Source: Magnetococcales bacterium | Lineage (GTDB): Bacteria > Pseudomonadota > Magnetococcia > Magnetococcales > Magnetaquicoccaceae | Length of the DNA: 38,366 bases | Reading direction: 5' to 3' | NCBI GenBank assembly: GCA_015231915.1 | Contig: JADGAR010000036.1 | Location: 1-38,366, forward strand | Shown: piece by piece, positions 1-38,366 of the stretch | Layout of the letters: the number at the start of each line of letters is the position of its first letter | How positions within the stretch are numbered: the stretch's first letter is position 1 | Program-made: the position numbers and the translations under genes | The notes under the pieces: model-generated | The model's database searches: none | Told to the model about the DNA's origin: nothing | The model's input: the letters and a program-made list of their open reading frames with translations, nothing else

Positions 1-2
1 TG

Positions 3-98
3 GCCGCCAATCTCGATCCGATCCAGAAAGGCGGTCTGGACTATCTCTGCATCCAAGCGTCGGGCACCACCAAAATGTACGCGGTGAGGAAAGGGTGA
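3..98 (+). CDS. C-terminal fragment of a probable phage tail protein
   Basis: An open frame runs in from the left edge and stops with TGA at 96-98, leaving about 31 residues that end in TTKMYAVRKG. The next gene starts five bases later, so it belongs to the same tightly packed run. The fragment is too short to name a family; the phage assignment is inferred only from the genes that follow. Confidence 0.45.
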   Translation, partial: AANLDPIQKGGLDYLCIQASGTTKMYAVRKG

Positions 99-102
99 GA
101 CC

Positions 103-306
103 ATGACCGTCGCGTTTCAGGTTCCGAATCCTCCCCCGGTGGGTCTGGGCGGGTTCAACAGCACCCGGCAAAGGGCCGGGATCGCAGTGGAGCAACCACC
201 CGTCGAACTGGGCAACCGGGCGGTCGCGGTCAAAGGATTTCTGGTAGGTGGCGTTGTGGTCGTTCCTGCCGCGCCATCACTTCCCACCCAGCATTGGAGC
301 GGTTGA
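103..306 (+). CDS. Small hypothetical protein in phage tail run
   Basis: A 67-residue Pro/Val/Gly-rich protein beginning MTVAFQVPNPPP. It starts 4 bases after the preceding stop and its own stop (304-306) lies one base before the next ATG at 308, which is the compact spacing expected of a phage structural operon. There is no signal peptide and no recognised motif. It could be a minor tail or linker protein. The case for it being real is spacing alone. Confidence 0.45.
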   Translation: MTVAFQVPNPPPVGLGGFNSTRQRAGIAVEQPPVELGNRAVAVKGFLVGGVVVVPAAPSLPTQHWSG

Positions 307-307
307 C

Positions 308-934
308 ATGCTTGCGTTCGCAGATCGTGTGAAAGAGTCGGCCTCGGTTGCCGGTACCGGGGTCTACACCCTGCAGGGGGCCATGGTCGGATATCAAGGG
401 TTCGTGGCTGCCCTGGGAGATGGCATCCGGTGCGCCTATTGTGCGGAAAGCGGTGCCTCCTGGGAGGTCGGTGAAGGTACGATCAATGCCGCAGCCGGAA
501 CGCTCTCGCGGGACCGGATTCTCTCGTCATCGAACCTGGGGGTTGCTGTTTTGTGGCCCGCCGGAACCGTGGCCCTGTTCTGCGTAGCTCCGGCCTCGGT
601 GATCCAGAGGGCTGCCAACAGCGGGGTGATCGTCAGCACGGACGGTCCGCTCCAGGTGCTGACCGGAACCGCACGCTGGTATCCTTCCCAGGCGGTTGCG
701 TTCGGGGAGATGGAAGCCTGGGTCGGCACGGCTCCTGTCGGGAGTGCCATCCAGTTCACCCTACGCAAGAATGGTGTCGCCATCGCCAGCGGCAGCATCG
801 CCGCCGGGAGTCACCGCATGGCCGCCACACCCGTCACCCTGGATTTGACCCCTGCGGACTGGCTCACCCTGGACATTGTTCAGGTCGGCTCGTCTGCTCC
901 GGGATCTGATCTGCATGTGCGCCTGACGGACTGA
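308..934 (+). CDS. Phage tail/receptor-side structural protein
   Basis: This is a 208-residue protein starting MLAFADRVKESASVAGTG. The opening (AFADRVKE, then a TGTGxYTLxGA stretch, a GF/F segment, and CAY or Y-E-xG followed by LSRDRILSSSN) is a pattern I know from prophage tail-tip and tail-fibre-associated proteins of many Proteobacteria. The C-terminal half is beta-rich with alternating hydrophobics and looks like a carbohydrate-binding or fibre domain. I chose the ATG at 308 over an upstream in-frame start at 248 because the N-terminal motif begins at 308 and the upstream extension would overlap the previous gene. Confidence 0.6.
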   Translation: MLAFADRVKESASVAGTGVYTLQGAMVGYQGFVAALGDGIRCAYCAESGASWEVGEGTINAAAGTLSRDRILSSSNLGVAVLWPAGTVALFCVAPASVIQRAANSGVIVSTDGPLQVLTGTARWYPSQAVAFGEMEAWVGTAPVGSAIQFTLRKNGVAIASGSIAAGSHRMAATPVTLDLTPADWLTLDIVQVGSSAPGSDLHVRLTD

Positions 935-938
935 TCCC

Positions 939-1547
939 ATGACCATTGCGTCTTCTGCCATTGCGGCGACACCGCTTGCCGGGCACACCATTGGGACCGT
1001 TTTCGTGGCCGCCCAGAGGCTCTCCCTTTGGGAAAACGCGCAAGCCGGTCATGCCCTGATGATGCCATACTCGATCCGTCTGGAAGTTGGATCCGCACAA
1101 AAATGGGCAGGTCTCACGGTCAACGCCCAGCGCGCCCACCCCTTTGGCGCGCTGATGGCGGCTGCCGCCGATGAGCAATTGTGGGATCCCTGCACCGTCG
1201 TCCGCTCCAGCCTGTCGGCAGGATACGGCACCTGGTATGCCTCCATGGGGGCCGCGACTCCCTATGGCAATGCGCCGCTCAAGGTGTCATTCATCATCCC
1301 GTACCGCTTCACCACTGCCGCCCGACGCAGCGCCGAATGGTCCTCGCTCCCGGTGGTTGTTGCCCGGTGTGAATCTCCATGGGCGACCATCACCCATGTG
1401 GAGATGCAGAAGGCCATGCCGTATCGCATTCTTCAACGTACCCTGGTGGTTGGCTCATCCAGCCAGGTGTGGAACCTATCTGATATTCGCAACGTCCTGA
1501 TCCACGGCTCTGCCGTCCGGGCTTTTCACAAGGGGATATGGATATGA
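939..1547 (+). CDS. Hypothetical phage structural protein
   Basis: A 202-residue protein with no family I recognise. It begins 4 bases after the preceding stop and overlaps the next gene by 10 bases. The composition is Ala/Ser-rich and beta-prone, with no membrane segment after the first residues. By position between a tail-tip type protein and a baseplate-hub-like protein it is likely a virion component. No catalytic motif is visible. Confidence 0.5.
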   Translation: MTIASSAIAATPLAGHTIGTVFVAAQRLSLWENAQAGHALMMPYSIRLEVGSAQKWAGLTVNAQRAHPFGALMAAAADEQLWDPCTVVRSSLSAGYGTWYASMGAATPYGNAPLKVSFIIPYRFTTAARRSAEWSSLPVVVARCESPWATITHVEMQKAMPYRILQRTLVVGSSSQVWNLSDIRNVLIHGSAVRAFHKGIWI

Positions 1548-2926
1548 TCTTGTCCGCCAACCTCTCCCAGGCCGAGGGAGATTTTGCCTGGAGCGGCACA
1601 TTAGAACTTTCCGATCCGGCAGCATTCCAGCGCATCCGCATCGACGACCCGATCACCGTGCAGATGGGTGAGGAGTTGTTCGAGATGATCGTGGACAACA
1701 AGATGCTGGAACGGGATGGCGTCGGCATGCCCCGGCTCACGGTGTCGGTGATCAGCCCCACCGCACGCTTCACCTCACCCCGTGCCACACCTGCGGATCA
1801 TTCCTGGGTTTTCCCCATGCTGGCCAGGGCCGCCGCCGCAGAGGCCATCAATGAGACAATAGAGTGGGAGTTGGTGGACTGGCTAATCCCGGCAGGACGG
1901 CTGGAATTCCACGACGCCACCCCTCTGGATGTGGTCAAGACCATCGCCGAGGCTGCCGGTGGCCGGATCGAATCGACTCCGGAGGGCCGGTTGCGGGTGC
2001 GCCACCGTTTTCCCGTCGCTGTGCCAGCCTGGGCGACAGCTCCCGTGGACCATGTGCTGACCGACGAAGCCGACAATCTTTCCTGCCGCGAATCCCACAC
2101 CCTGCGCACCAGGGTCAACAAGGTGCTGGTCCGGGGATATCTTCCCACCGGAAGCACCGGCTTTCTCACCGCCGAAGTCGATGGCCGGATCGACGGCCCT
2201 AATGAAGGCCGCACCACGTTCTATGGCGGGGATGTCGTCCATCTGATGGTCCACGTTGGAGATGACGTCACCTTGCTGGATCCCCTGGTCTCCACCGGCG
2301 TCGTCTGGCTGGACGGCCAGGAGGAGACCACCATTACCGAGGATCTGGTCTTCTCCCTCTCCACGACTGCCACCTTGAGCAAACCCGCTCTGGCCATCGA
2401 TTCAGAGCTTTGGTTCGGTCTAAACCTCGGCCCGTTGACCCTGGAAACCGACCAACGCACCGTCACCGCCCGCTTCGCCGGGGTGGCCATCGTCCGGGTG
2501 ACGTACCGCTCCATGATGCAGCACTGGATCGCCTGGGTGCCGGAGACCGTAGCCGGGCATGATGCATTCCCGTTCCAGGTTCGTTTCGCGGGCACGACCG
2601 GCGTGCGGCTTGGGTCCGGCGAGATCTTCTGCCAGCGCGGCGACGGGGCGTTCCGGGGCGCTGACATCTCAGATCCTCTGCTCGCCACCGACGATGCCAA
2701 ACGCTCTCGTGGCCGAGCTGAAATTGATGCAGGCGAGGCGCTCCAGGAAGTGTCGTTGACCTGTCTGCACCGTCCCGGCTTCATGCCGGGGCAACTCGTC
2801 GAGGTCCACGACGCACTGATGGGTCGTTCCTGGCGCAGCAAAATCACCTCGGTGAGCCATTCGGCCCAGGGCAACAAACTGACCACCTCTCTGGAGTTGC
2901 TGCGCCATGTCGAGTCCTCTGTCTGA
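1538..2926 (+). CDS. Phage baseplate hub-like protein
   Basis: A 462-residue protein. An N-terminal beta-rich segment has DDPITVQMGEELFEMIV, like the first domain of gpP/gp44/gpD baseplate hub proteins. A central part has a helical insert (PLDVVKTIAEAAGGRI, then RLRVRHRF). A C-terminal segment has PGFMPGQLVEVHD followed by SVSHSAQGNKLTTSLELLR, the typical end of hub proteins where a last strand returns to the barrel. The start ATG at 1538 is preceded by AGGGGA and overlaps the previous frame. The hub assignment follows from fold-like patterns and gene order, not a firm family match. Confidence 0.5.
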   Translation: MDMILSANLSQAEGDFAWSGTLELSDPAAFQRIRIDDPITVQMGEELFEMIVDNKMLERDGVGMPRLTVSVISPTARFTSPRATPADHSWVFPMLARAAAAEAINETIEWELVDWLIPAGRLEFHDATPLDVVKTIAEAAGGRIESTPEGRLRVRHRFPVAVPAWATAPVDHVLTDEADNLSCRESHTLRTRVNKVLVRGYLPTGSTGFLTAEVDGRIDGPNEGRTTFYGGDVVHLMVHVGDDVTLLDPLVSTGVVWLDGQEETTITEDLVFSLSTTATLSKPALAIDSELWFGLNLGPLTLETDQRTVTARFAGVAIVRVTYRSMMQHWIAWVPETVAGHDAFPFQVRFAGTTGVRLGSGEIFCQRGDGAFRGADISDPLLATDDAKRSRGRAEIDAGEALQEVSLTCLHRPGFMPGQLVEVHDALMGRSWRSKITSVSHSAQGNKLTTSLELLRHVESSV

Positions 2927-3131
2927 TTTGCGCGAGATGCTGGCCGGACGAGTTGCTGTGGCTGGCAGGATCGTCTCGATGACCAACGGGGTGGCCAGGG
3001 TGGCCACGGCCCAGGGGGTGGTCGAAGTAGCGCTGGACGGGGGCGGCAACGTGGGAGATAGAGTCACAGTGCGGGATGGGCGCGCGGTGAGGGTGCAGGA
3101 TGCAGTGGATGTGCCTGTATTTTGGGTCTGA
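2907..3131 (+). CDS. Small beta-rich phage protein (possible OB-fold spike/cap)
   Basis: A 74-residue protein overlapping the end of the hub-like gene by 20 bases. After a helical start it consists of short strands (GRIVSMTNGVARVATAQG, then VEVALDGGGNVGDRVTV), which fits a small OB-like barrel such as those in spike or baseplate proteins. It is the last gene of the phage run; about 375 bases without a credible gene follow. The function is an inference from position and strand pattern. Confidence 0.5.
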   Translation: MSSPLSDLREMLAGRVAVAGRIVSMTNGVARVATAQGVVEVALDGGGNVGDRVTVRDGRAVRVQDAVDVPVFWV

Positions 3132-3507
3132 GACGCAGGGCGCAAGGGTGGTGTCGGTGTGCTTTTCGGTGATGCGGTGATGCGTCCGACTCGACCCGGT
3201 TGCCCAGGGAATCCGACGCATCACCGGAATCAAGCAGGCTCAAGCGGGACCGCCGCTATTTCCTGCCTCGCCATCGCTGATGTCGCACGACATGAAACTC
3301 CGGCGCTCCCCGTGCAACTGTATCCGGGTCTACGGCTCGGGACTCGACCCGATTTGACTGGGGAATCCGTTGCTTGGCGGAGGAGTTTGGCAGATTTTTT
3401 GGGCGTTTTCCAGGATGGTGGAAGAGTGTCGGGGAAAAAGTCGGGCAAGGCGTCAAGCCCACTGTTCCGTTCCGGATCAAATGACACGAAACGTGCAACG
3501 GGTTGTG
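3132..3507 (+). other. Gene-free stretch with inverted and direct repeats
   Basis: I see no gene I would support here. An open frame at 3159-3545 has unremarkable composition and no ribosome site. Two structures stand out. A perfect 12-base inverted repeat lies at 3175-3186 and 3215-3226 with a 28-base spacer. An imperfect direct repeat is at 3188-3215 and 3341-3369; both copies start GACTCGACCCG and end GGGAATCCG. These may be remnants of a phage or integration junction. Confidence 0.35.
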
Positions 3508-4083
3508 TTATCTGGCTCGCAACACACGAACCATTTTTTTCCTGACAAGTTCCTTTGCGTCGATGAGTTGAACGGGAGACATACGTTTGGCCAACATATC
3601 GCGCAATTCTCCAGCATCCCGGTCCCCGTTGAAGACCGCGAGACTTGCCCAGGCGTATGCCTGAATATCATCGCGCAGCGGTGCGTGATTCGTCTCAGCG
3701 TATAATGTGCCAAGCAGGAACTGGGCATGGATATGTCCCTGTTCGGCTGACATGCAATACCATTTCAGGGCTTCCTCATCCGATTGTGGCACGCCAACGC
3801 CGTTCGCATGCATCCAACCAAGATGGAACTGAGCAAGCGGATGTCCTTGCTCAGCTGCCAATCGATACCATATGAATGCCGCTTCGTCATCCTGGGGCAT
3901 ACCCTCTCCATTTGCATGCATCCAGCCTAATTTGAACTGGGCCTCGGCATTTCCCTGCTCTGCAGTCTGTCGAAGCCACGAGATCGTCTCGGTCTGTATC
4001 AGTCCATCATGGCGGGCGGTAAAATTATTTTTTTCATCATTATAATTATCTAAGTTTAATTCATATTTGTTTATTTTAAATAA
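3508..4083 (-). pseudogene. Sel1-repeat protein, 5' end apparently lost
   Basis: Sel1-like repeats (SLR, TPR-related helix pairs) act as protein-binding scaffolds. The only ATG in frame is at 3921, which would give 137 residues (3508-3921). It starts in the middle of a repeat, because the frame upstream, open to a stop at 4084-4086, reads AEQGNAEAQFKLGWMHANGE, a perfect repeat half. The repeats continue as AEQGHPLAQFHLGWMHANG and SAEQGHIHAQFLLGTLYAE. No ATG, GTG or TTG exists between 3922 and 4083, and the sequence there becomes AT-rich. I infer an N-terminally truncated gene or one whose start was displaced by rearrangement. A shortened protein from 3921 is still possible. Confidence 0.6.
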
Positions 4084-5219
4084 CTAAAAATGTTGGAAAT
4101 TTTCATTTGAAGTTGTTCTGCGGTTGTTGATATATCAAAGATGCCGCCGTTTCACGATGCCGCCTGCATGAAGAATTTGTCAAGACAAATTATTGCGGAA
4201 CATGTGGATTGAAATTTGAAAATCTTTTATATGTTTGTTATTAAATTATTTTATTATCAACAAACAGTAACAAATTTTCCTTGCACTTCGTCTATGCAGA
4301 GATTATCTTTTTACGAGGTGTAACGGGCATGTGAATGAAGCACTGCGGTTACGGGTGTGTCATATTGAGAAATAGATCTATCGGCGAACTGTAATGGTGC
4401 GTTCGACACGAAACAATCTGATAAATGTAATTGAAAATACAATGCGCGCGATCATGTCCTCCTATTTCTGTGTCCGATCTCGATATCGTAAACGAAACTT
4501 TAGCGTTTGACACACAAGACATTGTTCGCGATCCGTCAATGACCGATATGACTGCCATGATCCGTTTCAACGGTTCCATGGAAGGCGGGGTGCATCTGTC
4601 TGCTTCCTGGCATACGATACAAGTCCTGGAGCAGGCATTTTCCGGAAGAGCACTGCGATGCGTTCGATAATGTGGTCGACGCATTGGGAGAATTGGTCAA
4701 CATCACTTGCCGGCGCGGTGAAAGCATATTTGCCGGGAAGATTTTGTTCTTTTGATCTAAAATAATAATATATACAATTTCTATTATTTGATGCACATTT
4801 CTCTATTTAAACTATAATAAATATCGTTTAAATATAACTAAATAATAATTTTTTATAATATTTATTATGAAGTCAAGAATTATTTATCAATAGCATGTCA
4901 ATCATAAATAAAAAACATCCACAAAAAAGACTTGCTTGTTGCGACAAGACTGCCTTAAAATCAGATCAAGATTTGATGTAAATTCTTAGATATAATAATT
5001 TCACTAAGAAGCTTTATTGATAATAAGTATCAATCCACTACAGTGTGATGCAAAACATTCTGTACAAACGCAACCAGGAATACACCTCCATGTTGAATGG
5101 CCAAATAATCACCCCCCCGAAATTTCAGTCAACTGATTGTTTTTTATATAAAGTTTTACAATTTGTCCGCACCTCGAACTTCTTTGAGTTCTTGGCATGC
5201 GGAGCATTGATGAGCGCAC
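4084..5219 (+). other. AT-rich, largely gene-free region with palindromes
   Basis: Base composition drops sharply here compared with the GC-rich genes on both sides, with long runs of A and T around 4020-4300 and 4750-5040. Apart from the CheX-like remnant I find no gene. Palindromes are visible at 4174-4191 (8-base arms, 2-base loop), 4983-5010 (7-base arms, TTCTTAG/CTAAGAA) and 5016-5034 (7-base arms, ATTGATA/TATCAAT). A small frame at 5045-5239 lacks a ribosome site and recognisable sequence. The composition suggests acquired DNA or a regulatory/insertion-prone zone. Confidence 0.5.
4431..4755 (+). pseudogene. CheX/CheC-like phosphatase domain, frameshifted
   Basis: The first frame (4431-4670) has MTAMIRFNGSMEGGVHLSAS followed by LEQAFSG, the pattern of the CheX-type domain that dephosphorylates CheY receivers. 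After about position 4645 the family sequence continues in another frame as DAFDNVVDALGELVNITC and ends at TGA 4753-4755; the D-x-x-x-E-L-x-N-I signature of the second half is clear. The shift lies within 4641-4650. A single indel would restore about 108 codons. Either the gene is broken or the assembly has an indel here. It is the only chemotaxis-type phosphatase in a window with two CheY-like receivers. Confidence 0.6.
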
Positions 5220-5274
5220 ATGGCTGTCGGAATCAGTAATGTTTTTATACTGTTTCCCGACAGCCATTTTTTTT
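5220..5274 (+). terminator. Strong intrinsic terminator upstream of the magnetosome genes
   Basis: An 11-base perfect stem, ATGGCTGTCGG (5220-5230) pairing with CCGACAGCCAT (5257-5267), flanks an AT-rich loop and is followed by a run of eight T residues (5267-5274). It would stop transcription entering from the AT-rich region, insulating the mam genes that begin at 5324, or end a short RNA made from the preceding 200 bases. Confidence 0.75.
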
Positions 5275-5280
5275 GCTTGG

Positions 5281-5295
5281 ATTGGTATCACCAAT
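5281..5295 (+). promoter_or_regulatory. Dyad in the mamD leader
   Basis: ATTGGT (5281-5286) and ACCAAT (5290-5295) form a perfect 6-3-6 inverted repeat between the terminator and the ribosome site AAAGGAG at 5311-5317. Its position suits an operator or a small leader hairpin acting on the magnetosome transcript. I could not place a convincing -35/-10 pair with it. Confidence 0.35.
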
Positions 5296-5323
5296 TGAAC
5301 TTACACACACAAAGGAGACTGTC

Positions 5324-6094
5324 ATGGCTGCGGAAACGATGATGTTCAAATTGAGCGGAGCCACTCAGGCCGCTCAGGTACCCATGCTGGCGGGCAAATC
5401 GTTTACGGTGGGCAGCACTGTTGCCACCGGAGACGGCATGGCCAACTGGCTTTTCCTCCATCCCCTGGGTGGGACGGGCGGAGCCGGCAAAGGCATGGTG
5501 GCCCTCAAACTGGAAGGGGCAAGGCAGGCCGGACAACTCTCCACCCTGGTCGGCCAGACCGTGACCGTGGGCAAATCGCCGGTGGGCACCACCGCAGCCG
5601 CCAAATGGCTGGTGCTCCATCCCGGCGCCGGGGGCATGGCCGCGAAGGGAATCGGCAGCAGCGTCGCCATGCAGCAAATGGGTTTCCATGCCACGGAAAT
5701 CGAAGGCGCAGCAGCACAGAAAGGCGCCGCCGGGGCTGCCGCCAAGGGAGCCACCGCCGGGGCCGCCGCCAAGGGGGCCGCTGCGGGAACCGCTGTCAAG
5801 GGTGGCGCAGGCAAGGCCGGCGCGTTGGTCGCCAAGGGCGCTACCGGCGGCAAGGGCGCACTTGCCACGGGTCCAACCATGGCAGCGGGGGCCAAGTCGG
5901 TCGCCGGTGCCAAGAGCCTCGCCACCGGTGGAACCATCTGGTCCGGATCCGGCACCAGCCTGGGCCTCGGCCTCGGCCTGGGCGCCTGGGGACCCATCCT
6001 CCTCGTGGGTGCCGTCGCGGCGGTCGGTGTCGGCATCTACAGCTACATGAAGCGTCCCCTCGAGGAGACCGAACTGGAAGAGGCCATCAGCTGA
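5324..6094 (+). CDS. mamD: Magnetosome protein MamD (Mms7 family)
   Basis: A 256-residue magnetosome membrane protein of the MamD/Mms6 type, which influences crystal growth and size. The N-terminal part is a tandem repeat of a roughly 52-residue unit (FKLSGA...FLHP at about 7-47 and LKLEGA...LVLHP at about 60-104), as in MamD. A long Ala/Gly/Lys stretch follows (about 125-200). The C-terminus holds the family hallmark GGTIWSGSGTSLGLGLGLG, a transmembrane helix (about 223-240) and an acidic tail (EETELEEAIS) thought to face the mineral. The start at 5324 has AAAGGAG seven bases upstream; the in-frame ATG at 5273 lies inside the terminator. It is the first gene of the long co-directional run. 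Confidence 0.88.
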   Translation: MAAETMMFKLSGATQAAQVPMLAGKSFTVGSTVATGDGMANWLFLHPLGGTGGAGKGMVALKLEGARQAGQLSTLVGQTVTVGKSPVGTTAAAKWLVLHPGAGGMAAKGIGSSVAMQQMGFHATEIEGAAAQKGAAGAAAKGATAGAAAKGAAAGTAVKGGAGKAGALVAKGATGGKGALATGPTMAAGAKSVAGAKSLATGGTIWSGSGTSLGLGLGLGAWGPILLVGAVAAVGVGIYSYMKRPLEETELEEAIS

Positions 6095-6134
6095 TCTCTG
6101 GGACGCAGGAACATTCTCGCGGGTGGACAGGAAC

Positions 6135-6449
6135 ATGAAAAGCAGAATCATGGCGGCGCTCGGCTATCTGGGAGTCTTGTGTCTGGTGCCACTGATACTC
6201 AATCAGGGTGACAGGTTCGTCGATTTCCATGCCAGACAGGGGTTGGTCCTGTGGGTATGGAGCGTCCTGGCCCTTTTTCTCATGCATCTGCCGGGAGCTG
6301 GTCCCTATCTCTTCAGCGCAAGCGCCGTGGGAGTGGCCTTGCTGAGCCTGTGCGGTCTGGTTTCCGTGCTCCTGGGACGCTCCTGGGAGATCCCCCTGAT
6401 CGCCACGGTGGCGGGAGTCGCGGCCTCGAACCCGCAGGAGACAGAATGA
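6135..6449 (+). CDS. MamF/MmsF-type magnetosome membrane protein (first copy)
   Basis: A small integral membrane protein of the MamF/MmsF/DUF4870-like family, implicated in crystal size and shape. It has three predicted helices and the family core LGYLGVLCLVPLILNQ, then VDFHARQGLVLWVW and LCGLVSVLLGRSWEIPLI. About 104 residues from the ATG at 6135, with AGGA just upstream; a GTG at 6123 would add four residues. The gene overlaps mamH by four bases (ATGA). A second member of the family lies at 13056-13376. Its place beside mamD resembles the mms6/mmsF and mamGFDC pairings elsewhere, so MmsF is an alternative name. Confidence 0.85.
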   Translation: MKSRIMAALGYLGVLCLVPLILNQGDRFVDFHARQGLVLWVWSVLALFLMHLPGAGPYLFSASAVGVALLSLCGLVSVLLGRSWEIPLIATVAGVAASNPQETE

Positions 6450-7792
6450 ACAACACCGCCACCGACATGCCCCCCCGCCCGGCCAACAGGCCGGACGGGG
6501 ACCTCCAGGCCCACCACCGGAATGCCCTCTATCTGGTGGTGGCCATGGCCATGATCTTTCTGACCATGGTGCTGGCCATCCAGCCGCTCTACCTGAGTCA
6601 GGTTCTCGGCCTGGCGCGGGACAATGCCGGTTTCGTCAATGCCAACATCCAGGTGATCACCGAACTGGTCGATCTTTTGTTGATCGGCTATGTGGGGTAC
6701 GTCTCCGACCGCATCGGTCGCATTCCCCTGATGGTCTACGGTTTTCTCCTGGCCGGAGTCACGGCCCTCCTCGCCCCGTTCGACCGCGAGATCGCCTCCA
6801 TGCTCGGCTTGAACACCTTGGCGGTTTTTTACGCTCTCCGGGTGCTGATGTCCCTGGGTGGCACCCTCGTCTGGCCCCAGGTCGCCACTTTAAGCGGTGA
6901 TTACACCCTCGAACCCCGCGAACGCCCCAAACAACTGGCCAACGTCGGCTTCATGATGGCCTTCGGCGTCACCCTGGTCTATGCCATCCTCATGCAACTC
7001 CCGGAACAGATCGGCCTCACCCTCACCATGTGGCTGGCCGCCTTCATTGCCCTGACGGGGGCCTGGATGACCAAACGTTTCCTGGTGGAGATCAATCCGC
7101 CCCGCAAGGAGATCCGCTTTCCCTTCCAGCAGGTCTGGGAACTGGTCAAGCGGGAACCGCACCTCAGACTCAGTTTCCTCTCCGCATTCACCTCCCGCAA
7201 CGACATGGTGATCGTTGGTCTCTTCCTGATGACTTGGTTCGTCTATTTCGCCGACCTGATCCATGGCATGTCCCACGCCAAGGCTGCGTCCCGCGCCGGC
7301 ATCGTCATCGGTCTGCTGGGGGTGGTGGTCCTGGCTTCCCTCCCGATCTGGGGGCATATCACGGTTCGCCTGGGCCGCGTGACCGCCATCGCCATCGGCC
7401 TGTTCTTGTCCGGCTTCGGTTTCACCGCCATGGGGCTGATCCTCAATCCCTTCTCCTGGTGGATCCTCCTGCCGATCATCATCATCGGCTTCGGCCAGGC
7501 CGGATGCATCCTCGTGCCGCAGACCCTGGCCATGGACCATGCCCCGGAGGAGATTCGCGGCTCGGTCCTCGGGGTTTTCAATACCGTCGGCTGTTTCGGC
7601 GTCATTTTTTTCTTGCAGGTCGGCGGCATCCTGTTCGACTGGTTCGGTCCCACCTCGCCGTTCGTCTTCACCGGGATCATCAATCTCCTGCTGTTCCTCT
7701 ATGCCCTGGTCGTCATGCGGACCTCCGGCGACGAGGATGTCTGTTCCGAGGATTTTTCTTCCGTTCAACCTGACTTCAGAGGGAAAGGCTGA
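6446..7792 (+). CDS. mamH: Magnetosome major-facilitator transporter MamH
   Basis: A 448-residue MFS carrier with about 12 membrane segments, thought to move iron into magnetosomes or the periplasm. The A-type MFS motif GYVGYVSDRIGRIPL lies near residues 88-102, in the loop between helices 2 and 3. FGQAGCILVPQTLAMDH lies in the second half. The start ATG at 6446 overlaps the upstream stop, with GCAGGAG nearby, and gives a length close to known MamH proteins (about 430); a longer frame from 6251 would overlap the mamF-like gene entirely. The C-terminal tail is acidic and polar. It is followed after two bases by mamI, the usual mamH-mamI-mamE order. Confidence 0.93.
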   Translation: MNNTATDMPPRPANRPDGDLQAHHRNALYLVVAMAMIFLTMVLAIQPLYLSQVLGLARDNAGFVNANIQVITELVDLLLIGYVGYVSDRIGRIPLMVYGFLLAGVTALLAPFDREIASMLGLNTLAVFYALRVLMSLGGTLVWPQVATLSGDYTLEPRERPKQLANVGFMMAFGVTLVYAILMQLPEQIGLTLTMWLAAFIALTGAWMTKRFLVEINPPRKEIRFPFQQVWELVKREPHLRLSFLSAFTSRNDMVIVGLFLMTWFVYFADLIHGMSHAKAASRAGIVIGLLGVVVLASLPIWGHITVRLGRVTAIAIGLFLSGFGFTAMGLILNPFSWWILLPIIIIGFGQAGCILVPQTLAMDHAPEEIRGSVLGVFNTVGCFGVIFFLQVGGILFDWFGPTSPFVFTGIINLLLFLYALVVMRTSGDEDVCSEDFSSVQPDFRGKG

Positions 7793-7794
7793 TT

Positions 7795-8019
7795 ATGCCT
7801 ATCATCGTGTTTGGTCTCATATCGATCGCTTTAGGAATCTGGGGCCTCTCCACCTGGTGGTGGTCCTTCGTCGAGATGCTGCGGGGATTGATTCCGTTCC
7901 TGGCGATTCTGCTGGGTCTGGTGGCGCTTGGGGCCGGCGTGACGAAAATGCGCCAGGTCGTCCCAACCGAACAAACCGACTCGGAACTGATGGAAGATGT
8001 CTCCCAACCGAAAGAGTGA
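7795..8019 (+). CDS. mamI: Magnetosome membrane protein MamI
   Basis: A 74-residue protein with two transmembrane helices (about 3-24 and 32-52) and an acidic tail. MamI is one of the few proteins required to form the magnetosome vesicle. Typical features are the FGLISIALGIWGLS start, the WWWS turn and LLGLVALGAGV in the second helix. It sits two bases after mamH and six before mamE, as in other magnetotactic bacteria. Confidence 0.9.
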   Translation: MPIIVFGLISIALGIWGLSTWWWSFVEMLRGLIPFLAILLGLVALGAGVTKMRQVVPTEQTDSELMEDVSQPKE

Positions 8020-8025
8020 ACCACC

Positions 8026-9963
8026 ATGTTCTCAGACAAGAATACAAGGTGCGGATTGGAATACCGGAAGTACCTGATCATCGTCGGGGTACTCGGCATC
8101 GTCGGGCTGGCTGGCAGCTACTGGTATCTCAACTACTTTCTCGACGAGATCGGCATCGACTCCGAAAAGGTGTTGAAGAGCACCAAGAATCTGGGGCAGA
8201 AAGGGATTCGCGCGATTGCCGAACTCCCCGGAACCCCGGTGCAGAGCATGCCGAACGTCAATGTCCAGGCGCCTTCCATGGCCCAGGCCGCCAACTTCTG
8301 GGGCAATCCCTCGCCCGCCGCTCCGCCCACGGATCAGGAATCGTTTTCCGTTGTGGTGCAGTCCATTCTGCCGAGTGTGGTGAGCGTCAATACCGAAAAC
8401 CGGGGCGTTTCTCGTACCGGCGTCCCCGCCGATCCCGCTCCCCAGCCGGCGCCCGCGTTGGCGCAACAGCAGGATGGCGGTCTGCGCTTCATGACCCCCT
8501 TTTCGGGCGTGGCCATGGAGAGCATCGGTTCCGGCGTCATCGTCTCTGCGGACGGTTACATCATCAGCAACTACCATGTCGTGGAGAACTCCCGCAACAT
8601 TTACGTCACCGTTTTCGGCCCCATGGGCAATCGGCGTTATCCAGCCGAGGTGGTGCGGCTCGATCCTTCCCGCGATCTGGTGTTGCTGAAGGTCAATGTG
8701 CCTCAGCCTCTCCAGCCCGCATCCCTGGGCAACAGCGATCTGGTGCGGGTCGGCGATCCCGTGATCACCGTCGGCTGTCCCTTCGGCCTGGATCAGACCG
8801 TGAGCAAGGGGATCATCTCCGGCGCGCGCAAGGCGGTGACCATCGAGGGGGTGGTACACAAGGATCTCATTCAGACCGATGCCGCCATCAATCAGGGCAA
8901 TTCCGGAGGTCCTCTCGTCTCCCGTCACGGGTATGTGGTGGGGATCAACACCGCCATCTATTCCCCGACGCAGGCCTTTTCCGGGGTGGGGTTCTCCGTG
9001 CCGGTCAACAGCGTGCGCGAGTTCATCAACGAACAGATCGCCATTCCCGAAGTGACCCCGGCCCTGGCCGTTTCCCGAATGGGTCAGGGACAGCAGGTCG
9101 CCGCCAAGGCGATTCCGCCCATTCCGCTCAATGCCGTTGCCCCGCATGGCGATCGTGGCCCGTGCGAAAACTGCCATGCGATCCAGGGCGGCGGCGGGCA
9201 GGTGGCGCGTCAACCGGCCTTCCAGGGAGGTGCGACGGGCATCAACGTCGCCCTGCCGCCCCAGGCGACCACCCCTGCGGCGACAGCCACCACGGCGGGC
9301 TTCGAATCGGTGATCGGCGCCCGCTTCCTGCCCCTGGACGACATGCTGCGACAGCGGTTTCAGCCTTTTGCGCCAAACGGCGTCTTCGTGCAGAGCGTGC
9401 AGCCCGACTCTCCGGCAGCCGCTGGCGGCTTGGTGGCCGGGGACATCGTCTTCAAGCTGGATGGTCGCTGGGTGAATACCCCGGATGATCTGACAACCCG
9501 TCTGAAAACCTATGCCGTTGGAGAGAAGGCGCGCATCTCCGTGTCGCGCAAACGGGTCCGGATGGATCTCGCCGTGGTCATTTCCGTGCCGCCGGTCAAT
9601 GCCGCGCCACAGACAGTCAAGCCGGTCGCCGATCCCCAGCCGTCCGCCGCCAAGCCGCCCAAGCCGGCGGCCCCCACGGAGTTCGAGTGGCTCGGCATGG
9701 AACTCGTGCCGATCGATGACAAAATGATCAAGAAAAATGCCGCAATGAAGGACAAACAGGGAGCAGTTGCAAAGGAGATCGATCCTGGCCTGGAAGCCGA
9801 TCTGGCGGGCATGCGTCCAAATGACATCGTCTTGTCCATCAATGGACAGTCGGTAGCCACCAATGCAGCTCTGGACAAGGCCATTCAAGCCTCCACGACG
9901 GCAAGCGCCATTCTGTTGGACGTGGAGCGCGACAATAAACGGATGTTTGTAAAATTGAGATGA
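8026..9963 (+). CDS. mamE: Magnetosome serine protease MamE with one magnetochrome motif
   Basis: A 645-residue HtrA-type protease that processes Mam proteins and triggers crystal maturation. It has one N-terminal membrane anchor (about 17-38) and a trypsin-like domain with an intact triad: H184 (NYHVV), D217 (SRDLVLL) and S293 (GNSGGPL). A c-type haem (magnetochrome) motif CENCH is at 380-384 inside the PHGDRGPC context. Two PDZ domains follow (about 425-515 and 553-645). Other MamE proteins are longer (over 700 residues) and normally carry two CXXCH motifs; I find only one. It is flanked by mamI and the repeat protein in the mamJ position. Confidence 0.94.
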   Translation: MFSDKNTRCGLEYRKYLIIVGVLGIVGLAGSYWYLNYFLDEIGIDSEKVLKSTKNLGQKGIRAIAELPGTPVQSMPNVNVQAPSMAQAANFWGNPSPAAPPTDQESFSVVVQSILPSVVSVNTENRGVSRTGVPADPAPQPAPALAQQQDGGLRFMTPFSGVAMESIGSGVIVSADGYIISNYHVVENSRNIYVTVFGPMGNRRYPAEVVRLDPSRDLVLLKVNVPQPLQPASLGNSDLVRVGDPVITVGCPFGLDQTVSKGIISGARKAVTIEGVVHKDLIQTDAAINQGNSGGPLVSRHGYVVGINTAIYSPTQAFSGVGFSVPVNSVREFINEQIAIPEVTPALAVSRMGQGQQVAAKAIPPIPLNAVAPHGDRGPCENCHAIQGGGGQVARQPAFQGGATGINVALPPQATTPAATATTAGFESVIGARFLPLDDMLRQRFQPFAPNGVFVQSVQPDSPAAAGGLVAGDIVFKLDGRWVNTPDDLTTRLKTYAVGEKARISVSRKRVRMDLAVVISVPPVNAAPQTVKPVADPQPSAAKPPKPAAPTEFEWLGMELVPIDDKMIKKNAAMKDKQGAVAKEIDPGLEADLAGMRPNDIVLSINGQSVATNAALDKAIQASTTASAILLDVERDNKRMFVKLR

Positions 9964-10012
9964 TTCGGCGTATTAATTGGCCCAAAAATTCCGGTGGATA
10001 GGAGAATTGACC

Positions 10013-11911
10013 ATGGATCAGAACAAAAAAGGTTCCGATGTGACAAAAAAAGAGTCGAAGCCGGGTGGTCCGGATCAAAACGAAAAGGAAAAAGGCCTCG
10101 CCGATGACCTTGATGCTGTTTTGCAAAAACAGCTCAATGACAAGCTGAAGGCAGGTTCAGGTAACGGCAAGAGCGGTCATGAGGCGGCAGCGGAAAAGAA
10201 GGCTGACGAAAAAAAGGAAGGCAGCTCGCCAAAAATCGAAGAAAAGAAGGCCGACGAAAAAAAGATCGACGAAAAGAAGGCCGACGAAAAAAAGGCTGAA
10301 GCCCCTGTGCCGGTCGTACCGCCCAAGGCGGAAGAAAAGAAGGGCCTTGCTCCTGCAATGCCCCCGTCAGCTTTATCGATGGCTCCCAAAGTTGAGGAGA
10401 AAAAAGCCGAAGTCGCTGCTCCGGTCGTGCCGCCCAAGGTGGAGCAAAAAGGAGCGCCCCCGGTGACGGCTGCTGCGGCTTTATCTCTGCCGCCCAAAGC
10501 GGAGGCAATGAAGGCCGATGCCCCTGCTGCGGTCATGCCGATCAAGGGAGAGGAGAAAAAGGGGGTACCTCCCGTCACGGCCCTGCCGGCATTTACGGTT
10601 CCACCCAAGCCAGAGGAAAAGAAGGCCGAAGCCCCAGCGATGCCTGCCTTCTCCATGCCTCCTCCCAAGACAGAGGAAAAGAAGGCCGAAGCCCCAGCGA
10701 TGCCTGCCTTCTCCATGCCTCCTCCCAAGACAGAGGAAAAGAAGGCCGAGGCCCCAGCGATGCCTGCCTTCTCCATGCCTCCACCCAAACCAGAGGAAAA
10801 GAAGGCCGAGGCCCCAGCGATGCCTGCCTTCTCCATGCCTCCACCCAAACCAGAGGAAAAAGTCGCAGCGCCGATTCTCGCCACTTCCCCTGTCCCACTG
10901 GCACCGCCTGAACCACTGAAAGAGCGTCTGCCTCCGTTGAGCCTGGCCGTTGAACCCGCTCCGGATTCCAGGAAGGAAGAAAAACCCGCATCGGAACCAC
11001 TGGTCGCCTCCCAGACGGAAGAGGCCGACGAGCCGTTGCCAACGCCCGGCAAGGATGCCTTTGTGGCCGCCGCAGAGAAAGAACGGGTGCTGAAACTGAT
11101 TCGCGATGCAGCCACCAAGCGCTTGGAGGATACGCCGGATCCACGCGCGCAGAAGGTGGCCTCCGTGCCGGAACCCGTGGAGGAACCCGTCGCGGAACCC
11201 GTTACGGAATCCACGTCCGGATCCACCTTCGCGGTTACCGAGGATGTGGTCGCCACCACACCGGCGCCGACCGGCGTGGAGAGCGCGCCTGCTCCGGTGG
11301 AAGAATCGAAGCCGTTCGGCGTCCTGATTCCGCCATCGCCACGCATCCCCATCTCCTCTTTGCATAACAAGCCCGAACTGCTCTCTCCGAGTCAGGTGCG
11401 ACTCAACGAAGCCTTCGTGCGTCAATTGAAGGGCGCACCCCCCTTGCCGGATCCCGCGCCCCGACAGTCGGACGCCACGGATCCCGCTCCGGCCAAGCCG
11501 AAGGCGGTCAGACGGGTTGCCTCCGGGCGCAAGATGACCGAAGACGGCGCCACCGAGGTGCCGGTCGAGTCGCTGGGGACCGGATTGTACAATGCCCTGG
11601 GCGACATGGTGGGAGGCGTGGTGCGTGCTTCCCGGTCGGCTTCCGGGATCGTGCAGGCGAAGATCGCGCCTGTTGACCCCGCCATGGAGACACAGACCGG
11701 TCCCCGTTTGACCGGCACCGACCGCGCGGCCAAAACAGTGGCCAAGGGAGTTCATGGGGTGTTCGGCGGGGCGTCCGAGATCGTCAGGGGTGGCGGCAAC
11801 ATCGTGATCGGCACCCTCGGGGTCGTCACCATGCCCGTTTTCGGCGCGGTGGGTTCCATTGTCCGGGCCTTTATGCCGGAGAGACAAAAACCGGCGGAAA
11901 AGTCGCAATGA
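10013..11911 (+). CDS. Lys/Glu/Pro/Ala repeat protein in the mamJ position
   Basis: A 632-residue low-complexity protein. The N-terminus (to about 95) is highly charged with repeated EKKADEKK blocks. A Pro-rich region (about 95-300) is built from 20-residue units of the type PPKxEEKKAEAPAMPAFSMP, the last four nearly identical. A charged spacer follows. The C-terminal 120 residues form a Gly/Val/Ala-rich, possibly membrane-associated part (GLYNALGDMVGGVVRAS, then NIVIGTLGVVTMPVFGAVG). Start at 10013 with GGAG 9 bases upstream. In Magnetospirillum the gene between mamE and mamK is mamJ, an acidic repeat protein tethering vesicles to MamK filaments. I see no MamJ sequence identity, so a MamJ-like linker role is inferred from position and architecture only. 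Confidence 0.7.
   Translation: MDQNKKGSDVTKKESKPGGPDQNEKEKGLADDLDAVLQKQLNDKLKAGSGNGKSGHEAAAEKKADEKKEGSSPKIEEKKADEKKIDEKKADEKKAEAPVPVVPPKAEEKKGLAPAMPPSALSMAPKVEEKKAEVAAPVVPPKVEQKGAPPVTAAAALSLPPKAEAMKADAPAAVMPIKGEEKKGVPPVTALPAFTVPPKPEEKKAEAPAMPAFSMPPPKTEEKKAEAPAMPAFSMPPPKTEEKKAEAPAMPAFSMPPPKPEEKKAEAPAMPAFSMPPPKPEEKVAAPILATSPVPLAPPEPLKERLPPLSLAVEPAPDSRKEEKPASEPLVASQTEEADEPLPTPGKDAFVAAAEKERVLKLIRDAATKRLEDTPDPRAQKVASVPEPVEEPVAEPVTESTSGSTFAVTEDVVATTPAPTGVESAPAPVEESKPFGVLIPPSPRIPISSLHNKPELLSPSQVRLNEAFVRQLKGAPPLPDPAPRQSDATDPAPAKPKAVRRVASGRKMTEDGATEVPVESLGTGLYNALGDMVGGVVRASRSASGIVQAKIAPVDPAMETQTGPRLTGTDRAAKTVAKGVHGVFGGASEIVRGGGNIVIGTLGVVTMPVFGAVGSIVRAFMPERQKPAEKSQ
10621..10860 (+). repeat. Four tandem 60-base repeats within the mamJ-position gene
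   Basis: Units start at 10621, 10681, 10741 and 10801. The first two are identical to each other and the last two are identical to each other; the two types differ at four positions, one change giving Thr to Pro. This AABB pattern implies recent duplication. Each unit encodes 20 residues, so the reading frame is kept. Confidence 0.95.
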
Positions 11912-11964
11912 CATGTGCGACATAACCTTTTCTATTGGCCTTCAAGACTGGGGAGTTGGTTGAC

Positions 11965-13011
11965 ATGAAGACATCCGGACATCAGAACAGTCCCTTGCTT
12001 TTGGGTATCGATCTGGGGACATCCCGCACCATGATCCTGTCGAACCGGGGGACGAGGGCCACGGTTCGCTCCGTGGTCGGCTATCCGAAGGACATCATCG
12101 GGGTGAAGCTGCTGCATGACTCCCATATGATCGGGGAAGACGCCCTGAAGCGCGCCTCCTATCTGCACATCCACTATCCCCTCGAGGACGGGGTGCTCAA
12201 GGAGGCCAACGATCAGGCGGCGGAGGCGGCCAAGCTTTTGATCAGGCATGCCATCAGTCTGGCCAATCCCCAGCCGGGGGACCAGATTTATGGGGTGTTG
12301 GGGGTGCCGGCGCGCGCCTCCATGTTCAACAAGAACCAGCTCCTCAAGATCACCCAGGAGCTGCTCGATCTCTCCATGGTCGTTTCCGAGCCGTTCATGG
12401 CGGCCTATGAGATCGATCAGTTGAACAACGCCATCATCATCGACATCGGCGCGGGGACCACGGACATCTGCGCCATGAAGGGGATCATCCCCAGCGGCGA
12501 GGATCAGGTCACGGTCCTGAAGGCGGGCAATTACATCGATCTGGTGTTGGAAAATCTCATTCGCGAGACCCACCCCGACGTGCAGATGACCCTCAATCTG
12601 GCGCGCAAGATCAAGGAGCAGCACGGCTTTGTCGGCGAACCCAAGGAAGATGTGATCATCAGTCTGCGCAAGAACGGCAAGCCGGTGACCTGCAATCTCT
12701 CCCGCGAGGTGCGCACTGCCTGCGAGACCATCGTGACCGAGATCGTGGAACAGTTGCAGAACCTGATCATGGTCTTCGATCCGGAAGACCAGGAGGATGT
12801 GTTGCGCAACATCTACCTGACCGGCGGCGGATGCCGCATCCGTGGACTGGCGGACATGATCGCGGCTCAGCTCAAGGAATACGGACAGGTGGTGGTGCGG
12901 CAGGTCCCGGATCCCGATTACTGTGGTGGTGCCGGAGCGTTGAAGCTGGCCATGGAACTGCCGCCCCAGTACTGGGAACAGGTTGGTCATGTCTACAAGT
13001 CGGCCAAGTGA
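11965..13011 (+). CDS. mamK: Actin-like magnetosome filament protein MamK
   Basis: A 348-residue bacterial actin that forms filaments positioning the magnetosome chain. Nucleotide-binding motifs are in place: phosphate-1 GIDLGTSRT (about 14-22), phosphate-2 IIDIGAGTTDI (about 156-166) and the adenosine motif YLTGGGCRI (about 284-292). The ATG at 11965 is preceded by GGGGAG and gives the usual MamK length; an upstream TTG at 11935 would add ten unlikely residues. It follows the repeat protein by 53 bases and precedes the second mamF-like gene. Confidence 0.95.
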   Translation: MKTSGHQNSPLLLGIDLGTSRTMILSNRGTRATVRSVVGYPKDIIGVKLLHDSHMIGEDALKRASYLHIHYPLEDGVLKEANDQAAEAAKLLIRHAISLANPQPGDQIYGVLGVPARASMFNKNQLLKITQELLDLSMVVSEPFMAAYEIDQLNNAIIIDIGAGTTDICAMKGIIPSGEDQVTVLKAGNYIDLVLENLIRETHPDVQMTLNLARKIKEQHGFVGEPKEDVIISLRKNGKPVTCNLSREVRTACETIVTEIVEQLQNLIMVFDPEDQEDVLRNIYLTGGGCRIRGLADMIAAQLKEYGQVVVRQVPDPDYCGGAGALKLAMELPPQYWEQVGHVYKSAK

Positions 13012-13055
13012 CGAACCGAATCCATCGCAATTTCAAACTTTCAAGGAGCAATCAA

Positions 13056-13376
13056 ATGGCGACTTCCGTGCAAATGCCCGCAGGCGTGGGAAGCAAGGTG
13101 CTGGCCGGTCTGAGTTATCTGGGGATTCTCTGTCTGGTTCCCCTGGTCATGAATCGGGATAATACCTATGTGCGTTTTCATGCGCGCCAGGGGGTGATCT
13201 TGTGGATGTGGGAGGTGCTGGCGATCTACAGCCTGGTGCTGCCGGGCGTGGGACGGATCTTCTTCGGGATTTCCGGGTTGTTGTGTCTGGCCTTCTCGGT
13301 GATTGGTCTGGTATCGGTCTATCTGGGCAGGGCCTGGAAACTCCCCCTGATCGGAGACTGGGCGGAATCCATTTGA
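13056..13376 (+). CDS. mamF: Magnetosome membrane protein MamF (second family copy)
   Basis: A 106-residue, three-helix protein. The motifs LSYLGILCLVPLVMN, YVRFHARQGVILWMW and GLVSVYLGRAWKLPLI match MamF closely. It is clearly paralogous to the product at 6135-6449 with the same spacing of motifs. A good ribosome site (AAGGAG, 13043-13048) precedes the ATG. MamF proteins affect crystal size redundantly with their paralogues. Its position between mamK and mamL agrees with clusters of the Magnetococcus type as I recall them. Confidence 0.9.
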   Translation: MATSVQMPAGVGSKVLAGLSYLGILCLVPLVMNRDNTYVRFHARQGVILWMWEVLAIYSLVLPGVGRIFFGISGLLCLAFSVIGLVSVYLGRAWKLPLIGDWAESI

Positions 13377-13437
13377 AAGATGAGGTCTGAAGCCGTGGCA
13401 GGCATGGAGTTCAGCGCGAGAACGGAGGGGACGAACA

Positions 13438-13662
13438 TTGAGTAAACCCCTTCTCTCAATCATTTTGTCTATTTTACTGCTGATCTTCGCCACGCAGAAC
13501 ATGAACATGGTCAGCATTCGATTCGTGGTCGGCCCGCCCATTGAAATGCCCCTGATTCTGGTGATATCGGGGGCATTCATTGGCGGTTTCGTGTTGGCGA
13601 CCATCAATCACCTGAGACGCAACGCTTTCGGAAGCCGCCGCAAGAGGAAAGAAGGCCCATGA
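13438..13662 (+). CDS. mamL: Magnetosome membrane protein MamL
   Basis: A 74-residue protein with two transmembrane helices (about 4-20 and 36-56) and a strongly basic C-terminal tail (HLRRNAFGSRRKRK). MamL is needed for vesicle formation and resembles LapA-domain proteins. The start is a TTG at 13438 behind GGAGGGG; no ATG fits. It overlaps mamM by four bases, as expected for the mamL-mamM pair. Confidence 0.85.
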   Translation: MSKPLLSIILSILLLIFATQNMNMVSIRFVVGPPIEMPLILVISGAFIGGFVLATINHLRRNAFGSRRKRKEGP

Positions 13663-14639
13663 GTTACCCGAAATGCATCGTTTGCTACAAGTCCGTGGGC
13701 TGGATCGGGCTGGTCGCCAACATTGCCCTCTCCGTGTTGAAGGTGTTCGTCGGGATCATTTCCGGTTCGCAGGCGTTGCTGGTGGACGCCATGTACTCGG
13801 CCAAGGACGTGTTGACTTCGTTTTTGATCCTGCTGGGCCTGAAGTTCTCCAAGCAGCCCATCGATCAGGAGCATCAGTTCGGCCATGGCAAGGCGGAGTT
13901 CCTCTTTTCGCTGATCGTCGGCCTGACCATGGTGGTGGTGACCCTGCTCCTGATCTTCTTCGAGGCGGACAAGTTTTTGAGCGGCCATCCCCACAAGGCC
14001 CCGCACATGATCGCACTGTGGGCTGCGCTGTTCGTGCTGTGCGCCAATATTTTCCTTTGGTATTACACCCGCTGCGTGGCGTTTCAGATCAACAGCCCGA
14101 TGGTCGGCATCCTGTCCAACCATCAGAAATCCGACGCCTACTCCTCGCTGGCTGTTGCGTTCGGCATTGTCGGGTCCCACTATCTGAACATGCCCTGGCT
14201 GGACTCGCTGGTGGCCGTGGGGGAGTGTCTCGATCTCCTCTATCTGGGCTACACCATCTCCAGGGAGGCCTTCCAGGGGCTGATGGACGTTTCGGCGCCG
14301 AAAAAGCTGGTGCAAAAGGTTCACGAACTGACCCGTTCCGTGTCCAAGGTCAACAGCGTGGAAGAGGTGCTCACCCGCCGTGTGGGGCAGGATGTGTGGA
14401 TCTCCCTGACCATCGGGGTGGACCCGGAACTCACCATCGAGGAGGCCAAGGAGGTGAGCCTGTGGGTGGAAGAACGACTGGTCAACACCATTCCCCATCT
14501 GGGTGACGTGCATGTCCACTTCCGGTCGGCGAGCGGAACGTTGCCGGAACTCGATCACATGGGCGAAGAGATCGCCCGCCTCAGAGAAAAACTCACCCGT
14601 CTGGAAACCGGCCCGTCACCGGAAGGAGCGCCGGCGTGA
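13659..14639 (+). CDS. mamM: Magnetosome cation diffusion facilitator MamM
   Basis: A 326-residue CDF transporter that exchanges iron for protons at the magnetosome membrane and stabilises MamB. It has six predicted helices. The transport site uses Y46 and D50 (VDAMYSAKD) in helix 2 and H155 and D159 (NHQKSD) in helix 5, the same numbering I recall for Magnetospirillum MamM. The cytoplasmic C-terminal domain (about 215-300) carries VGQDVWISLTIGVDPELT and HVH. Overlaps mamL at its start and mamN at its end. Confidence 0.95.
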   Translation: MSYPKCIVCYKSVGWIGLVANIALSVLKVFVGIISGSQALLVDAMYSAKDVLTSFLILLGLKFSKQPIDQEHQFGHGKAEFLFSLIVGLTMVVVTLLLIFFEADKFLSGHPHKAPHMIALWAALFVLCANIFLWYYTRCVAFQINSPMVGILSNHQKSDAYSSLAVAFGIVGSHYLNMPWLDSLVAVGECLDLLYLGYTISREAFQGLMDVSAPKKLVQKVHELTRSVSKVNSVEEVLTRRVGQDVWISLTIGVDPELTIEEAKEVSLWVEERLVNTIPHLGDVHVHFRSASGTLPELDHMGEEIARLREKLTRLETGPSPEGAPA

Positions 14640-15943
14640 CTCTCTTGCCAACGCTGACCCTGCTGCTTTTTCTGGCGCTCTTTTTTCTGGTCCAGATGGA
14701 TCTGGTGAACCGGGGCATCGCCATGCTGGGAGGCGGGATGATTTTTCTGCTGATCGGCGGGGTGTTCGACTTCTACCGTCCTGGTCAGGCCATGGAGGCG
14801 ATTTATTTTGATACATTGGCGCTTTTGTTCGGGATGTCGATGATTTCCGACTGTCTGCTGCGTTCCGGCCTGTTTCATCACCTGGCCCTGCGGGTGGTGC
14901 TGTTCGCCCGAGGCAATGGCATGCTGTTGCTGGTTCTGCTGGTGCTGATCACCTACGTGGCGTCGCTGATTTTCAATAATCTCTCCGTCATGGTGATTCT
15001 GGTCCCCATGACGTTGGCGATTTGTGGGACGCTGCGCATGGATCCGGCCCCGGTGGTGAGCGCGGAGTTGATCGCCTCCAACCTGGGAGGGGCCTCCACG
15101 TTGGTGGGGGATCTGCCCAACATGATCATCGGCGCTGTGGGACGGTTGCATTTCGATGATTTCCTGGCCGCCATGATGCCCCCTTGTCTGGTATTGCTGG
15201 CGGTATTGCTGGTCCACTTCCGCAAACGCATGGCGTCGGGCCGGGAGCCGCGCTTCGATCCGGAGACGGTGCGTCGGGCGCTGGAGGCGAGCGCGCCCCT
15301 GGGCGGCGGGATCGACCGGTATCGGCTCCGGGTGGGGGGGTGGGTGTTCGCACTGACCCTGCTGGGCTTTCTGATCGCGCCGCCCCTTGGGTTGCGCCCG
15401 GCGGCCATCACGCTGCTGGCCGGGGTCCTGGTCCTCGCACTGGGGAGAGTGCCGGTTGGCGAATGGTTCCAGGCCATGGCGGGGCCGGAACTGATGTTCT
15501 TCGTTGGGTTGTTCGTCATGGTGGGCGGCTTGCGGGCCGCCGGGGTGCTGGATGGCATACACCAACTGGTGCTGGGAATTGGGGGGGGGAATGTGACCCT
15601 GGCCCTTTTGGTTCTGATGGGCATGGCCTTTCTGCTCACGCCGCTGTTCAACGCGGGGCCGGCGACGGCCCTGCTGGTCCCGGTGGCCAAGGCCATGCAT
15701 GACGCACTGGGCAACAACGCCATCTGGTGGGCGCTTTCCCTGGGGGTGTTGGCCGGATCGTCGGCCACCCTCTCCGGGGCCACGGCAGGGCCGGTGGTTG
15801 CCGGGTTGATGAGCCGCGCAACCCCTCCGGGGGGCGCCCCGTTTCCGGTACTGGAATTTCGCGGTTATCTGGCATGGGGATTGCCCGTGGCCGCAATTTT
15901 TCTGGGCCTGGCATCGTTTTACATCCTACTGATCGCCGGATGA
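14636..15943 (+). CDS. mamN: Magnetosome antiporter-like protein MamN
   Basis: A 435-residue membrane protein with about ten helices of the ArsB/NhaD/Na+:H+ antiporter superfamily, proposed to export protons released during magnetite formation. Typical features are IFNNLSVMVILVPMTLAI, then ASNLGGASTLVGDLPNMII (about 148-166) and a second conserved half ending in SSATLSGATAGPVVAGL. It begins with GTG at 14636, overlapping the mamM stop. Length matches known MamN proteins. mamO starts seven bases after its stop. Confidence 0.93.
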   Translation: MTLLPTLTLLLFLALFFLVQMDLVNRGIAMLGGGMIFLLIGGVFDFYRPGQAMEAIYFDTLALLFGMSMISDCLLRSGLFHHLALRVVLFARGNGMLLLVLLVLITYVASLIFNNLSVMVILVPMTLAICGTLRMDPAPVVSAELIASNLGGASTLVGDLPNMIIGAVGRLHFDDFLAAMMPPCLVLLAVLLVHFRKRMASGREPRFDPETVRRALEASAPLGGGIDRYRLRVGGWVFALTLLGFLIAPPLGLRPAAITLLAGVLVLALGRVPVGEWFQAMAGPELMFFVGLFVMVGGLRAAGVLDGIHQLVLGIGGGNVTLALLVLMGMAFLLTPLFNAGPATALLVPVAKAMHDALGNNAIWWALSLGVLAGSSATLSGATAGPVVAGLMSRATPPGGAPFPVLEFRGYLAWGLPVAAIFLGLASFYILLIAG

Positions 15944-15950
15944 GGCCGTC

Positions 15951-17882
15951 ATGAGAGCTGGCAAGCCGACACCACCCGTATACCCTTTCTGCCGTCAGGA
16001 GTGGAAGATCCCGGCCATCCTGCTGGTGCTGCTCTTTTTCGCCACTTTCGCCTGGGGAATCCACCTGGTGCGGGAACACCGGGACCAGTTGAACATGAAG
16101 ATTTTCGGCGTGCTGGCCAGCGACGCCAAACCCCAGCCGCCGCTGGCAGCCACCGGGGTGGCGATGTCCAATCCGGACATCAATCCGGTGCGTGTCGCGG
16201 TGGTCAACATCGCTGGGGTGAACAAGGCCTCTGCCGACAAGCCGGCCTCCTACGTCTCGACCGGTTCCGGGGTGATCGTCAACCCGAAAGGATTCGTGGT
16301 GACGGCCATGCACCTGATCCAGGATCTGGCCGAGATCCAGGTGCGGGTACAAACTCCCATGGGGCCGCGTCAGTATCCGGCGCGCATGGTCAAGGTGGTC
16401 CCCGAACATGACCTGGCCCTGCTCAAGATGGTCTCCCAGGAGATCTTTCCCTATCTGGCCATCGACAATGTTTCGCCTCTCAAGGTCGGGGATGCGGTAC
16501 AGGCCTGGGGCGATCCTCTGGGCACCGAGTCGGTGCAACGGATCGGCTCTGTGGAAGGGGTGGACCTTTTGGAGCCGGTGCAGGTGCGCGACAGGAGCTT
16601 GACGCATCTGCTGCGCACCAACGCGGTCTTCCACTGGGCGCAAAACGGTGGCCCGCTGGTCAACCGGGAAAACCATCTGGTGGGCATCGTCCTGGCCATG
16701 GAGGATCCGGCGGGCTTCATCCAGGGTTACGCGGTCCCGGCCAATGTTTTGGTCAACCATTTCCAGGATGTGGTCACCTTCGCGCGCAAGAGCCTGACCT
16801 CCCCGGCCACGCCGGATCCGGTCGTCTCCCAGCCGCCGCCCGTCGATCGCGCCCCGCGTCTGGCCGACCAGTGGTGGCAAAAGGTGCGCGGTTTGCTCAA
16901 CGTCGGTCTGGGCAAGCATGTGGTCATGACCCCGGAAGCCACCCCGTCGCCACCCGCCGTGGCCAGGGATCCGGTCCATGCACAGACCGTGACGCTGTGG
17001 GGCTATACCGTGAGCGATTTTCTGGGACTGCTGTTTCTGGGGTTCATTTCCGGCATCAGCGGCGGGATGATGACCATGGGGGGCGGGATCATCAAGGTCA
17101 CCGGGCTGATGTGGTTTTTCGGCTACGGCGTGGTGCTGGTGAGACCGGTGGCCTACATCACCAACATCTTCATGTACGGTGCGGCCATGCTGCGCTATCA
17201 TCGCCAGGGGTTGCTGCGGTTCGATTTCTGCAAGCCCCTGATCCCCTGGGCCATGGTCGGCATGGTGGGAGGGTATTTCATCGGCAACGTGATGAGCAAG
17301 ACGGCGATCCAGTGGATGCTTGGCCTGTTCGCCTGTCTGCTCGGCATCAAGATGCTGGTGGAAATCACCGAATCACGCCGCGAATCCGGCGACGAGGCGG
17401 AAGAGCCGGAGGGTCGTCCGGCGCACGGATTCCTGGCCATGCTGCAACGCTTTTTCGGCACCCGCACGGATGACAACAGCATGCCCGCCGCGATCCGCTG
17501 GCGTCACCCTTCGGTGCGTCACGGTCTGCTCGGCCTGCCCATGGGGGTGATCAGCGGCATTCTGGGGATCACCGGCGGCGTGATTGAAGTCCCCTTGCAG
17601 CGCTATATCGCCCGCATGCCCCTGCGCAATGCCATCGCCAACAGCGCCACCCTGGTCTTTTTCGCCTCGATCGTCGGGACCATCGTGGCCATGGTGCATG
17701 GCGTACAGTCCGGCTCGTTCGAGACGCAAACCCCGCTCGTCATGGCCATGATCCTGACCCCCGGCGCCTTTGCCGGCGGCATGGTGGGCGCCTGGTTGAC
17801 CTCCGTCATTCCCTTGAACATGCTGCGCTGGGTCTACGCGGTCTTGATGTTCGTGATTGCCGTGAGGATGTTCCTGCCATGA
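15951..17882 (+). CDS. mamO: Magnetosome protein MamO: pseudoprotease plus TauE-like domain
   Basis: A 643-residue protein needed to nucleate magnetite. A membrane helix (about 20-40) is followed by a degenerate trypsin-like domain: H121 (TAMHLI) and D154 (PEHDLALLK) remain, but the nucleophile position in the GNSGGP motif is Asn (N232, AQNGGPL), so it cannot be a serine protease. H153 and H270 match by offset the two histidines reported to bind metal in Magnetospirillum MamO. Residues about 350-643 form a TauE/SafE-type transporter-like domain with around eight helices and repeated [16 protein letters not shown] and [13 protein letters not shown]. It overlaps mamP by four bases. Confidence 0.94.
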
Positions 17883-18598
17883 AATGGTCTCCGGATTCTT
17901 TGCTGTCGGTGGCTTTTTTCGGCCTGAGCGCGCTGGTTGGTATTGCCATGTTTTCCACCCCGCGCGGGGTGGATGCCCCGCCTCCTCCCGCACCGGCGAC
18001 CCGGCCAGCCATGGCCGTCCCGTCCCCTGCGGAGGCCACGCCCGGCTCGCCCGCTCCCTTCATCAACCCCAAGGCACGCCTGTCCGAGGGTCACTGGAAA
18101 GGTCTGGAGGCGCTCCCCCTGAGCGCCGAGTTGAAGCAGAAACTCCGTCTGCCCATGGAACTGGAAGGGCTGCTGGTGGACGAAGTCACCCTCAACGCCG
18201 CACGCGCCGGGCTGTTGGCCGGGGATGTGATCGTGAGCGTGAACAGCAGGGCGGTCAACTCCCTGGAGGCGTTGGTCGAGGAGTCCCGCAAGGTGCAGAT
18301 GGCCAAATCCGTCCCCATCACGGTCTACCGGGCGGGCCGGCTGCAAACGTTCATGCTGGTTGCCAGGACCAATCTTGGCCTGGCCCAGGTCGAAACGGCC
18401 CCCATGATCCTGCCGGGCGAGATCATGCCCCACCCCTATCGGGGGGCTTGCACGCAGTGTCATTCCATCGGTACCACCGGGCACATCGTGCCGGATCCGG
18501 ACGGGGTGGTCCTGCCGCCACCTCCCATACGGGCGAACGCGGCGGCGCCACACAAGGATCGGGGGCCTTGCCAGGCCTGCCATCCGATCATCAATTGA
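17879..18598 (+). CDS. mamP: Magnetochrome PDZ protein MamP
   Basis: A 239-residue c-type cytochrome thought to oxidise ferrous iron and set the Fe(II)/Fe(III) balance for magnetite. An N-terminal anchor (about 8-25) and a Pro-rich linker precede a PDZ domain (about 85-165, [16 protein letters not shown]). Two magnetochrome motifs are CTQCH (191-195) and CQACH (231-235). The acidic pocket expected of MamP between the two is modest here. The start overlaps mamO. Confidence 0.93.
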
Positions 18599-18622
18599 CA
18601 AGGGAGTTGAGGATTGAAACCA

Positions 18623-19282
18623 ATGGGTACACGTTCTCCGATCAACATGCTGGATGAGGTCCGACTGGTCTCGTATGCCATACTCGGCAACGTCAAAAAA
18701 CTGGCCACCAAATCCATCGAGGGATTCAATGCGGTCTTCACCGTGGACAATCAGGTGCGTGGCCGGTTCTATCGGGATCAGGGCATCGCCCACACCAAGA
18801 CCGGTCGCTTCTGGGACGCCCTGCCCCTGCTGGAGCACGCCCTGGAGCAGTGGCCAGACGACGAGGAGACCCTGTTCCATCTGGGCTACTGCTATCTCAA
18901 GACCGACCGCACCATGGAAGGGATCAGGATTCTGGAGCAGGCCAACCGGCGGGAAGGGGCCACCCCCAGGGTCAGTTCGATTCTCGGCATGGCCTACATC
19001 CAGGCCAAGGAGTACGCCAAGGCCGCCGAACTGCTGCAGCAGGCGATCCTCAAGGCGCCCAACAATTTCAATTTGCAATACCGTCTGGGCGTGGCCCTGG
19101 ATCACCTCGGTCAATACGATGCGGCCATCGAGGCCTTCCAGGAAGCCCTGTCCATCCGGCCTGGCGAGGTCAAGGTCTACCAGGCCATCGGCTTCATTCT
19201 GGAGCAACAGGGCAAACACGAGGAGGCGGTGGTCTTTTTCAAAAAAACCGCCGATCTCAAGGACACCTTGCAGGACAACTGA
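18623..19282 (+). CDS. mamA: Magnetosome TPR scaffold MamA
   Basis: A 219-residue protein made of tetratricopeptide repeats that coats the cytosolic face of magnetosomes and is linked to vesicle activation. Repeats are visible from about residue 45, for example FHLGYCYLKTDRTMEGIRIL, YRLGVALDHLGQYDAAIEAF and YQAIGFILEQQGKHEEAVVF. I use the ATG at 18623; a TTG three codons upstream (18614), at good distance from AGGGAG, is an alternative start. mamP and mamQ flank it closely. Confidence 0.93.
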   Translation: MGTRSPINMLDEVRLVSYAILGNVKKLATKSIEGFNAVFTVDNQVRGRFYRDQGIAHTKTGRFWDALPLLEHALEQWPDDEETLFHLGYCYLKTDRTMEGIRILEQANRREGATPRVSSILGMAYIQAKEYAKAAELLQQAILKAPNNFNLQYRLGVALDHLGQYDAAIEAFQEALSIRPGEVKVYQAIGFILEQQGKHEEAVVFFKKTADLKDTLQDN

Positions 19283-19298
19283 CACGGATTGAGCCAGC

Positions 19299-20153
19299 AT
19301 GCCGGAAAAGCGCGATCCCACGGATGAGATGGACGACCGCCTGGAGTTGACCAGCAGCGAACGCATGCAACGCATGAAAAAGCTGATGCGCCAACTTTAC
19401 GAGGAGGAAGAGGCTACCCATGTCGTCAAGATACCGCCCATCAAGGCCAGATCACTGATTCTGGTCCTCAGCATCACTGCGGTCGCGTTTTTGGTCGTGA
19501 CCACGTTTTACAATTTTAATCGCTTCATTGCGGCGGAAGAGCAGGTACTGTCCTCCCGCGGGCACATCCACGACGCTCTGCAACGCCGGTCGAACCTGTT
19601 TGGCAATCTGGTCAATCTGACCCTCAATCACGCCATGCTGGAGCAGGAGGTATTTCGTTATGTCTCGGATGGTCGTCTGGGCATGATGGGACAAAACGCC
19701 CCAGGCGCGTCAACCCAGGCAGGCAATCCGGGCCAAACGGCGCCAGCGGGCGTCTCGCCTGTCGAGACCCTGGCCCGTCTGTTTGGTCTGGCGGAACAGT
19801 ATCCTGACATCAAAACTTCCACTACCTATCAGCAACTCATGGACAAGCTGGTGGATATCGAAAATCTCATCTCGCAGCGCCGGGATGAATACAATACCGA
19901 AGTCAGGAACTACAATACCCTGATCACCTCATTTCCCTGGTCGGTCATGGCTAAGATATTGAAGTTTCAACGCTATCAATATTTCTCTGCATCGCCTGGG
20001 CCGGACAACATGAACATGGATCTTGATTCCAGAAAGTTTATGCGGCTGATCCCGGAACCGGAGCTGAACAATAATCGGCGCAAGGATGCGGTAAAGTCTC
20101 AAAGCAATGCTGCCCCGCACAATGAAATTTCCGGCGAGGAGACCAAGCCATGA
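19299..20153 (+). CDS. mamQ: Magnetosome protein MamQ (LemA-like)
   Basis: A 284-residue LemA-family protein required for magnetosome membrane formation. A charged cytoplasmic N-terminus (about 1-45) precedes one transmembrane helix (about 50-70). The helical domain has RRSNLFGNLVNLTLNHAMLE and ISQRRDEYNTEVRNYNTLI near residue 190-205, which is the LemA signature. A Gly/Ala/Thr linker (about 125-150) interrupts it. The last four bases overlap mamB directly, so there is no mamR between mamQ and mamB. Confidence 0.92.
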   Translation: MPEKRDPTDEMDDRLELTSSERMQRMKKLMRQLYEEEEATHVVKIPPIKARSLILVLSITAVAFLVVTTFYNFNRFIAAEEQVLSSRGHIHDALQRRSNLFGNLVNLTLNHAMLEQEVFRYVSDGRLGMMGQNAPGASTQAGNPGQTAPAGVSPVETLARLFGLAEQYPDIKTSTTYQQLMDKLVDIENLISQRRDEYNTEVRNYNTLITSFPWSVMAKILKFQRYQYFSASPGPDNMNMDLDSRKFMRLIPEPELNNNRRKDAVKSQSNAAPHNEISGEETKP

Positions 20154-21046
20154 GATACCCTCACTGCATCCAGTGCCGCGCCGAGGTGACCTGGTACTCG
20201 ATCTGGTTCAACGTGTTCATGGTGACCTACAAGGTGATCATGTCCATCACCACCAACTGCGCCGCGTTGATGGCCGACGCCTTCCACTCCCTGGCCGACC
20301 TGCTGGCCAGCATCTTCACCCTCATCAGCCTGCGGATTTCCAACCGTCCGCCGGACGAGGAGTATGCTTATGGCTACGGCAAGATCCAGCACATCTCCTC
20401 CGGCATCGTCGGGCTGATCCTGGCGGTGGGGTCGATTTTCATCATCGTCGAGGCGCTGGTCAACATCATCAACCACACTTATGCCGCGCCGGATCGCATC
20501 TCCTTGCTGGGCGCGATCGTCTCCACGGTGGGCAACGAGTTGATGTTCCACTATCAGCGTTGCGTCGCGGTGGAAAACAACAGCCCGGCCATCATGGCCA
20601 ACGCCTGGGACAACCGTTCCGACGCCTTTTCGTCCCTGGGAATGGTGGTGGGACTCTTTTTCGCCACGGTGCTCGATTTTCCCATCGCCGATCCGATCTC
20701 GGCCATCCTGATTTCGATGCTGGTGATCAAGATCGGGATCGAGTTGATCATGGAGGCGGTCAACAACCTGATGGACGCATCCCCCGACAAGGAGGAGCTG
20801 GAGGGAATCTACCAGACCATCCGCACCTTCCCCAGGGTGAAGGAAGTCAACTACCTGCGCGCCAGGAGCCTGGGGGACACCCTCTATGTCGAGGCCGACA
20901 TCCGCGTGGACCGCAATCTCAAGGTGTTCGAAGGAGACCTGATCCTGGCGGCTCTGACCGAAAAGATCAAACATTCCGCCGAAAACATCGGCAGCATTCG
21001 CATTTTTCTCACCCCGGCGCTGGATGGCCGGAAAGGAGGACCATGA
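20150..21046 (+). CDS. mamB: Magnetosome cation diffusion facilitator MamB
   Basis: A 298-residue CDF protein, essential for vesicle biogenesis and iron import. Metal-site residues are H46 and D50 in helix 2 (DAFHSLAD) and D154 and D158 in helix 5 (WDNRSDAF). The C-terminal domain has VKEVNYLRARSLGDTLYVEA. The CXXC-containing N-terminus (PHCIQCRAEV) matches MamB. It starts within the end of mamQ and ends overlapping mamS. Confidence 0.95.
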   Translation: MRYPHCIQCRAEVTWYSIWFNVFMVTYKVIMSITTNCAALMADAFHSLADLLASIFTLISLRISNRPPDEEYAYGYGKIQHISSGIVGLILAVGSIFIIVEALVNIINHTYAAPDRISLLGAIVSTVGNELMFHYQRCVAVENNSPAIMANAWDNRSDAFSSLGMVVGLFFATVLDFPIADPISAILISMLVIKIGIELIMEAVNNLMDASPDKEELEGIYQTIRTFPRVKEVNYLRARSLGDTLYVEADIRVDRNLKVFEGDLILAALTEKIKHSAENIGSIRIFLTPALDGRKGGP

Positions 21047-21621
21047 AAAACAGTTCCCTGCACGCCGGCGAATGGATCGTGGCCGGCGGCGTTCTGCTCC
21101 TGCTGGTGGGCATTCTCGTCGCGCTGTTTGCCGATGTGGGGAATGGCGGCAAAGCACCACCACCCAACCCCGATCCCGCGCTCCCGGCGCGCGTCGCAGG
21201 GGCGCCGCCCGTGGACAACGCCGGGGACGGAGTGCGCATGATCCCGGTCGCGGCCACGCGCATGCCGGACGCCGGAGGAACGACCGCCCTGGTGCAACTG
21301 ACGCAGGCCCCGCGCCTGACGTTCGGCGGCAAGATCCACCAGATCAGCGAGCAGCCTCAAACCGATGGGCAACTGCACATCTGGCTGCAAGACCCCAAAC
21401 AAGGGGAACTTCGGGTGTCGGTGGGGCCGGGCTGGTTTTTGAAGTATCTCGGTTGCCTGTTGCGTCATGACGCGCAACTGGATGGCACCGGTTTCCACTA
21501 CGACGGCCAGGGCGGCACGGGTCCCGCGCTGGTCTACGCCAAACGGATCCGTATCGATGGCAAGGATTGCCAACTGCGCAACGACGAGGGTTTCGCGCTC
21601 TGGTCCAACAAACTGCAATAG
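21043..21621 (+). CDS. mamS: Magnetosome protein MamS
   Basis: A 192-residue protein with one N-terminal membrane anchor (about 11-30), a Pro-rich linker and a beta-rich C-terminal domain (about 85-190) in which GQLHIWLQDPKQGELRVSVGP and WFLKYLGCLL are recognisable from the MamS family, related to a domain of MamE/MamX-type proteins. It affects crystal size and shape. A strong AAAGGAGG site precedes the ATG at 21043. mamT follows after six bases. Confidence 0.88.
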   Translation: MKNSSLHAGEWIVAGGVLLLLVGILVALFADVGNGGKAPPPNPDPALPARVAGAPPVDNAGDGVRMIPVAATRMPDAGGTTALVQLTQAPRLTFGGKIHQISEQPQTDGQLHIWLQDPKQGELRVSVGPGWFLKYLGCLLRHDAQLDGTGFHYDGQGGTGPALVYAKRIRIDGKDCQLRNDEGFALWSNKLQ

Positions 21622-21627
21622 GACGGC

Positions 21628-22110
21628 ATGAACACGAGCACCTTCAAGACCGGTTTGATGATTCTGGCGGTGATCGGCCTCGTAGGGTTCATCGGTTACG
21701 GGGTGCTCGGCATGCGTGGCGAACCGACGCCGGAGATGCGCGGCGAGGTGTTCGGCGCCATGCCCAAGCCAACCCAGCCATCGCTCCGCGAGCCGCTCCT
21801 GGAACTGGTCGCCCCCGCAGCGCCGGGCTTGCGGCGCATGCTGATCAAACGGATTCCCTCCATCGATCCGGGCGCACGCATGCCGCACCCGTCATGGGGA
21901 CCTTGCACCAATTGTCATTTGATGCGCGGCGGCCTGCCCCCCGGCAGCCAGCCGGCGACCCCTGTGGCGAAGGTTTGGGAGCAGATCTCCGTATACTACA
22001 AGGTGGGACCGCCGATTCTGCCCAATTCCCCCCGGCCCCATCCCCCTTCCGGACGCTGCATCAAATGTCATGACATCCTGGTGTATGTCAAAAATCAATC
22101 GAATCCTTGA
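21628..22110 (+). CDS. mamT: Magnetochrome protein MamT
   Basis: A 160-residue membrane-anchored (about 8-28) c-type cytochrome with two magnetochrome motifs, CTNCH (93-97) and CIKCH (144-148), each preceded by the MPHPSWGP or RPHPPSGR context. MamT works with MamE, MamP and MamX in electron transfer controlling crystal maturation. It closes the recognised mam gene set. Confidence 0.92.
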   Translation: MNTSTFKTGLMILAVIGLVGFIGYGVLGMRGEPTPEMRGEVFGAMPKPTQPSLREPLLELVAPAAPGLRRMLIKRIPSIDPGARMPHPSWGPCTNCHLMRGGLPPGSQPATPVAKVWEQISVYYKVGPPILPNSPRPHPPSGRCIKCHDILVYVKNQSNP

Positions 22111-22122
22111 GGAGAGATGGAA

Positions 22123-22974
22123 ATGGCCCAACAAAAAACGGAACCCTCGGATGACGGATTGCAGACCCGCATCAATCTCCTGGAAAGCCTCCTGAAAAAG
22201 GTGGTGGAGGTGCATGTCTCCACGGCGGTGCATGTCAAGAGTCTGGACGAGAAGTTGACCCGGATGGAGATGACGGCGGGTGCGCTGTCCAATTTCGTCA
22301 AGAAGATGGAGGGGATGCAACACGCCTTCACGAACCTCGAGCGCAGCGCCCCCATGGAGGAACTTGCCAGCGGCCTGACCACGGTCAAGCAGGAGGTGAC
22401 CACCCTGAAGGAGACGTTGGCGCAATTGATGGAAAAGGGCGTGGGCGCCACGGTGCCTGGGCCGATGGTGGAGAGACTGGATGCCCTCGCCTGCGTCCCG
22501 GAGATGTTCAATAAATTCGAATCCCAGCAGAGCACGCTGATTCAAGCACTGGAGAAAAAAATCGATCCGCGTTTGATGATCCATCTCAAGCCCCTGATCG
22601 AGATGCTGGAAGAGGAGGGTCGGCAGGCGGAAAAGATGAAAAACACCGCCCTGGCCAAATTGAACAACCTGTTGAACGGGGATGCCGTCGCATCGAATCA
22701 GGAGATTTCCCGGATGCTCGAGGAAGTCGGCAAGGAGATCGAGCAGTGTCAGGCCGCTTTCGAGCGCACGCAGCAGGCCTTGCAGATCGTGGTGACGCCC
22801 TTCCAGAACATCGGTCGCCTGTTTCGCGGCAACCTGGAGACCATGGTCATGGCCCATGACCTGATGGCGCAACTGCATGCCGACATGCCGCGCTTTCTGG
22901 AGGAGATGCGTCAGGCCCACATGAATGCCATGGCGGCGGCACCGATCACCGAGCCGGTCGGTACGGACGGATAA
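22123..22974 (+). CDS. Unrecognised coiled-coil protein after mamT
   Basis: A 283-residue soluble, helical protein with no signal peptide or membrane segment and no family I know. Coiled-coil stretches are about 12-50 (LQTRINLLESLLKKVVEV) and 80-110, with a second helical block around 165-250 (LIEMLEEEGRQAEKMK). The ATG at 22123 sits 8 bases from GGAG; an ATG at 22117 is too close. It lies 12 bases after mamT and 32 before the next gene, so it is co-transcribed with magnetosome genes. It could be a scaffold linking the Mam proteins to the signalling and motor genes downstream; that is inference. Confidence 0.7.
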   Translation: MAQQKTEPSDDGLQTRINLLESLLKKVVEVHVSTAVHVKSLDEKLTRMEMTAGALSNFVKKMEGMQHAFTNLERSAPMEELASGLTTVKQEVTTLKETLAQLMEKGVGATVPGPMVERLDALACVPEMFNKFESQQSTLIQALEKKIDPRLMIHLKPLIEMLEEEGRQAEKMKNTALAKLNNLLNGDAVASNQEISRMLEEVGKEIEQCQAAFERTQQALQIVVTPFQNIGRLFRGNLETMVMAHDLMAQLHADMPRFLEEMRQAHMNAMAAAPITEPVGTDG

Positions 22975-23006
22975 CGCTCGAAACAGCGCAAGGGGGAAAA
23001 ATCGAC

Positions 23007-23573
23007 ATGTTGCAACTGATTCCATACGGTTTGGCGGTGCTCGTGGGGGGGATGCTCGGCAAGAAGGTCGGCCCGCGTCTTGTCGGGCAGATGCTGGAAG
23101 AGGACACCAACTCACCGGATGTTCTGGAGCGCAACATGGTCCGGCTGCTCGGCGAATCGGTGCTTCAGGAGCAATCCGTGGTCCTGGCCACCGAAGAGAT
23201 CCCTCTGGACAATCGTTTCGGCAACAAGGTGCTGATCAGCGAGCATGAATTCATTCGCACCGCCACGGTGGGGTTGACCTTCGGGCAGACCGATGCGATG
23301 TCGGGTCAGTTGAAGACCTCCATGTGGTCGGTATTGGAGGGGATGCTCCAGGAGGAGTGCAAAAAAAACCTGAACATCGAGATTGGCTCGCAGATCACCC
23401 GCAAGGTCAAGATCAGCTTTTCCACCGAGCCGGGCCGCATGGTGCGTTACCGTGTCATCTGGAAACAGGATCTGCGCAAGGGGGTGTTCGATCTCCAGAT
23501 CGGTTCGAACCGGCATGCCTTGCCGTATGTCATCACCTTCGGCCTTTCCCATGCCGTGGAAAGCATCGAGTGA
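23007..23573 (+). CDS. Unrecognised small protein between mam and signalling genes
   Basis: A 188-residue protein. The first 25 residues ([19 protein letters not shown]) are a weak membrane or amphipathic segment. The rest is mixed alpha/beta, with strands such as [16 protein letters not shown] and [21 protein letters not shown] find no catalytic motif. It is spaced tightly between the coiled-coil gene (32 bases) and the hybrid kinase (11 bases). Possible roles include a sensor partner of the kinase or a magnetosome-surface protein. Confidence 0.65.
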
Positions 23574-23584
23574 GCCTGGGCGCC

Positions 23585-26500
23585 ATGTCTGCTCCGTCCG
23601 GACAGAACAGAAACGCGCCCGTGGTGCTGGTCATCGACGATGATGCGTCCATCCTGGCCACTTTCAAACGTTATCTCGAACGTTTGAACTATACCGTCCT
23701 GGTGGCACAAGACGGTTATGCGGGTCTGGAACTGTTCGCGCAGGAAGATCCTGATCTGGTCATTACCGATCTCTATATGCCGGAACTCGATGGGTTTGAG
23801 GTTCTTGCAAAAATCAAAAACGCATCGTTTTTGACTCCGGTGATCATCATGTCGGGAAAGGGGGAGGTCGATGATGTCATCAAGGCCCTGCATTATGGAG
23901 CAAGCGATTATTTGCAAAGACCGTTGGACAGTTTGGATACGCTCAAACAGGCTGTCGAAAAGGCATTGAAAGGTAACGAATCGGCAAGATCCGAGGAAAA
24001 ACATCGATTTGCTTTGAGTCTTTTTGAAAACAACATTTCGTCGATCATCGTAAGCGATCGGCATGGACGCATCGTCGAATTCAATCCGGCTGCGGAGGCC
24101 TTGTTCGGTTACGTGCGCCACGAGGTCATTGGCCGTGACATCAGTACCCTGATCATCCCGTTGCATCTGCGCAAGGCCCACAGGCAGGCCATGCAACGGC
24201 TGGTCACACAGGCGGAACCGGTTCGGATCAAACGCCATTTGAGAACCATGGGCTTGCATGCCAATGGGGACCACATCGATATAGAAGTTCTTTTAATAAA
24301 TTTATATATATACGAAAAACCCTATTTTATCGCCAACATCAGCGACATCACGACATCGAAACAATTCGCCAAGGCGCTTGGGGATACGCTCACGGTGGCG
24401 GAAACCTATCATCAGAAAAAATTGCAGACGATCGAAAAGATTTCCGCCTCGGAAGAAGCCGTGACCATGGCGTTTCAATCGCAGATCATCATCAGCTCCG
24501 TGCTGCAACTCGCGCTGCTGCCCGGAGAAATGGAAGATCTGTTGCAACAGGCGCTCGAATTGATCGTCAGCCTGCCTTGGCTGACCTTCTGCGCAGGCAT
24601 ACACCTGTGCGTGCCCGGCCTGGATGGCAAAAAAATCGATATTTATTCGAAAATCAATCCGGAAACGCTGCATGATATGATGGGATGTGACCTTCCCCCC
24701 AATTCCCCCTGCCTTTGTTCCATGCCATTCCCATCCGATGCCGGGTCGCAGGACAAAAAGTTGACCCAGGCGCAATTTTATTGCATTGAAATCAACCTGA
24801 ATGGCCAACCGATCGGGGTGGTCCGATTCGTTCTCACCGATGCCGTCAATTTGAAAGAAAATGTGTTCGTGCTGTATCTTGGCATGTTCGCCCAGTCTCT
24901 GGATTACCTGATCGGACGCATCCATCTCGATCATGCCTTGCAGCAGACCAAGGAGAAGGCGGAGTTCGCCAACCGGGCCAAGAGCGAATTCCTGGCCAAC
25001 ATGAGCCACGAGATCCGCAGCCCCCTGAATTCGATCATCGGCCTGACCGATCTGATCATCACCACCTCCATGTCGGGCGAGGAGATCGTCGAGCACTTGA
25101 AGACCGTGCATGCTTCCTCTCTGGTCCTGCTCGACCTGATCAACGGCATCCTCGATCTGGCCAAGATCGAAGCGGGTCATTTCGTGCTGGACGACACCTC
25201 CTTCGACCTGATCGGTCAGGTGGAAAACGCTTGCAAGCTGTTGGCCAACAAGGCGCAACAAAAAGGGGTGGAACTGTACTGCCGGATCGCCCCGGAACTG
25301 CCCACCACCCTGCGCGGAGACCCGGTGCGCTTGAAGCAGATTCTGATCAATCTGATCAACAATGCCATCAAGTTCACCGCCGAGGGGGAAGTGGTGGTGC
25401 GGGTGGAGCCTGCGCAGTCCACCGGCCAGGGGGATCGCATCGGCGTGCGCTTCGCCGTCTCCGACACCGGCATCGGCATTCCCAAAGAGCAGCAGGAGCG
25501 GATTTTCGAGAGTTTCACCCAGGCGGACGGTTCCACCTCGCGCAAATACGGGGGGACCGGCCTGGGACTGACCATCTCCCGGCATCTGGTGGAAATGATG
25601 GGTGGAAAACTGCAAGTGACAAGCGAACCGGACAAGGGGACGGTATTCGCTTTTTCTCTCGCCTTTGTCACCGCCGGGTCGGAAGAGAATGCAGAGATCG
25701 CATCGCTGCTCGACTTGCGGCGCAATACCCGCCAGGCGCCGCAATCGTCTTTTTCGGGCAGGCTTGCTTTGCTGCTGGACACCCATCCGACAGGATTGGC
25801 AATTGTTGCGGAATTGCTGCAATTTTTTGGCTGTCAGGTCACGACCGCCACCGACATCGCCCCCCTGCGCGCAGTGCTGGCGGGGGAGGATACGACCAGG
25901 TACGATTTTCTGGTCATCGATGAGATGGTCCTGCGTGACGCCATCCCTTTGACCTGCAGCCTGACACTGCCCGCCATCGTCATGATCTCCCAGCCGGATG
26001 GACGCAATGAGAGGGTCAACCTGGACATTTTCCAGACGGCGCAACTCATTCGTAAACCGGTACAACGGTTTCAACTGCTCAAAAAAATCGAGCAGGTCAT
26101 CCAGGCGCCGTCCGCCTGGCCGGTCGCCGAAGCCATTGACGAAACCACAACGTGGCCAGCCGTGGAACCGTTGCGGATTCTGCTGGTGGAAGACCTGCCG
26201 GCCAATCAACTCCTGGCCGTTTCCATCCTGAAACAGCAAAAACATGTCATCACCATCGCCAACCATGGCGCCGAGGCCCTGAAGATCTTGCGCGAGACCC
26301 GCTTCGACCTGATCCTGATGGACCTGCAAATGCCGGTGCTGGACGGCTTCGAGACCACACGCCGCATCCGCTCCGGCACTCCGGAAGAGGTCGGCGACCC
26401 GCGCATTCCCATCATCGCGGTCACGGCCATGGTCATGATGCGCGAACGGGAGAAATGTCTCGACCTGGGGATGAACGGCTATCTGTTGAAACCCTATCTG

Positions 26501-26890
26501 GCCAAACAGTTGATCGCCGTGATCGCGCCCTTCACCCGGAAGAAGAGCGAAAAACGCGGCGCGGGAGTGGTCCTGAAACCGGTGCCCATCGATGCCGGAT
26601 CCCTGGCAACACTCAAGCAGGCGTTCGCCAGGGAGGCTGGAGGGCACATGCAAAGCCTGCTGGGGGGAGTGAAGCAGTGCGATCCCCTCCCGGTTCGGCA
26701 GGCGCTGGGTTGGATGAAAAGAATCGCCGCGCAAATCGGCGCGAGTCGCGTCGAATCCCAATGCATCCGTCTGACGGGCCAGTTGGAAATGGAGGCCTGG
26801 GAAGACGCCACGGTGATTGCCATGAATCTGCAACGCCAGGTTGACGATCTCGTCAACCTTTTCAATTCCGAGGAGAGTTCCCCCCCATGA
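23585..26890 (+). CDS. Multi-domain hybrid histidine kinase
   Basis: A 1101-residue soluble kinase with no transmembrane segment. Domains in order: receiver 1 (about 12-125, acceptor D62 in [11 protein letters not shown]); PAS (about 142-255); a GAF-like segment (about 290-445); HisKA (H475 in [11 protein letters not shown]); HATPase (N box [12 protein letters not shown] at about 585-595, then DTGIGIP and GTGLGL); a divergent receiver (about 722-838, possible acceptor D779 and Lys in RKPV); receiver 3 (about 862-985, D913 in [11 protein letters not shown]); and a C-terminal HPt-like bundle (about 1000-1095) in which the usual HTLKG histidine is Gly ([13 protein letters not shown]). It overlaps the following receiver gene by four bases, so both are made together. 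Probably the input kinase of the phosphorelay. Confidence 0.9.
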
Positions 26891-27303
26891 AAATTCTGAT
26901 CGCGGATGACGAATTGAACAATCGGAAGATGCTCAGGGCCTATTTGAAGTCGTTCGGCCAATGCGACATGGTGAGCGACGGCAAGGAGGCGCTGGAGTTG
27001 TTCATCTCCGACCTGGAAGATGGGGATCCTTATGATTTGGTACTGCTCGACATTATCATGCCCAACATGGACGGACAGAAGACCCTGAGCAAGATGCGCG
27101 CTGCCGAAAAACGCATCGCGCCCGATGCCAGGCCAACCCCGATCATGATGATTACCGGCATGGACTCTTCCGTGCAGGCCATGCAGGCCTATTTCAAGGG
27201 CGGCTGCACCGACTATCTGACCAAGCCGGTGACCCGCGAACTCCTGCTGGAAAAGCTGCGCAAGCTGAATCTGATCACCGACGAGGAAAGCGAGGGGGAA
27301 TGA
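26887..27303 (+). CDS. Single-domain CheY-like response regulator (first)
   Basis: A 138-residue stand-alone receiver. The acidic pair is at D7/D8 (IADDEL), the acceptor is D55 (LLDIIMP), the switch Thr is T90 and the lysine is K113 (YLTKPVT). There is no output domain. It overlaps the kinase gene by four bases and precedes the PilZ/STAS gene by one base. It is a paralogue of the receiver at 37196-37612, with shared [12 protein letters not shown]-type sequence, so the operon is bracketed by two related receivers. Likely carries phosphate from the kinase to a protein target such as the motor. Confidence 0.93.
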
Positions 27304-27304
27304 C

Positions 27305-28255
27305 ATGGCCACTAACGCCCCGAACCGCAGACAGCGCGAACGCGTCTTCTGCGGCCAACCCATGGAGTTCAGCGGTTGTCTCGGCAATGCCCTGGACCTG
27401 AATGAAATTGCCGTGTTTCTGGTATTGGCCGCGCCCTGCGCCGTATCCGTCGGCACGGTCGGGGTGTTGAAGTTTCAATTCGAAGGCCGCTCCGTGGAAG
27501 AGAAGGCCTCTGTGGCCCGTATCACGAAAATGGGGATTTCGGTCGTCTCGCTGGAAGAAAACAGTCAGTTGCCGCACCTGATGACCATGTCCCGATCCGG
27601 CATCAAGTTCTGTTCCCAATTGGCCCATGAGACCGTCGTCCATTTCCGAGGGGAGTTCAGCGCCGAGATTGTTAAAGATTTTAATAATATTTACCGGCAT
27701 CACCCTCCAGGACGCAAATACCGATTCAATTTCCAGAACGTCACCAGCGTGACGCCTTCCGGTCTGGCCATGCTCCTGCAATTGGAGTCCAGCAATCGCG
27801 GCACGAAGGAGGATCTGGAGATCATTCAGTGCAACAAGGACGTCATGCGTACCCTGATGACGCTGGATGCGCCCGGCGTCAACATCACCATCCTGCCGCA
27901 AACCGCTGAACTCGATCAGGACCACACATTCACGGTCACCACAGCCATGGGACCGGATGGCCGGGAGATCGTGACCATCAGGATCGCGCGGATCTTCGAT
28001 TACAACTGCCGCAACGAATTCGCTTCTCTCTACCGGGGCAGGCCAAAACGGACGCAATACATTCTGGATTTCCAGGCAACCGTCCACGTCGGCAAAGCCG
28101 CCTTCGGCACCATGCTGTTGCTCAATCAATACAGCCGCGACCATGGCGGCGGTGCGATCCGGATCATCAACTGCGCCAGTAACGTCAAAAGGGCTTTCGA
28201 GTCCATGAAATTCGACCGGTTTTTCGAAATCGATACGAGCGGAGGGACGCCATGA
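27305..28255 (+). CDS. PilZ-like plus double STAS domain protein
   Basis: A 316-residue protein. The N-terminus has RQRER (an RxxxR pattern) and, near residue 70-80, ARITKMGISVVSLEE, together suggesting a PilZ c-di-GMP binding domain, though its second motif is weak. Two STAS-like domains follow (about 108-198 and 213-312), each with a strand-helix pattern ending in an IIxC turn (DLEIIQCNKDVMRTL and IRIINCASNVKRAF). The usual phosphorylatable Ser is not obvious: the segments read TPSGLAMLLQL and GKAAFGTMLLL, so the first keeps a Ser-Gly and the second has Ala-Phe. It overlaps the next gene by four bases. Probably a docking or partner-switch component. Confidence 0.7.
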   Translation: MATNAPNRRQRERVFCGQPMEFSGCLGNALDLNEIAVFLVLAAPCAVSVGTVGVLKFQFEGRSVEEKASVARITKMGISVVSLEENSQLPHLMTMSRSGIKFCSQLAHETVVHFRGEFSAEIVKDFNNIYRHHPPGRKYRFNFQNVTSVTPSGLAMLLQLESSNRGTKEDLEIIQCNKDVMRTLMTLDAPGVNITILPQTAELDQDHTFTVTTAMGPDGREIVTIRIARIFDYNCRNEFASLYRGRPKRTQYILDFQATVHVGKAAFGTMLLLNQYSRDHGGGAIRIINCASNVKRAFESMKFDRFFEIDTSGGTP

Positions 28256-30147
28256 CCGAACCACCCAATATGCCATTGGAGATGTTCGTGCACGAGTCCG
28301 GGAAACGTCTCACGGTCGCCTTGGATGGAACGCGTCGGCTCGACGCGGGGTGGCGGGAAGAGACGCTGCAAACGATGCGTGGCATCCGGGGCACGGCGGA
28401 GTTGTCGAACCTGCCCCACATCAGCCAGTTGAGCGCGGCGATGGAGACCCTGCTGTTCCGGATGCAGTCGATGTCCGTCACCCCGGACGAGGCGTGCCTG
28501 GAGGTGCTGAACTCCGGCCTGACCGGGCTGCAAGAGATGTTCGACGATCCCGCCCTGGGCGCGCTCATGCCCATCGATGGGACCTTGTCCGCCATTGCGG
28601 CCACCGTGGAACGGATCACTCCGCCCGCGCCGATTTTGGACAACCTGCACCGGTATCCCCAGGCGGTGGCCAGGGCGGTGTCTCAGGGGTTGAATTTTTT
28701 TCTCATTGATCTCCCCTTGTCAGGAGATGCCGCAGCCAGACGAGCGACACTCTCGGCATTGCTGAACAACCTGCTGGTCATCGGCGAACTGATCGACGCC
28801 GATCCCCCCCTGGAGGCGGATCAGACCGTGGGCCGCCATTTCACCGCAGACCGCGCCCGATTGCTGTTGGCCACCGTGCTGCAAAAAGAGCTGCTGCTGG
28901 GCTTGACCACCCTGTCAGAGGAGCGGATTCGGGATGTCCCGATCCCGGAGGATTTGAAAACCGCCGTGCTGGAGGAGGCACAAAACGATTTGCTCGAAGC
29001 GGCCCGTCTTGGCGAGGCGGAAGAACGGATGCGGCAGGAGCATTTCGAGCGCATGGAGCAGGAACGTCTGGCCAGGGAAGCGGAAGCCAGGGAAATGGCC
29101 GCCCAGGAAGCGGAAGCCAGGGAAAGGGCCGCCCAGGAAGCGGAGGCCAGGGAAAAAGCCGCCAGAGAAGAAGAAGCCAGAGAAAAGGCCGCTCGGGACG
29201 CCAGGGAAAAGGCCGCCCAGGACGCCAGGGAAAAGGCCGCCCAGGACGCCAGGGAAAAGGCCGCCAGAGAGGCGGAAGCCAAGGAAAGGGCCGCGCGGGA
29301 GGAAAAGTCGCGCGCGGCGGACAAGAAGCGGCATCGCATGATGATCCTTTCCGGGACGCTTGCTGCGGGCATTGCCGTTGCTCTCTATGTCCTGACGGAA
29401 CCGAAAAACCCGCCACCTCTCTCCTCCGTCGGCAACAAACAGCAAACAACCGCCAGCGCCGCGCCGACGCCGCCAACGCCCCTGCCCCAAGTCGCACCGG
29501 TGACACCCCCGCCAGCGCCAGTCGCATCCGAACCGAAACCACCGGAACCCAAACCGGAATCACCCCCCATGGCGAGCCCTGCGCCGCAACCGGAACCGCC
29601 ACCTGTGGTGGCACCCCCGGCACCGGAACCAATACCGGAAATCGGCAATCAGCCCGAACCGGTACGTGTCGTGGTGGAAAACGCGCCGGTCACATCCTCC
29701 CCGCTGGCCCCGTTCGCCGATCTGCTCAAACCCATGAAACGCCTGAAAGGCACTCCCTATGAGCGCATCGTACCGCCCAAAGGCAGGACGACCCGCGGCG
29801 ATATGCTTTTTTACCGCACCCCGGATGGCCATATCATCTTTTCCATCGTGACCTTGCTGGATCACACCGCAATCCGCGCCGACGACTCGTTCACCATCTC
29901 CGCCCATAACCTCGCGGAACTCCGACTGGTGTTCCAGGTAAATCCCAACGAGGCCTATCTGTTCGAATTCAACACCGTTGGCCGCGTCGTCGTGCCCACT
30001 GCCTTCTGGGATCCCTTTGCCCGGATCAGCCAGAAAGCGGTAAGCATTAGCAGAGTTATGAAAACAGAACAAGGCGTGTTTCATCTGCGTGATCTTGCCG
30101 CGTACAAGATCAACAACATATTGAAGATATTAGAAAAAACGAAATGA
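28252..30147 (+). CDS. Membrane protein with His-less HPt-like head and TolA-like coil
   Basis: A 631-residue single-pass protein. Residues about 32-100 resemble a CheA-type HPt bundle, but the phosphorylatable His is Arg (R43; TMRGIRGTAEL replaces the HTLKG pattern). A helical domain (100-230) is followed by a highly charged Ala/Glu/Arg/Lys coil (about 235-360) made of EAEAREKAA and DAREKAAQ repeats. One transmembrane helix (about 363-383) leads into a Pro-rich stretch (about 386-480) and a folded C-terminal domain (about 500-631) presumably outside the inner membrane. The order resembles a TonB/TolA-like force-transmitting protein turned around, with a cytoplasmic coil. Its place just before the ZorA-type gene suggests it contacts the motor or the cell wall. 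No family is recognised as a whole. Confidence 0.7.
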   Translation: MTEPPNMPLEMFVHESGKRLTVALDGTRRLDAGWREETLQTMRGIRGTAELSNLPHISQLSAAMETLLFRMQSMSVTPDEACLEVLNSGLTGLQEMFDDPALGALMPIDGTLSAIAATVERITPPAPILDNLHRYPQAVARAVSQGLNFFLIDLPLSGDAAARRATLSALLNNLLVIGELIDADPPLEADQTVGRHFTADRARLLLATVLQKELLLGLTTLSEERIRDVPIPEDLKTAVLEEAQNDLLEAARLGEAEERMRQEHFERMEQERLAREAEAREMAAQEAEARERAAQEAEAREKAAREEEAREKAARDAREKAAQDAREKAAQDAREKAAREAEAKERAAREEKSRAADKKRHRMMILSGTLAAGIAVALYVLTEPKNPPPLSSVGNKQQTTASAAPTPPTPLPQVAPVTPPPAPVASEPKPPEPKPESPPMASPAPQPEPPPVVAPPAPEPIPEIGNQPEPVRVVVENAPVTSSPLAPFADLLKPMKRLKGTPYERIVPPKGRTTRGDMLFYRTPDGHIIFSIVTLLDHTAIRADDSFTISAHNLAELRLVFQVNPNEAYLFEFNTVGRVVVPTAFWDPFARISQKAVSISRVMKTEQGVFHLRDLAAYKINNILKILEKTK

Positions 30148-30154
30148 GGTCATG

Positions 30155-30976
30155 ATGAACCGGCTCAACCTGAAATTTGTGCGCAGGCTGCATGTGGCGT
30201 GGATTGCCGAACTGGAACAACGGATCCGCCAAGGCGAGCCATTGCCCCACATTCACGCCTTGCAGGAATGTGAGTTGACGATCTGGCTCCAAGGGGAAGG
30301 GCCGCAAGAACTGCATCATTTCGACTCGGTGCGGGCGTTGATGAATGCGCACGAACAACTGCATCAGGTGGTCAACCGCATCCCGGCTTACCTGGACAGC
30401 CGCGCCAGGGAGGAAGTCGCCACCACCCTGTGGCAGGTGCATACCTTGAGCCGTGATATTGTTTATTTTCTCACGGAACTGGAGTTCGTCGTCTTCGAGG
30501 AGCACGGGCTTGGCCAAGTGGTCGCGCATCCGATCCGGTCGTTGGTACACAAATGGTTTCATGTCGCCGATCGGGAAGGTGGTTCCGAACACGACCCCCT
30601 GGGAATCAATCATGCGCGCCTGATGCATCTGCGCTGGTCCCGGGACCTGGTGCGCGCCTTCAACCACTGGGGCCGGAACGCCGAGATCGAATCGGGTGTC
30701 TCATGCGACCTGGGGAACTGGATCCATGGCGTCGGTCGGCAACTGGATCGGGGGCTGGTGGCCGAACTGGACAAGGTCCATCGACTGTTGCACGCCAAGG
30801 CCGAAGAGACCATTCGCGCCCTGAGAAGAAAGAACATTCGGGTGTCGGACAAACTGTATCAGGAGGTGGTCGATCTCGGTCGCGAGGTATTGTATCTGCT
30901 GACCCGCATCGAAACCCTCCTGCCACAATCGGCAACCGCCGCAACAAGGCCCCTCGAAGGAGACGCCATTGACTGA
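30155..30976 (+). CDS. Tandem CZB (chemoreceptor zinc-binding) protein
   Basis: A 273-residue soluble protein with two CZB-type zinc sites. Site 1: H13, C39 (ECELTIW), H66 and H70 (HEQLH). Site 2: H158, C184 (SCDLGNW), H209 and H213 (HRLLH). The H-C-H-xxx-H order and the C-x-L-x-x-W signature match the CZB family, usually found at the end of chemoreceptors or diguanylate cyclases, where it senses zinc or hypochlorite. Here there is no receptor or cyclase attached. I use ATG 30155 because GAGG is closer to the right distance; ATG 30152 would add one Met. Its end overlaps the ZorA-type gene. Confidence 0.85.
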   Translation: MNRLNLKFVRRLHVAWIAELEQRIRQGEPLPHIHALQECELTIWLQGEGPQELHHFDSVRALMNAHEQLHQVVNRIPAYLDSRAREEVATTLWQVHTLSRDIVYFLTELEFVVFEEHGLGQVVAHPIRSLVHKWFHVADREGGSEHDPLGINHARLMHLRWSRDLVRAFNHWGRNAEIESGVSCDLGNWIHGVGRQLDRGLVAELDKVHRLLHAKAEETIRALRRKNIRVSDKLYQEVVDLGREVLYLLTRIETLLPQSATAATRPLEGDAID

Positions 30977-33900
30977 ACTCGCCACCTTTTTTGCCGGACG
31001 AGGCGGACACTACACCCTTGCCTTTCTGGTCATCAGCGGATTTTTGATCAGCATCGTCATGTTCTACTGGCAGACGCACCGGATCACCCTGCAAGTGCGA
31101 CGCGGCCTGCGCCTGCTGCATGACATCGGCAAACTCTCCTCTTCGGATCCGGTCGGGCGCAAAATGGTCTTCTCTCAGCATTGGAACCGGTTCCGCGAGG
31201 TGATGGAATCCGGGGAGATGGACCTGTTCGCATCGAGCTGGTACGAGTTCAAAAAACACCTGATCCTGCCGACCGCCGATGCGCCACGACCGATCCGCAC
31301 CACGGTGGAACCAACGCTTTATTTCAACGAACGCGGCATCTATTTTCTCAATATCAACTCACGTCTCTACGATGCGGTGCCGGGCTTTTTGACCGGCGGC
31401 GGCATTTTCGGCACCTTCGTCGGCCTGGTCGCCGGCATCTCCCTGGCCCAAAGCGGCATGACCGCCGGCCCCCAGGAGATGCGGCAGGCCATGCAGTTCC
31501 TCATGGGGGGCGTCTCCACCGCGTTCATCACCTCCGTCTTCGGCATCGGGTTTTCCATCGTCTTTTCCGTCCAGGAAAAACGCCGGCAATACGCGATCGG
31601 ACGCATGATCAACCAGTTCAGCGAAGAACTGGAACTCTGCCTGGAGATGGCCACGCCGGAAAACACCGCATTGTCGAAACTGCATGTCGCGCAAATGGAA
31701 CAGATCGCCGAACTGCAAAAGATCGGACAACTGCTGAAAACGGCGCAAGGGATGCCATCCGCCGGCTCGACGGCCCCACGCGAGTTGGAAACCCGCATTG
31801 GTGCCGGCCTCGCCCCGGCCATGGGCAAGATGTTCGAAACCCTGGTCAAATACCAGGACAACCAGAAAAGCGCCCAGAAGGATGCACTGCGCGATGCCCT
31901 CGCCCCGGTTCTGGACCGGCTGCAAGAGACCCTCACCCAGAAGATGAGCGGCATGGAACTGGCCATCCATGCCCTTGTCGAACATCTGCGCAAGGGGCAG
32001 GAGGCTCCCGAAACGGGAACGCACGACCTGCAAAACAGGATGGACGCCCTGAGCGCCAACCTCGCCACCCTGCTGCGCGGCTCCAGCGAGGGGGCGGCGG
32101 AACGCCTCGACCGGGCGATCAACACCGTCGTCGATGTCATGCGCGACCTGCAGGCCCAGCAGAAGGCGCAGCACGAAGAGGCCCTGCGTCATCACGCGCA
32201 ACTGCAAACCACCTCCCGTGAGACGGTCGATCACACCCTCGACCGTTTCGCATCCTCCCTCGACACCCGCATGGACCAACAGGGCGCCCAGTTGACCACA
32301 ACCCTGCGCGACATCGCCGACGCCCTGCGGCTGTTCCAGCCCCGTGCGGAAACAACGGACGGCGAGCGCCAGGAGTTCCTCCTCCCGTTGAGTCGCGCCA
32401 TGAACGATCTGGCCGAGGTGATGATCGGCATGCGCGCCGCCCAGAACGACCTGGCCGCCCAACTGCGCGACTCCTCAGCAGGACTGGCGGGCCGCTCGGA
32501 ACGCTCCCTGGTGGAGATGGCAGGCATGGTCAAAACCCTGCAGACCGCCATCTCGGAAATGTCCAACCAGATGCGGGACTCCTCCGCTGGGCTGGCGGGC
32601 CGCTCGGAGCGCATCATGGGCGAACTGGCCGGCGCGGTGCGCAACATGCAGTCCGTCTTCCAGGAGATGACCACCCAGTTGCACGACTCCTCCAACGGCC
32701 TGGTGGGCCGCTCGGAACACTCCATGAGCGAAATGACCCGGGTGGCCATGAACATGCAGACCGCCCTCCAGGAGATGGCTGCCCTGGTGCGCGACTCCTC
32801 GATGGGGATCAGCGGTCGCCAGGAACGCGCTCTGGCCGACCTGGCCGCCGTGGCGTCGGGCATGCGCAACGCCCAGACGGAACTGGCCGCGCTCCTGCGT
32901 GACTCTTCGGCGGGATTTGCCGGCAGCCTGGCCCGCACCATCACGGACCTGACCTCTGTTGCCGACAGCATGAAAACCGCCCAGGGCGAGATGGTCAGCC
33001 TGCTGCGGGAATCGTCGGTCGGCTTCAGTGAGCGCCTGAACCGCACCATCACCGATCTTTCCCAGACCTCCACCACCATGATGGCCGTGCAACAGGAGAT
33101 GCAGCGTTTTTTCAGCTCCGCGCCCCACCTGTTGATGGCCACCGAGAAACTCCTGCAGGGGATGGAACGGTTCCAGGGCAGCATCGGCGACAGGATGGCC
33201 GCGCTGGATCAAACGCGCGTGTCAACGCAAGGGATCGAAACCGGTCAGGAGGAGATGATCCGCTCCCTCGGCCAGTTCATGGCCCAGTCCCGCGAATCCA
33301 TGCAACAGGATTCGCTCCAGTTGAACGAGGCCATGGTCAAGGCGGGCCGTTTGTTCCTCGGGGCCACGGAAAAGCTCGAGGCAACCATGACCAATCTCTC
33401 CTCGCTGTTCGCCAACTCCCTGAACCAGTTCTCCCGAGGCGCCACGGAAGTGACCGCCGGGATGCATCACGCCAACGACCAACTCTTTGCCCGCATCGGC
33501 GACTCGCTGCTCTCCCTCAACCTGGCCGTGGATGGGATCCGTTCGTCCCAGGAGGAGATGCGTGACCACTTCCTGGCGAGCACCAGCGAGGTGACCACCG
33601 GGGTGAATCAGGCCAACGAACTGCTCGTTTCCCGCATCGGCGACGTGCTGCGCGCCATCAACCTGGCGGTGGAAGGAATCCGCTCGACCCGGGAAGAGAT
33701 GCGATCCGTCCAGGTCATCCCGCCCCCGGAAACCCGCATGCCCTCCCAGGGAGAAGAGATGCAAAACCGCTTCGAGATGTTGATCGGCGCCTTGTCCAAC
33801 CTCTTCGAACGGATGGAGGCCAACACGAACTCCACCATGCATACCATTCAGGCGCAGCATCACGCATCCGCCAGCTATTTCCAGCAATCGCAGCAACATA

Positions 33901-34979
33901 TGACAGAAGGCAACATGGAACTGCAAGAAGTGCTCCAGGCCAGTGGCCTCTCCTTCCGGCAATCCGCTGCGGAAATGGGCCAGGCCGCTGCCCATATGGC
34001 CCACGCCCTCCAGACCTCCATCCGCTGGTCGGAGGAGAATCGTCAGGCCATGGATGCCGTGATCCAGTTCTCCAACAGCTTCGGACAGGCGCAGAACCGC
34101 TTCGCGCAGATGATCCAGGCCCTGGAATCGGGCGCCATGATGATCGCCGTGGCCGGAGAAAGACTGCAAGGCAGCACCGACAAGATGGAGTCCGTTGCGC
34201 GGGAACTCTCCGCCACCCAGGAGACCGCCCGACAGACCCTCAACGCCATCCTCAAGGCCCACGAACAATTGCGGGTCATCTGGCACAACTACGAAAGCCG
34301 CTTCACCCAGGTGGACACCTCGCTGGAACAGACCTTCAATCACCTCAACGACGGCCTTCAGGAGTTCGCGAACCGGGTGCTGCGCTTCATCGCCGGCGTG
34401 GACGACCAGATGGGGGGCATCACGGAAAAACTCGGCTACGTGATCGGCGACTTCGGCTCCAAACTGGAAGACCTCAACGACACCATGAGCGGATTTCTGG
34501 ACAAGATGTCCGGCACCATCATTCAACCCATGCATGACGCCTCCGGGCAGATCCTCCAGGCCGGCGAGAAGATCCACGGCTCCCTTTCCAGCCTGTCGGG
34601 ACTGGCATCCACCCTCTCCCTGGCGCATGGGGAGGCCAGAGACGAATCGGCCCAGACCCTGTCCAATATCACCGAAACCCACGAACGCATGAAAACCACG
34701 ATCAGCCTGATGCAAAGGCAGATGGATGCCACCCTGAACGAACATCAGCAGCGCCTCGAACAGGTGAACGTTTCGATGCAACAGACCATGGCTCATATCA
34801 ACAGCGATCTTTCCGAATTCTCCTCGGAAAAGATCCTCGAATTCATCGGGGGCGTAGATGAACACATGGAAAGCGTATCCATCCAGTTGCGCGACACGAT
34901 CAGTGATTTAAATGGCAAACTCGACGAACTGAACAACATGATGGTGTTCGTGGTTCAGACCCAGTCCAATCAAGAGTGA
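30969..34979 (+). CDS. ZorA-type MotA/ExbB channel subunit with very long tail
   Basis: A 1336-residue protein, TTG start at 30969 behind GAAGGAGA. Three membrane segments: about 15-35, 136-160 (VPGFLTGGGIFGTFVGL) and 177-202 (FLMGGVSTAFITSVFGIGF). The LTGxGIxGTFxGL pattern is that of ZorA, the stator-like subunit of the Zorya anti-phage motor. From about 205 to 1330 the protein is a continuous helical, coiled-coil tail in the cytoplasm. It contains six 36-residue repeats (from residue 500) of the form RDSSAGLAGRSERSLVEMAG, two 47-residue repeats (about 827-920) and a C-terminal duplication of about 70 residues. Known ZorA proteins are roughly half as long. The next gene encodes a matching ZorB-type partner. 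Confidence 0.85.
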   Translation: MTELATFFAGRGGHYTLAFLVISGFLISIVMFYWQTHRITLQVRRGLRLLHDIGKLSSSDPVGRKMVFSQHWNRFREVMESGEMDLFASSWYEFKKHLILPTADAPRPIRTTVEPTLYFNERGIYFLNINSRLYDAVPGFLTGGGIFGTFVGLVAGISLAQSGMTAGPQEMRQAMQFLMGGVSTAFITSVFGIGFSIVFSVQEKRRQYAIGRMINQFSEELELCLEMATPENTALSKLHVAQMEQIAELQKIGQLLKTAQGMPSAGSTAPRELETRIGAGLAPAMGKMFETLVKYQDNQKSAQKDALRDALAPVLDRLQETLTQKMSGMELAIHALVEHLRKGQEAPETGTHDLQNRMDALSANLATLLRGSSEGAAERLDRAINTVVDVMRDLQAQQKAQHEEALRHHAQLQTTSRETVDHTLDRFASSLDTRMDQQGAQLTTTLRDIADALRLFQPRAETTDGERQEFLLPLSRAMNDLAEVMIGMRAAQNDLAAQLRDSSAGLAGRSERSLVEMAGMVKTLQTAISEMSNQMRDSSAGLAGRSERIMGELAGAVRNMQSVFQEMTTQLHDSSNGLVGRSEHSMSEMTRVAMNMQTALQEMAALVRDSSMGISGRQERALADLAAVASGMRNAQTELAALLRDSSAGFAGSLARTITDLTSVADSMKTAQGEMVSLLRESSVGFSERLNRTITDLSQTSTTMMAVQQEMQRFFSSAPHLLMATEKLLQGMERFQGSIGDRMAALDQTRVSTQGIETGQEEMIRSLGQFMAQSRESMQQDSLQLNEAMVKAGRLFLGATEKLEATMTNLSSLFANSLNQFSRGATEVTAGMHHANDQLFARIGDSLLSLNLAVDGIRSSQEEMRDHFLASTSEVTTGVNQANELLVSRIGDVLRAINLAVEGIRSTREEMRSVQVIPPPETRMPSQGEEMQNRFEMLIGALSNLFERMEANTNSTMHTIQAQHHASASYFQQSQQHMTEGNMELQEVLQASGLSFRQSAAEMGQAAAHMAHALQTSIRWSEENRQAMDAVIQFSNSFGQAQNRFAQMIQALESGAMMIAVAGERLQGSTDKMESVARELSATQETARQTLNAILKAHEQLRVIWHNYESRFTQVDTSLEQTFNHLNDGLQEFANRVLRFIAGVDDQMGGITEKLGYVIGDFGSKLEDLNDTMSGFLDKMSGTIIQPMHDASGQILQAGEKIHGSLSSLSGLASTLSLAHGEARDESAQTLSNITETHERMKTTISLMQRQMDATLNEHQQRLEQVNVSMQQTMAHINSDLSEFSSEKILEFIGGVDEHMESVSIQLRDTISDLNGKLDELNNMMVFVVQTQSNQE
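32466..33113 (+). repeat. Six tandem 108-base repeats in the ZorA-type tail
   Basis: The first units begin at 32466 and 32574, exactly 108 bases apart, and the pattern RDSSxGxxxR recurs every 36 codons to about 33113, with divergence growing along the series. Each unit is helical, so the repeats set the tail length. Confidence 0.8.
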
Positions 34980-34992
34980 CGGGTGACCGATC

Positions 34993-35937
34993 ATGGCGCA
35001 ACGCATCCGGGAAACCAGAACACCGCAATATGTCGCCTTGGATTACTCCATTTCCATCAGCGATGTGATGTCGGCCCTGCTGTTCGTGTTCATCGTGATC
35101 CTGATCATGTTCTCCTTCAACATGAGCACCTCCGAAAGCGATTTCCGCGAGGAGTACCAGCAGGCCGCCAAGGAGCGGGAGCGACTCGAGGAGATCAACG
35201 CCGAGAAGGAGGAAAAGCTGAAAAAACTGAAAACCAGTGTTGCCGAACTGCGCGAACTGGCTTCCAACCTCAAGCACGACTTCGACCTGCAACAGGCCAG
35301 GACCGCGCAACTGCTGTATCAACTGCTCACAGACATCCAACAGGAATTGATCAGCAAGGAAAATCTGCGCGTCCATATCGACCCCAACCTCGGCATTCTG
35401 CGCCTGCCGAACGAGATTCTCTTTCCCCTGGGATCCGCCCAGTTCGCGCCGGGCGGCGAGGAGATCCTGGAGAAACTGGCCCGCGTTCTGGAGCACCACC
35501 TGCCCTGCTATACCGGCAAGGTGGATGAGGCCAGCCGGCCCTCCTTCTGTTTGGACCGACAATGGAATCCGGGCACGCTGGACGCGGTGTTCATCGAGGG
35601 ACATACCGACAACATGCCCCTGGTCAATGCCAAAAGCTTCAGCAACAATCTGCATCTTTCCGGGATGCGGGCCATCCGGACGTATGAAACCCTCATGGCC
35701 GCTTCCATCCAGGCCCCCCTCATGGAACTGCGCAACCGGAAGGGTCAGACGGTGTTCGGCATCAGCGGCTATGGGGAATACCGCCCGGTGGTGGGGCATG
35801 CCACCCCGACCCCGGAACCGGCGAACCGCCGGATCGATGTTCGCTTTTTTCTGGTCAATCCGAAACCACCCGAGGCCATTCCCCAGGTGTTCGAGGGGTT
35901 GGATCGCCTGACCGAAAAACTCGGTGAACTGAAATGA
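34993..35937 (+). CDS. ZorB-type MotB/OmpA subunit
   Basis: A 314-residue protein with one transmembrane helix (about 22-42) that contains the ion-carrying Asp, D24 (ISISDVMSALLFVFI), in the place used by ZorB and MotB. A periplasmic coiled coil (about 48-100) leads to an OmpA-like peptidoglycan-binding domain (about 125-295) with LFPLGSAQFAPGGEEIL, FIEGHTDNMP (D206) and the final NRRIDVRF. Together with the ZorA-type protein it would form a 5:2 rotary motor driven by proton or sodium flow and anchored to the cell wall. It starts 13 bases after the ZorA-type gene and overlaps the next gene by four. Confidence 0.9.
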   Translation: MAQRIRETRTPQYVALDYSISISDVMSALLFVFIVILIMFSFNMSTSESDFREEYQQAAKERERLEEINAEKEEKLKKLKTSVAELRELASNLKHDFDLQQARTAQLLYQLLTDIQQELISKENLRVHIDPNLGILRLPNEILFPLGSAQFAPGGEEILEKLARVLEHHLPCYTGKVDEASRPSFCLDRQWNPGTLDAVFIEGHTDNMPLVNAKSFSNNLHLSGMRAIRTYETLMAASIQAPLMELRNRKGQTVFGISGYGEYRPVVGHATPTPEPANRRIDVRFFLVNPKPPEAIPQVFEGLDRLTEKLGELK

Positions 35938-37199
35938 GCCTCAAGGTCAGTCTGGCGCATCATCTGTATGCCTTCTCCCTCCCGCCGCATTTGACGGTGG
36001 AGTGGAAAACGGCGCGCGCCGCAGAAGAGATCGATCGCCTTTTCGCCACGCTTTCTCACGCCAGACCCCTCGAACGCCTGACACGGGAACAACACCGCGA
36101 GATGGTCATGGATCATTTCCGCCAGCATCGCTCCCTGGCGGGATTGTCGGCTCGCGTTCTGAAGCAGGTGCCCTGGTTCCTGTTCGATGCGGAGGCCGAC
36201 GGGTCACGGCTCACGGATGATCCCGCATTTCGCCAGGCATGGCGCGCCTGGTTTGCCGGTCATGCCACCACCGGCACCCTGATTGCCCTGCTGCACAATC
36301 TCTTGCTGTACGCCCCCGCACAGGAACACATGGAGTTCTGGAAGGAAGATCTGCAGCGGCTGCTGGCACAAGGCAACCATCCGCAACTGGCCGCATGGAA
36401 GGAACGTTGCGAACGGTTTCATCTGTTGGAACCCGAAGGTCCCATGGCATTCGCCAACGCCCTTTATCGCGGAGAGACGACCTTGCATGCGCTTTGTCAG
36501 CAGGCCGGCCTGCAAGGGGATTTGGCCACCGGGGGATTCGTGCGCCGCGGGTTGACGCATTTGCTGGAACGGATGGGCCGCTATGCCGAGAAGGATGGTT
36601 TGCGACACGAAGAACTGAAAAACCTGTTGCACGGACTGCGGGATCAACAGGGCCGCTTTCGCACGCTGGTCAGCGGCTTTGCCACCCGGTTGGCGGAGGT
36701 CCTGCTGCGCCCGTTTCAGAACCAGGAGGCGGAAACCCAACTGCGCAATCTGGTGCGGAATTTTCTGCTCGGCTATCTTGGCGACCCCCGCACCCACCCT
36801 GCGGCCTGGCAGGCTGTGGACCCCGCTGCACGCGCGGTCATCCTGGCCTGGCTGGCAGGCAGGCCGAAACAGGTCGATGACAAACTCAGGCTCTTCATCC
36901 AGGAAGCGAACAAGCAGTTGGCCGAATTGGAAACCGACCTGTACCAGATTCAAAACCAGGGTCCGACCACCCCGGACCCGGTCCTGCAGCGTGCCATGCA
37001 ACGTCTGCACGGCATCGTCGGAGTCGCGGAATTTTTCAATCTGATCGATGTGATCGAACTCAGCCATGCCATGGAGACCACCCTTGGTGGCCTGCGCGTC
37101 AAGACCCTCCCCTGGTCCGTCGCGTTGGCCGCGCGGCTCATCCAGGAGCATGGTGAATTACGCGAACAATTTAATTTATTGCATGGAGAGAACAAATGA
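35934..37199 (+). CDS. Possible ZorC-like protein with C-terminal HPt domain
   Basis: A 421-residue soluble protein. The first about 315 residues are helical and lie exactly where zorC sits in Zorya loci. A stretch with YAPAQEHMEFWKEDL (about 124-138) and helical WFxxH-rich context could be an EH-signature core like ZorC, but I cannot confirm this by eye. Residues about 320-415 form a CheA-type HPt domain: FIQEANKQLAELETDLYQI opens it, followed by H359 in RLHGIVGVAEF and SHAMETTLGGL. Unlike the two other HPt-like domains in the operon this one keeps the histidine. I infer a motor-associated protein that can be phosphorylated. Overlaps the next receiver gene by four bases. Confidence 0.65.
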   Translation: MSLKVSLAHHLYAFSLPPHLTVEWKTARAAEEIDRLFATLSHARPLERLTREQHREMVMDHFRQHRSLAGLSARVLKQVPWFLFDAEADGSRLTDDPAFRQAWRAWFAGHATTGTLIALLHNLLLYAPAQEHMEFWKEDLQRLLAQGNHPQLAAWKERCERFHLLEPEGPMAFANALYRGETTLHALCQQAGLQGDLATGGFVRRGLTHLLERMGRYAEKDGLRHEELKNLLHGLRDQQGRFRTLVSGFATRLAEVLLRPFQNQEAETQLRNLVRNFLLGYLGDPRTHPAAWQAVDPAARAVILAWLAGRPKQVDDKLRLFIQEANKQLAELETDLYQIQNQGPTTPDPVLQRAMQRLHGIVGVAEFFNLIDVIELSHAMETTLGGLRVKTLPWSVALAARLIQEHGELREQFNLLHGENK

Positions 37200-37612
37200 A
37201 AATTTTAATCGTTGACGATCAATTGCAAGGCAGACAGTTGTTGAGCGCCTTACTGCGCCCCTTTGGCCACTGTGATCAGGCAGCGGACGGCAGGGAGGCG
37301 GTTTTTCTCGTGGAAAGCGCCCTCGCCTCGAAAGCGCCTTATGATTTGATTTTATTGGATATCATGATGCCAGAAATGAACGGGCAAGCGGCATTGCACG
37401 CGATACGGGCCGCAGAACGTGACCATGGCCTGGCAGGCGTCAAGGAAGCGGTCATCTTCATGGTGACAGGCGTCAGTTCGGCGCCTGCCGTCATTGAAGC
37501 CTTTTTCAAGGGCTACTGCACGGATTATTTGACCAAGCCGATCACCCGGCAAATATTGCTCGACAAACTACAAGAATATCATTTGATTGACAAGAAGGCG
37601 GAATCACCATGA
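37196..37612 (+). CDS. Single-domain CheY-like response regulator (second)
   Basis: A 138-residue stand-alone receiver with D7/D8, acceptor D55 (LLDIMMPEMNG), T91 and K114 (YLTKPIT). It is paralogous to the receiver at 26887-27303 over the full length, including [16 protein letters not shown]. It overlaps the HPt-bearing gene by four bases, so H359 of that protein and D55 here are the obvious phosphotransfer pair. It is the last gene of the operon; about 95 bases and a separate promoter follow. Confidence 0.93.
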   Translation: MKILIVDDQLQGRQLLSALLRPFGHCDQAADGREAVFLVESALASKAPYDLILLDIMMPEMNGQAALHAIRAAERDHGLAGVKEAVIFMVTGVSSAPAVIEAFFKGYCTDYLTKPITRQILLDKLQEYHLIDKKAESP

Positions 37613-37633
37613 GAGTCCATGCAAAACGATCGC

Positions 37634-37663
37634 TTGAAAGTGCGATTGCGTTTCATTTATAAT
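37634..37663 (+). promoter_or_regulatory. Sigma-70-like promoter for feoAB
   Basis: TTGAAA at 37634-37639 and TATAAT at 37658-37663 are separated by 18 bases. The -35 box lies in the loop of an imperfect palindrome (about 37624-37653, ATCGC at 37629-37633 pairing with GCGAT at 37642-37646). This could be an operator for an iron-responsive repressor, but it does not match a Fur box well. feoA starts 44 bases after the -10. Confidence 0.6.
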
Positions 37664-37706
37664 AAGGTCCATTCAAGATCCATGATCAATCAAGGGTAAA
37701 AAAACC

Positions 37707-37940
37707 ATGAATACCATGACACTCGCTGATCTGCAAATTGGCCATATCGTCAGAATCGAAAAACTGCTCGGAGACGCCATCAGCAAGCGTCGTTTGATGG
37801 CGCTCGGTCTTGTCCGGGGCAAGGAGATCACCCTGGAAAACAAGGCCCCCCTGGGCGATCCAGGCATCTATTCCATTCTTGGCTATCGTTTGTCCATCCG
37901 CAATGACGACGCCCGCAATGTCCTGGTCTCCAACCTGTGA
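37707..37940 (+). CDS. feoA: Ferrous iron transport protein FeoA
   Basis: A 77-residue SH3-like FeoA protein, a cytoplasmic accessory of the FeoB iron pump. The pattern TLADLQIGHIVRIEKL, the RRLMALGLVRGKEITLE core and a final GYRLSIRNDDARNVLV match the family. The first ATG at 37707 is used; ATG 37716 is possible. feoB begins 29 bases downstream. Feo proteins next to mam genes are known in other magnetotactic bacteria, where they supply Fe(II). Confidence 0.92.
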   Translation: MNTMTLADLQIGHIVRIEKLLGDAISKRRLMALGLVRGKEITLENKAPLGDPGIYSILGYRLSIRNDDARNVLVSNL

Positions 37941-37969
37941 AGCATGCATTCTGCAACGGAGTCTCTCCC

Positions 37970-38366
37970 ATGGTGTCCCAGGCGTCTGTTTCTGTTGGCC
38001 TTATCGGCAATCCAAATAGCGGAAAAACAACTATTTTCAATCAATTGTGCCGCGCGAAGGATCCGGTTGGCAACTATCCGCGCGTGACGGTTGTCCCCAG
38101 GCAGCGCCGGTTCGTTCATGAGCAACGGACGTTTCACCTGACAGACCTTCCGGGCATGTATGCCCTGACCACCCAAACCCCCGAGGAGAGCGCGACCCGG
38201 GATTTCATTCATGCCGACCAGGCGGAGATCCTCGTCAATGTGCTGGACGCCGGCAATCTCGAACGCTCCCTGTTTCTGACCAGCCAATTGATGGAACTGG
38301 GCAAACCGATCCTGTTCGGGGAGAGTCCCCCACCGGAAGAGGGAGAATTCGGCGTGATCGAAATGC
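37970..38366 (+). CDS. feoB: Ferrous iron transporter FeoB, N-terminal part
   Basis: The G-protein domain of FeoB runs off the right edge (132 codons seen). G1 is GNPNSGKT (13-20), the G2 Thr lies in YPRVTVVPRQ and G3 is DLPGMYAL. The usual G4 NxxD, expected shortly after ELGKPILF, is not seen: the sequence becomes GESPPPEEGEFGVIEM up to the edge. Either the protein is divergent or the last ~50 bases are an assembly artefact. Start ATG at 37970 lies 8 bases after CGGAG. Confidence 0.85.
   Translation, partial: MVSQASVSVGLIGNPNSGKTTIFNQLCRAKDPVGNYPRVTVVPRQRRFVHEQRTFHLTDLPGMYALTTQTPEESATRDFIHADQAEILVNVLDAGNLERSLFLTSQLMELGKPILFGESPPPEEGEFGVIEM

What the first reader, a model, noticed from the sequence alone, without database searches (positions are those of the whole stretch)
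35934..37612. HPt fused to a motor-associated protein, paired with its own receiver
The protein after ZorB ends in a CheA-type HPt domain with H359 intact, and a receiver gene overlaps its stop. The two other HPt-like domains of the operon (in the kinase and in the 28252-30147 protein) have lost the histidine. That leaves this one as the only clear acceptor, suggesting phosphate reaches the motor through it.
Basis: partly seen in the sequence, partly recalled or inferred. Interest (0 to 1): 0.72.

Follow-up and report, generated by a model that had tools for sequence, protein, structure and literature searches.

The report
Magnetosome-cluster Zorya motor with HPt adaptor
In magnetic-field-sensing cocci, the gene cluster that builds the magnetosome also carries a proton-motor gene trio related to the Zorya anti-phage system, in which the third protein's signature domain has been swapped for a domain derived from chemotaxis CheA, suggesting that a former defence motor is now steered by cell signalling.

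Summary
The 35934-37199 protein ends in a CheA-P1-type HPt domain (Pfam 32.2 bits, cut-off 24.6; predicted fold matches CheA P1 structure 1tqg, TM 0.90). H359 sits at the phospho-histidine position, and an intact CheY-like receiver gene overlaps its stop. The other two HPt-like domains lack the histidine.

H359 is not conserved: in 15 full-length family members it is H in 5, N in 7, R in 2, Q in 1 (at least four changes on the tree), although kinase and/or receiver 1 persist. The surrounding face stays (H+4 Gly 14/15, H+6 Ala 15/15). The domain looks like a receiver-docking, often pseudo-HPt, module that may still pass phosphate in this lineage.

The larger finding is the setting. The window is a Magnetococcales magnetosome gene cluster; a Zorya-type ZorA-ZorB-ZorC trio lies beside mam genes in 13 of the 16 genomes that have it. 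It has no ZorD and an overlong ZorA tail, and the HPt replaces exactly the C-terminal third of ZorC that holds the EH signature. All 16 genomes also carry the cluster's STAS/pseudo-CheA module (2 of 32 others do). The genes were noted in 2019 but not recognised as Zorya or HPt. Function is untested.

The parts
35934..36860 (+). ZorC-like N-terminal part (residues 1-309) of the ZorC-HPt protein
   Evidence: PADLOC ZorC1 PDLC00622 E 7.4e-47 over profile 10-310/462; Pfam EH_Signature 84-267/423
36873..37184 (+). CheA-P1-type HPt domain (residues 314-417) in place of the EH-signature C-terminal third
   Evidence: Pfam Hpt 32.2 bits; AF2 four helices; Foldseek 1tqg TMt 0.90; hhalign to CheA P1 E 9.7e-26
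37008..37010 (+). codon of H359, the CheA His48 equivalent; variable in homologues (H5 N7 R2 Q1)
37196..37612 (+). RR2, stand-alone CheY-like receiver overlapping the zorC-HPt stop (ATGA); Asp and Lys intact
   Evidence: Pfam Response_reg E 9.3e-16; alignment; junction
34993..35937 (+). ZorB1-like MotB homologue, Asp24 and OmpA-type peptidoglycan-binding motif conserved
   Evidence: PADLOC ZorB1 E 1.1e-67; alignment
30969..34979 (+). ZorA1-like MotA homologue, 1336 aa with very long coiled-coil tail (108-bp repeats at 32464-32800)
   Evidence: PADLOC ZorA1 E 6.6e-45; lengths; repeats
30152..30976 (+). tandem CZB (chemoreceptor zinc-binding) protein
   Evidence: Pfam CZB two stretches, E 1.7e-16
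28252..30147 (+). pseudo-CheA: P1+P2-like N-terminus of CheA without kinase, P1 His replaced by Arg (19/19 homologues), coiled coil, probable TM helix
   Evidence: hhalign to CheA E 1.6e-48; alignment
27305..28255 (+). double STAS protein
   Evidence: Pfam STAS_2 / STAS weak, below cut-off; orthologues in 18/48 genomes
26887..27303 (+). RR1, stand-alone CheY-like receiver, 64-94% identical orthologues in the related clusters
   Evidence: Pfam E 1.9e-20
23582..26890 (+). hybrid histidine kinase REC-PAS-HisKA-HATPase-REC(degenerate)-REC-HPt-like (His lost); start inferred from homologue
   Evidence: Pfam; alignment
6251..22110 (+). magnetosome genes: mamH, E, K, M, N, O, A, B by NCBIfam; mamP, Q, S, T by reading and position
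   Evidence: NCBIfam MamH, E, K, M, N, O, A, B (MamE and MamO just under their curated cut-offs)

Best explanation
The protein is a ZorC whose C-terminal third, which carries the EH signature, was replaced by the P1 (HPt) domain of a CheA of the same lineage. With ZorA and ZorB it forms a proton-driven, peptidoglycan-anchored motor of the MotAB/Zorya type that has left phage defence (no ZorD, EH signature lost) and been recruited into the magnetosome gene cluster. There it is coupled to the cluster's own signalling module (hybrid kinase, receiver RR1, STAS protein, pseudo-CheA, CZB protein). The HPt end of ZorC most likely works as a docking site for phosphorylated CheY-like receivers (RR1 generally, RR2 here), reporting redox or oxygen state to the motor. 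In the window's lineage H359 may in addition accept or drain phosphate; in most relatives it cannot. Shown here: anatomy, domain swap, loss of the histidine, location and co-occurrence. Inferred: receiver docking, motor control, and a role in magnetosome handling or magneto-aerotaxis.
For: Domain swap: 12 ordinary ZorC of the class match the EH profile to 383-422 of 423, while the HPt-type ones stop at 265-267 and at 308-310/462 of PDLC00622; the C-terminal EAW...ADWSxNG blocks of ordinary ZorC are missing. CheA origin of the HPt: hhalign E 9.7e-26, CheA motif HSIKGSAG intact in 15/15 CheA. Docking rather than transfer: H359 varies, H+4 Gly 14/15 and H+6 Ala 15/15 stay; a small H+4 residue serves the HPt-receiver active-site contact (PMC6341664); a pseudo-HPt lacking the His that competes for partners is known in Arabidopsis, AHP6 (PMC6963811). 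Kinase and receiver residues intact. Linkage: all 16 genomes with this zorC have the STAS/pseudo-CheA module, 2 of 32 others do (Fisher p 6.8e-11, not corrected for kinship). Cluster: mam genes beside the trio in 13 of 16 genomes, next to none of 12 ordinary Zorya loci. No ZorD: 0 tblastn hits in the cluster loci. Sensory hint: RR2-like receiver fused to hemerythrin in relatives.
Against: No experiment. H359 with H378 and E381 is retained in the window and its sister, and H in three further lineages, so true phosphotransfer may persist there. H+4 Gly and H+6 Ala could be kept for packing alone; in Ypd1, H+4 substitutions hurt transfer more than binding, so a kept H+4 Gly is not clean evidence for docking. 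RR2 sits beside zorC in two genomes only. In 13 of the 15 other genomes the signalling genes are not next to zorABC. In three genomes (G031, G004, G029) no mam gene is seen on the stretch with the trio. Co-occurrence is not corrected for kinship.
Confidence: 0.5

Rival explanations
1. One reading: H359 is a working phosphoacceptor and phosphate passes kinase to receiver to H359 (or from RR2 back), so phosphorylation of ZorC itself controls the motor.
For: H359, H378 and E381 match CheA H48, H67, E70 in the window and its 83% relative; intact kinase and receivers; zorC-rr2 overlap. The three loci with receiver/STAS genes next to zorABC (window, G001, G023) all keep H, while 2 of the 12 others with a full C-terminus do; window and G001 are sisters, so this is a lead only.
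Against: H lost in 10 of 15 orthologues, at least four changes, in genomes that keep kinase and RR1; Lys of HxxKG is Val here.
Confidence: 0.25
2. It is an anti-phage Zorya variant that happens to sit in a genomic island; the HPt end recruits an effector encoded elsewhere.
For: ZorA1, ZorB1, ZorC1 profiles match strongly; Asp24 and peptidoglycan-binding motif kept; phage-like genes (by reading) at the window's left edge.
Against: No ZorD in any cluster locus; EH signature lost; complete ZorABCD systems exist separately in the same order, several in the same genomes; linkage to the magnetosome signalling module in 16/16; no such fusion among the sampled Pseudomonadota outside the order, in plasmids or in viral contigs.
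Confidence: 0.15
3. The HPt domain is a structural remnant or generic helical cap with no signalling role, drifting since capture.
For: HPt is less conserved than the ZorC part (mean identity 0.40 against 0.48); the histidine is lost repeatedly.
Against: The domain is present in all 15 full-length members, with invariant positions 321, 324, 325, 365, 370, 409 and near-invariant H+4 Gly.
Confidence: 0.1

Closest known systems
Zorya type I anti-phage system (ZorABCD)
   Same: ZorA MotA-like with cytoplasmic tail, ZorB MotB-like with Asp24 and peptidoglycan-binding domain, ZorC N-terminal two thirds, gene order A-B-C
   Different: No ZorD; ZorC lacks the EH-signature C-terminal third and carries an HPt; ZorA 1154-1610 aa against 670-793 in seven ordinary loci; in magnetosome clusters; linked to a signalling module
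CheA P1 domain / HPt (PF01627)
   Same: Sequence, fold and position of H359, H378, E381; homologous to the CheA P1 of the lineage
   Different: Fused to ZorC; His variable across orthologues; Val instead of Lys at H+3
Pseudo-HPt AHP6 of Arabidopsis (PMC6963811)
   Same: HPt fold without phosphoacceptor, able to compete for kinases and receivers
   Different: Plant, free-standing, shown to inhibit a phosphorelay; here only a likeness in design
Three unnamed genes in the UR-1, WMHbinv6 and WMHbin3 magnetosome islands (Koziaeva 2019, PMC6783814)
   Same: EH signature, MotB and apolipoprotein genes between mamD-like and feoA1, with chemotaxis-like genes downstream of mamT; WMHbin3 is the window's 83% relative
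   Different: Not recognised there as ZorABC; no HPt, no domain swap and no linkage test reported

Membership tests
Zorya type I | ZorA MotA/ExbB/TolQ protein with long cytoplasmic tail | tested here: met
   PADLOC ZorA1 E 6.6e-45, 1336 aa
Zorya type I | ZorB with membrane Asp (D24) and peptidoglycan-binding domain | tested here: met
   Asp24 in all 15 homologues, EGHTDN and NRRID motifs conserved; PADLOC E 1.1e-67
Zorya type I | ZorC with complete EH-signature domain | tested here: not met
   Match ends at 267/423 and 310/462; C-terminal conserved blocks absent
Zorya type I | ZorD helicase | tested here: not met
   0 tblastn hits in window and 15 cluster loci; hits in 11 of 12 ordinary loci, the twelfth cut by its contig end
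Zorya type I | Anti-phage activity | not testable with these tools
   no experiment
HPt / CheA P1 | Sequence over the curated cut-off | tested here: met
   32.2 bits against 24.6
HPt / CheA P1 | Four-helix bundle fold | tested here: met
HPt / CheA P1 | Phosphoacceptor His in this protein | tested here: met
   H359 aligned with CheA His
HPt / CheA P1 | Phosphoacceptor His conserved in orthologues | tested here: not met
   H in 5 of 15
HPt / CheA P1 | H359 exposed on the surface | tested here: inconclusive
   only by likeness to 1tqg; exposure not computed
HPt / CheA P1 | Phosphotransfer activity | not testable with these tools
   no experiment
Magnetosome gene cluster component | Physical linkage to mam genes, conserved across genomes | tested here: met
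   mam genes beside the trio in 13 of 16 genomes
Magnetosome gene cluster component | Role in magnetosome formation or magnetotaxis | not testable with these tools
   no experiment

The most novel reading that the evidence does not exclude
A Zorya-type rotary proton motor has been taken out of phage defence and made part of the magnetosome organelle system. It is anchored in the cell wall, reaches far into the cell with a tail that could exceed 150 nm if fully helical, and is switched by redox or oxygen signals through a CheA-derived docking domain, so that magnetosome position or magnetic torque is actively handled or sensed.
Probability: 0.3. Interest if true: 0.88.

Novelty: new variant of a known kind. 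Interest (0 to 1): 0.7.

Why it matters
Zorya motors are known as anti-phage machines. A form without ZorD and without the EH signature, fixed in magnetosome clusters and always found with a signalling module, would be a case of a defence motor turned to organelle or taxis work. [quoted passage not shown] The CheA-P1 swap gives a concrete handle: which receiver binds it, and does the motor respond.

Tried and rejected
An alternative register with Q356 as the phospho-His position was considered and dropped: phmmer and hhalign both set H359 on the CheA His. A link between H359 and the presence of RR2 was considered and dropped: RR2-like receivers also occur in G011/G015, whose ZorC has Asn. Searches for the fusion in plasmids, viral contigs and 398 Pseudomonadota genomes found none outside Magnetococcales; other phyla were not sampled. 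The genome-contig scan gave only two close relatives. The Nature paper on the Zorya mechanism is not held. The AF2 model rests on three sequences only (the tool admits few); its ZorC part is low in confidence and was not interpreted.

Full report
What was checked. The C-terminal domain passes Pfam's Hpt cut-off. H359 aligns with the phospho-His of CheA in two ways, and the predicted fold is a CheA-P1 four-helix bundle (three-sequence alignment, so only the HPt part is trusted). The receiver and the kinase keep their catalytic residues. The claims that the kinase and the 28252-30147 protein have lost the HPt histidine are right. For the latter, Arg stands at the His position in all 19 homologues examined, and its first 240 residues are the P1 and P2-like part of CheA (hhalign E 1.6e-48). 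The kinase's HPt-like end is variable (H in 3 of 17).

The histidine. Full-length homologues were found in the order Magnetococcales only (none in the plasmid collection, viral contigs, or the other sampled Pseudomonadota). In 15 members with a complete C-terminus the position of H359 reads H 5, N 7, R 2, Q 1. On a tree of ZorB plus the ZorC N-terminal part, which leaves the HPt columns out, H against not-H needs at least four changes; the count cannot tell gain from loss, but CheA P1 and the deepest row both have H, so repeated loss is the simpler reading. Around it the helix is kept: R357 13/15, I361 14/15, G363 (H+4) 14/15, V364 14/15, A365 15/15. A small H+4 residue is known to matter for the HPt-receiver active-site fit (PMC6341664). 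In the same genomes the hybrid kinase keeps its HisKA His and last receiver Asp (17/17) and receiver RR1 is 64-94% identical to the window's (G023 has RR1 but no kinase at the locus).

The domain swap. Twelve ordinary ZorC of the class match the EH_Signature profile to 383-422 of 423; the HPt-type proteins all stop at 265-267. Against PDLC00622 the HPt-type ones stop at 308-310 of 462, while well-matched ordinary ZorC run to 449-459. The lost part holds the blocks EAW and ADWSxNG shared by ordinary ZorC, which I take to be the E and H of the signature (inference from the alignment). ZorD was found in 11 of 12 ordinary loci, the twelfth being cut by its contig end; the cluster loci have none. 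ZorA of the cluster type is 1154-1610 aa against 670-793 in seven ordinary loci.

The setting. NCBIfam identifies MamH, E, K, M, N, O, A and B in the window. The trio lies beside mam genes in 13 of 16 genomes; in G031, G004 and G029 no mam gene is seen on the fetched stretch, and there the contig is short or zorC lies near its end in G004 and G029. Nearly all Magnetococcia genomes have MamK (46 of 48), so the trio is an add-on of a subset. The STAS protein and the pseudo-CheA occur in all 16 genomes with the trio and in 2 of 32 without; one of these two is 57% complete. Fisher p is 6.8e-11 overall and 1.3e-6 in high-quality genomes, without correction for kinship; one genome of family f13 (G029) has both while its relatives lack both. 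The signalling genes keep the order mamB-mamS-mamT-coiled coil-o188-kinase-RR1-STAS-pseudo-CheA-CZB in most clusters. In the window and G001 they run straight into zorABC; G023 has a shorter version.

Mechanism. Shown: anatomy and linkage. Inferred: ZorAB is a working proton motor (D24 and peptidoglycan motif kept; the same residue, the ZorB periplasmic part and the ZorA tail were tested in Zorya defence by others, PMC11890865). RR1 docks on the HPt end of ZorC and tunes the motor. The sensed cue may be redox or oxygen: PAS in the kinase, a CZB protein, and a receiver-hemerythrin fusion in three relatives (confirmed by Pfam in one; the other two by sequence). What the motor does for magnetosomes is unknown; placement, anchoring or torque sensing are guesses.

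What is known. Koziaeva et al. 2019 (PMC6783814) reported the three genes in UR-1, WMHbinv6 and WMHbin3 as EH signature, MotB and apolipoprotein proteins of unknown function, and chemotaxis-like genes downstream of mamT. No held paper joins magnetosome and Zorya. The Zorya identity, the HPt, the domain swap and the module linkage are, to the extent of this library, not described.

Noticed in passing
28252-30147: Pseudo-CheA: P1 and P2-like part of CheA without kinase, P1 His replaced by Arg in all 19 homologues, with coiled coil and a probable TM helix.
   Followed up: partly
L102:6157-7074, L104:6182-7099, L105:11111-12028: RR2-like receiver fused to a hemerythrin domain in the magnetosome clusters of three relatives (Pfam confirmed on L102), a possible oxygen sensor.
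   Followed up: partly
30152-30976: Protein made of tandem CZB (chemoreceptor zinc-binding) domains with no chemoreceptor attached; orthologues in the related clusters.
   Followed up: no
22117-22974 and 23007-23573: Two conserved genes between mamT and the kinase; the first a coiled coil with a weak MCP-signal likeness (E 0.0027, below cut-off), the second without any Pfam match.
   Followed up: partly
L052-L063: Ordinary Zorya systems occur elsewhere in the order, several in the same genomes as the magnetosome-cluster trio.
   Followed up: partly
939-2926: By reading, phage tail-like proteins at the left edge of the window; phage-related genes near the magnetosome island were also reported for UR-1.
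   Followed up: no
37700-38365: feoA and the start of feoB (by reading) follow the receiver gene.
   Followed up: no
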